Assembly: GCA_036768485.1 (NCBI GenBank) | Contig: JAVLUZ010000142.1 | Location: 10,717,456 to 10,781,455 of the forward strand | Reading direction: 5' to 3' | Origin: Mermis nigrescens | Taxonomy: Eukaryota > Nematoda > Enoplea > Mermithida > Mermithidae | Length of the DNA stretch: 64,000 nt | In this document: in pieces, positions 1 through 64,000 of the stretch | Numbering within the stretch: the stretch's first letter is position 1 | Layout of the letters: each line of letters opens with the position of its first letter | Program-made: the position numbers and the translations under genes | Notes under the pieces: generated by a model | Databases searched by the model: none | What the model was told of the DNA's origin: nothing | The model's input: the letters and a program-made list of their open reading frames with translations, nothing else

Positions 1-3000
1 GGATCCTAAGTTTGTCGTCTACCTTTTTTCCAAAGTCAGGAATCCGTTGACCCCCGATTTTCGGAATTTTTCGAACAAAAACTTGCCTTTTTTGACCATT
101 TTTAGGGGCTTTTTGGCCATTTTTTACCCCAAAAATGGCAGAGGACCCCTCACCGAAAATTCCGAGCCTTCATATGTATGGTACCCCTTCAGCACCTCAC
201 CCCTCTCTATGTGCATGTGAGGATGGGGTAGTTCGAGTATCTCTAGGGGATTAATGATTATATTTTTCGACCAAAAATGACTAAAAAGGTCCTAAACATG
301 GCCTAAAAATGCGAGTTTTGCCATAAATGACGGGAAAAAATTTCAGCGTCTGAGATGTGAAAACAATCGACTTTAGGTCGAGAACCTTCTTCTCCCTGTT
401 GCGACTTTGTTCCTAACCAGACATGCTGCACGTGGGAGGTTTGAGGGCTTTGACTAGACCCCCCAGGATGGATTAATAATAAATTTTACGATAGGTTAAA
501 GAATAAAAATCGGGAATTTTGTTCAAAAGTGCTTGAAACTGACTAGAAACGGTTGAGTAGCGTAGTTGTAAAGCTATTTTAGCATTTTCAGGTCATTTTT
601 GCAAAAATTCACTATGTGACCCCATAACGGCTGACTTTACAGATCGGTGTGCATCAATGAGTTTGTATGTTCCTTCCTAGCCACTCTGATTTGCGATCAA
701 CGGATTATTTTAAACACTTCTTGAATGATTTTTTCGTTTTCGCTTTTCCTTTAATCTTTGTTTTTGCCTATTCCTAATAGGTCTTATATCTTATATTTTA
801 TATCTTTCTTCCCGGAATCAGTTCCATGCATAGGACTGAAAATGAGCATCAGCATGTTCCTTTTCTAGCAAAGCTTTTTAGAGGTTGGTTTCTTAATCCT
901 ACTGCATATTGATGTAATTCATTAATGAAAATACTTCTATATTTTGGTGACTTGTTGAGGTTGGAATATTGTATTTGCTAAATCCGCATTAATACCTTTT
1001 TTATATCTTGACTCGCGGAAAATTTTAAAAGTTAAATTTGTTCTCTGACGCATTATGATTTACTTTTGATAAGACGTAGTATTATTTTCCATCATCGTAT
1101 TCTCGCTTGTCTCATTTTTAAAGAACAGACAAATCGTAACTCAATTTCTAAAATAATTAAATATCGTCATATTTTGTGTCCGCAAAAATTCTTAATAATA
1201 GCATGTAATGCTGGTTTGTCTATTGACTTATAGGCAAGGCTTCGCGAATGGCACCTATTTTGTTAGACTCACAATTTTGAATCATCATTCCCGTTTCAGC
1301 TTATCGGTGCCTATAAGTTTCATCCGACTTAACCTTGCAATTATGCGTTTTTTTACACGTCTATCTCTGTTCGACAATAGATGTGTTTTCGCCTGTTATG
1401 ATCTACGCCAAGTATATCCTACAATTCTCTTATGTTTTCGCATCCGCCATGATATGCCTATATTTAATGGATATCGTATGACATTAAGGAATAAAGCGAT
1501 ATTTTTCAAAATTGTTTTTATGCACACTGACGATCTTATTGATTTCTGCAGTTGAAGAATCTGTTAGCCGAAGCTGGCTTATAATTCACTTGGAATTAGA
1601 ATTATTCTGATGTATATCTCGCTTCTATCATAGGTACATATCTACAAGTAGAATCTGAACATTTGATCGAAACCTAAGCTCAACAAAAAGTAATAGGCAT
1701 ACTAATAGAATGGGGGACCTACCTCTCTTGCATAAATTGTAAAGTATAGTGAGCGAGCTTCGTACCGTTGATGGTAGCCGCCAGACCCGACTTATTTTGA
1801 ATTCGTGTTTTCTGCATTTATTGCACGCATGACAATGCGGTAAACATATAATCTGACTGAGCGACCTATTTTAGATTTTTAAATATCTTTAAGCTAATTT
1901 TCGGTGTTGCGAGGTTTTTCATTCTGATATTTGGACAATTCACTTTTCTTGTGATTACGCAGAATGAAGCAGAACGTAAATATGCATATAAATCAGGCAA
2001 AAGTAAAACGAGCTACGGCCCTATTTGTTCTCTCGCTCTACTCGTAATCGTTGTAGCCATGTTTTTCTTAAATTCTGTCATGTAAGCAATGCTCTTCTAG
2101 TATTTTTTTCGGTGTAATTTCATTTTGTTTCATCGTCCGCTCACTATGGCTCCCTATTACGTGAAGAAAAGATAGGTCCTCGATTCTATAAGTATGCCAA
2201 GGTAAACGATCTTGCAGGCTGCCGCAGTATTTTATACTACGGGGTCAGCCACAAAAAATTCTGCGTTGCGACTTTATATACGCGTTTTAATTTCAATTTC
2301 TCGGGCAAAAAATTACATAGGCTTCTTGTATTCATCCAAAATTCTGAAATTTATCAGCATTGTTTTCCTGGGTGGCTTATGAAATAAAATATGCGCGTGA
2401 GCTATAAATAATTCTTCGTTTCATCTGTTATTATTGTTGGCAATCAATAGGCTCAGAAACGAAGGATGTCACGGGATGGGCCGACTTTTTTACCTGGGTC
2501 GGGGCAAGATGCATTGTACAGGTACCTATTGAAGGTAACACTTATGATCATTAATGGTGCATCCTGCTTTAGTGTTTAATAATAGGTAGGTCTATGTACG
2601 TGCCAATAAGCGATTAATTAAATGGTTCTCATCTTAGTTAAACATATCAATAAGTTATTAATTAAAAGGTTCTCATCTTTGTAAAAAATGTAAAAATGTT
2701 CAAAAGTATCAATGATGCTTCTGATTCTGAATCGACCTCTTTAAATTATTACACTTCATGCATACCTATTTCTAGCGCAAAATCTTAAATGTGCCAGATA
2801 TTTTCAGATTCTCAAAAAATTTTTTCGATTTCTTCAAATTTTCAGTTTTTTCATGATAGTGATTTTAGGGTGCAAGGAAATTTTAAAGTCCACAATAGAA
2901 TATTCAGCTACGTACTATCGTTTTTTGAACGAAATGACGGTCACTTTTCTACATAAATAGTAATTTTGTTATGCTACGGGCCGATCATTTTATAATAGAC

Positions 3001-4428
3001 ATCAACTAATCCGCAAATGCTTAATATTCGTGATTGATATCATCCAGACATACATAGCATGAGGGTTCTGGGGAAGGCGAAATTTTAAAATGCTGTTTTT
3101 AGCTCAAAAATGGTAAATGCGCTTCAAAAACATCGTTTTTCGGCGTTTCTGACGATGCTCTATCTAGAGCATTAAAACCAAAAATTTCGAAAAAAGTCAA
3201 AAAAGTCGAAAAAATTAAGAAAATATAGTCAAAACATGAGTATATGGCGCTAAGCGCCGAAAATTTGACACTGTTGAGCAAATAGATAGCTAAAAACGCA
3301 TAAAAACACATTTTCTACAAATTTTTTGGACATAAATGGAAATTTAAAAAAATTGTGCATTCTGTAGGAGGGGAACTCTTTCCAAACCCCCCAAGATCAT
3401 GTATGCTCTCATCAACTATTCTTTTTCAGTCTTTGTATTTTGCCGATTGTCATGGACTGATTGCGCTTGTATAACCTGACGCAGCGTGCCAACTATGGTA
3501 AAATAATTTGATTTTCACAATGCTTCTTTATTTTAGGTTCGATATATGTTTACTGTTAAGTGATGTTATCGGCGTCCTTTTCTATTCTACCCAGTTCTCC
3601 AATTCTATATATTCAAATTGTCGGTTGGAAATGAAAATGTTTAATGCTTCGGTTTAGCACTTTGATAACAACTTTTTCGACCATCCGTGTAGCGTCTAAA
3701 AGCTTAAATTACTCCATAAAATATTTCAAGTGTTCAGTTTCCCATTCATTTTCGATTTTCTATTAATTAACAACGATACGTGTGAAACAATTGAATTCGC
3801 TGTTCTATCCCATCTCCAGAAAACTTGAGGAGGTTTTTCCCCTGTTTTAATTTATATTTAATGCTTTTTTTAAATTATTTTTCCTTATCTTAAGATTTCA
3901 TTTAGGTAATTTAAGATTTCAAATACGATGATCCAGAAAAGATATTCTCTGCTGAAGTGAAAGCTTGGAATAATTTCTTAAATGACATTTAAGGAATCAA
4001 CATCGTCTAATAAATCATTATAATGGGCACGAGTGCGACATTCTTGAATTGATACCTATTTCTACAGCAATTGTGCGGTGGCAAATGAATATAAACGATA
4101 TGGGGTGGAGTTTTCTTTCACCCCTTGCAAACTTTCTCATCTCCGTAGAATCGTGGACTTTGAAAATTGATGTTGAGCCTTACAAAGTTTAAGTTTGACA
4201 CTTTCGAACTTTCTTCACCCCCAGTTCGGTCAAGCCAAAGCATGTCTGCATTGAAAGTTAGATATGTAAATTACATGCAAAAATATTTTCGCGTAAATAT
4301 GCAACGTTTGTTTCTCTTTAAAGCATGTCCTATTTCTATTTCTCTTTTCATTATTCTCTTGAGGAAATACGGTGATTTGTTTTTCTGGGCATTTATATGC
4401 ATGCCTGGCCTTGATTATGTTTTTTCAG
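1..4428. other. Upstream / 5' intronic sequence without recognised gene
   Basis: No open frame here looks like a known protein and no convincing exon was found. One conserved dispersed repeat lies at about 3062-3400 (listed separately). The first coding exon I can support downstream starts in phase 0 at 4429 with an alanine codon, so a short exon ending in ATG should lie somewhere upstream, but candidate ATG-GT sites are too common to choose among. Confidence 0.4.
3062..3400. repeat. Dispersed repeat family R1 (copy 1)
   Basis: This stretch shares its internal layout with about 53225-53530, 55690-55995 and 59030-59400: a run around ACATCGTTTTTCGGCGTTTC, then GACGATGCTCTATCTAGAGC, then a GGCGC...GCGCC hairpin followed by GAAAATTTGACAC, then TAGCTAAAAACGC. 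It is an interspersed element, probably a non-autonomous DNA transposon. Exact ends and TSDs could not be fixed. Confidence 0.55.
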
Positions 4429-7400
4429 GCTGCAATTTTCGGTTTTCAAATTGTTTTAACGCTGGTAGCGGCTAGTATTTTACAGAAGCTTTCACCACGT
4501 TACTCGATCGGTCGTTGGCTTCTATGCAGAAAGTACGTATGATCAGATACGCACAGACATGGAGGTGTCAAAATTATGGAAAATTAGTCAAATTCTCGGC
4601 CAATTTTTTATATTTGATGATTTGGGGGAATCTTTTGCGGGGATTGAATATATTTTCGTTCCTTCTAATCACTTAAATCGCAGTTGCTTCATAAACGACT
4701 ATGTAGGTATCATTGAATTCGAAAATCTAATAAATCGTCCCCGGTAAGGTAGTGGTTGGTACTATATCGATCCTGATTGAACCAAGCTTCATTGAGAAAT
4801 TCTTATTGACAGTTTTTCCTTCTTTTTGCTAGAGTTTCGAAAAAATTGTGAGTGCCTGAAGTAGGAAGTTCTCTGTTAGTGTATTCGGAATTTTGTTCAG
4901 GTATGATTTTTAGAATGCACGGACGGTAAAACCTAGTTAGTTTCACACACATATGGTATTGCCTCAGTCAATATAGGCTGGTTTCGGATGATTTGACTTT
5001 TATTGTAGGCTTTATCACTACTTACATCCATCCAACGAAGAACTAAAGGCCGCGCTGGCTCAGAATGTTGGACCCGTTAAGGCAACAAAGAAAAAGGCAA
5101 AACCGGATAAGTATGGCATATGTTGCTTAACTTTTGTTATTTGAATTTTTGTCACGTCTTTATCTGTGTGTATTAGGTAAGGTGAGTATCATATGGTCCC
5201 ATCGCCATTCACATTTTCATTTTTGAAGAAATAGATTTCATATGTAATTGCACTTTTAAATATTCGATGGTTGCTGTTCGACGCAAAACAGACTACGATC
5301 GCATGAGGCAGGCTTGCTTTCAAATTTCTCATAATTTAATTCTAAATTATGCGAGATAGTGAAGGAATACATTATGCAACAAGCATAGGTGCACAAGGTC
5401 AGGGTTGGCAGGGGGTGAAATCCTACAAATCAAAAAAATTTAAAGTTCTTGATTTTGTCGCTATTTTAACGGTCAAAATGGTCAAAATAGCATATAAACC
5501 GTTTTTTCGTGGTAATATCACATTTTAAAAGCATTTTTAGTACATTTTGACTGCATTATATCACTTAACAATAAAAAATGTAAAAATTTATCAATTTCGG
5601 GCCTTTTTTGAGTAAAAAGTACACTTAAAAGCTCTAATCTCGCGCGAAGCGCTGGAATAATTTTGACATTTTTACTGCTTTTGACCCCGAAAATGATGCG
5701 AAAAACGTTCCGTCAGTGCCGGACTGTACCTGTCCGACTGACCATTCAGGATGTAATACCCCCTCACCCCCCATATGTGCGTGTATGGCAATAAGTAATA
5801 CTTTTTCTATTAATTTTTTATTATACATGATAGAGATTATATGATAATTCGGAAAGTGAGAAGAGGTGGACCGATTTAATAATCAATTAAGCAGATCACA
5901 GCTTTTGACTCATTTTGCGGCTTTAAGAAACCTTAAATCTTAGTAAATCTTCAGAGAAGCAAAATTCTACGCAATCAAATCCTTAGTCCATATGTACATA
6001 AATGTACATGGTGGGCCAAAAAAGGACAATCACATTATTTCCCTTTAACTTTGCTTTCTGTTAACCAAAATAAACGCTGTTTTTTGTACATACATAACTC
6101 AGGTAATTATTCCACACTTTTATTTTTCTTATCTAGGCGTAGCCAAGAAAAACCCGAAATTTTTTCTCTGCCCAAACAAACCGATATTCAGTTGATATCC
6201 GTACCAGTGACGTCACTGGACGTGCTGCAGCTACCACATTACGTGGATTTTCGATGGCTTATCGATTTTACGTGCTATGCATCGATTGTCTACTTGATCG
6301 GTGAAATTTTTGCTTTCGTTTTCCCAACGTACTCCGCCAAGGAAATGAATTTAAGCTTAATTTGGATATTCGTATCTCTGATGCTGTCGTTGTAAGTGCA
6401 TACAATTTAACCTACGGTTTGGTAATATTTTTTAATAATAATAACGAATTTTAATAATCAGATAGTTTCTGGGTTTCTGAGGCGAAAAATTCAAAAATTT
6501 ACCAAAACGACGCGAAGCGACGAAAAATTTTACATTTTGCCTTTTTTGAATAGAATTTGCGGTCTTTTTATGTACAAATTGTCCAGAAAATTTACTTGGC
6601 TTGAAACGGCAAATAATTTAGTCATTTTTCCCTCTTGAACGTAATTTTGAAGCTTTATGAAGGCAAACGTTGTTTAATTTTGACAACACGATTTTGACAT
6701 ATTTACCTTAAGTTAAGATCAGATAAAATTAAAGCTTTTAGCTGACAAAGTGCAAATTACTAACTTGTATGAAGCATTTACATAAATTACTTGTTTACAT
6801 GTGACCGCTCGAAATTTCGGTTCAGGGGTTTCTCGGTTATTTGGGGGGGATAAATGACCTCCAATTTTTGGCCAAAAAACGCATAAAACGGCCGAAAACT
6901 TTTCCAAAAATGGGGGGGGGCAAAAATTTTTATGGCTCAGAGGGTTGGGGGAACGACCAACATTGGGTAAGGGGATCCCCCATCCCCTGTTACATGTATG
7001 ATTATTTGTCTGATGCATGCTTTTGTATCAATACTTAACGTTTATTTTGAGAAATAATATCGTAACCAGCGCAGAACGCTGGAAAATTTGGCGGTTTTGC
7101 CTTCACAAACGCAATTTTTGCCATTGTAATGACATATGGAACAGACAATTACTAATTCCGGTGCGAAGCGCCGAAAATTTTCGGAAATTTCAGATTTTTT
7201 ACAGTTTTGTCTTTCCAAAAATTGTTGTCCTTCAAATTGACTTGAATTTTAAATTAAATTGAATGGAAAACGTCTGTGTACTTTCAAATTAAGTTTGAAC
7301 TAACTTGACTTAGTTTTAATTTTAAAAATGATTTATGTGCGAGAGCTCAAAATTTATTAATAACAAAAATCTTCGGTAATAATCTATTTAATCTTATAAT

Positions 7401-10400
7401 GTGATGTTTTTGTTTGTTTTTTCGAAGAAAATCCTTGGCGATCGTAACAGCGTTGTATTTTCGCGGTTCTTCAGTCAGCGGCGAACGGTCCGTTTGTCTT
7501 TGTTTTGGAGCCGTTTGCTTCCTAATTACGATGACTTTATTTTTGGCTAGCGATAATTTATTAGACATTGGATTGCTGGAGGGTATGAAAAATAATAATT
7601 CAAAAATCAATAAAAATTGATAAAAATTGATAAATTCGTATTCATCGTCACTAAGAAAGATACACTGAAATTTGCATGCTGTCGGAAAGTACAACATTAA
7701 TCTATGCACATACATATTAGCCCAATACATATAAATAGGACAGGGGTCATGTCCAATCATTTTTAATTGGAAAGCTGAAAGTTCCATTTATTTACAACGA
7801 TTTTGATTGTAAATAATTTAGTTCTGCGGATTAAAAATTAGGCACAAAACAAATGTAGTATGTACTTAAGCTTTGTGTCATTTAAACCATTGATTTGTAT
7901 ATATGCATGTTGAGCAGTGTTTTTTTTACAAGGTCCGCTTGTACATGTACAAAAGATGGTCCCCAAAAGTCTTTGTACATTTCGTACACACAAATTTTTG
8001 GGTACTATAATATGGTACAGTAACGATTTTAGTGTGGCAAAAACAGAGTTGTTCGACCTTTGGTTACGTATTTTAGCAATTTCTAGGTTTCTGAGGGCAA
8101 AAATCAGTAATAATCGTCTCAAAACGGCGCGAAGCGCCAAAAAATTTGGCATTTTTCCTTTCAAAATGCAATTTCTGAAGTTATAAAGATATATAGAACA
8201 CACATTTGCTCATTTCGGCGCGGAGCGCCGAGAATTTTTGCGGATTTCGAACCTTTTTTGCAGTTTTTGTCTTCCGAAAAATCTTTGTACATGTACAAAG
8301 ACGGTCCCCAAAAGTCTTTGTACATCGCGGAAAATCTTTGCCGTATTTTCCGAACGCAAATTTATCGTTAATACTCACGATATTTTCGTGAAGTATACTA
8401 AGAGTGGTTTAAACGACTAACATTAGTCCAAATAAAAACATGAATATATAATTGAAAATTTCTAAAATAGTTACTTATATCGTAAGCTATGGTGTATTTG
8501 TTTGTATCCAAGTTTTTGCTATTTTTTCAGCTCATCGTAATTTCACGTTAACAACGACTGCATTGTTGCAGACTCACGATTTGCCTCTACCGTAAGCTAC
8601 ATATTTATTGACGCCGTTTTTTACCGTCCAAATATTCCATTCATATCTTTTAATTATGCTATTTCATTAATTAATTAATCAATTAATTAATTAATTATTT
8701 ATTCAAACTTAATCAATTTTTCATTCCTTCCTTTTTTCTTGAGATACTTGCTTTGTAAAATGGTACATCTGCTTTTAATTATTGAGTTTCAGCAGACGAT
8801 TAAGACTCGATTGCGTCGTTTATTGACTGTTTTAAACAAACTTTATTTAACATCGTCGTCTACTTAATTTGGGACAGATCGTAGTGTTTGACTCTGACAC
8901 ATTTCAGTAAATGACTTTCTTTTCTAAAAATCCGATAGAATTTTCTTTTGAATTTTTTAACTTTAAATATTTTCATTATATGTATAATTTTAATACTTCT
9001 TTACATATTCATAGAATTTTTTACTTCGTTTACAATATCTACAATGTCATGTATTCATGTCATTTAAATTTATGCTAAATGTTATACAAATCTTTATTTG
9101 TGTATGATTGAAAGCAATTGCATACATACGTAAATTAGATGATTCACACTCGAAATGGTATGCATTGATGCATTGACGTGCTTTGATCTGTATACATACA
9201 TGGGCGAGATTGAGGTAGCCAGAGGGGGTTGAAATCCAGGAATGGTCATGTAGTATGGGGCACACGTGAGCGCAATCTATTTGCCTCTGTGTCCAGGACA
9301 TTTCGCATTTTACACTATGCTATTTTATTTTTCTTTGATCTGTATACATACATGGGCGAGATTGAGGTAGCCAGAGGGGTTGAAATCCAGGAATGGTCAC
9401 GTAGTATGGGGCACACGTGAGCGCAATCTATTTGCCTCTGTGTCCAGGACATTTCGCATTTTACACTATGCTATTTTATTTTTCTTTGATCTGTATACAT
9501 ACATGGGCGAGATTGAGGTAGCCAGAGGGGTTGAAATCCAGGAATGGTCACGTAGTATGGGGCACACGTGAGCGCAATCTATTTGCCTCTGTGTTCAGGA
9601 CATTTCGCATTTTTCACTATGCTATTTTATTTTTCTTGCGACTTTGTTTTACCCTTGTGTTCTTTTTTCCGAATAAAGTATCAGTATTAGTATTAGTAAA
9701 TTGTGGTCATAGTTTTTTGTACAAGGTCTCTTTGTGCACGCAGAAAGACAGTTCCCAAAAGTGTAAATTTTAGGGTATCTACCCACGGTTTCTTTGTACT
9801 CGGCAAAGATTTTTCCCGATGTACAATGACTTTTCGGAACCGTCTTTGTACATGTATAAAGATTTTTGGGTAGATTTGGCGGATCCAGGATTTTCCTAAG
9901 GGGGGGGGCGGTCGGTACTCCGAAGGGGGGCGGAACCCTGACTTGGGCGAAAAAATTAGCCGTTTTAACCCGAAAATCGCTAAAAATCGCTCAAAAATCC
10001 TTAATTTTGCGCACTATTTTGGGCCAATGGGGGAGCGGCCGCCCCCTAAATCCGCCCCTGGGGAAGACAAAGATTGCAAATCCACAATTTTCGACGCTTC
10101 GCGCCGAAATGAGTAATTGTATGTTCTATATATCTTTGTATTGGCAGAAATTGCATTTCAAAAGGAAAAATGTCAAATTTTTCAGCGCTCCGCGCCGTTT
10201 TAAGACGATTCTTAGTTATTTTTGCCCTTAGAGACCCAGAAATTAGCTAAAGTACACTACTAAAAGTTGAAAAATTCTGTTTTTACCACACTAAAATCGC
10301 TGCTGTACCATATTATAGTACCCACAAATTTGTGTGTACAGAATGTACAAAGACTTTCGGGGACCATCTTTGTACATGCTCAAACGGGGCTTGTACAAAA

Positions 10401-13400
10401 AAACACTGTACCTACTAGGGATGTGCCGGTTAACCGAAACCGGAACCGGAACCGGCTGGAACCGACCATTTTTTTGGAACCGGAACCGGAACCGAGAACC
10501 GATTTTTTGATATTCTAAGAACCGGAACCGGAACCGATTTTTTGATTTTCTAAGAACCGGAACCGGAATCGATCTTTTTGGAGTCGGTTCTCGGTTTTTT
10601 TAAAATTAGAGTTAAAAATCGAACTTCATAAAATTTAGTGAAGACATGAAGCATCAATTCAATCTTTTATTACCCAAAAGTTTACAGACTAAAACTTAGT
10701 ATTGTTCTGGGTTAAGTATATTTTAAAAATAACAGTCGTACTGCTTTTTCGCCATGTAGCCTGTTTCTGAGAGGGTCGTAAATGATTCCAGCGCAACTGA
10801 ATAGCTGTTCCGATGGAACACTTGTAGCTGGCGCTGCAAGCAGGGGCGAATCTAAGGGGGCGGGGGGGCCGCCACCATTTTCCAAAATATTTGGCGAGAT
10901 AGAGAATGGATATACAATCTGCAATTATTTTTTGGCCCTCAGTGACCATAATTTCTCAAATTTTCTCGGCGCTACGCGCCGTATGATACCTATTAATGAC
11001 ATTTATTTACTTTCTTCGCTACCTGGAAGCCATTTTCTGTTCATGTAGGTTTCAAAACAATTTTAGCAGCAGAAACAGCTATTCTTGCATACTTTTCTTC
11101 TATTTTCAATTAAAAATTTCGATGTTTCGCATCAAATGATATAAATACAGTAAATCAAGCTGTAAATCATGCTTCTAGACGTCTATCCGTTTTAATCTCA
11201 CAAATTTTCCGGCGCTTCGCGCCACGGTTTTTTGCATTCGGCAAAGATTTTTCCCGATGTACAAAGACTTTTCGGGACCGTCTTTGTACATGTACGAAGA
11301 TTTTTGGAGAGACAAAAATTACAAAAAAGGTCTAAAATTCGCAGAAATTTACGGCGCTTCGCTTCGAAATGACAGATTGTGTGCTCTAAATTAGCTGAAA
11401 TACACTACCAAAAGTCGAACAACTCTGTTTATACACTACCAAAAAGTCGAACAACTCTGTTTTTACCACACTAAAATCGCTACTGTACCATATTATAGTA
11501 CCCAAAAATTTGTGTGTAAACAATGTACAAAGACTTTTGGGGATCATCTTTGTACATGTCAAACGGACCTTGTTAAAAAAAACTGCTTCGCGCCAGAACT
11601 CTGATTAAGTCAAAGAATTTTAGTGATTTTTAGCACAAAATTATCGAAAATTTTGAAATTTTAAGAAAAAATATTGCGTCAAAAGTGATTTAATGTAAAA
11701 GTATGCATTGTAAAACGCTGAAAAAAAACGCTGTTTCGCACGTTAAGGGCAAATTTTTGGACCTATTTTTGACTGTTTTTGGAAAAGTTGGGATACTGCC
11801 CCCTTAGGAAAATCCTAGATCCGCCACTGGCTGCAAGATACTTCTTAGCTATAAACGCGAGAATAGGCAAATTCTTCGACTTCTCTTTCCACCATTGCAG
11901 CAGATCTTCGTCATGAATAAAGCATTTTGATTTCGTATAAGCCTCCAATTAAGAAACACATAGATAATATTCAGTGATTTATAAGTAAATTGTGAACTAG
12001 ACGTAAAACTTATTTGAACGTGCAGTTGCCAGATTGAAACGACTTCCTGAATAATTTATCTTTCGATTACATCGTCATATGTTCGAGTGAAGTCAGGCTA
12101 TCTAGAGCGTACATACTTTAACACAGGAACCGAGAACCGGAACCGGAACCGACGGTTCTCTAGTTGAAGAACCGGAACCGGAACCGGAACCGACGGTTCC
12201 AACTTACGCAAGAACCGCAACCGGAACCGGAACCGAAATTCTTGTTTTCCAAGAACCGGAACCGGAACCGGAACCGGAACCGATTTTTTTGAAAAACCTG
12301 GAACCGGAACATCTCTAGTACCTACCTACTATAATATAATACATTAGCACGTTATTTGCAGTAAACTGGACCCTTACTAGTGTAGTTTTATCAATTTACG
12401 AGTTTTTAATGATTAAAAATACAAGAATGTATCAACCGGCGCGGAACGCCGGAAATTTTTGATATTTTTACTGTTTTCAGATGCAATTTTCGGCTTTTTT
12501 CCTGCAGCACACAAAAATTGTCTTGTAGCACCTTTCGTTTCCTCAAAATCGCCTGACAGTACCTGGTTTTTCAAAACCTCTGCTATAGCACAATCGATTC
12601 AAACTTGGTAAGAAATTTGTCTTTCACGGTTCTTCATACTTTTTTGGAAAAGTTTCGACTATTAATTTATTCTGAACCTAAATATCAATAGGTGATTATT
12701 AGAAGCTTCTGTATCGATTCCAGAAAAAGGTAGCATGTCGCATGAAAGTGCTCTTCATTCTGTTTTGTGGCTATGATTTCAAATATTTCGTTTAAAAGAT
12801 AATCAACTTTTCAGTGAATAGTCATAAATTCAGTTGCATCGATTTCGAATATTTCCAAAATTCTTTTTGAACAGGACGAATTAGACAGTGTAAATCTTGT
12901 GTGTTCGCTAAAGTAAAGCGCCTCTTTTTATAAGAATGGTTCGTTTAGTCGTCATTATTGTGACGCACTTGTCGCCTTTTGCTGTACGTTTTACTTTTTT
13001 GACTACGTTTTCATTATTGTTTTGCATTCTTCGTAATTGACGCGTATTAGCAATAAAATATTTCAGTTCTTTTCAGTTCAGCTTAATATCGTATTTTTCG
13101 CACTCATAAGGCTTTTGATACACAAATACGGCTTGGAGTGGGCTGCACAATGCAAAACAGTAAACTTTTATTCAATAAAATTTAAGAGATGCCTAATTCG
13201 CATTAAATTTACGATTGCCTATGTAAAATCAGCAGCAAATTATTAGAAGGTAGAAGGAGTGAAAAATTTGAAATGAACTGGCCCTATTCACGGTCGCACC
13301 ATAATTTTTATATGAAATTATATACTGTATATTGAACGTTTGCTGCTATGCGAATTATACATCAAATATTCATTTATTTTCGATTCGCATTTGTATGCAG

Positions 13401-16400
13401 AAGTAAGACAGTATGTTAGATTATACTTAAATCCGGTCACCCCCATCCCTTTTTGAAGCTTTTGTAAAATTTCAAATTTTAGCGAATGAACAATTTTGCA
13501 TCCTCTTTCAACATTTTCTCGTCGTGTACTTTGGGAAATCACATTTTCGATCATTCAATGAAAAATTGAACCATTTTTTCCTTGCGTCTGAAAATGAAGT
13601 CTTTTTATTTTTACTTAAACGTTGAAATTTTCCATATATCAAACATTTTAAACATTATCATCTACTTACCCCAATAATCTACGTCATTTACGTGCTGGCA
13701 CGTAGCTGTGGGGGGACTGGGGGGTCCGGACTCCCCAAAATTCAGAAATAATCGGAAAAATGGGAATTTTTACACTTTATTTTGTGCTATTTTTGGCTTC
13801 AGACCCCTAAAAATTGGTGTTGGTCCCCCCAAAATAGGAGGGCTAGCTACGTGTCTGCTTACATGCGGCTAGCTAATTTACATTGCCCGAAATTTAAGGC
13901 TACTCTCCGCATCTTAAATTTTCATTGAAAAGAAGTGTTTTTTAAGCTTTCTGATATTTGATTAAAAAGTTTGCTGATAATTAATAATATTATGATGTTT
14001 AATTTTAAATCAAAAGTAAAGTACATATATATATATATACATTTTTAGATTTTGAATGGTATTAAACTTTGCAATCCTTCGTCATTCATTACAGCATTGG
14101 GCTATGTTCTTGAAAATGGCAAACACTTATTAACTTTCTGCAGCGTTGTTTGTATATAAGAAGACAAAATTTTGACCCTTTTGTTTCATATCCAGTTTTT
14201 TCGTAAAACAAATTTTTACCAATATATTGTGTATTATTTTTTCTAAATTTTACAGAAAAGTACGCTCTCCAATATTGCTGTATTTGTTACTATCGCTAAT
14301 GTTTGGATTTCTGGCCAGTTTTCTTGCTTTTCCATGCCTGCGCTACTCTCGGATGTACAACGATGCTTTGCGGTATTCGTCGGACAGCGCTTGGCAGAAG
14401 TAATTAGTCGTGATTGTTTAAATATTTTTAAAACAAATTAAAATTCAGATTTTCTTACATTAGATTCATCTATAAGATTAAAATGAATTAAAATTTACGA
14501 ATCAGCTTCAAATTGCATTAACTTTTAAATTAATTCAAATTACAGTTTATCGATTTTTAAATTACATTATTTACACTTCATCTCAAGTGTTCGAGCAATA
14601 ATTTTAAGAGCGAAGCGTAACGAAATTTTCACTCTTAGATGGATAAAAATCCTCTGAATTTGATGAATGGGTGAAAAGATGGTTTCTAGGATTCCAGCAC
14701 ACCTGGGCGTGGGGATTTGGGGGGGGGCGAGAAACCAAAATACACCCCCCAGAAATCAAAACACCCCCCAAGAATTCAGTTTTTGGAAATTTTTTTCGTT
14801 TTTTTCGCAATTTTTTGATGCCAGTGGATAGTGCTCGATGAGAAACGTCGAAAAATGGTGTTTTTCGCCATACCACCATTTTTAAGGCCATTTTTTGACC
14901 TCTGAAAAATCTTGCACCCCCCAGAATTTTCTTGCTGCCCACGTATGGATGCCAGTAGCCTAGCTAATGCGCAAATTTTATTCTTATTAAAACCCTAATC
15001 TTAATTTGTGTTCTAATAAGCTTTTCCTTTTCAAATTCGCTTTTGCCAAACAGTTACTAAAAGTCATGAAAAATGCATTATTTTTCCTAACCGACTTTAT
15101 TGGGCTACTCACTCTTCAAATCCGAAATTTTCCAAAGCGCAAAGTTTAATTGACAATCGGGATGGGCCACCAAGAATACTTTGAATTTACTGAGATTCTT
15201 TCGGAAAAATCCAATTGAAAAATTAAAAAATTGAAAAAAATATTCAAAATTCAAATTCAAATTTTATTAAATTTAAAGAATGAATCAATCAAGATTTAAT
15301 TATTAAAACATATCTGAAACACCACGGAACGCCCACATTATTTTGAGTTTTCTGTGGCAGTGATCGATTAAAGATAAGCAAAAGCCGTAAAATATTTAGC
15401 CGAATGGTGAAATTAGGTTTTTTAAATTCTACATAAAATCACAATTTATTTTCATGTTCCTGATTCACGCTACGTTTTTTGCTCCTCTGTTCGTGTTGTT
15501 ACTATGGATTCGCCCGTTGGCTCACGACCAGCTGATTTACGGAGAAAACGCGATGTAAGTTTAAATTATGTTGCCGCTACGATTCTAATCGAACTTATTC
15601 AGATTAAGGGCTGCTCGGGTCTAATAAAATTGCACAAATTAAACACAATGTACTTGGAATTCTAAGTCCGAAATTAGAATTTTGCCCCCTATTCTTGATC
15701 TTTCGGCAAAAGTAACAATTTCAAGCCGTTTGAAGTTTGCTGCGTTTTTCAAACCGTATGATTGTAAACGACAAAAATAGAAAAGGTAGATTTTTTCCGA
15801 ATTTCTGGCGAAGCAGATAAAAATTTAAGTTAGGAGAATAAGGGGAAGGGCTGCCTCTTGGTACCTGGCTATTTACTTTGATAAATTTTCGCGTTGCGGA
15901 TCATGTGCTGAGTGCTTTATTTAGTGACTAGCTGCACTACCCGGCGTTACCCGGGTTTAATTTGTTTTTGCAGTAGGTTATACAGGGTGACCCATATGTA
16001 TCTAGAAGAAGGCTGCACCCCGCCTGATGTTACTTCATGACATTGGCTAGCATATGTTTTAAGGGAAACGGGAATTAGGCGGAACCTTCCCCCAGCCCAG
16101 CCCGACACATCTTGAGTCTGCACACAGTAATCTGACTCCCCCTGTCAAATCCACCTGAAAAGGGAGTTAAAGAATCCCTGGCGCCGGCAAATTGTTGGAG
16201 ATTTGATTATACCAGAAGCTCCCATTTATTTTAACCTCCAAAATCCCAAAATTGCTCTGGTTTTTTCCTAACAGTTTTTACATTAGTTCTCATAAGTAAA
16301 AAATTCTATACCAGGAACAGACTGGAGTCAACCTTGGTAGATGCACTGACTATTTTACGAATTACATTTTTATTAAAATCACAAAAAAATTTTTATAAAT

Positions 16401-19400
16401 ATATTTTACAAACAAAGCATGTTTCAGGATCCCGCCACTTAGAATATGATGTTTTAGAAAAATCCTCAATCTTAATGTTTTTAAAAAATCCATAATTTTG
16501 ATGTTTCTTGAAAAATCAATAATTTTGATTGTTTTTTTTTAAAATCCGTAATTTTGGTGTTAAATGTGTAGCCTGAGGTTTTAAAAAATCTAATTCTTAT
16601 GTTTCTGAAAAAAATCCATAATCTTGATGTTTTTAAAAAATCCATAATTTTGATGTTTCAAAAAAAATTTACGCCCGCCACTTAGAATATGTTTTTAAAA
16701 AATCTTTAATCTTGATGTTTTTAAAAAATCCATAATTTTGATGTTTCTTGGAAAAATCCATAATTTTGATGTTTTTTTATTAATCCGTAATTTTGGTGTT
16801 ATTTTAAAAAATCCGTAATTTTGATGTGATTTTAAAAAATCCATAATTTTGATGTTTTTAAAAAAAATCCATAATTTTGATGTTTTTTAAAAAAATCCAT
16901 GTTTTTTTAAAAAGAATCCATAATTTTGATGTTATTTTAAAAAATCCATAATTTTGATGTTTTTTAAAAAATCCATAATTTTGATGTTGTTTAAAAAATC
17001 CATAATTTTGATGTTTCAAAAAATTTCCATAATGTTGGTGTTTCATCGTGCCCTATCTTATAGCGTTGAGTATGCTATAGCATTGGGTACTTTATACCGT
17101 GTCATATCTTATAGCATTGGGTATGTTATAGCATTAGGTATCTTATAGCATTGGGTATGCTATACCGTATCCTATCTTGTAGCATTAGGTATGTTAGCAT
17201 TGGGTATGTTATACAGTATCCTATCTCATAGCATTGGGTAAGGTACACCGTGTCCCATCTTGTAGCATTGGGTATCTTATATGTTATACCGTGTCATCTA
17301 AGCATTAGGTATCTCATAGCATTGGATATGTTATACCATGTCCTATCTTATTGCATTGTGTATGTTATAGAATTGGATATATTATACCGTGTCCTATCTT
17401 ATAGCATTGCATTGCTTATAGCATTGGTTATGTTATACCGTGTCCTATTTAATAACATTGGGTATGTTATTGCGTTATTCGGTTAAACCCGCAATACTGA
17501 GGTTTCGTAATGGTAAACGTAGGAGGGCATCCTGCATAACACATTGGTGGGTGGGTGTAAAACGACTATGCTTACAACGTGGAGTTGACTAACCGTTGTT
17601 AACCGGTTTGGTACCTGAAAAATCGGCCATCTCCCGAAAACGCCTATACTTATAGCACGGGAAGATACGCCGCTTCACTACTGCATAGGGTGAACGGCTG
17701 TGATTGGTCGAATTTCAATGTCGCTACGGCTCCTTCCCCCATTGGACCGACCTCGGCCCAAAATATCAGCCCACCAAATTTCATTGGGCCGGAGCCAACC
17801 CGGCACAAACATACGAACATACATACAAACAAACAAACTTTCAAAAATATATAGTAGATTTGCTAGTTATCGCTGCTTTCATACATGTAAGACAGTGATG
17901 GAGGAATCTCCCACTCAAAGTCGGCCGTCCCCATCCTTCCCCCAGAACCCGAAAACTTTTGACCCTTCCCCCGATTTTGAATTTTTTGGTCGTTTTTGGG
18001 TGTTTTTGGCCGTTTTAGCCAAAAATTGGAGGTTATTTACCCCTCCCCGTAAAAATGGCCGTGGACCCCCCCATCAAAAATTTTTTGAGCCGTTACATGT
18101 ATGACTGCATCATACATACGTACATGCAGACCCTGCAGACCCGTATCTAGGATCCGGCCAAGGGGAGGGGGACGGACCCTAACATAAATTGGTCTATATA
18201 TCGGGAAATTCATTGGGATAGCTCGCAAAAACCATATTTTTGGACGTTTTTCGGCATGCTCACTGAGATCATAAAAGAGAATTCTTCGAAAAGTTTTTTC
18301 CTCTTTGAAAGACTATAAAACGTGTCGTTTTCTGGTCGCATTTGAGCCAAAATTCTGAGAAATACTTCATATCTGGTGTGAAGCGCCTAAAATGTGAAAA
18401 TTTGGCCACAAAGACGTTTAATTTTTCTATCTTTCCGCGCATTATCTTACCCAACACATTTTTTTATCGGTCACCGCTCCCTCGTAAATACGGTCCTGCA
18501 TACATGTAAACAGTAGTGTGTCAGGTAATTTGGTGCCAATGGTAATTATTTTCGAGGTTTTTTTAGTCTGCTGTCTAAATAAGCAAGACCATATTTAGGG
18601 GATCGGGGGGGGTCCCCTTATTTGAATTTTTCGAAAGGTTAGACACTTTGCAGAAAGGTGGAAAAATAGCATCTCATGTGAAGTATAAGCATATTGAGGA
18701 AGAAGAAATGTTTTCCATCTTTGTATTTTATGATTTCAACCGACAGAGCATGTTCAAAAGCATTAGAAAATTTGATTGTTATTAAATATTCCAACGAAGC
18801 TTCTAAGACGACCTAGTTCATTATGGCAATGCTGGATAGTGGATATATATGTAGGAAGCTGCATGTGTGTATAGTACGCGTAACGCAATAATTTTATTCA
18901 GTAACGTCGCTATCAGGGCCGTATTTAAGGGAAGCGGGGGGCCTTGGCCGGATAAAAAATTTTGGAATGTGAGATAATGACCGGAACGATGGAAAAAGCG
19001 AATGTCTTTGTAGTAAAATGTTCCAATTTATAGCGCTTCGCGCCTGATATATGGTATTTCCTATCATTTTGGCTCTAGCGCGATGAAAAAATGACACTTT
19101 TTTACAACCTTTTTCAACTGAATTAAATTTGTTCGGAAGAGTTCGAATTTTATGATCTCAATCGATAGAGCGCGTCAAAAAACGTCGAAAAATGCGGTTT
19201 TTGCGAGCTACCCTACGGATTTTGCGTGATATAGACCAATTTATGTTGGGTCTGCCCCTTCCTTGGCCGCATCTCTTATACGGGCCTGGTCGCTAGTATG
19301 AACTGGCTTGAAAAATCGTATTCATTTTATTCGTATCACGTTATGAGTGATTTATGGGTAATTATGTAGGATAGAGTGCAATAAGATGAGTTCACGTTCG

Positions 19401-19865
19401 TCATAAATAATTTTTGTCACGCTGTTGATTTATTTTTGGGTACTTCGGTGTGTAAACTAAATATTAAGATTTGGTGTAAAGTAAATATTAAACTTTAAGA
19501 TTCACCCTTGAGCAATTCGAATCCGTTCGTTTGTGGATATCGTTTGCTCCGGTTATTTTACGCGTGGCAACGTGCCATCTGCATTTGCAATCCTATTTAA
19601 ATTTAGCGTTTGATAAAGTGAAGGAAATGAGGAACGAGGGTGGCCGTATCACGAACGTTGACTTGCAAAAAATGGTGATACTTTGATTAGCTATAATATT
19701 TCTTTTTATTTTATTAACTTCATTTTTCTTCAGGTTGCGCAAATATTCTATTACTTGTGCATCGTTGCCATGCAATATTTTGCCCCAGTTGCTTTAATAT
19801 TTTCGTTGAATTGTGTGCTGAAAACCCTTGGTGAGACATCTGATGCACTAATAAGCCTAGCAAGG
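4429..19865 (+). CDS. TMEM161: TMEM161-family multi-pass transmembrane protein (nine exons seen, both ends incomplete)
   Basis: Exons by translation, splice sites and phase: 4429-4532, 5009-5110, 6137-6391, 7428-7582, 8531-8591, 14256-14399, 15417-15554, 19500-19674, 19734-19865. All are bounded by AG/GT with matching phases, giving 1266 nt (422 codons) without a stop. Recognisable family blocks are LQKLSPRYSIGRWLLC (exon 1), LHPSNEEL (exon 2), the VDFRWLIDF segment (exon 3), GERSVCL (exon 4), FLAFPCLR (exon 6), FFAPLFVLLLWIRPLA (exon 7), ESVRLW...LRVATCHLHLQ (exon 8) and QYFAPVALIFSLNCVLKTLG (exon 9). Vertebrate TMEM161A is about 480 aa, so a start-codon exon and roughly 60 C-terminal residues are missing; I could not find them between 19.9 and 31 kb. 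The 3' splice of exon 7 adds about 12 unusual residues and is the least certain boundary. Role: membrane protein of poorly known function. The 5.7-kb and 3.9-kb introns are filled with transposable elements. Confidence 0.85.
5384..5787. mobile_element. Miniature element, family R2 (CATAGGTGCACAAGG...)
   Basis: A 404-bp element starting CATAGGTGCACAAGGTCAGG and ending near GTGTATG. It is flanked by GCAACAAG (5376-5383) and GCAATAAG (5788-5795), a 7/8 match as expected of an old hAT-type 8-bp duplication. A close copy lies at 20948-21366 with its own duplication, and an inverted copy at about 50720-51130. It sits in a TMEM161 intron and has no coding capacity. Confidence 0.7.
7914..8400. repeat. 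Dispersed repeat family R3 (GTACATGTAC / fold-back rich)
   Basis: This is a copy of a repeat built from CTTTGTACATGTACAAAG-like palindromes, the phrase GGTCCCCAAAAGTCTTTGTA and two GGCGC...GCGCC hairpins (one perfect at 8126-8138). The same modules recur in reverse orientation at 9715-10407 and, partly, at 11208-11580. It is probably a MITE; exact ends are not fixed. Confidence 0.55.
8666..8698. repeat. (TTAA)n microsatellite
   Basis: A short tract of tandem TTAA units with one interruption (AATC), inside an intron. Confidence 0.8.
9181..9637. repeat. Three tandem copies of a 151-bp unit
   Basis: Copies start at CTTTGATCTGTATAC at 9181, 9333 and 9484 (spacings 152 and 151). They are nearly identical, differing by an extra G in copy 1 and a few point changes, so the amplification looks recent. 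Each copy contains GGGGCACACGTGAGC. The repeated short reading frames in this stretch are a by-product of the tandem structure, not genes. Confidence 0.9.
9638..9705 (+). repeat. Possible 3' tail of a retroposon
   Basis: Directly after the tandem array the sequence runs through CCGAATAAAGTATCAG into short GTATTA repeats. An AATAAA signal followed by simple tandem repeats resembles the 3' ends of some non-LTR retrotransposons, but no coding remnant is adjacent. Weak call. Confidence 0.25.
9715..10407. repeat. Dispersed repeat family R3, inverted copy, interrupted by a hAT MITE
   Basis: This is the reverse-complement arrangement of the 7914-8400 copy: the palindromic GTACATGTA segments, the GCTTCGCGCC hairpin halves and the block ACACTAAAATCGCTGCTGTA are all recognisable. 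It is split by the element at about 9874-10060. Confidence 0.55.
9874..10060. mobile_element. Non-autonomous hAT-like element, family H1
   Basis: This is the reverse complement of the well-delimited element at 28112-28289: it begins near TGGCGGATCCAGGATTTTCC and ends CTAAATCCGCCCCTG. No clean 8-bp duplication remains, so the ends are inferred by similarity. It has inserted into an R3 repeat. Confidence 0.6.
10712..11948 (-). pseudogene. hAT transposase C-terminal (dimerisation) fragment, interrupted
   Basis: Two pieces are collinear on the - strand. The first (11948 down to about 11830) contains LLQWWKEKSKNLPILAFIAK. The second (about 10840 down to 10712) contains PATSVPSEQLFS and NRLHGEKAVRLLFL, the characteristic PATS..SER.FS and L...LLFL blocks of the hAT dimerisation domain. 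The two pieces are separated exactly by the 989-bp element at 10841-11829. The N-terminal zinc finger and catalytic region are absent, so this is a dead fragment carried by a non-autonomous element. Confidence 0.8.
10841..11829. mobile_element. hAT-like element (family H1 ends) nested inside the hAT transposase fragment
   Basis: Ends are CAGGGGCGAATCTAAGGGGG and CTAGATCCGCCACTG, flanked by perfect GCTGCAAG duplications (10833-10840 and 11830-11837). The interior contains R3 repeat modules and GGCGCTTCGCGCC hairpins (one at 11211-11223). It is younger than the host hAT element because it interrupts it. Confidence 0.85.
13695..13857. mobile_element. Miniature element, family R4 (GGCACGTAGCT ends)
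   Basis: Inverted termini GGCACGTAGCT / AGCTACGTG surround G-rich arms and the phrase CAAAATAGGAGGGCTAGCTA. A reverse-oriented copy lies at 57194-57356. Flanks TTTACGTG and CTTACATG match 6/8, a plausible old 8-bp duplication. Confidence 0.6.
14698..14947. mobile_element. Miniature element, family R5 (CACACCTGGGCGTGGGG...)
   Basis: A 250-bp element flanked by GATTCCAG (14690-14697) and GATGCCAG (14948-14955). It matches 51882-52151 (same orientation), 55993-56238 (inverted, perfect TSD) and a truncated copy near 61975-62110. Non-coding, in an intron. Confidence 0.75.
16440..17045. repeat. Minisatellite, about 25-35 bp unit (ATCCATAATTTTGATGT)
   Basis: More than fifteen imperfect tandem units built on ATCCATAATTTTGATGTT separated by A-runs of varying length. 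Confidence 0.85.
17046..17480. repeat. Minisatellite of TATAGCATTGGGTATGTTAT-type units
   Basis: Imperfect tandem units combining TTATAGCATTGGGTATG with TTATACCGTGTCCTAT; unit length varies. The corresponding array in the inverted copy is at about 54110-54520. Confidence 0.8.
18914..19288. mobile_element. Non-autonomous hAT-like element, family H2
   Basis: Termini CAGGGCCGTATTTAAGGG and ATACGGGCCTG with flanking GTCGCTAT (18906-18913) and GTCGCTAG (19289-19296), 7/8 identical. Relatives: 20209-20596 and, reversed, about 18136-18498. It lies in a TMEM161 intron and has no coding capacity. Confidence 0.75.
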
Positions 19866-20200
19866 GTAAGGCAGGGGCATGAATGGGCCCAGGGAGGGAA
19901 AATTGGAAAAAGCTAGGACCCTAGCACACGTTATACCTTGACAGAAATGATAAAACCCCCCAAAACATCATTTTAGTACAATTTTTTGTTCTTTTCGTAG
20001 CCTTTTCTTACCCTTCGCTACAGCTTGATGAAAAACGTCGCTAATTGGCGTATTTTTGCTTTTACATGTGATCAATTTTTTACCTTTTTTTCAAATTTTC
20101 AAAATTTGTACTTCCTGGTTTTAGGCTTTGCCCATATGCAGTCCAGAGGGGTTCAAATCATAGTATTTAGTCTGCATTGACGAAATAGAGGTGTAACCCA
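19866..20200 (+). other. Sequence following the last recognised TMEM161 exon
   Basis: Begins with a good 5' splice site (GTAAGG at 19866), so the gene should continue. I see no exon encoding the expected C-terminal WW-containing segment of the family here or in the next 10 kb. Confidence 0.5.
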
Positions 20201-20208
20201 TGCATGTA

Positions 20209-20596
20209 GGGACCGTATTTTAGGGGGCGGGCGCGGCCGCTTCCCCCTTGGCCGTAAAAAAATTTTAGCAGGTAAGATAATGCGCGGGAAGATAATTGCG
20301 TCTGTTTGCCCAAAAATCGTCAAATTTTCGGAGCTTCGTGCTGTATGTGAAGTATTTTCTATAGTTTTGTTTGTCTCGAGCGCGACCAAAAAATGACTCT
20401 TTTCGAGAGCCTTTTTAGAGAAAAATAAATTATTTTTCTCGAAAAGTTAGAATTTTATAAGCTCAACGGATAGAGCATGTTAAAAAACGTCGAAAAAATG
20501 CGTTTTTTACGAGCTATCCTTACGACATTTCCGACGTGTTAGCCAATTAATTTTGGGTCGGCCTTTTCCCCCTTGGCCGGATCCTAGATACGGGCG
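20209..20596. mobile_element. Non-autonomous hAT-like element, family H2
   Basis: Flanked by perfect TGCATGTA duplications (20201-20208 and 20597-20604). Ends GGGACCGTATTTTAGGGG and CCTAGATACGGGCG; shares its interior with 18914-19288 (AAACGTCGAAAAA, CTTCCCCCTTGGCC). Confidence 0.75.
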
Positions 20597-20947
20597 TGCA
20601 TGTAAAGGCTCGAAATTTTGGATGGGGTGGGGGTCCCTGGCCATTTTCAGAGGGTGGGATTAGTAACTTTAACTCTCGGTCGAAGATGGTAAAAATATCT
20701 AAAAATGACCGAAAAAACGCAAATTGTTGTCAAAGGGGGTGTCAAAAATTTCCTGACTTTTGGGGAGATAGAACGACGACCAACTTTAGGGGTTCCCGCC
20801 CCCTGTTACTTGTTTAGTGGTACGTGGCCGCTGATCATCTGCTATTAAATGGGAGGATTTGATATACACGCTGGCAAGGAAAATGCTCAGATGGAGCAAA
20901 ATAGGCGATATACAGTCGAACCTCGTTCAGGATAACTCGGATAGTAG

Positions 20948-21366
20948 CATAGGTGCACAAGGTCAGGGTCGGCAGGGGGTGAAGTCCCAAAAATACAAAA
21001 AAGTAAATTTAACCTTCACGATTTGTTTGCTGTTTTAAGGATCAAAATGGTCAAAATAGCTTACAAAACGTTTTTTCGTGGTAATATCGCATTTTAAAAG
21101 CATTTTCAGTCCATTTTGACTGCATTATATCACTTTTAACACTAAAAAATGAAAAAAATTCATCCATTCTGGGCGCTGTTTGAGTAAAAAGTATTTAAAA
21201 GCTGGCGCGGAGCGCCGGAAAAATGTTGTTGTTTTTTCTGCTTTTGATCTCAAACATGATGCAAAAACGTTCCATCAGCTCAAAATCGCCGGACAGTAAC
21301 TGTTCTGCTCTGTCCGGCTGACCCTTCAGGGGGAGTGAATATCCCCTCACCCCTATGTGCATGCAT
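20948..21366. mobile_element. Miniature element, family R2
   Basis: A 419-bp copy of the 5384-5787 element, flanked by perfect GGATAGTAG repeats (20939-20947 and 21367-21375). It contains a GGCGCGGAGCGCC hairpin. The larger hAT element at 21377 landed in the right-hand flank of this copy. Confidence 0.8.
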
Positions 21367-21376
21367 GGATAGTAGA

Positions 21377-23000
21377 TAGTGATCGACCGGAGCGGCCAAA
21401 ATGGCGGAGCCGGATTGGACCATGTTGCTCCGGCCGGAGCCGGAGCTGGAGAAATATTATTTTACACGTGTGGACAGATAGGACATCTTTGTGACCAAGA
21501 CCTAGACCATAGTGCACATGCATCTCAACTGCATACCAGCTAGTTACTTAAAAAATGGCACGATTATATGAGCATGTATGAGGAATGAAACGTGAAAAAC
21601 ATTCATTTGTCGTACCTATATATTTTTAGATAACTTATGCAGCAATTTGAGACGCTGTCGTCTCTATAGCCTGCCCTAAATAAAGCGTCAATAGGCAATA
21701 TTTGATGTAAAAGCATGATTGTGTGTGACCGTAGGCAGGTCCGTATCCAGAGAGGGCGGGGGCCCGCCCCCCCGGAATAGAAAGAAACTTTTGTTTCTCC
21801 CAAGGGCCCCCTAAAGGGAAAAATTAAAAATTGGCGAAGTGCGTACCGCCAAAACAGGTTTTTAGCGTACGTTTGAGCTAGTGAGCTCAAAGTTTTCCGG
21901 CGCTTCGCGCCAGATTTATTGTTTATGTATAGGTTTGTCTTCTAAACCGCTAAAAATCGCTCAAATTTGAGCTAGACATAGAGAGCATGTCAATTTTTTT
22001 CCAGCGCTATGCTCCGGATTCATTGTTTAGCTATACTTTTTGCCTTATAGCTCACTCAAAACAGCTCAAGTTTGAGTAATGACATGGGAAACATGAAATT
22101 TTTCCGGCGCTTCGCGCTGTATTTATTGTTTATATATGTTTTTTGTCTTCTAGTCCGCTCAAAACCGCGCAAATTCGAACTTGACATGCAGAATATGTCA
22201 ATTTTTTTCGACGCTTGGCGCCGAAGTATTCATTATCTGTATTCTTTTTCTATGTAAAGCACAATGATCAAGTACAAATGCAAGAGATAAGAAATATTTC
22301 GTCGATTAAGTGATGAGAAATTAGCTTAAACGATAAATTTGCTGTATATCAATATGAAATAAACTGAAAATTTTTTAATTTTTTTGAAATTTTTTTCACC
22401 ATATAGAGCTCGCCGAGATAGCTCAAAACTGCCTTTATTTTCGCCTATCTCCTGATGGTTCTCGAGATATCTGGCCTCAAAAATTTTCGCTCCTTCCCCC
22501 ATTCCTCCCTCCCGAAATAAAATCCTGGTTACGGGCCTGCACATAGGTACGTTACATGCTATACTTTGTTCATTGAACCGCGAATATGACGTACAGAATG
22601 GACAGTAACATCTGGAAAATCAATATAGCATGTGCAGTGCAGGCCAGACTGCATCTTATGCTATCTCTAAGAGTTCCAGTGTTAACAGGAATTTTTTGCA
22701 GCGATTTTCACAGCGATTGCATTAATCGATCAATGGAGTAATTTTCTTTCCTCTTAAAAATGAATATTTTACGATTGTGGTGGTGACACTTTATTTGGTG
22801 TTATTTCCTTTTCTGCTATTGTATTGTGCTCTGACTAAATTTAATAAGCATAATGTCAGCAATTAGTACATTCAGTCACTATGCAAAAAAACGAAAAAAT
22901 TCACCGGCTTCCGGCCGATTTTCGGATGTCCTCCGGCCTGAGCACTGGAGTGGAAAATATGGCCGGATTTGCTGGTGGCCGTATCTCCGGTCGATCACTA
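21377..23000. mobile_element. hAT-like element with 8-bp TSD carrying a nested MITE
   Basis: Inverted ends TAGTGATCGACCGGAG / CTCCGGTCGATCACTA, flanked by perfect ATAGTAGA (21369-21376 and 23001-23008). Subterminal GGCCGGAGC-rich repeats occur at both ends. The 804-bp element at 21736-22539 lies inside. No convincing transposase remains. Confidence 0.8.
21736..22539. mobile_element. Non-autonomous hAT-like element, family H3 (hairpin-array)
   Basis: Ends CAGGTCCGTATCCAG and GGTTACGGGCCTG. It is the inverted relative of 60027-60816. The interior has roughly 105-bp units, each with a hairpin of the GGCGCTTCGCGCC type (first at 21899-21911) followed by a GTTTAGCTATA-like phrase. The 8-bp flanks match only partly. 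Confidence 0.7.
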
Positions 23001-23261
23001 ATAGTAGACACCCCCGCTCAATAAACACCCTTCTTTTCGGGCCCATTTAAAGTGCTATGCTTTATCTAAGTTGGAACCCGCTTAACAAGCTGTCGGTTCA
23101 CGGTTAATAAACACGAATCCATAAGACCGTGGCTATGTGACAACGTGCTAATGACCTCGCTTAATAAACTTGCCTGGAACACATGCACAGTGAAGGTTAA
23201 ATTTATGAATATTCAGAGGGATACAATAATGTTCCGCCATGTTTACGTTTGGATAAGTAAG

Positions 23262-23755
23262 AAAAAATGCTCCGACGGAGCAGAAGAGGTGCAAAATCCA
23301 TAAGAATGTGCTAAACAATTAGACTTCGTCTAAACAACGCAAAAATCGAAGTATATTGTGCGGCTTATGCCTGTTTCTGTAGACTGAATTGAGTTGGCCT
23401 GAAGGTGGTGTAATATTTACATTGATAATCTTGTTTTCCATCAAAGCATTGTGGAAGGTGAGGTTTCGTGAAAAAATTATAAATCGACTGTTTAACAAAC
23501 ATGAAAGCTTTTCAATTGTTCTTTGCGAAACAGTGAAAAATGTTTTGTGACTAAAACTTGTTTTTTCACAGGCCGCAGAATATACTTCGATTTTTGCGTT
23601 GTTTAGGGGAAGTCTCTGTTTAGCACATATTTACGGCTTTTGCGCATATAGGGAAATTTTCCCTAGTCCCCTCCATTTAAATCCTTAAGAATAAATAAAT
23701 CCAAGTATATTCATCTTTTTTGCTCCATCGGGGCATTTTTTCGTGCTAGTATTCT
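23262..23755. repeat. Diverged fold-back element related to the end of repeat X
   Basis: Left arm AAAAAATGCTCCGACGGAGC...AATCGAAGTATATTGTGCGG and right arm CCGCAGAATATACTTCGATT...TTTTTTGCTCCATCGGGGC are inverted copies. The same long arms end repeat X at 29717-30477 and 39077-39868. Confidence 0.7.
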
Positions 23756-24867
23756 ACTTTTTCTTAACATGATTTTGTCCTTAAACACTGCATTCTCATT
23801 ATAAAAAAAGGCAGTCTAACTAACCTTAATCAGAGGAAAAACCCACGTAAAAGTCCCCGTTGGATCGATTTAAAAATTAATGTAAATACTTTCTTAATGT
23901 TATTCAAACCAGAAATGCTGCTCGAGGAAGGTTAAATCCAGAGCTTGCATAAGCGAAGATTAACAGCAACAGTTTTTACTTTTTCTTCAACAGTTTATAG
24001 CTTCAATATCAAGTGTTGACGTTGAAAGAAAGATAACAACGGAAGTCAGAAAATTTATTGAATTAACATTTACGTCAATGACGTCAGTAACCTAATTAAA
24101 GTAAAATTCTGCATCGGCAGAAACAGCAAGCGAAAGTCAGGCATGGCAACAAACACGATAGTGTGTAAACCAACGCAATGATGTGTCGGCCGCCAAAAAT
24201 TGCATGCAAGTGAATAATGCACGAGAAAGCAACAAAAATAAGTAGTCGAGCAAGACAACATGAACGATTCCGGCCACAAATCAAGAACCTGGTCGACGCA
24301 TCAGCAAAAGCAAACAATTTAAAAAAATTTATGAGCCGCATACATTCCAAAAATAGACAGACATAAATTTTCATGGATTTTAACGAGAAAAAATATTGGA
24401 ATCGGTTTGATAAAGACAGCACATAAGAATTATTATTATTATGAAATAATTTGCAGGTAGTATTTTGAAAAAAGTTTCTCATTCCAGTTAACCATCAAAA
24501 CAGTGCATGTTAGTGAATAAAAATGATCAAAGATGAGTCAAAAATCTTTGAAATAAAAATGATGAAAAAATATGCGATACTGAGTTAAATATTGGCATTA
24601 GCAATCATTTGCATAATTCAAACTTCACATCTTCACAGCTCAACAACCTCAACAACCTCTGGCTGTAGAAAAGTTCAAAGGTCAGATTCAGTATTCTGAC
24701 GTGACGGAGATCATTTGAAAAAAGAATGACCATATTCAATGCTTTATGCTGAAAAGTGCTTCTCAGTGTAAACTTTACACTTGCGCTTATAACGCAATAT
24801 TGGATGTATAGAAACAAAATAAACTAGCATGAGCAACGCTTAGGTCAGGGCACATTTTAGGCATAAT

Positions 24868-24884
24868 NNNNNNNNNNNNNNNNN
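24868..24884. other. Assembly gap (17 N)
   Basis: Seventeen N characters. Confidence 0.99.
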
Positions 24885-25014
24885 AATTACATTTTTTGCG
24901 GCATAATTAATTCTCGTCTTCCAACAGATGAATCAACTTTACAGATCGCATTCAGCTTATCCTAAATTGACACTTTAAACACAATTGACTAAGATGCTAA
25001 GAAACGCCACGAAC

Positions 25015-25085
25015 TTCCGCATAGCTCAGTGGTAGAACGTCCGCTTGTCGTCGAAGCAACCCGGGTTCGATTCCAGCCGACAGCT
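25015..25085 (+). tRNA. tRNA-like sequence / SINE head (probably not a functional tRNA)
   Basis: Perfect Pol III internal promoter elements: box A TAGCTCAGTGG (25022-25032) and box B GGTTCGATTCC (25064-25074). The acceptor and T stems do not pair well when folded in the standard cloverleaf, so this is more likely a tRNA pseudogene or the head of a tRNA-derived SINE. Confidence 0.45.
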
Positions 25086-26110
25086 TTTTATTTAGCGCAC
25101 TTACTGTAGTATGTCCCAGTGCTGATTAAATGCCTAAATTAAATTTATAAGGACGGATTAGTGCATTTAAAATGGAAGAATTCCAGCCACTCGCCCTCAC
25201 TGAGCTGATTTGCCCAATTACATTAAATCGTCTTGTTTCGCTTACTGTAGCCCTTAAAAAATTGACTGAAAAGCTCTTGAATAAATGAAACAGACTATAG
25301 ATGTATGTGTACTTACTTCGATGAAGTCTAATTTTTATTAGATTCCTACATGTTTCACAGAAACTTTCCCCTAGTCCCCTCCTTTTATATCCCTAACCCT
25401 CCGTTTACCGTGTCCTATGCCGGAAGCATAATGAATCACTTTATTGGCATTTTTTCAGTTCTTTCTTATCCATCTGTCTAAAACTTTGTCTAGCCTCAAT
25501 TCGGCTTCAGTTACATCCTTTTTAGTGGATTAGCTTGATGAAAAATTATAGAGTAGTAAAACATAAACATTTTTTGGCCTATTGACAGTGATATCACAAA
25601 AACTCAAAATGGCAAATAAAGGTTCTAATAAAAATGTAATGGTTTATTCCTTTCAAGCTTTTCAAATGCAACCCCTGGTTGTGTTTAGCGCGACAGAAAT
25701 CTAGTTTTTCTTTGTTTTGCATAGATATCCACCAGGTGCCTATTCTTATGCATTGTAAGTTTTTTAGTTATACCTCTTCCAAGATAATTTTCACAGAAAA
25801 TAACATACATATTTAAAAGGAGCATAAAAATGACACTATATCATAGGTAGCGCGATAGCGCTACCTATAATATACTTGGCCATCCTTTTTTCTTATATGT
25901 TTTTCACAGCGAGTGCGAAATTTGTGTCCCCCCTCACAGCTATAACGGCACACATCTGAGAGGTGCGGTTTTTTTTAAAAGGTAGATAATAAAAAAACTT
26001 AGTGCCCCCATTTTTTTCTTGTTTACACTCAATACCGAGCGCGTCGTGAGTGTGTAAAGTTTACACCAAAAATTCAAATAATTTGCGGAGGGTCAATTTT
26101 TTTAAAAATG

Positions 26111-27038
26111 TTTTCCCTAATTAGTAGGTTACGAATCTGGTCTTAAAATTTCTTTACACTCATTGGTTGTTGCACAGGAGTGTAAATTGGACGGTTTTTT
26201 ACAGTTTTCATGTGGCCAAGCATATCTAACTCAGTTTTACATTCTATGCAGTCTGATTGGTTTCAAAATGTAGACGGTTAAAAAATCTAGGGGTGACTTT
26301 TTTTAATTTTTTTTTCAAAAGTAATATTCTCGAATTTAGAGGCGGTTTATTGTAAAGAGTCTAAGACAAAAAAACTTTTCCCTGCCATATTCTCCACTTG
26401 GTAGACAAAACGTGGTAACTACCCTTAAAATGTGCCTCGTCTTAAGCGCTACACGTCAAAATTTATTTTGTTTTTTTTACAATCAATATTGCGTTATTAG
26501 TGCAAGTGTAAACTTTACACTGAAAACATTTTTTCCGCCCATAGCGTCGTGGATGATGAATTTTTTTAAAAATGTTTTCCCTAATTAGTGGGTTACGAAT
26601 CTGGTCTTAAAATTTCTTTACACTCATTGGTTGTTGCACAGGAGTGTAAATTAGACGGTTTTTTACTGTTTTCATGTGCAAGAGCATATCTAACTCAGTT
26701 TTACATTCTATGCAGTCTGATTGGTTTCAAAAGGTTGACGGTTATAAAATCTAGGAGAAACTTTGTTTATTTTTTCTTAAAAAGTAATATTTTCGAATTT
26801 AGAGGCGATTTATTGTAAAGAGTCTGAGACAAAAAATATTTTTTCCCTGAAATATTCTCCACTTAGTAGAAAGAACGTGGTAACTACCTTTAATATCTGC
26901 CTCGTCTTAAGCGCTACACGTCAAAATTTATTTTGTTTCTTTACAATCAATATTGCGTTATTAGTGCAGGTGTAAACTTTACACTGAAAAAATTTTTTCC
27001 GCCCAGAGCGTCGTGGATTATAATTTTTAAAAAAATGT
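26111..27038. repeat. Tandem duplication, 464-bp period, inside repeat X
   Basis: TTTTCCCTAATTAGTAGGTT at 26111 recurs as a near-identical phrase at 26575. The two units stay collinear through CTTTACACTCATTGGTTG, GCAGTCTGATTGG and AAGCGCTACACGTC. Confidence 0.85.
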
Positions 27039-28111
27039 TCTTTGTGAGGTCAGAATAACGAATCTGACCTTCAAACTTTTCTACAATTAATACACAGTAC
27101 CAGGGGTTTAAACTTTACACTCTAGTGGATAAGTAAAAAAACAGATTTTGTCCAAGATTTCTCTGCCAACTTTTTCGGTTATGAGTTAAGATAATTTAAA
27201 TAGATAAATATAAAGTAACTTTTAAGGGCTACACATCGAAGCAAAACGCGTTCAAAAAAACGTAATATTGAGTTGTTTATGGGGTGTAAAGTTCGAAATC
27301 TGAGGTGTAAAATTGGCGAAAAAAACAGGTTTTTTCGTATTTGATTGGTAAATCATATCAAATATTTAGCGGAACATAAGTTTGGCACATACAAACGTAC
27401 TACAATCAAAGGGCTACAAACTGGCCCAAACCGAATTTATTTACACTCAATGGGGCGTTCGGTTCAGATTTTTAAAGTTTACAATGTGGTAGACAGTGAA
27501 AAATACGTGTTTGTCCATATTTGTGTTCGCCACCCCTTAAGAAGTACTTTATTTTTATCCTATTCGACCTCTCCCGACTTCTTCACTTCATATTTTTGTT
27601 CGCCACCCCTTAGAAAGTACTTTATTTTTATCCTATTCGACATCTCCCGACTTCTGAACAGAGAAAGTGGAGTGTGAATAAATTCGGTTTGGGCCAGTTT
27701 GTAGCCCTTTGATTGTAGTACGTTGTATGTGCCAAACTTGTGTTTGTAAACTTTACACTGAAAAAAATTTTTGGAAAAAAATCGCTTTGGGTTTTTTGAA
27801 ACAGATGAAAAAAAACGATTGATTGCCCCAGATGTACATTCTTGTGCTCAATTTCCATACGCACGTACACGACCGTTAAGCGCAACGCTTAAGTGAGTCG
27901 CCCGGGACCACCTTCCCCGTAAAAATTATCATATTTTTCATTCCATTCCCACACATATTTTCAATCAAAATCCGGGATAGGAAAATGGGTACTCGGGTTT
28001 AATGCGACTTGAGTACGAATTGGTATGTGTGTTATCATATCTAATGTGTGTTAAGAGATCATATGTGTGTGTCTCATATTTGTGCCTGTCTCGTTTGTAC
28101 ATACCTTTACC

Positions 28112-28289
28112 CAGGGGCGTATTTAGGGGCGGCTGCCTCCCCCATTGACCCAAAAAAAGTGCGCAAAATTAAGCATTTTTAAGCGATTTTTAGCGATTTT
28201 CGGGTTAAAACGGCTAATTTTTCCGCCCAAGTCAGGGTTCCGCCCCTCTTAGGGTACCCCCCTTAGGGAAAATCCTAGATCCGCCACTG
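28112..28289. mobile_element. Non-autonomous hAT-like element, family H1 (178 bp)
   Basis: Ends CAGGGGCGTATTTAGGGG and CTAGATCCGCCACTG with perfect CCTTTACC duplications (28104-28111 and 28290-28297). Best-delimited member of the family also seen at 9874-10060 and 10841-11829. Confidence 0.9.
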
Positions 28290-29716
28290 CCTTTACCGTA
28301 AGCTTTTGCCCATAGGCCTATTGTCGTATTCATAGATCCTTTTCATCTCTTGGTTCGTGTTGTTACGCCTCTTTTTCCGCATCAGTTAAAACTGCGTGCG
28401 AGCGCAGTTTTGACGGCACTTTAAGATTTTACATTTTACAATTAGTTTTTGAGCCTGAGAGCCTCTCCGCCAGCTTCCGCGCTGAGCGTATCTTTTTTTC
28501 TTTTCGTCGCCGTACGTGAGCAGACTCCATACGTGCCTTTTTATCTGCTTGGCTGCAGAACTCGTCTGTTAGTTTTCCTGCGTAGTGTGCACGCTTCTTT
28601 TCGCCGTACGCTTTGTTTTTTATCATTCGTGTTTGTGCCAATTGGCATCAGTTGTTGTATGCCTTTGGCAGGGCTTTGTGCCCTTGTTTAATTACATTGT
28701 TTGATTTTACCCGATTAGCGTAACACGACGGTCGGCAGCATGTATCCTCCATGCTGTCGCTTTTTAATTGCTTCATAATTTTTCTGTCCAAAAAATATTG
28801 TAAAAATTAATTATTTAATTAACAATGCTGGGCTCGGTTGAATTTCCGTGCTGTTGAATTCTGACTTAGGAACCCTTAATATTTTCAAGCACCGGAATTC
28901 GGTCCAAAACAAGTTAAATAATAATCTTTTTGAGCCCTCAATTAGGTTTCCGGGGAACTTACTTTAATTAGGTACTTAATCTCAAAGGGGTTAAGTAAGT
29001 AAGTTTCACTAGGTGCGTGCGTAGAGGACGGGCTACCTTGAATAGGCCGGACCGCTTACCCCCGAATCGCCGGCTGGTGATCGACCTCCTAAAAAGGGCG
29101 AGAACCCCCGTGTGAGCGCATAAGCTTGAGATTCGGGTTAAGTAAGCGAAGTGAACGTAGCTTGAGTCTACGTTAACACATCTGATATTTATTTGTCCTT
29201 GGGCCATTGTGGAGACTTAATTTTTTCATAAATGTTGATCGTAATATCAGAATAACGAATCCGACTGAAATTTTCTTTAATCTCTGTGGTTGTGTAAAGT
29301 TTACACTGCCTATTAACTCAACTCTTGTTCTAGAGCCTTGCGGAAGCTTAATTTTTTTCAAAATGTTCTACGTAAAATCAGAATTGAGAATCTGACTATT
29401 AGTTTTCTCTACACCTAGTAGTTGTGTTAAATTTGCACTAATCATTTGTTGTTAAAATGTAGTTTATAGGTACTACAAATTTATTTTACTTCCAAATCTG
29501 AGCGTTAGTGTTCCTTACACTTGAAATTTGCGTAAAGTTAATGCTGAAAAAGTTTGATCTGTTAAAATAATGTAAGGTTGTCTTGTTTGAGAAGGATAAT
29601 GCTGATGTTAAGAACAGTATTGCTTTCCGTGTTCTCGGACTGCTGTCATTATAATGGCATGTTACTGTATGTGTTTACTGACTGATGTACTCAAATCATA
29701 CTAATTAAAAGCGGGG

Positions 29717-30477
29717 TACTAGCAAAGAAAAATGCTCCGATGGAACAAAAAAGATGAATATACTTGGAATTGTGGATTATTAAGGATGTAAAAGGATGGG
29801 ACTAGGAAAAATCTACCTAAAGTCGCAAAATCTGCTAAAAATCACACTTTCTCTAAGCAACGCAAAAAATCGAAGTATATTCTGCGGCCAACAGATTAAA
29901 ATAAATATTTAACCATAAAATGATTGAAAAAGCAGCACATTAGCTACGCAGTAGCTATGGGAAATGATGTTGAGTAAACTAACTGTCTTTCTAAGCCAAT
30001 TGAATGAATGGTTTAAAACAGTAGGAAACACTTAAGTTGACTTGAAACAGACTAGATGTAGGTACACTAGCATGCCCTTAAGGATTGTGTGCACTAATCA
30101 ATCGGCCGCTGCTTTGCTTGCTTTAATGCTCAGAACAAAATAAAACAACTTTAAATACAATACCACTTAATTTTCTATCGATCAGGATACGAAGCTAGTC
30201 AGCGTTGCTACTTGCCATTAATTTAAAAAAATAAACATTACAGATTTCGTTTATACACTCTTATCTGAAACTTTGAACATTATTTAAAAAAGACACTTTT
30301 TAGAGGCTGCAGAATATACTTCGATTTTTTGCGTTGCTTAGAGAAAGTGTGATTTTTAGCAGATTTTGCGACTTTAGGTAGATTTTTCCTAGTCCCATCC
30401 TTTTACATCCTTAATAATCCACAATTCCAAGTATATTCATCTTTTTTGTTCCATCGGAGCATTTTTCTTTGCTAGTG
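29717..30477. repeat. Long fold-back (about 170-bp inverted arms) at the end of repeat X copy 1
   Basis: The left arm begins ACTAGCAAAGAAAAATGCTCC; the right arm ends GGAGCATTTTTCTTTGCTAGT. The arms flank a roughly 400-bp centre. The same structure closes copy 2 (39077-39868). Confidence 0.85.
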
Positions 30478-31001
30478 AAAGTAATAACTGTCACAGCATG
30501 TAAAGAAGGTGTAGCTTAATATGGACTAGGAGCTTTTGCTATGATGGTGCACTTCGACTGCAAAAACATGATGGTAAACGGAGGTTAAAGTCCTATTCAG
30601 AAGTAAAAATCGGCGATGTCGCCGATTTTCCCGATTTTGATCGGCAAAATCGGTAAAATCGGCGATTTTGCCGATTTTAGTCGGCGATTTTCCCGATTTT
30701 GGTGGGCAAAATCCGCGACATCGCCGATTTTGCCGATTTTAATCGGCGATTTCTGCGATTTTCCCGATTAAAATCGGCAAAGTCGGCAATATCGCCGACT
30801 AAAATCGGCAGAATCGCCATTGTCGGCGATTCTCCCGATTTTCTTTGTTAACATAGCCGATTATGCCCGTTTTAGTGGGCTATTCCGGCCGATTTTGTCC
30901 CCGATTATGCATATTCCAGATATGTATCATGGACAAAACTAGGCAAAAAAGAAATGCTCTGCAGTTCCGACTAGGTACATTATATATTATTAGCAGTCAC
31001 G

Positions 31002-31705
31002 ATGGACAGTGAATGTTTGTCCGAAATTCTGCAGTTGTATCTAAGCTACAAATTACTGAAAGCGACTCAGAAAAAACGCAAACAAACGCGTTTTATTTTT
31101 GCAGTTCGTGAAAAGTATGGCCATTATCATTCTCTTGTCCCTCAGATGCGTTTGCATGATCATGAAAGCTTTTTAAATTTTTCCGCATGTTGCCAAAAAA
31201 TTCGAGGAATTATTGAAAGAAGTTGGTCCGCTAATACAAAAAAGTGGAAAATGGAGAAAAGCTATTCAACCGAGTGAAAGATTAGCCATGACTCTGCGCT
31301 TTTTGTCAACTGGTGAAGATATGCAAGACATTCGTTCAACTTTCGTGTCGGTTTATCAACAGCGTCTGGAATTATCAAAGAAACCTGTGAAGCTTTGTGG
31401 ACTGTTTTGCAGCCCGTGCACCCGAGCCTACAACTGATAAATGGATCGATATAGCCAACGGATTTGAAAACCAATGGAATTTTCCGCACTGCATCGGAGC
31501 AATTGATGGAAAACACGTGTCCATTCAAGCTCCAAAGAATAGTGGCTCTCAATGTTTTAATTATAAGCAGCGCTTTAGCGAAATTTTATTAGCCGTCGTG
31601 GATGCAAATTACAGATTTGTTGTTGTCGATATTGGCAGTGAGGGTCGCATGAGCGATGGGGGTATATTTGCCTCCTCAGGTTTATATTACTGCCGCAAAA
31701 AATGA
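31002..31705 (+). pseudogene. PIF/Harbinger transposase (DDE nuclease), frameshifted and truncated
   Basis: Three overlapping frames together follow the family. The first (31002-31277) holds HYHSLVPQMRLHDHESFLNF; the second (from about 31213) holds KAIQPSERLAMTLRFLSTG; the third (31397-31705) holds NFPHCIGAIDGKHVSIQAP and LLAVVDANYRFVVVDIGSEG. The first catalytic Asp (AIDGKH) and second (VDIG.. .SDGGIF region) are visible. The sequence then breaks off at about residue 230 of a normally 350-400 aa protein, so the third acidic residue is missing. At least two frameshifts make it non-functional. Confidence 0.85.
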
Positions 31706-32460
31706 CTTTCAAGCCTCTGAGAAAGTAAATAAATACCTCTTTAGGTATTATCCGGCGCGAAGCGCAAGAAAAATTTGAGAAGTTATGTATGTTCAACAAC
31801 GACCAAGAATCATCAGAAATTATGTATCCATTTTTTGACTCTCCGAGTATGTTACGCCAATAGGGGACGGACCCCCCGCCCTCTTTATATCCGCCCTCGA
31901 GTACATCTTACCTCTCTGACTGAAGATGATTCAAAATTACATCAGTAGAGTTGTTGTTGTGGGACATGCTACCAAAAACGCCATTTTTATATTACTTAAT
32001 TAACGATATTATAACGATATTAATATCGTTAAGTAGTAAGATATTTTTTGGCCATCGTTCTCATTAATGAAAGGTTGTTTTTTTGAAAAAAATCGTTAAC
32101 GGCAGCAACAACTATATCTTTTTTCACTAACGACAACAACGCTACTAGAGTGTTTCACTGACGACCACAATTTTGAAAATTTTCAGTTTTTTACGGGCGC
32201 AGGGTGCAATCGAAACATGTAGCCTGAAAAGCGACACTATTTTCAAAAACATTCAGTGGTCAAAATGCAGAAAAAGAATTTTAACAAAGCACTCCTTTCA
32301 AAGTCGAGAAAAAGCAATTTATACAGTTATGTACTTTTCTTAAGATTAGCACTTGTGTCATAAGAAATAACCTATTTATAAAGTTATTATTTATCATTTT
32401 TCGCCAAATATTCGTCAAGTTATTCAATGTTTTAAATGTTGCAGTTTTCGCATGGTCATC
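31706..32460. other. Interior of the PIF/Harbinger relic, non-coding
   Basis: Between the two pseudogenes I see no open frame. A hairpin-type CCGGCGCGAAGCGC phrase at about 31750 marks a later insertion. Confidence 0.5.
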
Positions 32461-32471
32461 CGAGGGTTAAC

Positions 32472-32821
32472 TTACGTTCTTGTTTTTATAAAGTCCGAGA
32501 GAAACGACATTTCTTTGAACAAATTGAACGAGTTGCACTTCTTTGACGAAACACCGGATCCAGTCGGTTGGGATTGGCTCTTTTTCTCTCTACTGTAATA
32601 CGTATGCAAAGAATCCCATCGTTTTTCGCAAGTTTTTACTAAAAATTAAAAGATTTCGCAAGCAAACTCACATGCATTTTACAATTTTCGAATCTTACCA
32701 TCACTATTCAGCTCCGTCGCAATTTCTCTCCAAAAGTTTTGAAGTCGGTCAAGCGGATATTCCATAAATGAGGATAAGATTTAACAAATTCAATAAGCCG
32801 TTCATCAAACGACGCCGCCAT
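32472..32821 (-). pseudogene. MADF/Myb-like protein of PIF/Harbinger, with intron, decayed
   Basis: Starting at 32821 (-) the frame reads FDERLIEFVKSYPHLW, then shifts frame into FWREIATELN, the helix pattern of a MADF domain. A 60-nt intron (32639-32698, GTAAG...TTTTTAG) is followed by CEKRWDSLHTYYSREKK and EMSFLSDFIK, the second half of the domain. A strong GTAAGT after the FIKTR segment suggests a further exon once existed. PIF/Harbinger elements pair such a DNA-binding protein with the transposase. The internal deletion and frameshift mark it as a pseudogene. Confidence 0.8.
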
Positions 32822-33429
32822 TTGGGACTAGCTTATAACAATTATGTACCCACTTCCGTAGAATAAAAAGTAATTTATATGCCGTTTTTTATATGATGAC
32901 GTATGTATGTACTAGCTAGAGAGTGACTGCAACATATACATACATAGTTGAGCACACCAGCAAAGTGCATTAACTGCACGCAACATGAGTACCTGTACAC
33001 AATTACATAATTTTTGGCGACACACGCATAAATAAGCCCCGTGTGCCCCTTCATCATGTAGGATTCTTGCGATTATCGGGAGAAATAGAAACGATTTCTA
33101 TCTCCCCGATTCTGGTCGGCGATTCTGCCGATTCAAATCGGGAAAATCGGCGACATCGCCGATTTTTGTTGCGATTTTCCCGATTCTCCCGATTTTTCGG
33201 CAAAATCGGGAGAATCGCCGACTAAAATCGGGAAAATCGCAGCCAAAAATCGGCGATATCGCCGATTTTGCCGATTGTAGTCGGCGATTTTCCGATTTGC
33301 CGATCGGTCGGGTAAATCGGCAACGTCGGCGATCCTCCCGATTGCCACTTGTGAATCAGCTACGATTAATAGGATTTCTGCGATGTCGCCGATTGTTACT
33401 TCTGGAATAGGGATGATGCGTAATTCCAA

Positions 33430-34301
33430 GTAAATTCGTCCTTTTTGTTCTATCGGAGCATTTTTCTTTCCTAGTACCCTACTTTTAATTAGCATGATCT
33501 GAATAGATTAGTCAGTAAATACACACGGCAACATGCCACATTAATGATAGCAGTTCAAGAACGCGGAAAACAATATTGTTCTGAACATTAGCATTATCTT
33601 TCTTAAAACAAAACAATCTTACCTTATTTAAAGGGATCAAATGTTTTTAGCATAAACTTCACGCAAATACTGTGTGTAAAGAATACTTATACTCAGATTC
33701 ATAATCGTGACATTACATGGAACATTTCGAAAAAAATATGCTTTTGCAACGCCCTAAAGCTTAAATTAATTTTCGTGTAAACTTTACACAACTACTGGGT
33801 GGAAAGAAAACATACATTCCTATTCGTAATCCTGGCCTTACGGATCATATTTTGAAAAAATTCACATTTTGCAAAGCTCTAGATGTAAAATAAATTTGTA
33901 GTGTAAACTTTAAACGTCTACAGTAAACGAATAGTGTACACTTTACACAACTACAGAGTGTGGAGAAAACTAAGTCAGGTTCATAATTATGGCATACATA
34001 GAACATTTTTTAAAGAATTAAGTTTCCGCAACGCTCTTCAACTAAAGTTAATTTTCAGTGCTATAATTGAGAAGCCTAAAAACTAGGCAGATCCGAAGAT
34101 CCGCCACTGGCCAGTGTTCGGTCGCTTGCACGAGCCGAACCATTACTCAATTACCTAAAAAATTGCACAATTCAATCCGGAGATGAAACGTCATCTCAAC
34201 GGGTTAAAGCGCAAAAGCTATAAATAGCACATCCGAGCAGCAAAACGAGCTGACGGGAAAGCACATCCGAACAGCGAAACGAGCTGACGGGAAAGCACAT
34301 C
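33430..34301. repeat. Repeat X, copy 3, left part (split by the Polinton)
   Basis: Contains part of the fold-back arm (TATCGGAGCATTTTTCTTTCC at about 33455), the block that follows it in copies 1 and 2, and GTGTAAACTTTACACAACTAC-type palindromes. It ends in tandem CACATCCGA..CGAGCTGACGGGAAA units at 34225-34301. The other part is at 49201-50650. Confidence 0.7.
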
Positions 34302-35039
34302 AGTAGTATACCGGGCGTCCCTGGGACGCATGTGTTATAACATAGCCTATGTTATAGCATAGGCGAGGACGTAAAAATCTGCGCCCTGGCTTTTCTCAGG
34401 GCGCAATGCTGTAGCATAGGCTGTGTTGTAGCATGGGGACCTGCCCAGGGGAGGGGGCGCACGCACCAGCCCAGGGCCAGGGGTCCAGGGCCAGGGGAGG
34501 GGAAATTTCCATGGGGGAAATTTCCATGGGGCAAATTTCCATGGGGAAATTTCCATGGGTAAAAACTTGAAATAACTATAACTCAAGAACCAGCACTTGG
34601 ATCAGGCTGAAATTTTCTGAGAATGTTAAGTATATGTTGGGTATGATATATGCAAAATTTTAGCGCGCAACCTACAGTATACCAGCATTAGTTTACACTT
34701 TTGCATAACTCAAGAACCAATAACCGGATTTTGGTCAAATTTTCAGGATATGATGTATATAGGCGAGGCATGCTGCGCAAAGAATTTCAGCGCGCAACCT
34801 ACAGTATGCCAATTTACTTTACACTCTCTCATATAGCACTATATCTCAAGAACTATAGGGCGGATTTAGCTCAAACTTTTAGGGTGAGATAAATAAATGT
34901 CAGCTGTGTTATGTACAAAATTTTAGCGCGCAACCTACAGTATATCAATGTTTGTTAACACTGCTTGATTTTTAGCAATTTTAAGGATCAATTGTGTGCA
35001 CGCGCTTAGGCAGGGGTCCAGAGTCAGATAGGGGACACT
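34302..35039. repeat. Left terminal inverted repeat of the Polinton
   Basis: It matches 48494-49200 in reverse complement. It contains GTTATAACATAGCC, CTGCGCCCTGG, tandem GGGGAAATTTCCAT units (34497-34560) and three subrepeats carrying TAGCGCGCAACCTACAGTAT, and ends at GGGGACACT (35031-35039). Confidence 0.9.
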
Positions 35040-35472
35040 CCCTGGCTCAAATATGCAATGACTATATTGTTATTTTGGCTGCAGCATTATGCTGTAAAAT
35101 ATCGTTTTTAATAAAGCGAATAATTTAGAGGATGGTTAGAGTGCTAAAAATTGCAATACAACTCAAAATCTCATTAGAAATTGCACCAAGCTCTTCTTTA
35201 TGTAAGCATTTTTATTACTTTCTAGGCACCTTCCCTCAACATTAATTCCATTAAAATTTTCATCAATCTTGAAACAGCTTTTACGTTTAGTTACAAATTT
35301 CATAGACTCAAGTTTTGGAAAAACAGGTGGTTAAATTCTTCCAATCAGAAACTTGAAAATCGCAGCTGTCTCTCAAAATCATGTTTTGAACTGATCTGAG
35401 AAGCCTAATATAGTCTGCTAAATTATGACACACTATGGTAGACTCATTTGTATAATGATCACAGGTTTGTGT
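35040..35472. other. Polinton, non-coding left segment
   Basis: Between the inverted repeat and the stop codon of the first gene there is no convincing gene. A 55-codon open stretch follows the 35473 stop codon in the same frame and could be a decayed extension, but I do not recognise it. Confidence 0.4.
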
Positions 35473-36252
35473 TTACAGCCGATACCTGAAATGCATTTTA
35501 ACAATTGTTTTGCCAAATTCAAAAGGCACAGGTTTATCTTGATCACTTTTAATGTTCACTTCAATGGTATTGAATGATTTTTTGAGCACAGGTATATAAT
35601 GTGGACTAATATATGCGTGATTAACAATATCCATATATTTTCCTTCTATATTCACAACCTGCAGAAGCGGTGCAAAAACATTTCCAACGATTTGAGGCTC
35701 AACTATATCGCAATATACGTAAAAGTTGTGCATTCCACCTAGCATGTCGGGTGAATGGTGCGCAACTATGTTTAATTCTTTTTTCACAGTATAATCTATA
35801 TTGCTAAGCTGGCTCTCTAGAAATCCTAGCATATACATTAAATGCTTTGTCAGCTTTACACTTTGAATATATTCAGTATTGATTGTTAAGTTACAAAATT
35901 TCCTATTTTCATCATACTTTATGCCAAAATATTGCATGTAATCAAATTTGTCTATTTGGCTAACTGTTTTTATTCCATTCCTCATGGTTTGGATGAGGTC
36001 ATGTATATTTAAATATCTTGCTCGAGGAATAAGCAATTTTTGTCGCACATTGTTTTTGATGTCATAAAACTGTATCATATTCTGCTCCTCGGCAACATTG
36101 TGCCATGTATTTGCATAAATTATTTCAGCTAACCCAACCTCCCAGTCGCCAGTTAATGCGATTTGTCTAGGCAGATTGGTAACAAATGTGGCTGCAGTAT
36201 TTGTTTCTTGTGAATTGCTCGGAAGCGTTATGTAAAACTGTTTCATATCCAT
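35473..36252 (-). CDS. Polinton candidate minor capsid (penton/vertex) protein
   Basis: 259 aa, intact. It begins MDMKQFYITLPSNSQ and continues with NLPRQIALTGDWEVGLAEI, a signature I associate with a conserved Polinton protein that neighbours the major capsid protein and is predicted to form the vertex (single jelly-roll) subunit. That role is from family knowledge, not from visible catalytic motifs. The start may be Met1 or Met3 (36246); a TATAAATA box at 36279-36286 fits either. It lies 4 bp after the protease gene on the same strand, within the capsid module. Confidence 0.65.
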   Translation of the reverse strand: MDMKQFYITLPSNSQETNTAATFVTNLPRQIALTGDWEVGLAEIIYANTWHNVAEEQNMIQFYDIKNNVRQKLLIPRARYLNIHDLIQTMRNGIKTVSQIDKFDYMQYFGIKYDENRKFCNLTINTEYIQSVKLTKHLMYMLGFLESQLSNIDYTVKKELNIVAHHSPDMLGGMHNFYVYCDIVEPQIVGNVFAPLLQVVNIEGKYMDIVNHAYISPHYIPVLKKSFNTIEVNIKSDQDKPVPFEFGKTIVKMHFRYRL

Positions 36253-36256
36253 TTTT

Positions 36257-36673
36257 TTATAACCTTAGTTTATTAAAATATTTATAAATTTTTTTACTGA
36301 GCATAGATAGAACAATGTTTGTGAAACTTATGCCTTTGCTCATGCAGACCAAAAAGTAGATACACATATGACCACAGCTGATTGAGAAAAGCCCTTGTAC
36401 TCGCATATTATTGTATGTAAATGAGAGCGCATTATCAGAAATGTATTTATGCAATTGCACAGGTGGTTCTAAGCCATAGCTGTCAAAATAGTTGCAATGC
36501 TTCTTATTTTGAAAATAAATTGCGACCCAGTGTGATCCTGGTTCCTCACTGGGGTCCAAATTTACAACTAGAGCCGCAGGGTAGGTTCTTATAGGTGGCA
36601 GACGATCTATTGGGAAAACGCCTGCAAATGTATTATTATGTTTGAGAATTTTGAATATTTCAATAGTGTTCAT
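36257..36673 (-). CDS. Adenovirus-type cysteine protease (capsid maturation protease)
   Basis: 138 aa, intact. The catalytic layout of adenain/Ulp1-like proteases is visible: His48 in PGSHWVAIYF, Asp64 in YFDSYG, Gln93 in RVQG and Cys100 in SISCGHMC. The Gln-Cys spacing of seven is as in adenain. In Polintons and adenoviruses this enzyme cleaves capsid and core precursors during assembly. It overlaps nothing and sits between the major capsid gene (3 bp upstream) and the candidate vertex protein gene. No strong TATAAATA box precedes it, so it may be made from the capsid transcript. At 138 aa it is short compared with roughly 200 aa for adenain. Confidence 0.85.
   Translation of the reverse strand: MNTIEIFKILKHNNTFAGVFPIDRLPPIRTYPAALVVNLDPSEEPGSHWVAIYFQNKKHCNYFDSYGLEPPVQLHKYISDNALSFTYNNMRVQGLFSISCGHMCIYFLVCMSKGISFTNIVLSMLSKKIYKYFNKLRL
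36279..36286 (-). promoter_or_regulatory. TATA box of the candidate vertex-protein gene
   Basis: TATAAATA on the - strand, 34 nt upstream of the 36252 ATG, inside the 3' end of the protease gene. Confidence 0.55.
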
Positions 36674-36675
36674 GT

Positions 36676-37968
36676 TTATGCATCATAGTCATGAAACGTG
36701 TTTCGGTTTTTATCAATCATTATTAAGTTATCAAATTCAGCATATATAATGATTTCAATGCCAGAATCGGGCAAATTCTCAGAAAACCTAACAGCGATGC
36801 TTGTTGTTCCTTCACGGACTAGGTCCCAGTGTCCTCCATCATCTGCATCAGGAGTCAAATCGAACACAAAGAAGCAGTGACTTGTTTTAAAATCTTCTCT
36901 GCTAATGAAATTACCTTCATGCCCAATATCTAATGCATCAAACATCTGAGTATAGGCTTGCAAGTACCTGTCATGTTTAAATGAAATGCTGAGTGGGTAA
37001 GCAGGATATGTTATACCTCCACACGTTACTTTTACATCATTTATGCTGAACGGTTTGAAGTTGAAAGGCGATTTTGCTAGATTGCCTCGATAAGCACTGC
37101 CTTCAACACAAGCAAACACTATACGCCTAGGCAGCTGACCAGTAAACAATGTATAATTGGGCGTTTCTCTAGCAGGATTTGAAATGTGCAAATTAGTCAA
37201 AGCTACTCTCCTTATAGGATATTTTGCTGTATAGGAAAGCATTGTTTGCTCAAGAGCTAAATTCACAGTGTCCAAAACCTCAACTTTTCGAATAAAAAAT
37301 TTCATTTGTGAGACTTTCAAGTCAAGGCTGACATCCTCAAAGCACTGCAAAACAAATGCATTATTATTTCTGTGTAATTCTAGGCGGAAATCGGTAAAAT
37401 TAACTAAATATCTGTCTTGCAAGAACATGTCAATGTGCAGTGGGGCCGCAACTTCCACAACATTTTCATCTTTGAACATTTTTGAACGTTTTTTGAAAGC
37501 TTCATTGTCTTTTGTGTCAACATCACTTCCACCTTCGTGAAAGTACAGCGCAGATTGCAAATGCGAATGCTTGGCATCATACCCATAATTTAATTCGGTT
37601 TCAAAATACGATCTATATGCATATTTATCAGAGCTGTCAAAAACTAATTTGCCTCCTAAAAAGCATTTTACCTGCTTAAAGAAAGTCTTACCAATAAGAT
37701 TGATAGGCGCATAGTCAGGCACTGCTGCTCCAGCAGCAACTACTGGTTTTTTGATTCTCAGTAGCATGTAAATGTAGTTTTTATTGAGCTGAATGTAATG
37801 TGGATCAGGAGGTACTCTAAATTCATATGGTCCCTCATTAGTAATAGGATTTGTAGGTTGAATTTCATGCCAAAAACCACGCTTTATCACTACTTGAGTA
37901 GGAGGGACCGTAAAAAGGTCCAGTTCAGTCTTGGTACTGGGGATAGATTTTCCGTTTACGAGAGCCAT
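36676..37968 (-). CDS. Polinton major capsid protein (double jelly-roll)
   Basis: 430 aa if translation starts at the second Met (37968, MALVNG); an upstream in-frame Met at 37989 lies too close to the TATA box. The N-terminus contains ELDLFTVPPTQ and GFWHEIQPTNPI, blocks shared with the capsid-like proteins of animal Polintons. Downstream GKTFFKQVKCFLGGKLV, YRSYFETELNYG and LQSALYFHEGG fit the same family. It forms the hexagonal capsomers in family knowledge. Its 5' end overlaps the preceding 149-aa gene by 44 nt. The gene is uninterrupted, so the capsid could still be coded. Confidence 0.85.
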   Translation of the reverse strand: MALVNGKSIPSTKTELDLFTVPPTQVVIKRGFWHEIQPTNPITNEGPYEFRVPPDPHYIQLNKNYIYMLLRIKKPVVAAGAAVPDYAPINLIGKTFFKQVKCFLGGKLVFDSSDKYAYRSYFETELNYGYDAKHSHLQSALYFHEGGSDVDTKDNEAFKKRSKMFKDENVVEVAAPLHIDMFLQDRYLVNFTDFRLELHRNNNAFVLQCFEDVSLDLKVSQMKFFIRKVEVLDTVNLALEQTMLSYTAKYPIRRVALTNLHISNPARETPNYTLFTGQLPRRIVFACVEGSAYRGNLAKSPFNFKPFSINDVKVTCGGITYPAYPLSISFKHDRYLQAYTQMFDALDIGHEGNFISREDFKTSHCFFVFDLTPDADDGGHWDLVREGTTSIAVRFSENLPDSGIEIIIYAEFDNLIMIDKNRNTFHDYDA

Positions 37969-38374
37969 TTTTTTGTTTTGAAAAAGCATCTATCATGCTA
38001 GTATTTATAGACTTTGGGCGGCTACCAAGACCCTCTCCTTGCTGCTGCTGAAGGGCATGAGAGGCTTCATCAAACAATTGAGCAGCTTCTCGCTTTGAGT
38101 GTTCTTTAGTAGACTCAAAAAGCGGTTTTCCCTGGGCCAAATCAGACGCTATGTTTGAACCTGCAACTAGAGCATGTTTTCCAACTCGCTTACCAATTGA
38201 CTGCAAAACTGGGACTGCCATTCTAAAAAGCGAACGGAAAAAACTGCCAAGACCTACGCCCCGCTGGTATGGGATGCCTTTATACCCTTCCAACCCATAG
38301 CCTGTTTGGGCAGCCTGCCCTGTGTAGTAGTCCAACCAAATGTTGTAATCGTTAGGATTGAATTGAACGTGCAT
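37925..38374 (-). CDS. Polinton core/capsid-associated protein (adenovirus pVI/pX-like candidate)
   Basis: 149 aa, intact. Features: GYKGIPYQRGVGLGSFFRSL, then an amphipathic stretch (MAVPVLQSIGKRVGKHAL), a charged linker, a QQQQ run and a basic C-terminus (KNGSRKRKIYP). The RG.GLG..F..LFR..PVL pattern is a recurrent one in Polinton/adintovirus genomes next to the capsid gene, where it is thought to be a membrane-active or DNA-condensing virion protein. The assignment is by pattern only. The promoter box at 38413-38420 overlaps the stop codon of the upstream gene. Confidence 0.6.
   Translation of the reverse strand: MHVQFNPNDYNIWLDYYTGQAAQTGYGLEGYKGIPYQRGVGLGSFFRSLFRMAVPVLQSIGKRVGKHALVAGSNIASDLAQGKPLFESTKEHSKREAAQLFDEASHALQQQQGEGLGSRPKSINTSMIDAFSKQKNGSRKRKIYPQYQD
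38002..38009 (-). promoter_or_regulatory. TATA box of the major capsid gene
   Basis: TATAAATA in the 12-mer TCTATAAATACT (38000-38011, - strand); its 5' end is 41 nt upstream of the 37968 ATG. It lies inside the 149-aa coding region. Confidence 0.7.
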
Positions 38375-38412
38375 TTTTGTAATTTTGTTTTGAATAAATT
38401 ATATGTGATAAG

Positions 38413-38420
38413 TATTTATA
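38413..38420 (-). promoter_or_regulatory. TATA box of the 149-aa core protein gene
   Basis: TATAAATA in TCTATAAATACT (38411-38422, - strand), 46 nt upstream of the 38374 ATG. The TAA stop of the 182-aa gene is part of the box. Confidence 0.7.
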
Positions 38421-38964
38421 GACTTTCATCCCAGTCGAATTCCCCACCTGCAGCAAAAATCTCCTTACCTTGTCTATTTACTATACTTTCCAGTGGAACA
38501 TTTGTGCGATTAAACACTTTCAGCAATTCTTTTGTGCCAGGGTGCCTGCTTATTTTCTTACGCTCACGTGCAAGATCATTAACTAAATCTGTAATGTTTG
38601 AGCCTTCAATTCTATTGCCATCTATCACAAGCTCACCATTAGGCTCAATTTCAATAAATGGGTTTGTACGAATGTAGTGAAGAAGGAGTTTTGCCTTTGG
38701 GATCTGATTTTTTGGCATACCAACAAGCACATCTTCATCACTCAATGCATTCTTTGTATCTTCAACTATACTAGCTCTATATGGCTGCTGCTTTTGTTCA
38801 TATATTCGTTTAAATCTGTTAAGCACCTGATTGTATTTCATGAGTTTTATTTCAGGAGCTATACGTTTGCTATGCAAAACTTTTTGCATTTCATTATCCA
38901 AGGAATCTAGCACAACATCAATAGGTTTAGTCCGCTCGCTGATTCCAGCGGGTATAAGAATCAT
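38416..38964 (-). CDS. Polinton protein of unknown function, 182 aa
   Basis: Intact frame ending in EFDWDESL. Mostly helical, charged: a Lys/Arg-rich central part (NQVLNRFKRIYEQKQQ), then VGMPKNQIPKAKLLLHYIR and a glycine/asparagine turn. It lies between the core-type protein gene and the broken GG-motif gene on the same strand, a position held in other Polintons by a conserved unnamed virion protein. I do not recognise a catalytic motif. Only a weak TATA-like sequence precedes the ATG. Confidence 0.6.
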   Translation of the reverse strand: MILIPAGISERTKPIDVVLDSLDNEMQKVLHSKRIAPEIKLMKYNQVLNRFKRIYEQKQQPYRASIVEDTKNALSDEDVLVGMPKNQIPKAKLLLHYIRTNPFIEIEPNGELVIDGNRIEGSNITDLVNDLARERKKISRHPGTKELLKVFNRTNVPLESIVNRQGKEIFAAGGEFDWDESL

Positions 38965-38978
38965 TTTTTCAGTATGTT

Positions 38979-39076
38979 TTATTTTCTACCAGCTATTGCA
39001 TCAGCTAATAAACTACCAGCTATTGTAAGTATAGGAGTAAGTAACAGAGGAAGAAAACCACCTTCCTGTATTATAA
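38979..39076 (-). pseudogene. C-terminal fragment of a disrupted Polinton gene (GG-motif protein)
   Basis: On the - strand this encodes EGGFLPLLLTPILTIAGS and a short tail ending at the TAA of 38979-38981. The hydrophobic GGFLP segment is a conserved C-terminus of a small Polinton protein. The N-terminal part lies beyond repeat X at 43542-43794; repeat X (39077-43538) separates the two with TAA duplicated at both sides. Confidence 0.75.
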
Positions 39077-42000
39077 TACTAGCAAAGAAAAATGCTCCGA
39101 TGGAACAAAAAAGATGAATATACTTGGAATTGTGGATTATTAAGGATGTAAAAGGAGGGGACTAGGAAGAATCTACCTAAAGTCGCAAAATCTGCTAAAA
39201 ATAACACTTTCTCTAAACAACGCAAAAAATCGAAGTATATTCTGCGGCCTCTAAAAAGTGTCTTTTTTAAATAATATTCAAAATTTCAGATAATAAACGA
39301 AATCTATAATGTTTCCTTTTTTTAAATTGCTGGCAAGTAGCAACACTGACTAGCTTCGTATCCTGATTGAAAGAAAACTTAGTGGTATTGTATTTAAAGT
39401 TGTTTTATTTTGCTATGAGCATTATAGCAAGCAAAGCAGGGGCCGATTGATTAGTGCACACAATCGTTACGGGCATGCTAGTGTACCTACATTTAGTCTG
39501 TTTCAAGTCAACTCACGCGTTTCCTACTGTTTTGAACCAACAATTCTTGCAATTGTTTTGGATGCATCGATGTTTGCTATTTCATTCAATTGGCTTAGAA
39601 AGACTGTTACTCGATATCATTTCCCATAGCTGCTGCATAGCTAACGTGCTGCTTTTTCAATCATTTTTATGGTTAAATATTTATTCTAATGTGTTGACCG
39701 CAGAATATACTTCGATTTTTTGCGTTGTTTAGAGAAAGTGTTATTTTTAGCAGATTTTGCGACTTTAGGTAGATTCTTCCTAGTCCCCTCCTTTTACATC
39801 CTTAATAATCCACAATTCCAAGTATATTCATCTTTTTTGTTCCATCGGAGCATTTTTCTTTGCTAGTACCCTACTTTTAATTAGCATGATTTCAGTGCAT
39901 CTGTCAGCAAACACATACAGTAACATACCACAATAATGACAGCAGTCCAAGAACGCGGAAAACAATATTGTTCTTAACATAAATTAATTGCCTCTAAATT
40001 TAAAAAATATTGTTTTAAAAAAAGACTCCCTAGATTTTATAACCGTCTACCTTTTGAAATCAATCAGACTGCATAGAATTTAAAACTGAGTTAGATATGC
40101 TCTTGATTGTCGGAAGTATTAAGTTTACTATTTTTTATTAGCTATAGTAAATATATGTTACATTCTAAACAGTCCTGTAAGTTATAGAGGTCGTTCCACA
40201 TTCAAATTAACTTGGAAACGACATATAACGTACCTACGGGACTTACTTAAGTACCTGGCTACACTTAGCGCTGGTCAGGTTGCTAGGGCGAAACGCCGGA
40301 CTCAACCACACGACCCTCAATAACTACGGTCTCAAACTCCTCGGACCTAAATTCGTCCGTACCTACGGAGCTATTGGCAGCTATGCCCTAAAAACCTAAC
40401 GCAGTAGTAATTAAGTAACCCCGGAATTTCGCCCTAGGTCAGTTGACCTATTTTGGACCAAAATAATAATTAACGCAAAAAGCTTTGTTAACTTGCTTTC
40501 GCCAGAGAATACCTATGGCGAAAAACTATTTCTTTTCTGGTTCCTACGAGCACAATGAACAATGAAAACAACAAAAAAGAGCTCTCAACCAGCCAGTCAT
40601 CTTACATAAAAATTATGAAATAATTTTTATGATTTTTAAATTGAAATTTGGGTGTTTGAATTTGCGATAAAGAAAATAATCAAAAGACAGTCACTTGGAT
40701 TATTTAAGCCGAGTAATAAAATAAGGGCCGTCCACCAATTCCGAACTAAACGCGATTGATCACTATGAAAAAGTTTTGAAAAATGAGCTTGCTAAGCGAG
40801 AGTTGTAAACCAAGAGAAACTTAAAGTTTAAACCTACCATTAAATTATGAAGAGAATTGTAAAAGATTTTAAACTTTAAGAAAATTGAAAAAGGTGGGAT
40901 GTTGGTAAATTAAAAAACAAAGTTTTTCGGCAAAAATTCCAAAATTTCACGCAAATATCAAGTGTAAGGAACACTAACGCTCAGATTTGGTAGTAAAATA
41001 AATTTGTAGTATAAACTACATATTAACAACAAATGAATTGTGCAAACTTTACAAAACTACTAAGTGTAGAGAATACTAACAGTCAGATTCCCAATTCTGA
41101 TTTTACGTAGAAAAAAACTAGAATTTTACTTTATTTTTATCCTATTCGACCTCGCCCGACTTCTGAACAGAGAAAGTGGCGAACAAAAAATGTACAAACA
41201 CGTATTTTCCACTGTCCACCACATTGTAAACTTTAAAAATCTGAACCTAACGCCCATTGAATGTAAATAAATTCGGTTCGGGCCAGTTTGTTGCCCTTTG
41301 ATTGTATTAGGTTTGTATGTGCCAAACTTATGTTCCGCAAAATATTTGATATGATTTATCAATCAAAATACGAAAAAACCTGTTTTTTTCGCCCACTTTA
41401 CACCTCAGATTTCGAACTTTACACCCTATAAACAACTTCAATATAACGTTTTTTTGAACGCGGCTCGCTTCGACGTGTAGCCATTAGAACTTACTTTATT
41501 TCTATTTTATTTAATTAACCCCAACTTTTGGCAGAGAAATCTTGGACAAAATCTGTTTTTTACTCATCCACTAGAAAGTAAAGTTTAAAACCCTGGTACT
41601 AACTGCGTATTGATTGTAGAAAAGTTTGCTGGTAAGCACAAGATAGCCCTTGATCCGAAGTACATTTCTGTCAGAAAAAATTTCTAGTCGGATTCGTAAT
41701 TTTGATATTGCTCCGATATTACTTTCAACATTTATGGAAAAATGAGTCTCCATAATGTTTTAAAGACAAATAAACATTAGGTTTAAACCACTTTGCAATA
41801 CTGCTGAGTGTAAGCAAGCGCGCCCAACTGACGTATATATTTCATTCCCTGTAAATTTTTAGATCTCAGGAAAAAATTTCGGTTTTTGCAATGCTCTAGA
41901 ACAAAGGCTAACATGCAGTGTAAAAAATTACTCGGATATTATGATCAACATTCATGAAAAAATTATGTCTCTACAATGGTCTGAGGACAAATAAACAATG

Positions 42001-43538
42001 AGTGTAAACTACTTCACATCACTTTTGGATGTAAACAAACGCGCCTACGTGACGTCTCACATTTGATCCTTTGAAAATTTTTAGACTCCAGGAAAAAATT
42101 AGGTTTCTGGAATGCTCAAAAACGAAGATAAATACATATGCAGTGTAAACTTCATGTAAACAACTAGTGTAAAGAAAACTTTGGTCAGATTCGTAATTTT
42201 GATATTGTTCCGATATTACGATTAATATTAATGAAAAAATTAAGTCTCCATAATGTTCTATGGGCAAACTAACAATTGGTGTAAACCACTTTACAACACT
42301 GTAGAGTGTAAACATATACGCCAGATTGACATATCATATTTGGTTCCTGGTCCATTTCTAGACTTGATAATCGTGTCCCTGACTCATAACCGGAGAAGCA
42401 GGCAGAAAAAACAAGACAGAAACGCATTTTAAACACCAAATTTTTGACTTTACACTCGCTAAATATTAATGTATTGACAATTTGCTTTGACATGCACCCG
42501 ATATAAAGCACTTTATTTTTATTCTATTGGACTTATCCCGACTTCTGGACGGAGAAAGTGGCGAACAAAAAAGGCAACAAAAACGTATTTTCCATCATTT
42601 GGAACACTGTAAACTTTAAAATTCCGTACCGAACTCCTCATTGAGTTTAAAGAAATTCGGTTTGGTACAATTTGTAGCTTTTAAATCGTAGTACATTCCT
42701 GTGTGCCAAAATTCTCTTGCAAAAATTATTTGGTATGATTTATTAATCGAAATTTGGAAAAAACGTGTTTTTTCGCCCATTTTTCACCACTGATTTCGAA
42801 CGTTACACCCCCATAAATAACTCAATATTGCGTTTTTTAAGTGCGGTTTGCTGCGATGTGTAGCCCCTGAGAGGCACTTCATTACTGCTGTATTTAATTC
42901 ACCCTGACTCATGAGTGGAAAAATTTGGCAGAGAAATATTAGTTAGAATCCGTTTTTTACACCATCCACTAGAGTGTAAACTTTAAACCCCAGGATCTAA
43001 CTCACCATAGAGCATAGAAGAGTTTGCTTATATGCAGAATGTAGCCCTTGATCCGCTCTACATTTCTGTCAGAAAACATTTTGAAAAACTCATAACCGGA
43101 GTTAGTATCGGACATAAGCAGGTTGAAAACTCGACCAAAAAGTGCTTTTTCACCCCCAGATTTTCGCACTCTTTACACTGCCATTCGATAACTAATGCGA
43201 ATTTCAAAAAACAAAAAGATTGCCATCTGTAGAATTCATCCCTCTATTATCCTATGCTGTTCAATTCTTCGAGTCATCAATACTCAGTTGTCCACATGCC
43301 GCAGTAAAAAGGTCCCAAAATTTGCCCTATGTTATAACGTTACACAAAAACTTTACACCTTCTTCACACAGTCAGTTTTGAGTTTCAAGAAAAACAAAAA
43401 ACACGAGCAGCGAATTTTTTTATTATCTTTCTTTTAAAAAAACCGCACCTTCCAGAAGTGTCCCGTTATAGCTGTAGGGGGGTGCACAGGTGTTAGGGGT
43501 ACCCAAGTATATTATAGGTAACGCGCTAACGCGCTACC
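39077..43538. repeat. Repeat X, copy 2, inserted into the Polinton
   Basis: It begins TACTAGCAAAG with the long fold-back (39077-39868) and ends with the terminal hairpin TAGGTAACGCG..CGCGCTACCTA (43515-43540, which includes the TSD). Flanking TAA at 39074-39076 and 43539-43541 is a 3-bp duplication; removing the element and one TAA makes the disrupted gene collinear again. Inside, GTGTAAA..TTTACAC palindromes and blocks shared with copy 1 occur in reverse order. A segment at about 40210-40640 seems to be a further insertion. No coding region was recognised. Confidence 0.8.
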
Positions 43539-43541
43539 TAA

Positions 43542-43794
43542 GATCTTTCTTTTGTTTTGTAGTCGCCTGCTTATTGTTTGCCAGTTATCTAATTTGATTC
43601 TGATATCTTCGAAGTTTATTTATATCCTTTTAATCGAAGGGAATATTACCATTCAGAAAGTTGTTTGCACAGTCACAGAGACAAAGGATTTGATCTTTGC
43701 TGGCAGTATTTATAATAGCGGTTCTTTGAGGTTTTTTTGCTTGACTTAGGAGATGTAAACAACCAATATTGCGTGTTAATCGTTCTTTACCCAT
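43542..43794 (-). pseudogene. N-terminal part of the disrupted Polinton gene (GG-motif protein)
   Basis: The frame starts at ATG 43794-43792, inside the last codons of the ATPase gene, and reads through SKDQILCLCDCANNFLNGN, a conserved small-protein signature (paired Cys residues then a GN turn). It then hits in-frame stop codons (the first TAA at 43630-43632, a second about 45 nt later) before reaching repeat X. So this gene carries both nonsense mutations and a 4.46-kb insertion. Its TATA box is at 43820-43827. Confidence 0.75.
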
Positions 43795-44438
43795 TTTTTT
43801 GTCGCAATATCTCTACTAGTATTTATAGATTTCTGCATATAAACAGTTGGATGCCTGCTAAAAATATTTGTTTTAAGACTGAGCTCATCTCTAGTATTTT
43901 GAGTTAGATCAATTAAAAGGTAACCATGTGGCTGAGAAGTAGCATCAGAATAAGCTTCTAGAAAATATTTAGCGTTGGCAGGATAGAGCTGTCTGGAAAG
44001 CATTTGTGCCTGTAACTGATCAGCAGGGTGTTTGAATAAAACTATATAATCAGAGTTGATGCGTGAAGTTCTTAGACCATCAAAGAAAACGTTTTGAACA
44101 ATGTGTATAATGCTAATGTTCCAATGATGACAACTCCTTGTAAAAAGTTGCACAATCTGGGCATTACCCTTGCTCTGTTGCATAAGATCATCGAGAATCA
44201 AAAGTTGAGGCACATGACTAAATTGTTTTAGGTAATTAAAATCAGGAAGCCCTTCTATGAATGAAACATCATTTAATTTTTTATAAAGAGGCTGATTTTC
44301 TGCGAAGCACCACCAAATCTTTTTAATTTTAGTATCAATCAGGCATGCTCTATTCTCAATTAATCGCTTGACAAATGTTGTTTTGCCTGACTTTGTTGGT
44401 CCTGAAACAAGGCAGGTGAAAGGATGTTGGAACATCAT
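43776..44438 (-). CDS. Polinton genome-packaging ATPase (FtsK/HerA, A32-like)
   Basis: 220 aa, intact. Walker A is GPTKSGKT (residues 13-20) and Walker B LLILDDL (79-85) with the acidic pair at 83-84. A sensor-like HIVQNVFF follows. Size and motif spacing fit the A32-type ATPases that pump DNA into Polinton, adintovirus and large DNA virus capsids. Start is Met1 or Met2. It is divergently arranged with the TBP gene: the two start codons are 47 nt apart and each has its own TATA box in that gap. Confidence 0.9.
   Translation of the reverse strand: MMFQHPFTCLVSGPTKSGKTTFVKRLIENRACLIDTKIKKIWWCFAENQPLYKKLNDVSFIEGLPDFNYLKQFSHVPQLLILDDLMQQSKGNAQIVQLFTRSCHHWNISIIHIVQNVFFDGLRTSRINSDYIVLFKHPADQLQAQMLSRQLYPANAKYFLEAYSDATSQPHGYLLIDLTQNTRDELSLKTNIFSRHPTVYMQKSINTSRDIATKKWVKND
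43820..43827 (-). promoter_or_regulatory. TATA box of the disrupted GG-motif gene
   Basis: TATAAATA in TCTATAAATACT (43818-43829, - strand), 33 nt upstream of ATG 43794, inside the ATPase coding region. Confidence 0.65.
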
Positions 44439-44447
44439 GGTTTTAGG

Positions 44448-44457
44448 TATAAATATA
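44448..44457 (+). promoter_or_regulatory. TATA box of the TBP-like gene (half of a divergent promoter)
   Basis: TATAAATATA on the + strand, 37 nt upstream of ATG 44485. The partner box for the ATPase gene lies 14 bp away on the other strand. Confidence 0.65.
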
Positions 44458-44471
44458 AGTTTATCAGGAAG

Positions 44472-44479
44472 TATTTATA
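44472..44479 (-). promoter_or_regulatory. TATA box of the ATPase gene (half of a divergent promoter)
   Basis: TATAAATA in TCTATAAATACT (44470-44481, - strand), 41 nt upstream of ATG 44438. Confidence 0.7.
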
Positions 44480-44484
44480 GAAAA

Positions 44485-45003
44485 ATGGTGACTATACAAA
44501 ATATTTTACTGACTACAGCACTACCCCATACGCTTAACCTCGAAGAAATCTACCAGAAATTACCAAAGACTGCACAATACAATTATTTGAGATTTCCAGG
44601 AATTGTATTTCGACTACCTCAGGCAACATTACTGATTTTCAAATCAGGTAAAATTGTATGTGTTGGAGCCAAAACAGTGAAAGATGGTGAAAGTGCTATA
44701 AAAGCAGCTGTAGATGCATTAAATGCTAGAAGTGATGATTTAAAGGTGAAACCCCATATGTTTGCAGGCTCTGCAAATTTAGGGTTCCGCATTAATCTTT
44801 GCAAATTTTATGAGCTGGTGAAAAGAAAATGCATGTATGAAGTGGAATTGTTTCCTGGTTTAATATACAAATTCAGAAATATAACATTTTTGCTGTTCAC
44901 AAGCGGAAAATTGATCCTTACAGGTGCAAAACAGGAGCATGAGTTGCATAGAGCATATAAAATAGTTTCAACAATGCTTGAGAAATGCAGGTTAGATACA
45001 TAA
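44485..45003 (+). CDS. TATA-box-binding protein (TBP) homologue encoded by the Polinton
   Basis: 172 aa, intact: two TBP repeats and no N-terminal extension. Repeat 1 has YLRFPGIVFRL then LLIFKSGKIVCVGAK; repeat 2 has YEVELFPGLIYKF then LLFTSGKLILTGAK. The second is nearly a textbook TBP signature (ELFPGLIY, SGK..LTGAK). All four DNA-kinking phenylalanines are kept (F37, F52, F123, F138), as is the first DNA-contacting Asn (N6 in IQN). The equivalent Asn of repeat 2 is a His (PHM). Both repeats are two residues shorter than cellular TBP between the paired Phe, in the stirrup loop. I chose ATG 44485 because the in-frame sequence upstream belongs to the ATPase region and the TATA box is 37 nt away. 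Role: binding promoter TATA boxes to start transcription; here probably those of the element. Certain as a TBP fold; its specificity is inference. Confidence 0.9.
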   Translation: MVTIQNILLTTALPHTLNLEEIYQKLPKTAQYNYLRFPGIVFRLPQATLLIFKSGKIVCVGAKTVKDGESAIKAAVDALNARSDDLKVKPHMFAGSANLGFRINLCKFYELVKRKCMYEVELFPGLIYKFRNITFLLFTSGKLILTGAKQEHELHRAYKIVSTMLEKCRLDT

Positions 45004-45233
45004 TATTTCAAACTTTACAAAAAATATTCCAAACTTTACAAAAAATATTCCAAACTTTACAAAAAATATTCCAAACTTTACAAAAAATATTCCAAACTTT
45101 ACAAAAAATATTCCAAACTTTACAAAAGTACTATGCTTAAGCATGTAAAATTATTTCCAAATTTTACAAAAAATATTCCAAACTTTACAAAAAATATTCC
45201 AAACTTTACAAAAAATATTCCAAACTTTGCAAA
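45004..45233. repeat. Ten tandem 21-bp units between convergent Polinton genes
   Basis: Units contain TTCCAAACTTTACAAAA at a 21-bp period: six nearly perfect copies, a spacer (about 45127-45155) holding the palindrome ATGCTTAAGCAT, then four more. It starts at the TBP stop codon and ends at the stop of the convergent 106-aa gene. Confidence 0.9.
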
Positions 45234-45236
45234 TTT

Positions 45237-45557
45237 TTAGATCAATACTGATGACATGGATGAAGTTATGTGTTCATCAATGATTTTTGTATGGAGGTTC
45301 GCAAAGTAAAACCTAGCCTCAGGGCTTAAAAATTCCCACAAGTTAAACAGCAGGCAAAGATCGCCCTTTTTCAGGCGTTTTCTGATAAACTTTGAGAAGC
45401 TCAAAATAGCATGATCATCAAATTTGAGCAATGTTTGCCTATACTGGTTGCTCATTTTTGGCCAAAAATAATCACCAATGGCATCATTAGACAAATGTGC
45501 GTATTGTGATAAACGATGTAGAATATGATTGAAAAAACACTGACCAATAGACTCCAT
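45237..45557 (-). CDS. Small Polinton protein, unknown, 106 aa (paralogue of 46778-47104)
   Basis: Intact frame MESIGQCFFNH... It shares a pattern with the product of 46778-47104: IG..FW..MS near residues 27-36, then D..A...F, D...L..L and N......I at matching spacing. Predicted mostly helical, soluble. The start is supported by a TATAAATA box 32 nt upstream (45582-45589) that overlaps the end of the integrase gene. Function unknown; accessory regulator or host-interaction protein are possibilities, not claims. Confidence 0.6.
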   Translation of the reverse strand: MESIGQCFFNHILHRLSQYAHLSNDAIGDYFWPKMSNQYRQTLLKFDDHAILSFSKFIRKRLKKGDLCLLFNLWEFLSPEARFYFANLHTKIIDEHITSSMSSVLI

Positions 45558-45581
45558 TTTTGATCTTAAGATTTAACTTAC

Positions 45582-45589
45582 TATTTATA
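45582..45589 (-). promoter_or_regulatory. TATA box of the 106-aa gene
   Basis: TATAAATA within GCTATAAATAGT (- strand), 32 nt upstream of ATG 45557. It overlaps the integrase stop region. Confidence 0.65.
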
Positions 45590-46643
45590 GCTTTACAATA
45601 TCAGAAACCCACGAGTCAAATTTAGGAGGGTAGCCTCTCCAGCGCACCAAATAATCAGTTTTCTTGCCTTTTTTACGAATTTTTATAATTTTTTCAATCA
45701 CGAATAAATCATCTGATTTTGCACTAATTTTTTGCAACTCGGTTTCGTAGAAAACACCCTCTAATTTTTCCCCCTTTTGATCTTCGAGAGTATAAACGGG
45801 TGGTGTGCGAGCAAATCTCTCTTTAACAATGAAATATTCTTCGGTCCAGTTGGGCCAGAACCCTTTTTCGAATGTGCGTTTCACTTTACTTATACGAACT
45901 TTATCACCAATATCAAATTTAAAGACAACGTTCGGTTTATCAATCCTGAATGCCTTGTTCAAAATTTCTCTTTCGTTTTTATAGGTAACGTTAGCGGGGG
46001 ATGTACCAATGGTCCTATGAAAAGAATTATTATAATTTTTAAGCAAATCGGGCAAAATGTCAATATATTTAAATGTATTCTTTTTAGTGAAATATCGCCA
46101 CATGCGTTCTTTAAGCGTACGATTAAACCGCTCAACAATACTAGCTTTCATTTCGCTTTTGGTCGTGAAAAAGTCAATAAATTGAGATTTCAAAAATTGC
46201 TGAAATTCCTTGTTTGTAAACTCAGTTCCCTGATCCGTTTGCAGTTTATATGGTTTACGGCCCGACGATTTGAAAATTTTCTGAAAAGATGCAATAATTT
46301 CTTTACCAGTTTTTGATTTAAGTGGCACTGACCATGCGTACTTTGAGAAAATATCAATACAATTGAGTAGGTACTTAAAATTATGATTGTGGTCGGCTAA
46401 CGATTGCAGATCAACCAAATCCGCTTGCCACTGCTCATCAACCCCGCTAACTATTACCTTGTTACGCGAATAATGTTTCTTTGCAGGTTTGTGTAGTGTA
46501 TATGTGGGTTGCTTTTCCAGCCATGCTTTTACCTTTTCAAATTTTATAGCTGGACGTAACTTTTTCACTCGAGCAAAAAGTTGATTCGCCCCCGTATACC
46601 CAGTTTGAGGGTCATAATATAATTTTGTCAACAATTTATCCAT
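45585..46643 (-). CDS. Polinton integrase (retroviral-type rve) with C-terminal chromodomain
   Basis: 352 aa, intact. The catalytic triad is visible: Asp75 (WQADLVDL), Asp137 (QTDQGTEFTNK) and Glu171 (ASIVERFNRTLKERM). A C-terminal chromodomain covers about residues 318-352 (VIEKIIKIR, YLVRWRGYPP, DSWV). This is the typical Polinton integrase, which inserts the linear DNA and makes the 6-bp duplication seen at the element's ends; the chromodomain may steer it to modified histones. Only a weak CATAAATA (46668-46675) precedes it. It is transcribed in the same direction as the capsid module. Confidence 0.93.
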   Translation of the reverse strand: MDKLLTKLYYDPQTGYTGANQLFARVKKLRPAIKFEKVKAWLEKQPTYTLHKPAKKHYSRNKVIVSGVDEQWQADLVDLQSLADHNHNFKYLLNCIDIFSKYAWSVPLKSKTGKEIIASFQKIFKSSGRKPYKLQTDQGTEFTNKEFQQFLKSQFIDFFTTKSEMKASIVERFNRTLKERMWRYFTKKNTFKYIDILPDLLKNYNNSFHRTIGTSPANVTYKNEREILNKAFRIDKPNVVFKFDIGDKVRISKVKRTFEKGFWPNWTEEYFIVKERFARTPPVYTLEDQKGEKLEGVFYETELQKISAKSDDLFVIEKIIKIRKKGKKTDYLVRWRGYPPKFDSWVSDIVKL

Positions 46644-46686
46644 TTTTACATTTATTTTATTTTTTAATATTTATGCTCTTATTGGC

Positions 46687-46761
46687 CGATCAAACGGATC
46701 GTTTCCGGCTCCCACCGCGTGGAGGTTAAGAGCAACGGGAGCCTGCGTTTTTCGAAAACGC
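46687..46761. other. Cluster of three hairpins in a GC-richer spacer
   Basis: In the 134-bp gap between integrase and the next gene: CGATC/GATCG (46687-46701), GGCTCCC/GGGAGCC (46707-46743) and GCGTTTT/AAAACGC with a TCG loop (46745-46761). The spacer is clearly richer in GC than the rest of the element. Function unknown. Confidence 0.6.
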
Positions 46762-46777
46762 ACATTTTTCTGTAAAT

Positions 46778-47104
46778 TCACAACAAACGATCTACTTGTT
46801 GCAAAATACAGTTATCATACATGTTTTCCCACATGTTCTTTCCATTTTGATCAAAAGCCGCATACAAGCCACACAAAGAATCAATATCTTTGTCTAAAAT
46901 GGCTGCTTTTAATTTTAATGCAAAAATCCAAAATGCTTCGCGTTTATCAATTTCGCGCTGTTCCTCCTTGAATGCATCGCTCATGTATCCCCAGAAACAG
47001 GAGCCTATACTCTGAACATTTCTGACGCTCAAGTAGCGATTGTTAGCTTTTTCAATAAGCTTTCGGACAAACTGGTGGTACGCTAGTTCACCGGGTGAAG
47101 ACAT
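46778..47104 (-). CDS. Small Polinton protein, unknown, 108 aa (paralogue of 45237-45557)
   Basis: Translation probably starts at 47104 (MSSPGELAYHQ), because the in-frame ATG at 47137 is only 20 nt from the TATA box (47150-47157), ahead of the expected transcript start. The product keeps the pattern IGSCFWGYMS, then DKREAFWIF, DIDSLCGLY and N..ENMYDNCI, matching the 106-aa protein at the same spacing. Together they look like a duplicated, diverged small gene family flanking the integrase. Helical, soluble; no known domain recognised. Confidence 0.6.
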   Translation of the reverse strand: MSSPGELAYHQFVRKLIEKANNRYLSVRNVQSIGSCFWGYMSDAFKEEQREIDKREAFWIFALKLKAAILDKDIDSLCGLYAAFDQNGKNMWENMYDNCILQQVDRLL

Positions 47105-47149
47105 GCTTTCTTTTAATAAGCTGCGTATAATATACATAACGCGTACCCT

Positions 47150-47157
47150 TATTTATA
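47150..47157 (-). promoter_or_regulatory. TATA box of the 108-aa gene
   Basis: TATAAATA in GTCTATAAATAAGG (- strand), 53 nt upstream of ATG 47104. Confidence 0.6.
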
Positions 47158-47160
47158 GAC

Positions 47161-47493
47161 TTAGTAAGCTGTTTTGGCCTTTTCCTCCTCAGCCTGCTGA
47201 TCAGAATAGCGCATTAGCACTCGTTTGCCTGCTTCTTGCATGGCTCTATTAAACTCACTGCACCTAGGGCACATTTGGATATTCAAATACCACCTGCCAG
47301 AATTTGTTTCAAAAATGTCCCTTTCAGAACTATTTTTCTGACAATAATAACAAAGCTGGATCATTAAGGCATACATGGGCCGATCCAGGTTTCTGCCACA
47401 TAGCTCTATGACCGGTTTGATTGACCTGCCATAAGGCTTTTTCTCCTCATCCACAAAAAGACGCTTTTTAAGTTCTCTTATTTCTTCCATTTT
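47161..47493 (-). CDS. Small zinc-ribbon-like Polinton protein, 110 aa
   Basis: From the second Met (47493, MEEIRELKKR) the product has two CxxC pairs, CYYC and CPRC, about 27 residues apart, with a glycine/aromatic loop between them, so it probably binds one zinc ion. N-terminal and C-terminal parts are charged and helical. The first in-frame ATG (47526) is only 14 nt from the TATA box at 47533-47540, so the second is preferred. It is divergent from the polymerase remnant. In an element encoding TBP a second transcription-factor-like protein is an appealing idea, but the motif alone does not prove it. Confidence 0.6.
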   Translation of the reverse strand, partial: KMEEIRELKKRLFVDEEKKPYGRSIKPVIELCGRNLDRPMYALMIQLCYYCQKNSSERDIFETNSGRWYLNIQMCPRCSEFNRAMQEAGKRVLMRYSDQQAEEEKAKTAY

Positions 47494-47532
47494 AGTACTA
47501 AGAAGATTAGTTAAACAGTAGACCATTATTAG

Positions 47533-47540
47533 TATTTATA
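47533..47540 (-). promoter_or_regulatory. TATA box of the zinc-ribbon gene (half of a divergent promoter)
   Basis: TATAAATA in TCTATAAATACT (47531-47542, - strand), 47 nt upstream of ATG 47493. Confidence 0.7.
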
Positions 47541-47557
47541 GATTTTGAGTGTATGTC

Positions 47558-47565
47558 TATAAATA
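47558..47565 (+). promoter_or_regulatory. TATA box of the polymerase remnant (half of a divergent promoter)
   Basis: TATAAATA in TCTATAAATATG (+ strand), 45 nt upstream of ATG 47603; 17 bp from the opposing box. Confidence 0.65.
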
Positions 47566-47602
47566 TGGGTAAGTATTACTCTGCAAAGTTCTTACATTAA
47601 AA

Positions 47603-48373
47603 ATGGATCTGAATAAATACTTTGAAGTACATGAGTTCCCAGAGATTTTTGTTCGTAGGTTCAAGACAACTGCAAGAGCATTTTCGCTGCAGTTTAAGAA
47701 ATGCCCTAATCTGTTTGAGGTCTTTGAGCAGATTTTTGAGGAAGCTATTAAGCAGATGTTGCATGACTGCCCTCCTGACTTTTTGGTAGGTATTGAAATT
47801 AGACAGCCGTGCCTTCATGCGCCTGTATTAGTTCCATTTACTCAACGTGAGTATAAAAATGCTGACAAGGTTTTGAGCATTATAGAAAATGTAGCCCAGT
47901 CTAAGAACGAGTTTTGCTTAAGCGAGGACATAGCTTTCAAAATAGTTATTGTTGATAAAAAACAACAAACCGGAACTGGCCTTGAAACTGATGTGAGGGA
48001 GTTTTGTAAAAATGGAGGTGGATATATTTAAATCAACTCAAACGATAATGTATCCCTACCTCGAGCTGTTGTAACAGGAATAGCAAAGCTGGACAATAGG
48101 CCAAAATGGGAGTCTATAAGAAAAGGAGATAAGATGCGGCACACCATACAAAGGCAGCTAGCATTAGAACTGATGCACAAAGCTAATCTTAGCATTAATG
48201 AAGATAAATATGGGCTTGAAGCTGTAGAGAAAATTCAAAATGCTTTGGTGCCAGAGTACTAAATAGGAATATATCATGGCAATATTTTGTTTTTTGAAGG
48301 ACCTGAAGCTGACAAGGTGATTCACTTGCACACTGCTAATAATCATTATAACCTGATAACAAAAATGCCCTAA
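47603..48373 (+). pseudogene. N-terminal remnant of protein-primed DNA polymerase B (pPolB), with nonsense codons
   Basis: The frame starts at MDLNKYFEVHEF and keeps phase for 256 codons to 48371, interrupted by in-frame TAA at 48029-48031 and 48260-48262. Conserved pieces of the N-terminal region of Polinton polymerases are visible: VPFTQREYKNADKVLSIIE, AKLDNRPKWESIRKG, QLALELMHKA and FFEGPEADKVIHLH. The exonuclease, terminal-protein and polymerase motifs that should follow are absent: about 120 bp after the last conserved piece the terminal repeat begins. Thus most of the gene is deleted and the rest is stopped. The element could not replicate with its own polymerase. Confidence 0.75.
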
Positions 48374-48493
48374 TTCTAGCTAATCTGTGGCAACATTTTA
48401 GTGAGAAAGCAAAAGAATATTATGCATCACGAACGATCAATCGATGAGTGTTTGACGTGAATCGGCAAAAATCATATAGTGTAAAGTGACGGT

Positions 48494-49200
48494 AGTGTCC
48501 CCTAACTGACTCTGGGCCCCTGCCTAAGCGCGTGCACACAATTGATCTTTAAAATTGCTAAAAATCAAGCAGTGTTAACAAACATTGATATACTGTAGGT
48601 TGCGCGCTAAAATTTTGTACATAACACAGCTGAGATTTATTTATCTTACCCTAAAAGGTTGAGCTAAATCCGCCCTATAGTTCTTGAGATATAGTGCTAT
48701 ATGAGAAAGCGTAAAGTAAATTGGCATACTGTAGGTTGCGCGCTAAAATTCCTTGCGCAGCATGCCTTGCCTATATACATCATATCCTGAAAATTTGAAC
48801 AAAATCCGGCCATTGGTTCTTGAGTTATGCGAAAGTGTAAACTAATGCTGGCATACTGTAGGTGCTCCATCAAAATTTTTGTAATAGTTTGCTAATAAGG
48901 TGTTCATCACCCCTAAAATTTCAGCCCAATCCGACCGCTGCTTCTTGAGTTATTTCCCCCATGGAAATTTCCCCCATGGAAATTTCCCCCATAGGAATTT
49001 CCCCGCGAATTTCCCCCTCCCCTGGCCCTGGGCTGGACGCGCGCCCCTCCCCCGGGCAGGCACCTATGCTACAACACAGCCTATGCTACAGCATTGCGCC
49101 CTGAGAAAAACCAGGGCGCAGATTCTGAGCCCCTCACGCCTATGCTTATAGCACAGGCTATGTTATAACGTTGCGTCCTAGGGACGCCCGGTATATTACT
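48494..49200. repeat. Right terminal inverted repeat of the Polinton
   Basis: Reverse complement of 34302-35039, including AGTGTCCCC at its inner end, the CTACAGTAT subrepeats, the GGAAATTTCC units (48955-49015) and CGCCCGGTATATTACT at its outer end. Confidence 0.9.
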
Positions 49201-50650
49201 CACATCCGAGTCGTGAAACGAGCTGACGGGAAATAGCCCATGAGTTCGACGAGTGTGTATGTGCACCGCACTTACAGTGTTAACTTTACACAATCACCTC
49301 AGTGTATAGATCTTAGTCGGATTCGTGATCCTGATATTACTCATGATTTTACAATCATTATTTATGAAAAAAATACCTCTCCACAATGGTCTGAGGAGAA
49401 ATAAATATTGCATGGAAACACTTAACACCACTGTCGAGTGTAAACAAGCGCAACCGAGTGACGTAAGGCGTTTTACCCCTAGTACATTTTTAGACTTGTG
49501 ATCATGTCCAGACTCAACCGGAGATGTTGACATGAAAAAACAAGACAAAAACACGTTCAACACCCGCGATTTTAGACTTTACATCTCCCGAAAAGCTCAA
49601 TATTGATGTAAATGAACATAATTTGCTGTGACGTATATTCCATAGAAAGTACCTTATTTTTATTCTATTCGACTTATCCCGACTTCGAAACGGAGAAGTT
49701 GGCGAACAAAAAAAGGACAAAAACGTATTTTTCCACTATCCACTACGTTGTAGACTTTAAAATATGAACCAATGTCTCCATTGAGGTAAAGAAATTCGGT
49801 TTAAGCCGATTTATAGCCTTTGAATCGTAGTATGTTCGAGTGTAGTAAAACTTCTGTTCAGCAAAATATTTGATATTTTGACCAATCAAAAAATAGAAAA
49901 AAACGTGTTTTTTCATTTAATATTACGCCTCTGATTTCGAACTTTACACCTCTATTAGTAATTCAATATTAAGTTTTTCAAGCGCGATTTGCTGCGACGT
50001 GTAGCCCTTAGAACGTGCTTTAATTTTGTTCTATTCAATTTGTCCCGACTTGTGGAGAAGTTGGCGGAGAAATCTCAGACAAAACCTGTTTTTTACACCA
50101 TCCACAAGAGTGTAAAGTTTGAACCCCTAGATCTAACTCTGTATTGAGTGTCAAAAAGTTTGCTGGTAAGCCGAAAGCAGCCATTGAGTCGTAGTACATT
50201 TTTCTCAGAAAAATTTCCTAGGCCTCAAAACCAGAGTTGTTGGCAGACAAAAAACAGGCCAAAATGTGTCTTTTCACCCTCAGATTCTTTACACTCTTTG
50301 CGATGCCAATCTAGGAATGAGTCACTTTAAAAAAATACAGAATGCCTTCTAGCTTAATTAATTGTCTACATTGAAAAAACCAGACTAAACAGAATGCAAA
50401 ACTGAGCTAGAAAAGTCGTGAGCCCCACCAAAATTTAAAAAAACATTGTTATAACGTTACCGTAAAATTTTACACGCTCTTTACACACCGAGTAGAAGTG
50501 TAAAAAATAAAAAACGGCGGCATCAAATTTGTTTCATTATCCATCTTTTTTGAAAAAATCGCACGATACAGAAGTGTCCCAGTGTTGCTGTAGGGGTGGA
50601 TATACATGTTGGGGGTACCCAAGTATATAATAGGTAGTAATTCTTACGCG
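49201..50650. repeat. Repeat X, copy 3, right part
   Basis: It continues the sequence interrupted by the Polinton: one more CACATCCGA..CGAGCTGACGGGAAA unit, then GTGTAAA..TTTACAC palindromes and blocks shared with copies 1 and 2, ending at CCCAAGTATATAATAGGTAG with a degraded terminal hairpin. Confidence 0.7.
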
Positions 50651-50719
50651 ATTTAAAGCAAGCATTATACATAACCGGAAACGGCCTGAAGATGTAGGCG
50701 GGCGCGGGTACATATATGC

Positions 50720-51130
50720 ACATAGGGGTGAGGAGGGTATTACCCCCGCTGAAGAGTCAGCCGGGCAGGTACTGTCTGGCGATTTTGAGCAGACGGAATA
50801 TTTTTTCCATCATTTTTGAGGTCAAAAGCAATTAAAATGTCGACAACTTTCCGGTGCTTCGCGTCGGATTTGTACTCTTATGTACTTTTTTACCCAAAAA
50901 GCGCAAACATTAATAAATTTTTGTATTTTTTAGTGTTAAAAGCGATATAATGCAGTCAAAATATACTAAAAATGCTTTTAAAATGCGGAATTACCAGGAA
51001 AAGAGGTTTTATAGGTTGTTTTGACTATTTTGAGCATTTGAGCAACAAAAAATTTCGTGAACGCTAAATTTACTGTCTTGGATTTTTCAGATTTTACCAC
51101 CCCCTTGCCGACCCCTGATCTTGTGTACCT
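50720..51130. repeat. Miniature element, family R2 (inverted copy)
   Basis: Reverse-complement relative of 5384-5787 and 20948-21366: CACATAGGGGTGAGGAGGG at one end and TCTTGTGTACCTATG at the other. Flanking duplication not preserved. Confidence 0.65.
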
Positions 51131-51881
51131 ATGAGTAGGTATCCTAAAATATAAGTCCAATTTATTTAGTATTTAGTATTTGAGATTTAATGTATTGATC
51201 TAAATTTAATCATTTAGTTTTTAATATTAGTTCCTTCTGATATTCCAACAAATTTCAAAAAATGAAAAAGGACGAGCTATCTCCAACGAATCTACATATA
51301 CGAGTATACAATGCGCACATGGTCGTTAATTAAAAAATGAACGAATTCGATCAGTTGATTAAAATTCAAACTCTGCATCATCGTAAAAACTTTCAGTCAA
51401 CGAAACATTTTTAGTCGCATAAAAACAATTGCACAAGTCATAAAACTAAATGAATAGATCTGGTATGCACGTAGACAGTTTTAGGTGGGTAGGTATATTA
51501 CCTGCCTATCAGATCTGCACATGTATATAAAAGGGCTGATTTGCATGTGAAATTGGAATAGCAGAAGAGTCCAAAGTTTTTATATTTTTTATATGGGCAT
51601 GTGTTTTGGTTATCCCGGTTCAGCCTCTTTTCATGCTAAGTACGTTGTATTACCGATGAACGATGGGCTGAAAATTAATATCAAAATAAGGATCAGCATT
51701 TACATTACAACTGTCTAATATTCAAGAAAAGAATGTCAACTGTAAATTGTAGTTTTATCTTCTACACTATAAGTTAAAAAAAATTCAACTGGAAAATGCA
51801 ATCTCAGAGGTTCGAGATCTATCTTGATAAATTAAAAAAACAAGACCACGAACAGCATTCGCAGATTGCTACCTCGGCAAA
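51131..51881. other. Non-coding interval
   Basis: AT-rich sequence without recognised gene or repeat, downstream of both the repeat X remnant and the Myb/SANT-like gene. Confidence 0.5.
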
Positions 51882-52151
51882 CACACCTGGGCGTGGGGGG
51901 GTTTGGAAATGTATGCACCCCCCAGGAACCAAAGCCCCCCCCCCCAGAAATCAAAATATCCCCCCCCCAGAATTCAATTTTTGGAAATTTTTTCGTTTTT
52001 TTTTCGCAATTTTTTGATGCCAAATGGATAGTGCTTGATGAGAAACGTCGAAAAATGGTGTTTTTATCGCCATACCACCATTTTTAAGGCCATTTTTTTG
52101 ACCTCTTCAATAAATCTTGCACCCCCCAGAATTTTTTGCTGCCCACGCATG
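51882..52151. mobile_element. Miniature element, family R5
   Basis: 270-bp copy with TCGGCAAA (51874-51881) and TAGGCAAA (52152-52159) flanks. Starts CACACCTGGGCGTGGGG, ends TTGCTGCCCACGCATG. Four members are present in the window. Confidence 0.8.
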
Positions 52152-52433
52152 TAGGCAAAAGTGCTGCAAAACATTGAAATCATATTAGGTATTCGATTGG
52201 GACAATGAAAATATTTTTCTAGCTAATATGATTTACTAATGTTCGGCAGATGCTTAGAAAGTTGTAATCGCCTATTTAGCCACGTCGAAAATGATGAATA
52301 TCTTAATATTTTTCGCACATTATGCAAACTTTCCGGTCAACTTGCCTACGTATATATATAAAATATACTAAAGCTCATACGATTAAAAAAATTCGGTTCA
52401 TAAATAAAGTGAAACCATCAAAATATTGCATAA

Positions 52434-55400
52434 TCAAAATTGAGTCTTCTTTATACCAAATGCACATTTTATGCCCTGCAAACCGGAGCTGATTTCTATG
52501 CATTTCAAGCGATAATAGTTGGCCTGCTCTTCGTACTTCGCCTTCTTGGCTAAGTTAGCCTCGATTTTGGTCTGTAAAGCGTTGTTTTTGAGTTCAATTT
52601 GCTTCGTTTTTTCAGCGATTCGCGCGTTTTTCTCAGAAAAACGGCAAAGTTTTTCCCAGGAAAAGTTATTTCGACTGAGTACACTTTTGCGTTTCTGATT
52701 GTGCGTTCTATTATTGATCACCTTCAATCCACTTTCGTTGGCAATAACGGAATTCCGCAAATCGCTGAAGTGAACGTTGTTTTTGACAGAAAAGCCGTTA
52801 ATGGCCAGTTTGTTATTTGCATTTTCTCCGGTCGTCGATTTCCTATCAGTCGAATCATCATTATAAGTAATTTGCAGTTCGGTGGAAGTTGATTCTGAAG
52901 GCACTGGTTCGGGACTCGAATTCTGTTGATTTTCCGACAAAAATAATTCGTCGGCTGCACGCTGAGATCCGAGAGGCGAAGCGTTTGCAGATTCTAACGA
53001 TTCTGTAGCACAAGCGAGGAACCCGATACACATTTGTTTATGCGAATAAAAAAGTAAAGGTTATCTCACAACGTCCATTTTAAGGGCGTGTAGACGGTAA
53101 GACATGAGAGATCATTTTATGAAATCGTGATCCTGATTTTGTTTATTATTTTATTGTTTATTACAAGTTAGCGTCAAGCTTGGACCAGCCAGAGTGGTTT
53201 CTATACATTTACAGTATGGAAATTCTAGGAGGTCAGCCAAAAGGGAATTTTTATAAAGTGCCTTTTTGGGGCTAAAAAGCGATGGGTACACATTATAAAC
53301 ACCGTTTTTTACATTCCTGACAATGCTCATTTTTCTAGAGCATAAAAACTTTTAAACTTTTAAAAATACGAAAACTAGAAAATGAGTAGAAAGCGAAGTG
53401 CCGGAAATTTGACACTTTATAGCTAAAACTTGGCTAAAAACGCTTAAAACATCACATTTTCTACCATTTTCTGTGGAAAATCTGAAATTCTGGGAGGTTG
53501 GAGCCATTCTGCGGGGGGTCAGCAGCATACATGGGCAGCAACCAAATTCTGGTGGTCGATGAGGCCAAATTTCTAAAAATAGTACCAAAAATTTAATTCT
53601 GTGGGTTTCCAGATTCTGGTAAAGCCCTCAACCCCCGCGCCCATATTAGTGTTGGCAAAAGTTCGGGAAAAAAGAACTTTTGAACTTAGTTCTGAGCTAT
53701 AGTCTGTTTCACATAACTTCGTGCATTAATTTTAAGAATTTTCGTCGACAGTAGGCCGAGGGTTACGTACTACATCTACTATATATTTTTGAAAGTTTGT
53801 TTGTTTGTATGTATGTTCGTATGTTTGTGCCGGGTTGGCTCCGGCCCAATGAAATTGGTGGGCTGATATTTTGGGCCGAGGTCGGTCCAATGGGGGAAGG
53901 AGCCGTAGCGATCTTGAAATTTCGACAAACGCACCCATTGGCCCTGGGCAGGGAAGGAGCAGGGTTTGGCCCCTGTGCTATAAGCCTCCACGATTTCGGG
54001 AGATGGCCGATTTTTTGCTATTTTTTTCAAAAATTAGTTTATACTGTTTGTATAGGGATACCCCGGCCAAGAGGAGCATGCCTGGCGACACTATGTACAT
54101 TGTTATATGTTATAGCATTGGTCGGCACTGTGAAACATCAAAATACGGGTTTAACCAAATGATGCTATAACATAGGCAATTTTATAAGATAGGCATGGTA
54201 TGAGATACTATGTGCAACAAGATAAGCAATGCTATAAGATAGGACGTGATATAAGATACTCTGTGCTACAGGATAGGCAATACTATAAGATAGGACGTGA
54301 TATAAGACACCCCGTGCTACAAGATAGGCAATGCTATAAGATAGAACGTTATAAAAGATACCCCGTGCTACAAGATAGGCAATGCTATAAGATAGGAAGT
54401 GATATAAGATACCCCGAGCTGCAAGATAGGCAATGTTATAAGATAGTATGGGATATAAGATACCCTGTGCTACGAGATAGGCAATGCTATAAGATAGGTT
54501 TGGTATAGATACCCTGTCTGTGCCATAACATGCAGTGATATAAGATAGGAGATACCATCAGCTATAACATATCACGTGATATATGACACCCTTTGCTACA
54601 ACAAGCAAAAAATTTTTAAAACATCAAAAATATGGTTTGACCGAAAAAATTTTTCAAAACATCCTAAAACATCAAAAATATGGTTTGACGAAAAAAATTT
54701 TCCAAAACATCCCAAAACATCAACAATATGGGTTTTATTAAAAAAATTTCCAGAACACCCCAGAACATCAAAAACATGATTATGGCTAAACAATTTTCAA
54801 AACCATTCTGTAACGTCAAAAATATGGATTTGATCAAAAAAATGGTTGACAAAAGACATTTTTAAAAAATCCAAAAAAATAAAATATGGTTTGTACCAAC
54901 AATTTTTTTAGAAATATCCCAAAAACATCAAAAGTCTTGAAAAATAAAAAATACAAGAGACATATTAATTCCATATAGCTATCAGGCCTAAGTTCAGCCC
55001 GGGCAACGCCGGGCAGCTCAACTAGTTTACATATAAGATCAATGCTATAATCGCAATCTGTCAGCTTATTGTCGTAGATAGTTTTAAAATTTATGACCGA
55101 AGTTGTTTGAAATAGACTGTTCCTACTCCTTGAAATTTAGAACTATAGTCTGTTTCACACAAGTATGGTCATAAATTTAAAACTATCTCCGACAATAACT
55201 GAGTTTTACAAACATATATACAGGTACTCATACACATGTACAGGTCAAACGAAAAATCTATTAGCGTGTTACATCTTTATCTATGGGAAGAAGTGAACAA
55301 CCTTTTAAGAGGCATTAGTCAGGAGTAATACATAAATACATATGTATTTACATATATTGTTAAGAACGCAAATAAGGAGGCGACAAAATCTACCATAAAG

Positions 55401-58400
55401 AAAGTAACGTAGTTATGTATTTTGTTGCAATCACAGGCATCAAATGCATGGCTTTCATCACTTGTAGAAGTGGGAATAGAAGAACTAAATTGAGAATTAA
55501 GTTCAACTGGAAATGAACTAAATTCTTTTCCGGACTAAATTTTTGAGAAAAGAAGTAGAACTAGAACTAGGAACTAAGAACTAATAGTTCTAACTTAGTT
55601 CTATCTTAGTTCTCTTAGTTAAATATTGCTAAACATAGCCCATATGTGGTCAGTAGTCATTCTGGGGGTTCAAAACCATACGTGAAAAGCAAGGGAATTC
55701 TGTATGGTCGGCCCAGAAAAATTTTTAAAAGTGCCTTTTGTGGCTCACAAAGAATGGGCACACGTCAAAAACACTTGTTTTCTGACGTTTCAAACGGTAC
55801 TCATTCTTTATAGAACATAAGAAACATTTGTGAAAATTTTGAAAAAATTTGACAAACTAAACGAATAGTCGTGAAATTAGAATATGGCGCCGGAAAGTTG
55901 ACACTTTTGAATCAAAAATTTGTCCAAAAAAGCTCAAATCAGCACACTTTTTAGGATTTTATTCGAAAACCGACCGATGAGAGAGTCGACAGCATAGGTG
56001 GGCAGCACAGAAATTCTGGGGTGTTGAAAAAATTTTTAAAGGTCAAAAAATGGTCTTAAAAGTAGTTGTATGGCAAAAAAACACCAATTTTTGGCGTTTC
56101 TCATCAAGCTCTATCCAATGGCATCAAAAAATTGCTAAAAAAGCAAGAAAAAATTTTTCTGGGGGGGTATTTTGATTTCTGGGGGGTATTTCAACTTCTG
56201 GGGGTGTATACCCCCCAAACCCCCCACGCCCATGTGTGGTCGACAGCCATTTTGCAGGGGTTAGCAACCATTCTGAAGTCAAAACACCCCCGCCCTAGGA
56301 ACGCACATGGTCCAAACTACAAACCCCTTAACCCCCACCCAATAACACGTATGGTAGTATACTGAAACTGGCGTATTTTTGCAATAGCACTTTTGCTGCA
56401 TAGCTGCTTAGAAATAAGTTGGGTAACGCAGAGCAAAATCAAATGTAGACAATTATCGACATTATCGACAAACTAGTCTTTTTGAACCCAAAAATCATTT
56501 AAGAGTTTCGGTGCTCTGAAATGGTGGTGGAGCTAGTACATAAATGCAAGGCCGGTCTGAGGTCAGTCGATCTATGGGAGGGGTCAATAACAGCTTGTTG
56601 AGCTAAAATGGTCTTGAAAATTTGTTTGAACGTTAAAAAAGCGTAAAAAATACCACAATTGACAGTTGCTGCTCTATTTCAAAAACTTTAGCTCGACGAA
56701 TTTTTTCCTTTATTGGCCTTGATTTTCCTTATTTCTCCAACAAAAGAAATTAGCTTTGCGCTTCTGGGGTATAGATGCCTGTGTCTCACTCAATTCTAAA
56801 TGAATGCTAGCAATTCTTCAGTATGAAAAGTAAAGATGGCCAGAAATGACTGAAAGATGACTAAGCATTGTTTTTAGGCTGCACATGCACCCTTCGTCTC
56901 TCTAATCTATAAGCTAAAAATCTCACTATCATTTTCCGCTAAATCAGCGTTATTAATCGAATCGAAATCATCAAAGCCGACTCCGATTACACCTTGCGAA
57001 AAATCTACGGATGTTGATTGTCTTGGAGAGACTAATTCATCAGCAAAAGAATCAAAGGATTGTCTTCTAAAAAAACACATTTTTATGAGGTTTAAAACGA
57101 TTGAACAAAAAGGAGAAAAAATGGAAAACGAATAATAGCACTAACTAGAAGATCTTTTCCTTTAAATAAGCACATCTCTTAAATTTCCTCTAGCAGGCAC
57201 GTAGCTAGCCCTCCTATTTTGGGGGGACCAACACCAATTTTGGGGGGTCTAAGCCAAAAATAGCACAAAATAACGTGTAAAAAGTCATATTTCTCCGGTT
57301 TTTTTCTGAATTTTGGGGGGTCTGGATCCCCCAGTCCCCCCACAGCTACGTGCCTGTGTTCTAAGAATCAGATTCAAAAATTCCACACAGCGTCTTTTTT
57401 ACATTTAAAAAACAATACGCACACGCCATAAACACAATTTTTCGACGTTTCTGACGAATATCTTTCTTTCCAAATAATAAAGACATGAAAAGTTCCCAAA
57501 AAGTTATATAAAAGTCAAACGATAAATGGACGAAACTAGTTATTTGGCGCGAACAACTTATATTCTTGTGACAAAAAAACCGCTAAAACGTTTAAAACTG
57601 CATATTTACTTAGGTTTTCCAGAGAATACAAATTCCGTAGGATTCAGCACCATAGTGTGAGATCAGCAGTCATTCTCTGAGACGAATTCCCAGGAGAATA
57701 ATATATCTTCGATATACGATTTTTAACTTAGGATATTAACTTTTAATTTGTTGAAGGTTTAGAGTAATTCAATTAATGTAAATCAATTTATTTCAAGATA
57801 TTTAAATCAAAGTAATCAATTATAATGCAGTGGTGTGGGATGAGAATTATGATCCTGACTTAAAGGAAGAAAGAAAATCAGAAATATGTGTACGAATGAT
57901 CACACGATTTAAGAATATTTTTTGGCGGCAATTATTTTACTTTGACGTAAACAATTGTCCGTCTTCGATCCTTATTGTGTCCTAATCCCCTGAGAAAATG
58001 TTCCTTTTTTTCTTCTGTGGAAGTCCAGACCCCAAATCACTGCGCATATCTGATCACGATGAGTTCCTGATTTTTTTGAAAAATCGCGAAGTTGGAGGGG
58101 GTTAAAAAATTTTTGGGGGTGGAAACTTTTCAGAGGGGTGAAAACCTCCTAATCCCCAAGATCATGTTTGGTCTTTTCCAGAAATACCTGCGATGCGATG
58201 CCACTTGCGAACCGTAAGTCGGGGTTGGGACGTGCCGCGACGGTTCAGGTTTGGGGCGCCGTCCGCCAGAAGCCGGTGGGCCAACTCCACGGCCGCCGCG
58301 TCCGCGTCGCTCTGAATACTGATACTGCGCCGCCACGCTTAAGCTGCTGCTGTAAGCCATTGAAGCCTCGTCGGCAAGCGTCAAAATGCGAGCAGTTATT

Positions 58401-61400
58401 GGCGGCAAATGCACATAATCGGCTAAGGGAACGTCCTTGAATTTGTTCTTTGTGCGCACCGACACGTTTTTCCAGAATGTCTGCAACTGGTTGACGGTTC
58501 GCGGCAGTTGAGCACTTACTGTACCATTCATTTCAGTGACGATCTGATGAAAGGATAAATACATAATTTTTGAGAATTTTTTAATTTATATAATTACATA
58601 TTAGCCTATCCAAACCCAAAGTGGGTGTTAGCTGGGTCAAATTTTTGCGCAGTTGAATTCCGTTAACCTAGGGGCTTTCCAGTTGGAATTTTAATCGACA
58701 GCAGCCAGCAGATTGCGGTAAGCATGGATCCGCTTAACATAATTATATGAAAGTATTACTTAATGGTAATAATGGCTAGGAAAAATTATACGGAAAGCGC
58801 AAGCTTATACGAAGCAGACAATATCAAACGGCAAAACAGACATGAAACACGAGGCTCTCATTGGAAAGTCAAAAAAGTTGTTTTAATAAAATAAGTACTG
58901 AACTACGAGAACGGCACAGGAAACCATAGTTGCACATCATGGTCGGTCTGGGGGTTAGCCATAAGCACGTACATGTAGCTGTGGGGAAACTAGGGGGAAA
59001 TTGGGGGACTAGTACATACATGCATAGCATGGAAATTCTGGGGAATATTATAAAGTGCCTTTTTGGGCCCAAAAATAGTTACGCGTCAAAAACATCGTTT
59101 TTCAGCGTATCTGACGATGCTCTATCTTTCTAGAGCATAAAAAGATTAATAAAATTTCGAAAAAGTCGAACAAATTGAACAAAATATAGTCAAAACATGA
59201 GTATGTGGCGCGAAGCGCCGAAAATTTTTCACTTTTGAGCAAACAGATAGCTAAAAACGCTTTGAAAAGAACCATTTCTACAAATTTTTAGAAAATTTTT
59301 GGGATCTTTCAAAAAATCGCCAATTCTGGGGGTTGAAAAATTTTTTGCGGGAGGGGAGTGGAAATTTTTCTGGGGGCCCCCTAAGATCATGCATGGACTA
59401 GTCCCCAAAAATTTCGAAAGTACGAGCATTTTTTACAAGGGCTAAGGAAAAAATTGAAAATCCTTGTAGGGCTCCTGAAGAAATACCAGAATAGATTTTA
59501 GCTCACTTTCGAGCAGATAAGTCCAATATTTTAAGGTCCTCGCGCCGGATTTATTGTTGTTGTGTAATTGTCTTTCAAGCATCCCAATGCAACGTAATTG
59601 AGTATAAAAAACGCTAAAAAAATTCTTCAGTAGAGACGACCTTATTCGTAAATGGGATGTTAGAAATCGTTTGTTTGGCTATTTCGAACCTATTTATCTA
59701 TTGAATTGAAATGAATTGAAATTTTAAAACAATTTTATTTTTTCTTCGACGTGCAGATAGCTCGCTCAGAAAGGCTCAAAAGCGTCATTATTTTTGCACC
59801 TCTTCTGGAAGACCAGCTACGTACTAGGTCAGTCGGTCTAAGGTGGTTCAGCCAGAAATTTTTTTAGCCAAAATTGCTTCGAAAACTGGTAAAAAATACT
59901 CAACAGCATACAATGTTAATTCAGAGTTTAAGCATTTTTGCAGGATTCTTTCCTATCATTCTGGCCTCTTTTTGTCTCATTTTCCATAAAAATTTCCGAT
60001 TTTTCATTAAAAATAATAAGTATGAACAGGCTCGTATCCAGGATTTTATTTCGGAAGGCCGGAAATTTTTGAGGCCAGATATCTCGAAAACCATCAGGAG
60101 ATAGGCGGAAATAAAGGTAGTTTTGAGCGTATCTCGGCGAGCACTCATGATGGTGAAGAAAAATTTTGGCAAAATTTTCAAAAAGTTTTCACCGTATTCC
60201 ATATTAATACATATACAGCAAATTTATCATTTAAGCTGATCTCTCATCACTTAATCAACAGTTTATTTTTTTCTCTCGCCTTTGTATTTGATCATTTCGC
60301 TTCACAGAAAAAAACAATACAGATCATGAATAATTCTGGCGCAAAGCGCCGAAAAAAATTCGACATATATTCTACATGTCAAGCTCAAATTTAAGCGGTT
60401 TTGAGCGGGCTAGAAGCCGAAAAACATATATAATCAATAAATACGGCGCGAAGCGCCGGAAAAATTTCATGTTTCCTGTGTCATAACTCAAATTCGAGCT
60501 GATTTGAGTGAGCTAGAAGGCAAAAAACTATAGCTGATCAATGAATTCGGCGCACAGCGCCGGAAAAAAATCGACATGCTCTCTATGTCTAACTCAAATT
60601 TGAGCGATTTTTAGCCCTTTAGAAGACAAAACTATACATAAACAACAAATCTGGCGCGAAGCGCCGGAAAGTTTTGAGTTTACTAGCTCAGAAGTACGCT
60701 GAAAACCAGTTTTGGCGGTGTTTTAGAAGCACTTTGCCAATTTTCCATTTTTCCCTTTGGAAAATTTTTTTCCCATTTCGAAGGGCCGGTCCCCCCGCCC
60801 CCTGAATACGGGACTGAGTATGAACATAATAGTGGGCATAAAATTTTACGGAAATAAATTATCGTGGGCTAACAAATTTAATAATTTGACTTTGCACCTA
60901 ACCAGCTACTGATTCCTACCTTGTCCCATACTTCTTTCTTTAGTTCAGCCAAGTTTGGTTTTCGCCCATTGTTCAACAAAACGTCCTTATTTTCCTCGAA
61001 AAGCTCGATGAAGCGTTGTTTTTCCGCATCGCTAAAGTTGGGACATCGTTCCACCTTGTCTCTGTCCCTAGTACCTCCATTATCTATTTGGTTCGTTGGA
61101 GACTGATCTGCAATCGATAATCGATTTTCGAATGAATAGCATTCAGATTTCAGAGAAATTCTTGGAGGAGATTCAATTGAAAACATTCGATCACTTTGGC
61201 TGTGATAGTTATTCAGCCTAAACGATGCTTGTTTGGGGCTTTCTAATGCGACCGGATAATTACGCGAAACAATGTTCATGCCTGAAATAGCAGGTAAAGA
61301 AAACATCCGCACTAACACATATTTTTACATTTTCCGTTAAATGAAAGGATCGAAAAAATGAAAGAAGGACTAATCCTGTGAGGGCCGATTCAATCGTAAG

Positions 61401-61928
61401 ACGCTAGGGTCAGTAAGCCTTTCCAGTCAAACTAGCATTCGTAACAAATGACGTAAACAACAGATACACGTGTAGACTTTCAGGGTCTATGGGGGGTGGA
61501 TTCTTTGTCCTTATCCTTAGTCAGCTAACTAAATATTGATCAGTAAATTGTTTTGATATAGCTAGCACTGTTAGCATGGTCAACAGTTTACGAAATTCTA
61601 TAGTTCATAAAAAATGCGCATTTAAAACAGATAAACGATCAGATATCATAAAAGCCTAACAAATTGCTTGCAAACATAAATGCTGCAAAAAAGTTGCTTC
61701 TATGAAAGCTTAACTTGCTTAAACCCTATTGTCAGAAGTCACATAAGACTACAGTGCGATTTACTTGTAGCGATTTCGAACAAATTTACACAAAAAGTGA
61801 GAAAATTAAGCAGAAATAAGTTATTGACATGAAATTTAACTGCTTCCTAATAAAGTTAATTTACCGGACTGAATCATCACACGTTGCTTATATGATCCAT
61901 CGTACAGGCCATACCTAATCGGCTTCAT
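52434..61928 (-). CDS. Myb/SANT-like (zeste-type) DNA-binding protein, five exons
   Basis: Exons on the - strand: 61865-61928, 60920-61281, 58188-58543, 56927-57066, 52434-53002. Every junction has AG/GT and matching phase, giving 1491 nt (496 aa). Exon 2 ends with CPNFSDAEKQRFIELFEENK and ELKKEVWDK; exon 3 continues IVTEMN and RTVNQLQTFWKNV. Together they form the three-helix Myb/SANT-like domain of the zeste/MSANTD type, about residues 105-175. The middle is Arg/Gly-rich (ERRGRGGRG). The last exon ends in a coiled coil (EKNARIAEKTKQIELKNNAL...). Such proteins bind DNA and often multimerise through the coiled coil; targets here are unknown. The first exon (MKPIRYGLYDGSYKQ) is supported by splice phase only. 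It could be a host gene or an old transposon-derived factor; the intron structure and open frame favour a working host gene. Confidence 0.8.
53225..53530. repeat. Dispersed repeat family R1 (copy 2)
   Basis: Intronic copy of the 3062-3400 repeat with the same order of blocks (GACAATGCTCATTTTTCTAGAG, AAGCGAAGTGCCGG, CTAAAAACGCTTAAAAC). Confidence 0.5.
53757..55021. repeat. Composite repeat with two internal minisatellites (family R6, inverted copy)
   Basis: Reverse-complement relative of 15938-17880: starts at CTACATCTACTATATATTTT, holds the GGGGGAAGGAGCCGTAGCGA block, then ATAAGATAGGCAATGC units (about 54180-54520), then AACATCAAAAATATGGTTTG units (about 54600-54960), and ends near GGGCAACGCCGGGCAGCTC. 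Repeat numbers and unit lengths differ from copy 1. Confidence 0.7.
55690..56238. repeat. Family R1 copy 3 followed by a family R5 element with perfect TSD
   Basis: 55690-55992 is an R1 copy. 55993-56238 is an inverted R5 element flanked by perfect GTCGACAG (55985-55992 and 56239-56246). Confidence 0.7.
57194..57356. mobile_element. Miniature element, family R4
   Basis: Perfect terminal inverted repeats CAGGCACGTAGCT / AGCTACGTGCCTG; reverse-oriented relative of 13695-13857. Flanks TCCTCTAG and TGTTCTAA match only partly. Confidence 0.7.
59030..59400. repeat. Dispersed repeat family R1 (copy 4)
   Basis: Contains ACATCGTTTTTCAGCGTATC, GACGATGCTCTATCTTTCTA and a perfect GGCGCGAAGCGCC hairpin (59207-59219). 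Intronic. Confidence 0.55.
60027..60816. mobile_element. Non-autonomous hAT-like element, family H3 (hairpin-array)
   Basis: 790 bp, ends CAGGCTCGTATCCAGGATTT and CTGAATACGGGACTG, flanked by perfect AGTATGAA (60019-60026 and 60817-60824). Four hairpins of the GGCGCGAAGCGCC type lie at roughly 105-bp spacing (perfect at 60445-60457 and 60653-60665). Inverted relative of 21736-22539. Confidence 0.88.
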
Positions 61929-61974
61929 TATGAACGCAGACCTGACCTGACCATAGGGATAAGGGAATAACCAC

Positions 61975-62110
61975 ACGTGGGCGTGGAGGGGGTTGGGGGT
62001 ATGCACCCACCAGAAGGCCGAATACCCCCAAACCGAAATACCCTCTCACCAGAATTCAATTTTTGAAATTTTTTTTGTTTTTTTAGCGATTTCAAAGAAA
62101 AAATTTTTTG
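61975..62110. repeat. Truncated family R5 copy
   Basis: CACACGTGGGCGTGGAGG at one end and AGAATTCAATTTTTGAAATT inside, as in the left half of 51882-52151; the right half is missing. Confidence 0.55.
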
Positions 62111-62429
62111 GCACAATCCAATCTATATTGAAGATTTTCATTCATTCAACACTGTACGGACGGCTTTTAACAGACTACGGTCAACGATACAAGCATAGAC
62201 AACTGCAATATAGAGCAGAATTTGCGAAAAATTTGCATGCTGTAAGATATTCAGGATATCAAGCTGATTTCACTAGAAAAACTTAAAACTTCGTACTCCG
62301 ACTGCGATATGTATCACGTGCCTTACACCAGCAAGATACAATGAAAAAAGCGGTTTCCTATTTTTACTTTTGTACCATTTTATTTATCAATTTTTATTTG
62401 ACGATGCAAGACTCCAAAATAAATTCGAA

Positions 62430-62519
62430 CTACGAACGGACACTTGAAGCATGAACTATGAGATCGAAGAATTGTTGCTTGAGATCCATCGGTATGAGTT
62501 TTCTCAAGGCACCTCTTAG
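62430..62519 (-). CDS. Possible 3'-terminal exon of an unidentified gene
   Basis: After a CAG acceptor at 62520-62522 (-) the frame reads LRGALRKLIPMDLKQQFFDL and IVHASSVRS before a TAG at 62430-62432. Two AATAAA signals follow within 60 nt on the same strand. The composition is protein-like, but I do not recognise the family and found no upstream exon, so this is tentative. Confidence 0.35.
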   Translation of the reverse strand, partial: LRGALRKLIPMDLKQQFFDLIVHASSVRS

Positions 62520-64000
62520 CTGATACGAAATGTCTTAATGGGATGCGTCACGTACACGCAATCATGAAATGAAAGTCAGTCTAATGCAGTATCGGTTCGA
62601 AATTTGGTTATGAAGATGCAAATCAGGATGCTTTTGTAAACGCATTGAAAACCAAATGCTTTAACTGTTGTCCAAATGAGTTTGTGCTATAGTACCAAAA
62701 TTTCGGTTCGCTTAATGTTTTATTTTTAAGTCTCCATTGTTCTCAAACTAGTTATAGCAATGTTAGACAAGAATTGTGATCTCTTGATTCGTACAAGTAA
62801 CCACACAAAGCGTTCTTTCTCGTTCAGAAAATTTTTGTCCTTTTCGTGCGCTTATGTCAAACGTGTTCAGAAAAATCAATTCAAAAGAGTTAAATCACGT
62901 AGTAGGCGCGACTCAAAGCAACAATTGATATTCGTGAGCGTAGTATCGAAGAGCGACTTTTCGGCCGGCGTCTCGAATGAAGGCATAGATTCAGAGCTAT
63001 ATGAACCAGTTTATTGCTAAGATTTTGTGTACATTTGCCAAAGAAGCATGCAGGCAGACATTAAAAACACTTTGAGCAGCCAAAAATTGACACACGGACG
63101 ATCGTGCGACTTTGAAGTTCAACTAAATGAGGCTGTCTCCACATATGCTGAATATTTTACGTAGATTTCGGTGAACTAGTTTGTCAAGAAATTGAATAGA
63201 TGGCATGAAGCGTAAAATGCGTTTGAGTGAAAATCATGTAGCACGCGCCTGAATTTTTCGCATATAGAAAAGATCGTATAGAACAAACTCATTTTTACTT
63301 GTCATTTATAACGCATTCACATTCAACTTGGTCAACAAGTTTTAAGATAACTGCGTACCGGAATCCAGAACCAAAGCATTTCTTTTTATCCCATTTTGAA
63401 CGAAAAAAGGAGAGAGATATCAATGTCATTGAGCCGATTGGGAAACTTTGCAAATGCATTACGAGCTTCCACGCGGATGTATTTCTTTCTAAGGTATGAA
63501 TCTGAAAAAATTAAAAAACGGCATATTTATCCTTTTTCTGACATTAATAAGCTACTAGCGAATAGGGCGCTTTGCTGCCCCATTTGCTAGAGCAATATTT
63601 TTCGCTAACTGGTCGCTTCGCTCCCGTTTGCAAAACAGACGGATATGTACCGTTATGGATAGCTGATGTTTGGGCTCCTGTATTTCAAAAACCAATCCGT
63701 GAATTTTCTTCAAAATCTACAGTAAGGCCGGTAGAGATATTACCAAAGAATAGTTGAAATTTAAATAAATTTATCAGCTGCGATTTGAGATATGAAGAAA
63801 AATTCAACCTTGAAAAGTGTTTTTGTTACGGTTTTGCGTTAGTTTACACTGCGGTATAAAGTGGTTTACACCAGTCGATAACGCTTTAAAAGTTGGTCTT
63901 GGGTGGCATAAAATATTTGCCCCGCGGCAATTACAAAAGTCCGTTAGAGCCACTTAAACGTTTTATAGTAATCCGTCGTTTCCGGGTTTCGTAAGCCCGA
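62520..64000. other. Unassigned interval with candidate exons
   Basis: Slightly GC-richer patches at 62830-63018 and 63595-63720 have open frames on one or both strands. On the + strand 63595-63720 reads QYFSLTGRFAPVCKTDGYVP and onward with a GTAAGG after 63720, but no acceptor gave a consistent join to the preceding open frame. No family was recognised. GTTTACAC motifs near 63843 and 63872 hint at repeat X debris. Confidence 0.35.

Follow-up and report, generated by a model that had tools for sequence, protein, structure and literature searches.

A TATA-binding protein gene as a standing component of a Polinton lineage in the nematode Mermis nigrescens

Eukaryotes and archaea universally use the TATA-binding protein (TBP) as a general transcription factor. 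Genes for it have been reported in mirusviruses (PMC10132985) and in giant or large algal viruses (PMC11464507, PMC4602308, PMC12085832); in the parts of this literature that were searched, the reports concern large viruses or their relatives. Among endogenous virus-like elements, the heliorhodopsin mobile elements of Cymbomonas are reported to carry TBP genes sporadically and to be linked to mirusviruses, and no double jelly-roll (DJR) capsid gene, packaging ATPase or DNA polymerase was found in them (PMC10675990). A literature search for Polintons or Mavericks together with TBP found no TBP in a Polinton within the text portions it covered, a survey of nematode Polintons (10.1093/molbev/msad274) and an adintovirus paper (10.1093/ve/veaa055) lying outside it. 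Elsewhere among nematodes, Romanomermis culicivorax is reported to hold 6.5 Mb of Polintons (PMC10879605). Likewise, term searches met no mention of TBP in the searchable portions of PMC10120064, PMC8097293, PMC4642659, PMC11071308, PMC12220804 and PMC9952930.

Here, we analyzed a stretch of 64,000 nucleotides of the Mermis nigrescens genome (the window), in which a Polinton at 34302–49200, bounded by terminal inverted repeats (TIRs) and a 6-bp CACATC duplication, carries a TBP gene. Its features are as follows.

34296–34301, no strand: left target-site duplication CACATC, read from the sequence
34302–35042, no strand: left TIR with a 5'-AG start, from pairwise alignment with the right TIR
35473–36252, minus strand: penton-like minor capsid protein, 259 aa; open reading frame (ORF) with homologues beside TBP in other loci
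36257–36673, minus strand: adenovirus-type cysteine protease; Pfam PF00770, E 1.4e-05, 25.3 bits (cut-off 21.3)
36676–37989, minus strand: candidate major capsid protein (MCP), double jelly-roll-like; PF21738, E 0.0073, below cut-off
37925–38374, minus strand: orf149, conserved Polinton gene; ORF, also in other loci
38416–38964, minus strand: orf182, conserved Polinton gene; ORF, also in other loci
43776–44438, minus strand: packaging ATPase (A32-like); Pfam PF04665, E 6.1e-05, 23.0 bits (cut-off 22.8)
44448–44455, plus strand: TATAAATA box of the TBP gene, at -37 from the TBP ATG
44472–44479, minus strand: TATAAATA box belonging to the ATPase gene, oriented towards the TBP promoter
44485–45003, plus strand: TBP; intact ORF from ATG to TAA, 172 aa, with Pfam and PDB matches
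45002–45233, no strand: 21-bp tandem array, 11 copies; repeat search, similar arrays in other loci
45237–45557, minus strand: orf106, between the array and the integrase gene; ORF
45585–46643, minus strand: integrase (INT) with chromodomain; Pfam rve E 9.9e-15 and Chromo E 6.8e-09, both above cut-off
46778–47137, minus strand: orf119; ORF
47161–47526, minus strand: orf121; ORF whose homologue adjoins TBP in family C
47603–48031, plus strand: possible N-terminal fragment of a protein-primed DNA polymerase (PolB); ORF, presumed resemblance
48491–49200, no strand: right TIR, from pairwise alignment
49201–49206, no strand: right target-site duplication CACATC, read from the sequence

The element shares with animal, adintovirus-like Polintons (Mavericks) its TIRs, 6-bp target-site duplication, retroviral-type integrase with chromodomain, adenovirus-type protease and A32-like ATPase; there are also candidate capsid and penton genes, the MCP by a profile match below the cut-off and the penton by resemblance. 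It differs from them in the extra TBP gene, which occurs in three orders, and in a PolB that is not intact in the window copy. Compared with the mirusvirus-linked Cymbomonas elements, the likeness lies in a TBP gene within an endogenous virus-like element and the difference in the packaging ATPase, which the window Polinton possesses. The two TIRs are identical at 639 of 695 aligned bases, gaps not counted. Repeats of several hundred bp with 5'-AG ends are a Polinton/Maverick trait, and the left TIR begins with AG. The ATPase match is only just above the cut-off of its profile; the MCP candidate adjoins protease and penton genes in other loci too. The 259-aa product gave no Pfam match and is called penton-like by resemblance, and the ORF at 47603–48031, without a Pfam or PHROG match, is possibly an N-terminal PolB fragment, again by resemblance. 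No Polinton ORF was recognized between 39.0 and 43.7 kb, part of which has inverted repeats in common with 30.0–30.5 kb; this copy is damaged there and in the polymerase region. The left flank consists of a 34-bp repeat (2.2 copies) that contains CACATC, and a similar unit, recognized by eye, resumes right of the element, as expected if the Polinton inserted into that repeat. Internal sub-repeats of the TIRs (34575–34949 and 48571–48828) give secondary inverted matches, with a repeated GCGCGCAACCTACAGTAT seen by eye. The first-pass annotation of this DNA had placed the TBP gene between the packaging ATPase and the 21-bp array, inside a Polinton delimited by target-site duplications, and the coordinates, TIRs and CACATC copies confirm this position.

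The same annotation had described an intact two-repeat TBP frame of 172 aa, which is borne out by the open frame and by a strong match to the Pfam TBP profile PF00352 (E 1.4e-41; 140.6 bits, cut-off 22.9) in two stretches, both repeats being present above the curated cut-off. This two-stretch match was also found in six further Polinton-type TBPs. The window protein matches 35 distinct PDB sequences, the best being the TBP 1mp9 (E 1.8e-28); the name or database entry identifies 34 of them as TBPs or TBP fusions, and the exception is named only ECU04_1440 protein. The four DNA-bending phenylalanines claimed earlier were confirmed in the alignment: all four intercalating positions, which we take to be 99, 116, 190 and 207 of yeast TBP, are Phe.

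To find further copies, three TBP proteins were compared with the 524-Mb assembly of the organism itself. The window TBP gave at least 150 scored matches at 75–100% identity and a TBP of family D also at least 150, while the rows obtained with yeast TBP, again at least 150, comprise two host exons and 148 other places (31–44% identity). The union of the three match lists holds at least 411 places, or at least 409 non-host TBP-like places after removal of the two host exons, a lower bound on matches in which fragments and stop-containing frames are counted too; stops are present in many of the genomic copies.

About 10 kb were read around 19 of the non-host places, all chosen from the yeast-query list (L021–L039), and another Polinton gene lies beside TBP in every one. 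In the 16 loci of family B a penton gene adjoins TBP, and in 12 of these the ATPase, orf182, orf149, MCP and protease genes lie beyond the penton on the same strand. Family C accounts for the other three (L033, L036 and L037). The order in L037 is protease-MCP-penton-INT-orf121-TBP, the penton being recognized by eye. In L033 and L036, orf121 beside TBP is the sole trusted Polinton match, since their integrase matches are weak and were not counted, that of L033 coming after a reverse transcriptase frame and that of L036 overlapping a 21-bp array. With the window, which belongs to family A and reads INT-orf106-array-TBP-ATPase, the TBP gene is found in three gene orders. A further set of loci (L041–L060) is only 0.9–1.8 kb long, so that family D, the subfamilies B3 and B4, and L057–L060 are called Polinton TBPs by tree position and not by their neighbours; listed integrase copies lie near L057 and L058 (contig C131), and none is listed for C128:1401473. 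Some TBP genes occur in pairs: two of different subfamilies on one strand, 3 kb apart (L026:2847–6496), and two pairs in inverted orientation, the distance between starts being 0.9 kb in L055 and 1.6 kb on contig C814 (153384 and 155001). Such pairs suggest nested or palindromic element fragments.

The linkage was also followed from the integrase side. Among the 115 integrase matches listed, 64 have a TBP from the window-query list within 8 kb, 59 of these pairs being convergent and 5 on the same strand. For five more of the 115, the nearby TBP comes from the yeast or family D lists and lies within 1.4 kb, start to start. L076, picked from the remaining 46, belongs to a diverged subfamily; in it, orf106-array-TBP-ATPase follows just past the integrase copy, with TBP between ATPase and orf106 like in the window; a TBP between ATPase and integrase is thus found in other Polintons, as the first-pass annotation had suggested looking for. 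Altogether, at least 70 of the 115 listed integrase copies (64 + 5 + 1) have a TBP nearby among the TBP matches listed, where simple arithmetic (409 places in 524 Mb) gives about 1–2 by chance. We conclude that an element-encoded TBP of eukaryotic type is a standing component of an animal Polinton lineage. As a separate observation, the five same-strand pairs (contigs C59, C61, C333 and C751) are all exactly 1,805 bp apart, which suggests a sub-lineage in which the element was rearranged.

The Polinton TBP genes are under purifying selection. In 12 of 15 codon comparisons dN/dS was 0.08–0.29, two of these 12 at dS above 2.6, and in the 10 with dS below 1 it was 0.13–0.29. Two of the 15 comparisons were saturated, and the young pair C_L033/C_L042 gave a dN/dS of 0.97 at a dS of 0.04.

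For the origin of these genes, two trees were built, both without any sequence recognized as TLF (TBPL1). The first has 46 rows, among them 25 Polinton-type TBPs, six archaeal rows and nine viral rows from IMG/VR, where a search with a general TBP alignment had yielded 12 viral loci; L071 was excluded because it has a single repeat, L069 as a duplicate of L068 and L070 as a near-copy of L064, and P0007 was cut by 70 residues. Single-protein searches of IMG/VR, with one TBP each from the window, family B and family D and with P0007, confirmed no relative. In this tree the Polinton TBPs form two supported clades, A+C+D (96/93) and B (100/99), joined with only 49/45, and both lie on the eukaryotic side, with long branches, apart from the group of host, yeast and plant TBPs (98/92). 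Seven of the nine viral TBPs fall with the archaeal ones, and the other two form long branches outside the group of eukaryotes and Polintons. Five listed proteins of 272–289 aa (P0010–P0014), apparently of archaeal type, have by eye three TBP-like repeats, not two. The second tree has 55 rows, 24 of them added from 120 listed proteins, with long ones trimmed to the C-terminal 210 residues. It keeps two of the six archaeal rows and none of the nine viral ones, and P0002 and P0009 were omitted as well. Here a branch with 91/90 support separates the 25 Polinton rows and P0128 from the other rows, P0128 joining family B (97/87). The two archaeal rows fall among cellular eukaryotic rows, which makes the root of this tree uncertain. 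P0128 itself is an environmental TBP of 176 aa, without N-terminal extension, on a 1.4-kb contig, and its position hints at relatives in another organism beyond this genome.

These data bear on several possible sources. Nothing beyond TBP homology favours the idea that the gene was recently taken from the host TBP, or that it is a host gene trapped as a passenger in one element. The host TBP is a separate gene of two exons about 2.7 kb apart (L040) that groups with the nematode TBP P0217 (95/94 in the second tree), and its exons are 80% and 68% identical to yeast TBP, compared with 31–44% for the non-host frames of the yeast-query list. The Polinton TBPs, for their part, are single open frames in many copies under selection. 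Their place in the trees apart from the host, together with dN/dS values of 0.08–0.29, speaks for neither a recent capture nor a passenger; along with the intron-split host gene and the copy number, it rules this origin out, leaving it a negligible probability. The near-identity to the host TBP in a single copy, which the first-pass annotation had named as the opposing outcome, is not what the trees and the hundreds of copies show. An origin from the sampled viral TBPs is unsupported as well. The Polinton proteins resemble those of mirusviruses and giant viruses in being virus-encoded TBPs, but do not group with the nine IMG/VR rows that represent viruses in the tree. With the cellular TBP, a subunit of TFIID, they share the two repeats, the Phe wedges and the TFIIB-contact residues, and they are of eukaryotic, not archaeal, type; they differ from it in lacking an N-terminal domain, in their single open frame and in changed DNA-contact and helix residues, and a branch with good support in the second tree separates them from the sampled cellular TBPs.

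We interpret this pattern to mean that a eukaryotic-type TBP was acquired long ago, probably once, and later moved within the elements. Independent captures by different Polintons, a question of history and not of function, would fit the three positions of the gene, the poorly supported join of the two clades in the first tree and the best topology of the second, which puts P0128 inside, so that forcing the 25 Polinton rows alone into one clade lowers the log-likelihood by 4.08 units. The difference is not significant, however (p-AU 0.111, not rejected), and with the wider cellular sampling a supported branch sets all 25 rows and P0128 apart. We regard several captures as possible but doubtful.

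The roles given here for individual positions follow work on yeast and Arabidopsis TBP. The four intercalating phenylalanines are kept in 21 of the 25 Polinton-type rows; L060 has Ile at one of them and three family C rows have Tyr at one. Glu186, Glu188 and Leu189, presumably the positions that contact TFIIB, are exactly kept in 20 of the 25 Polinton rows; at 189, Gln is found in the archaeal and viral rows. Asn159 is replaced by Met or Leu in family A alone, and Thr124 by Val, Ile or Leu in families A, B and C (Val in family A), Thr being kept in D. The changes at both positions in family A could weaken binding to canonical TATA sequences.

We also looked at the sequences upstream of the genes. 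TATAAATA lies within -50 to -10 of 9 of the 12 window genes, compared with 1.6% of element positions (binomial p 1.2e-14), and ATAAATA lies in this interval at 10 of the 12. TATAAA is likewise found at the same nine genes, against 2 of the 44 control ORFs that lie beyond the ends of the Polinton. Boxes of the TATAAATA type stand 14–46 bp upstream of most element genes. In the window, orf182 and the protease gene have no TATAAA box, and the other copies shown likewise have none there; upstream of the integrase gene only CATAAATA is found. The boxes of the TBP and ATPase genes face each other 16 bp apart, each near the expected transcript start of the other. Both are kept in L057, L058, L059, L076 and the near-copies L004 and L006; in L060 the TBP box is kept and the sequence at the ATPase box is changed.

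The boxes vary between families. In family B, whose loci are close relatives, TCTATAAAAGA precedes orf149 in 13 of 13 starts and CTATAAAAGA precedes the MCP gene in 13 of 13, at -17 or -57, preceded by T in 4 and by C in 9 (one orf149 row and 13 MCP rows that start inside the gene were set aside); these genes are orthologous to those of the window, and CTATAAAAGA is present at both. The penton starts of family B have a TCTATTTAAGAT-type sequence instead of TATAAA. In family C, TCTATAAATATGA stands before orf121 in all three loci, the MCP gene of L037 has no TATAAA within 75 bp of its start and one only at -89, and TATAAA is absent upstream of the three TBP genes. Upstream of TBP itself, family A copies including the window have TATAAATA, subfamily B1 has TATATAAG and B2 has TATAAATA; among six family D rows, TATAAA is found in four and TATATAAG in a fifth, the sixth having just a TATATA run. 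Since B2 carries the same box as family A, the box type is not tied to the TBP family at every gene.

The reading that we favour, with a probability of about 0.6, is that the element-encoded TBP would be an initiation factor acting at the TATA boxes of the element together with host TFIIB and RNA polymerase II. The element would make its own TBP, which would bind the TATAAATA-type boxes upstream of most element genes, bend the DNA and recruit host TFIIB and RNA polymerase II, and element genes could then be transcribed without dependence on host TBP/TFIID and its regulation. We infer DNA binding, partner recruitment, independence from TFIID and expression timing from the sequences. The profile match, the kept Phe and TFIIB-contact residues, the low dN/dS, the enriched and family-specific boxes and the linkage to the integrase gene all argue for such a role. 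Against it, host TBP alone could read the TATA boxes of the element; orf182 and the protease gene are boxless, the family C TBP genes are without TATAAA and B2 has the box of another family; and there are the Asn159 and Thr124 changes, the pair with a dN/dS of 0.97 and the many copies with stops. The first-pass annotation had suggested a private transcription-initiation module: boxes that are enriched and family-specific, and purifying selection, have been added in its support, and the module as such would still be an interpretation of these.

A different target is conceivable for the same protein. In the window TBP the TFIIB-contact residues are kept, but Glu, Ala and Ala stand at the basic positions K133, K138 and K145, which we take to be contacts of TFIIA, Mot1, NC2 and TFIIIB in yeast. 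A TBP able to bind TFIIB and none of these other partners could be a decoy that competes with or poisons host TFIID or the regulators of TBP (shut-off or derepression), the element boxes being read mainly by host TBP. K138, however, is unchanged in 18 of the 20 rows that belong to families B, C and D, and family-specific TATA variants at orthologous genes fit a TBP that acts on element DNA, so we consider a host-directed role rather unlikely.

The array raises another alternative. A 21-bp AT-rich array lies beside TBP in family A (the window, L057, L058, L060 and L076), and a similar unit occurs in family C one to several kb from TBP (L033:1310–1673 and 6195–6339; L036:8371–8729). None was found in the four family B loci tested out of 16 (L021, L024, L028 and L031) or in L037. 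The array is possibly an origin, an enhancer or a packaging signal. Its neighbourhood to TBP, its counterpart in L033 and L036 and the bending wedges kept in most rows would suit a DNA-bending architectural protein that serves replication, integration or packaging, for example at the TIRs or the array, and not transcription. Yet the array is missing from those five loci, the kept TFIIB-contact residues would be unexpected in a purely architectural protein, and the TATA boxes sit at gene starts; we judge this role to be improbable.

Within the favoured reading of an initiation factor for the element's own genes, we tentatively suggest private TBP–TATA systems that diverged together by family, with the facing boxes of family A, of which perhaps only one is usable at a time, as a simple built-in early/late switch, although the odds are rather against it. 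In family A, a TBP whose DNA-contact residues are changed and whose regulatory helix is stripped would then go with TATAAATAC boxes, and in family B a TBP closer to the canonical form with TATAAAAGA boxes at the capsid genes.

If such private systems exist, Polintons would be small DNA viruses with a partly self-sufficient initiation by RNA polymerase II, of which we know no case outside giant viruses and mirusviruses. A TBP gene that is under selection and has been relocated repeatedly would show that an element of about 15 kb is able to carry its own promoter-recognition factor. Natural TBP–TATA pairs that diverged side by side in one genome would offer a test of how TBP specificity and regulation evolve, and the finding may bear on the expression and silencing of Polintons in nematodes.
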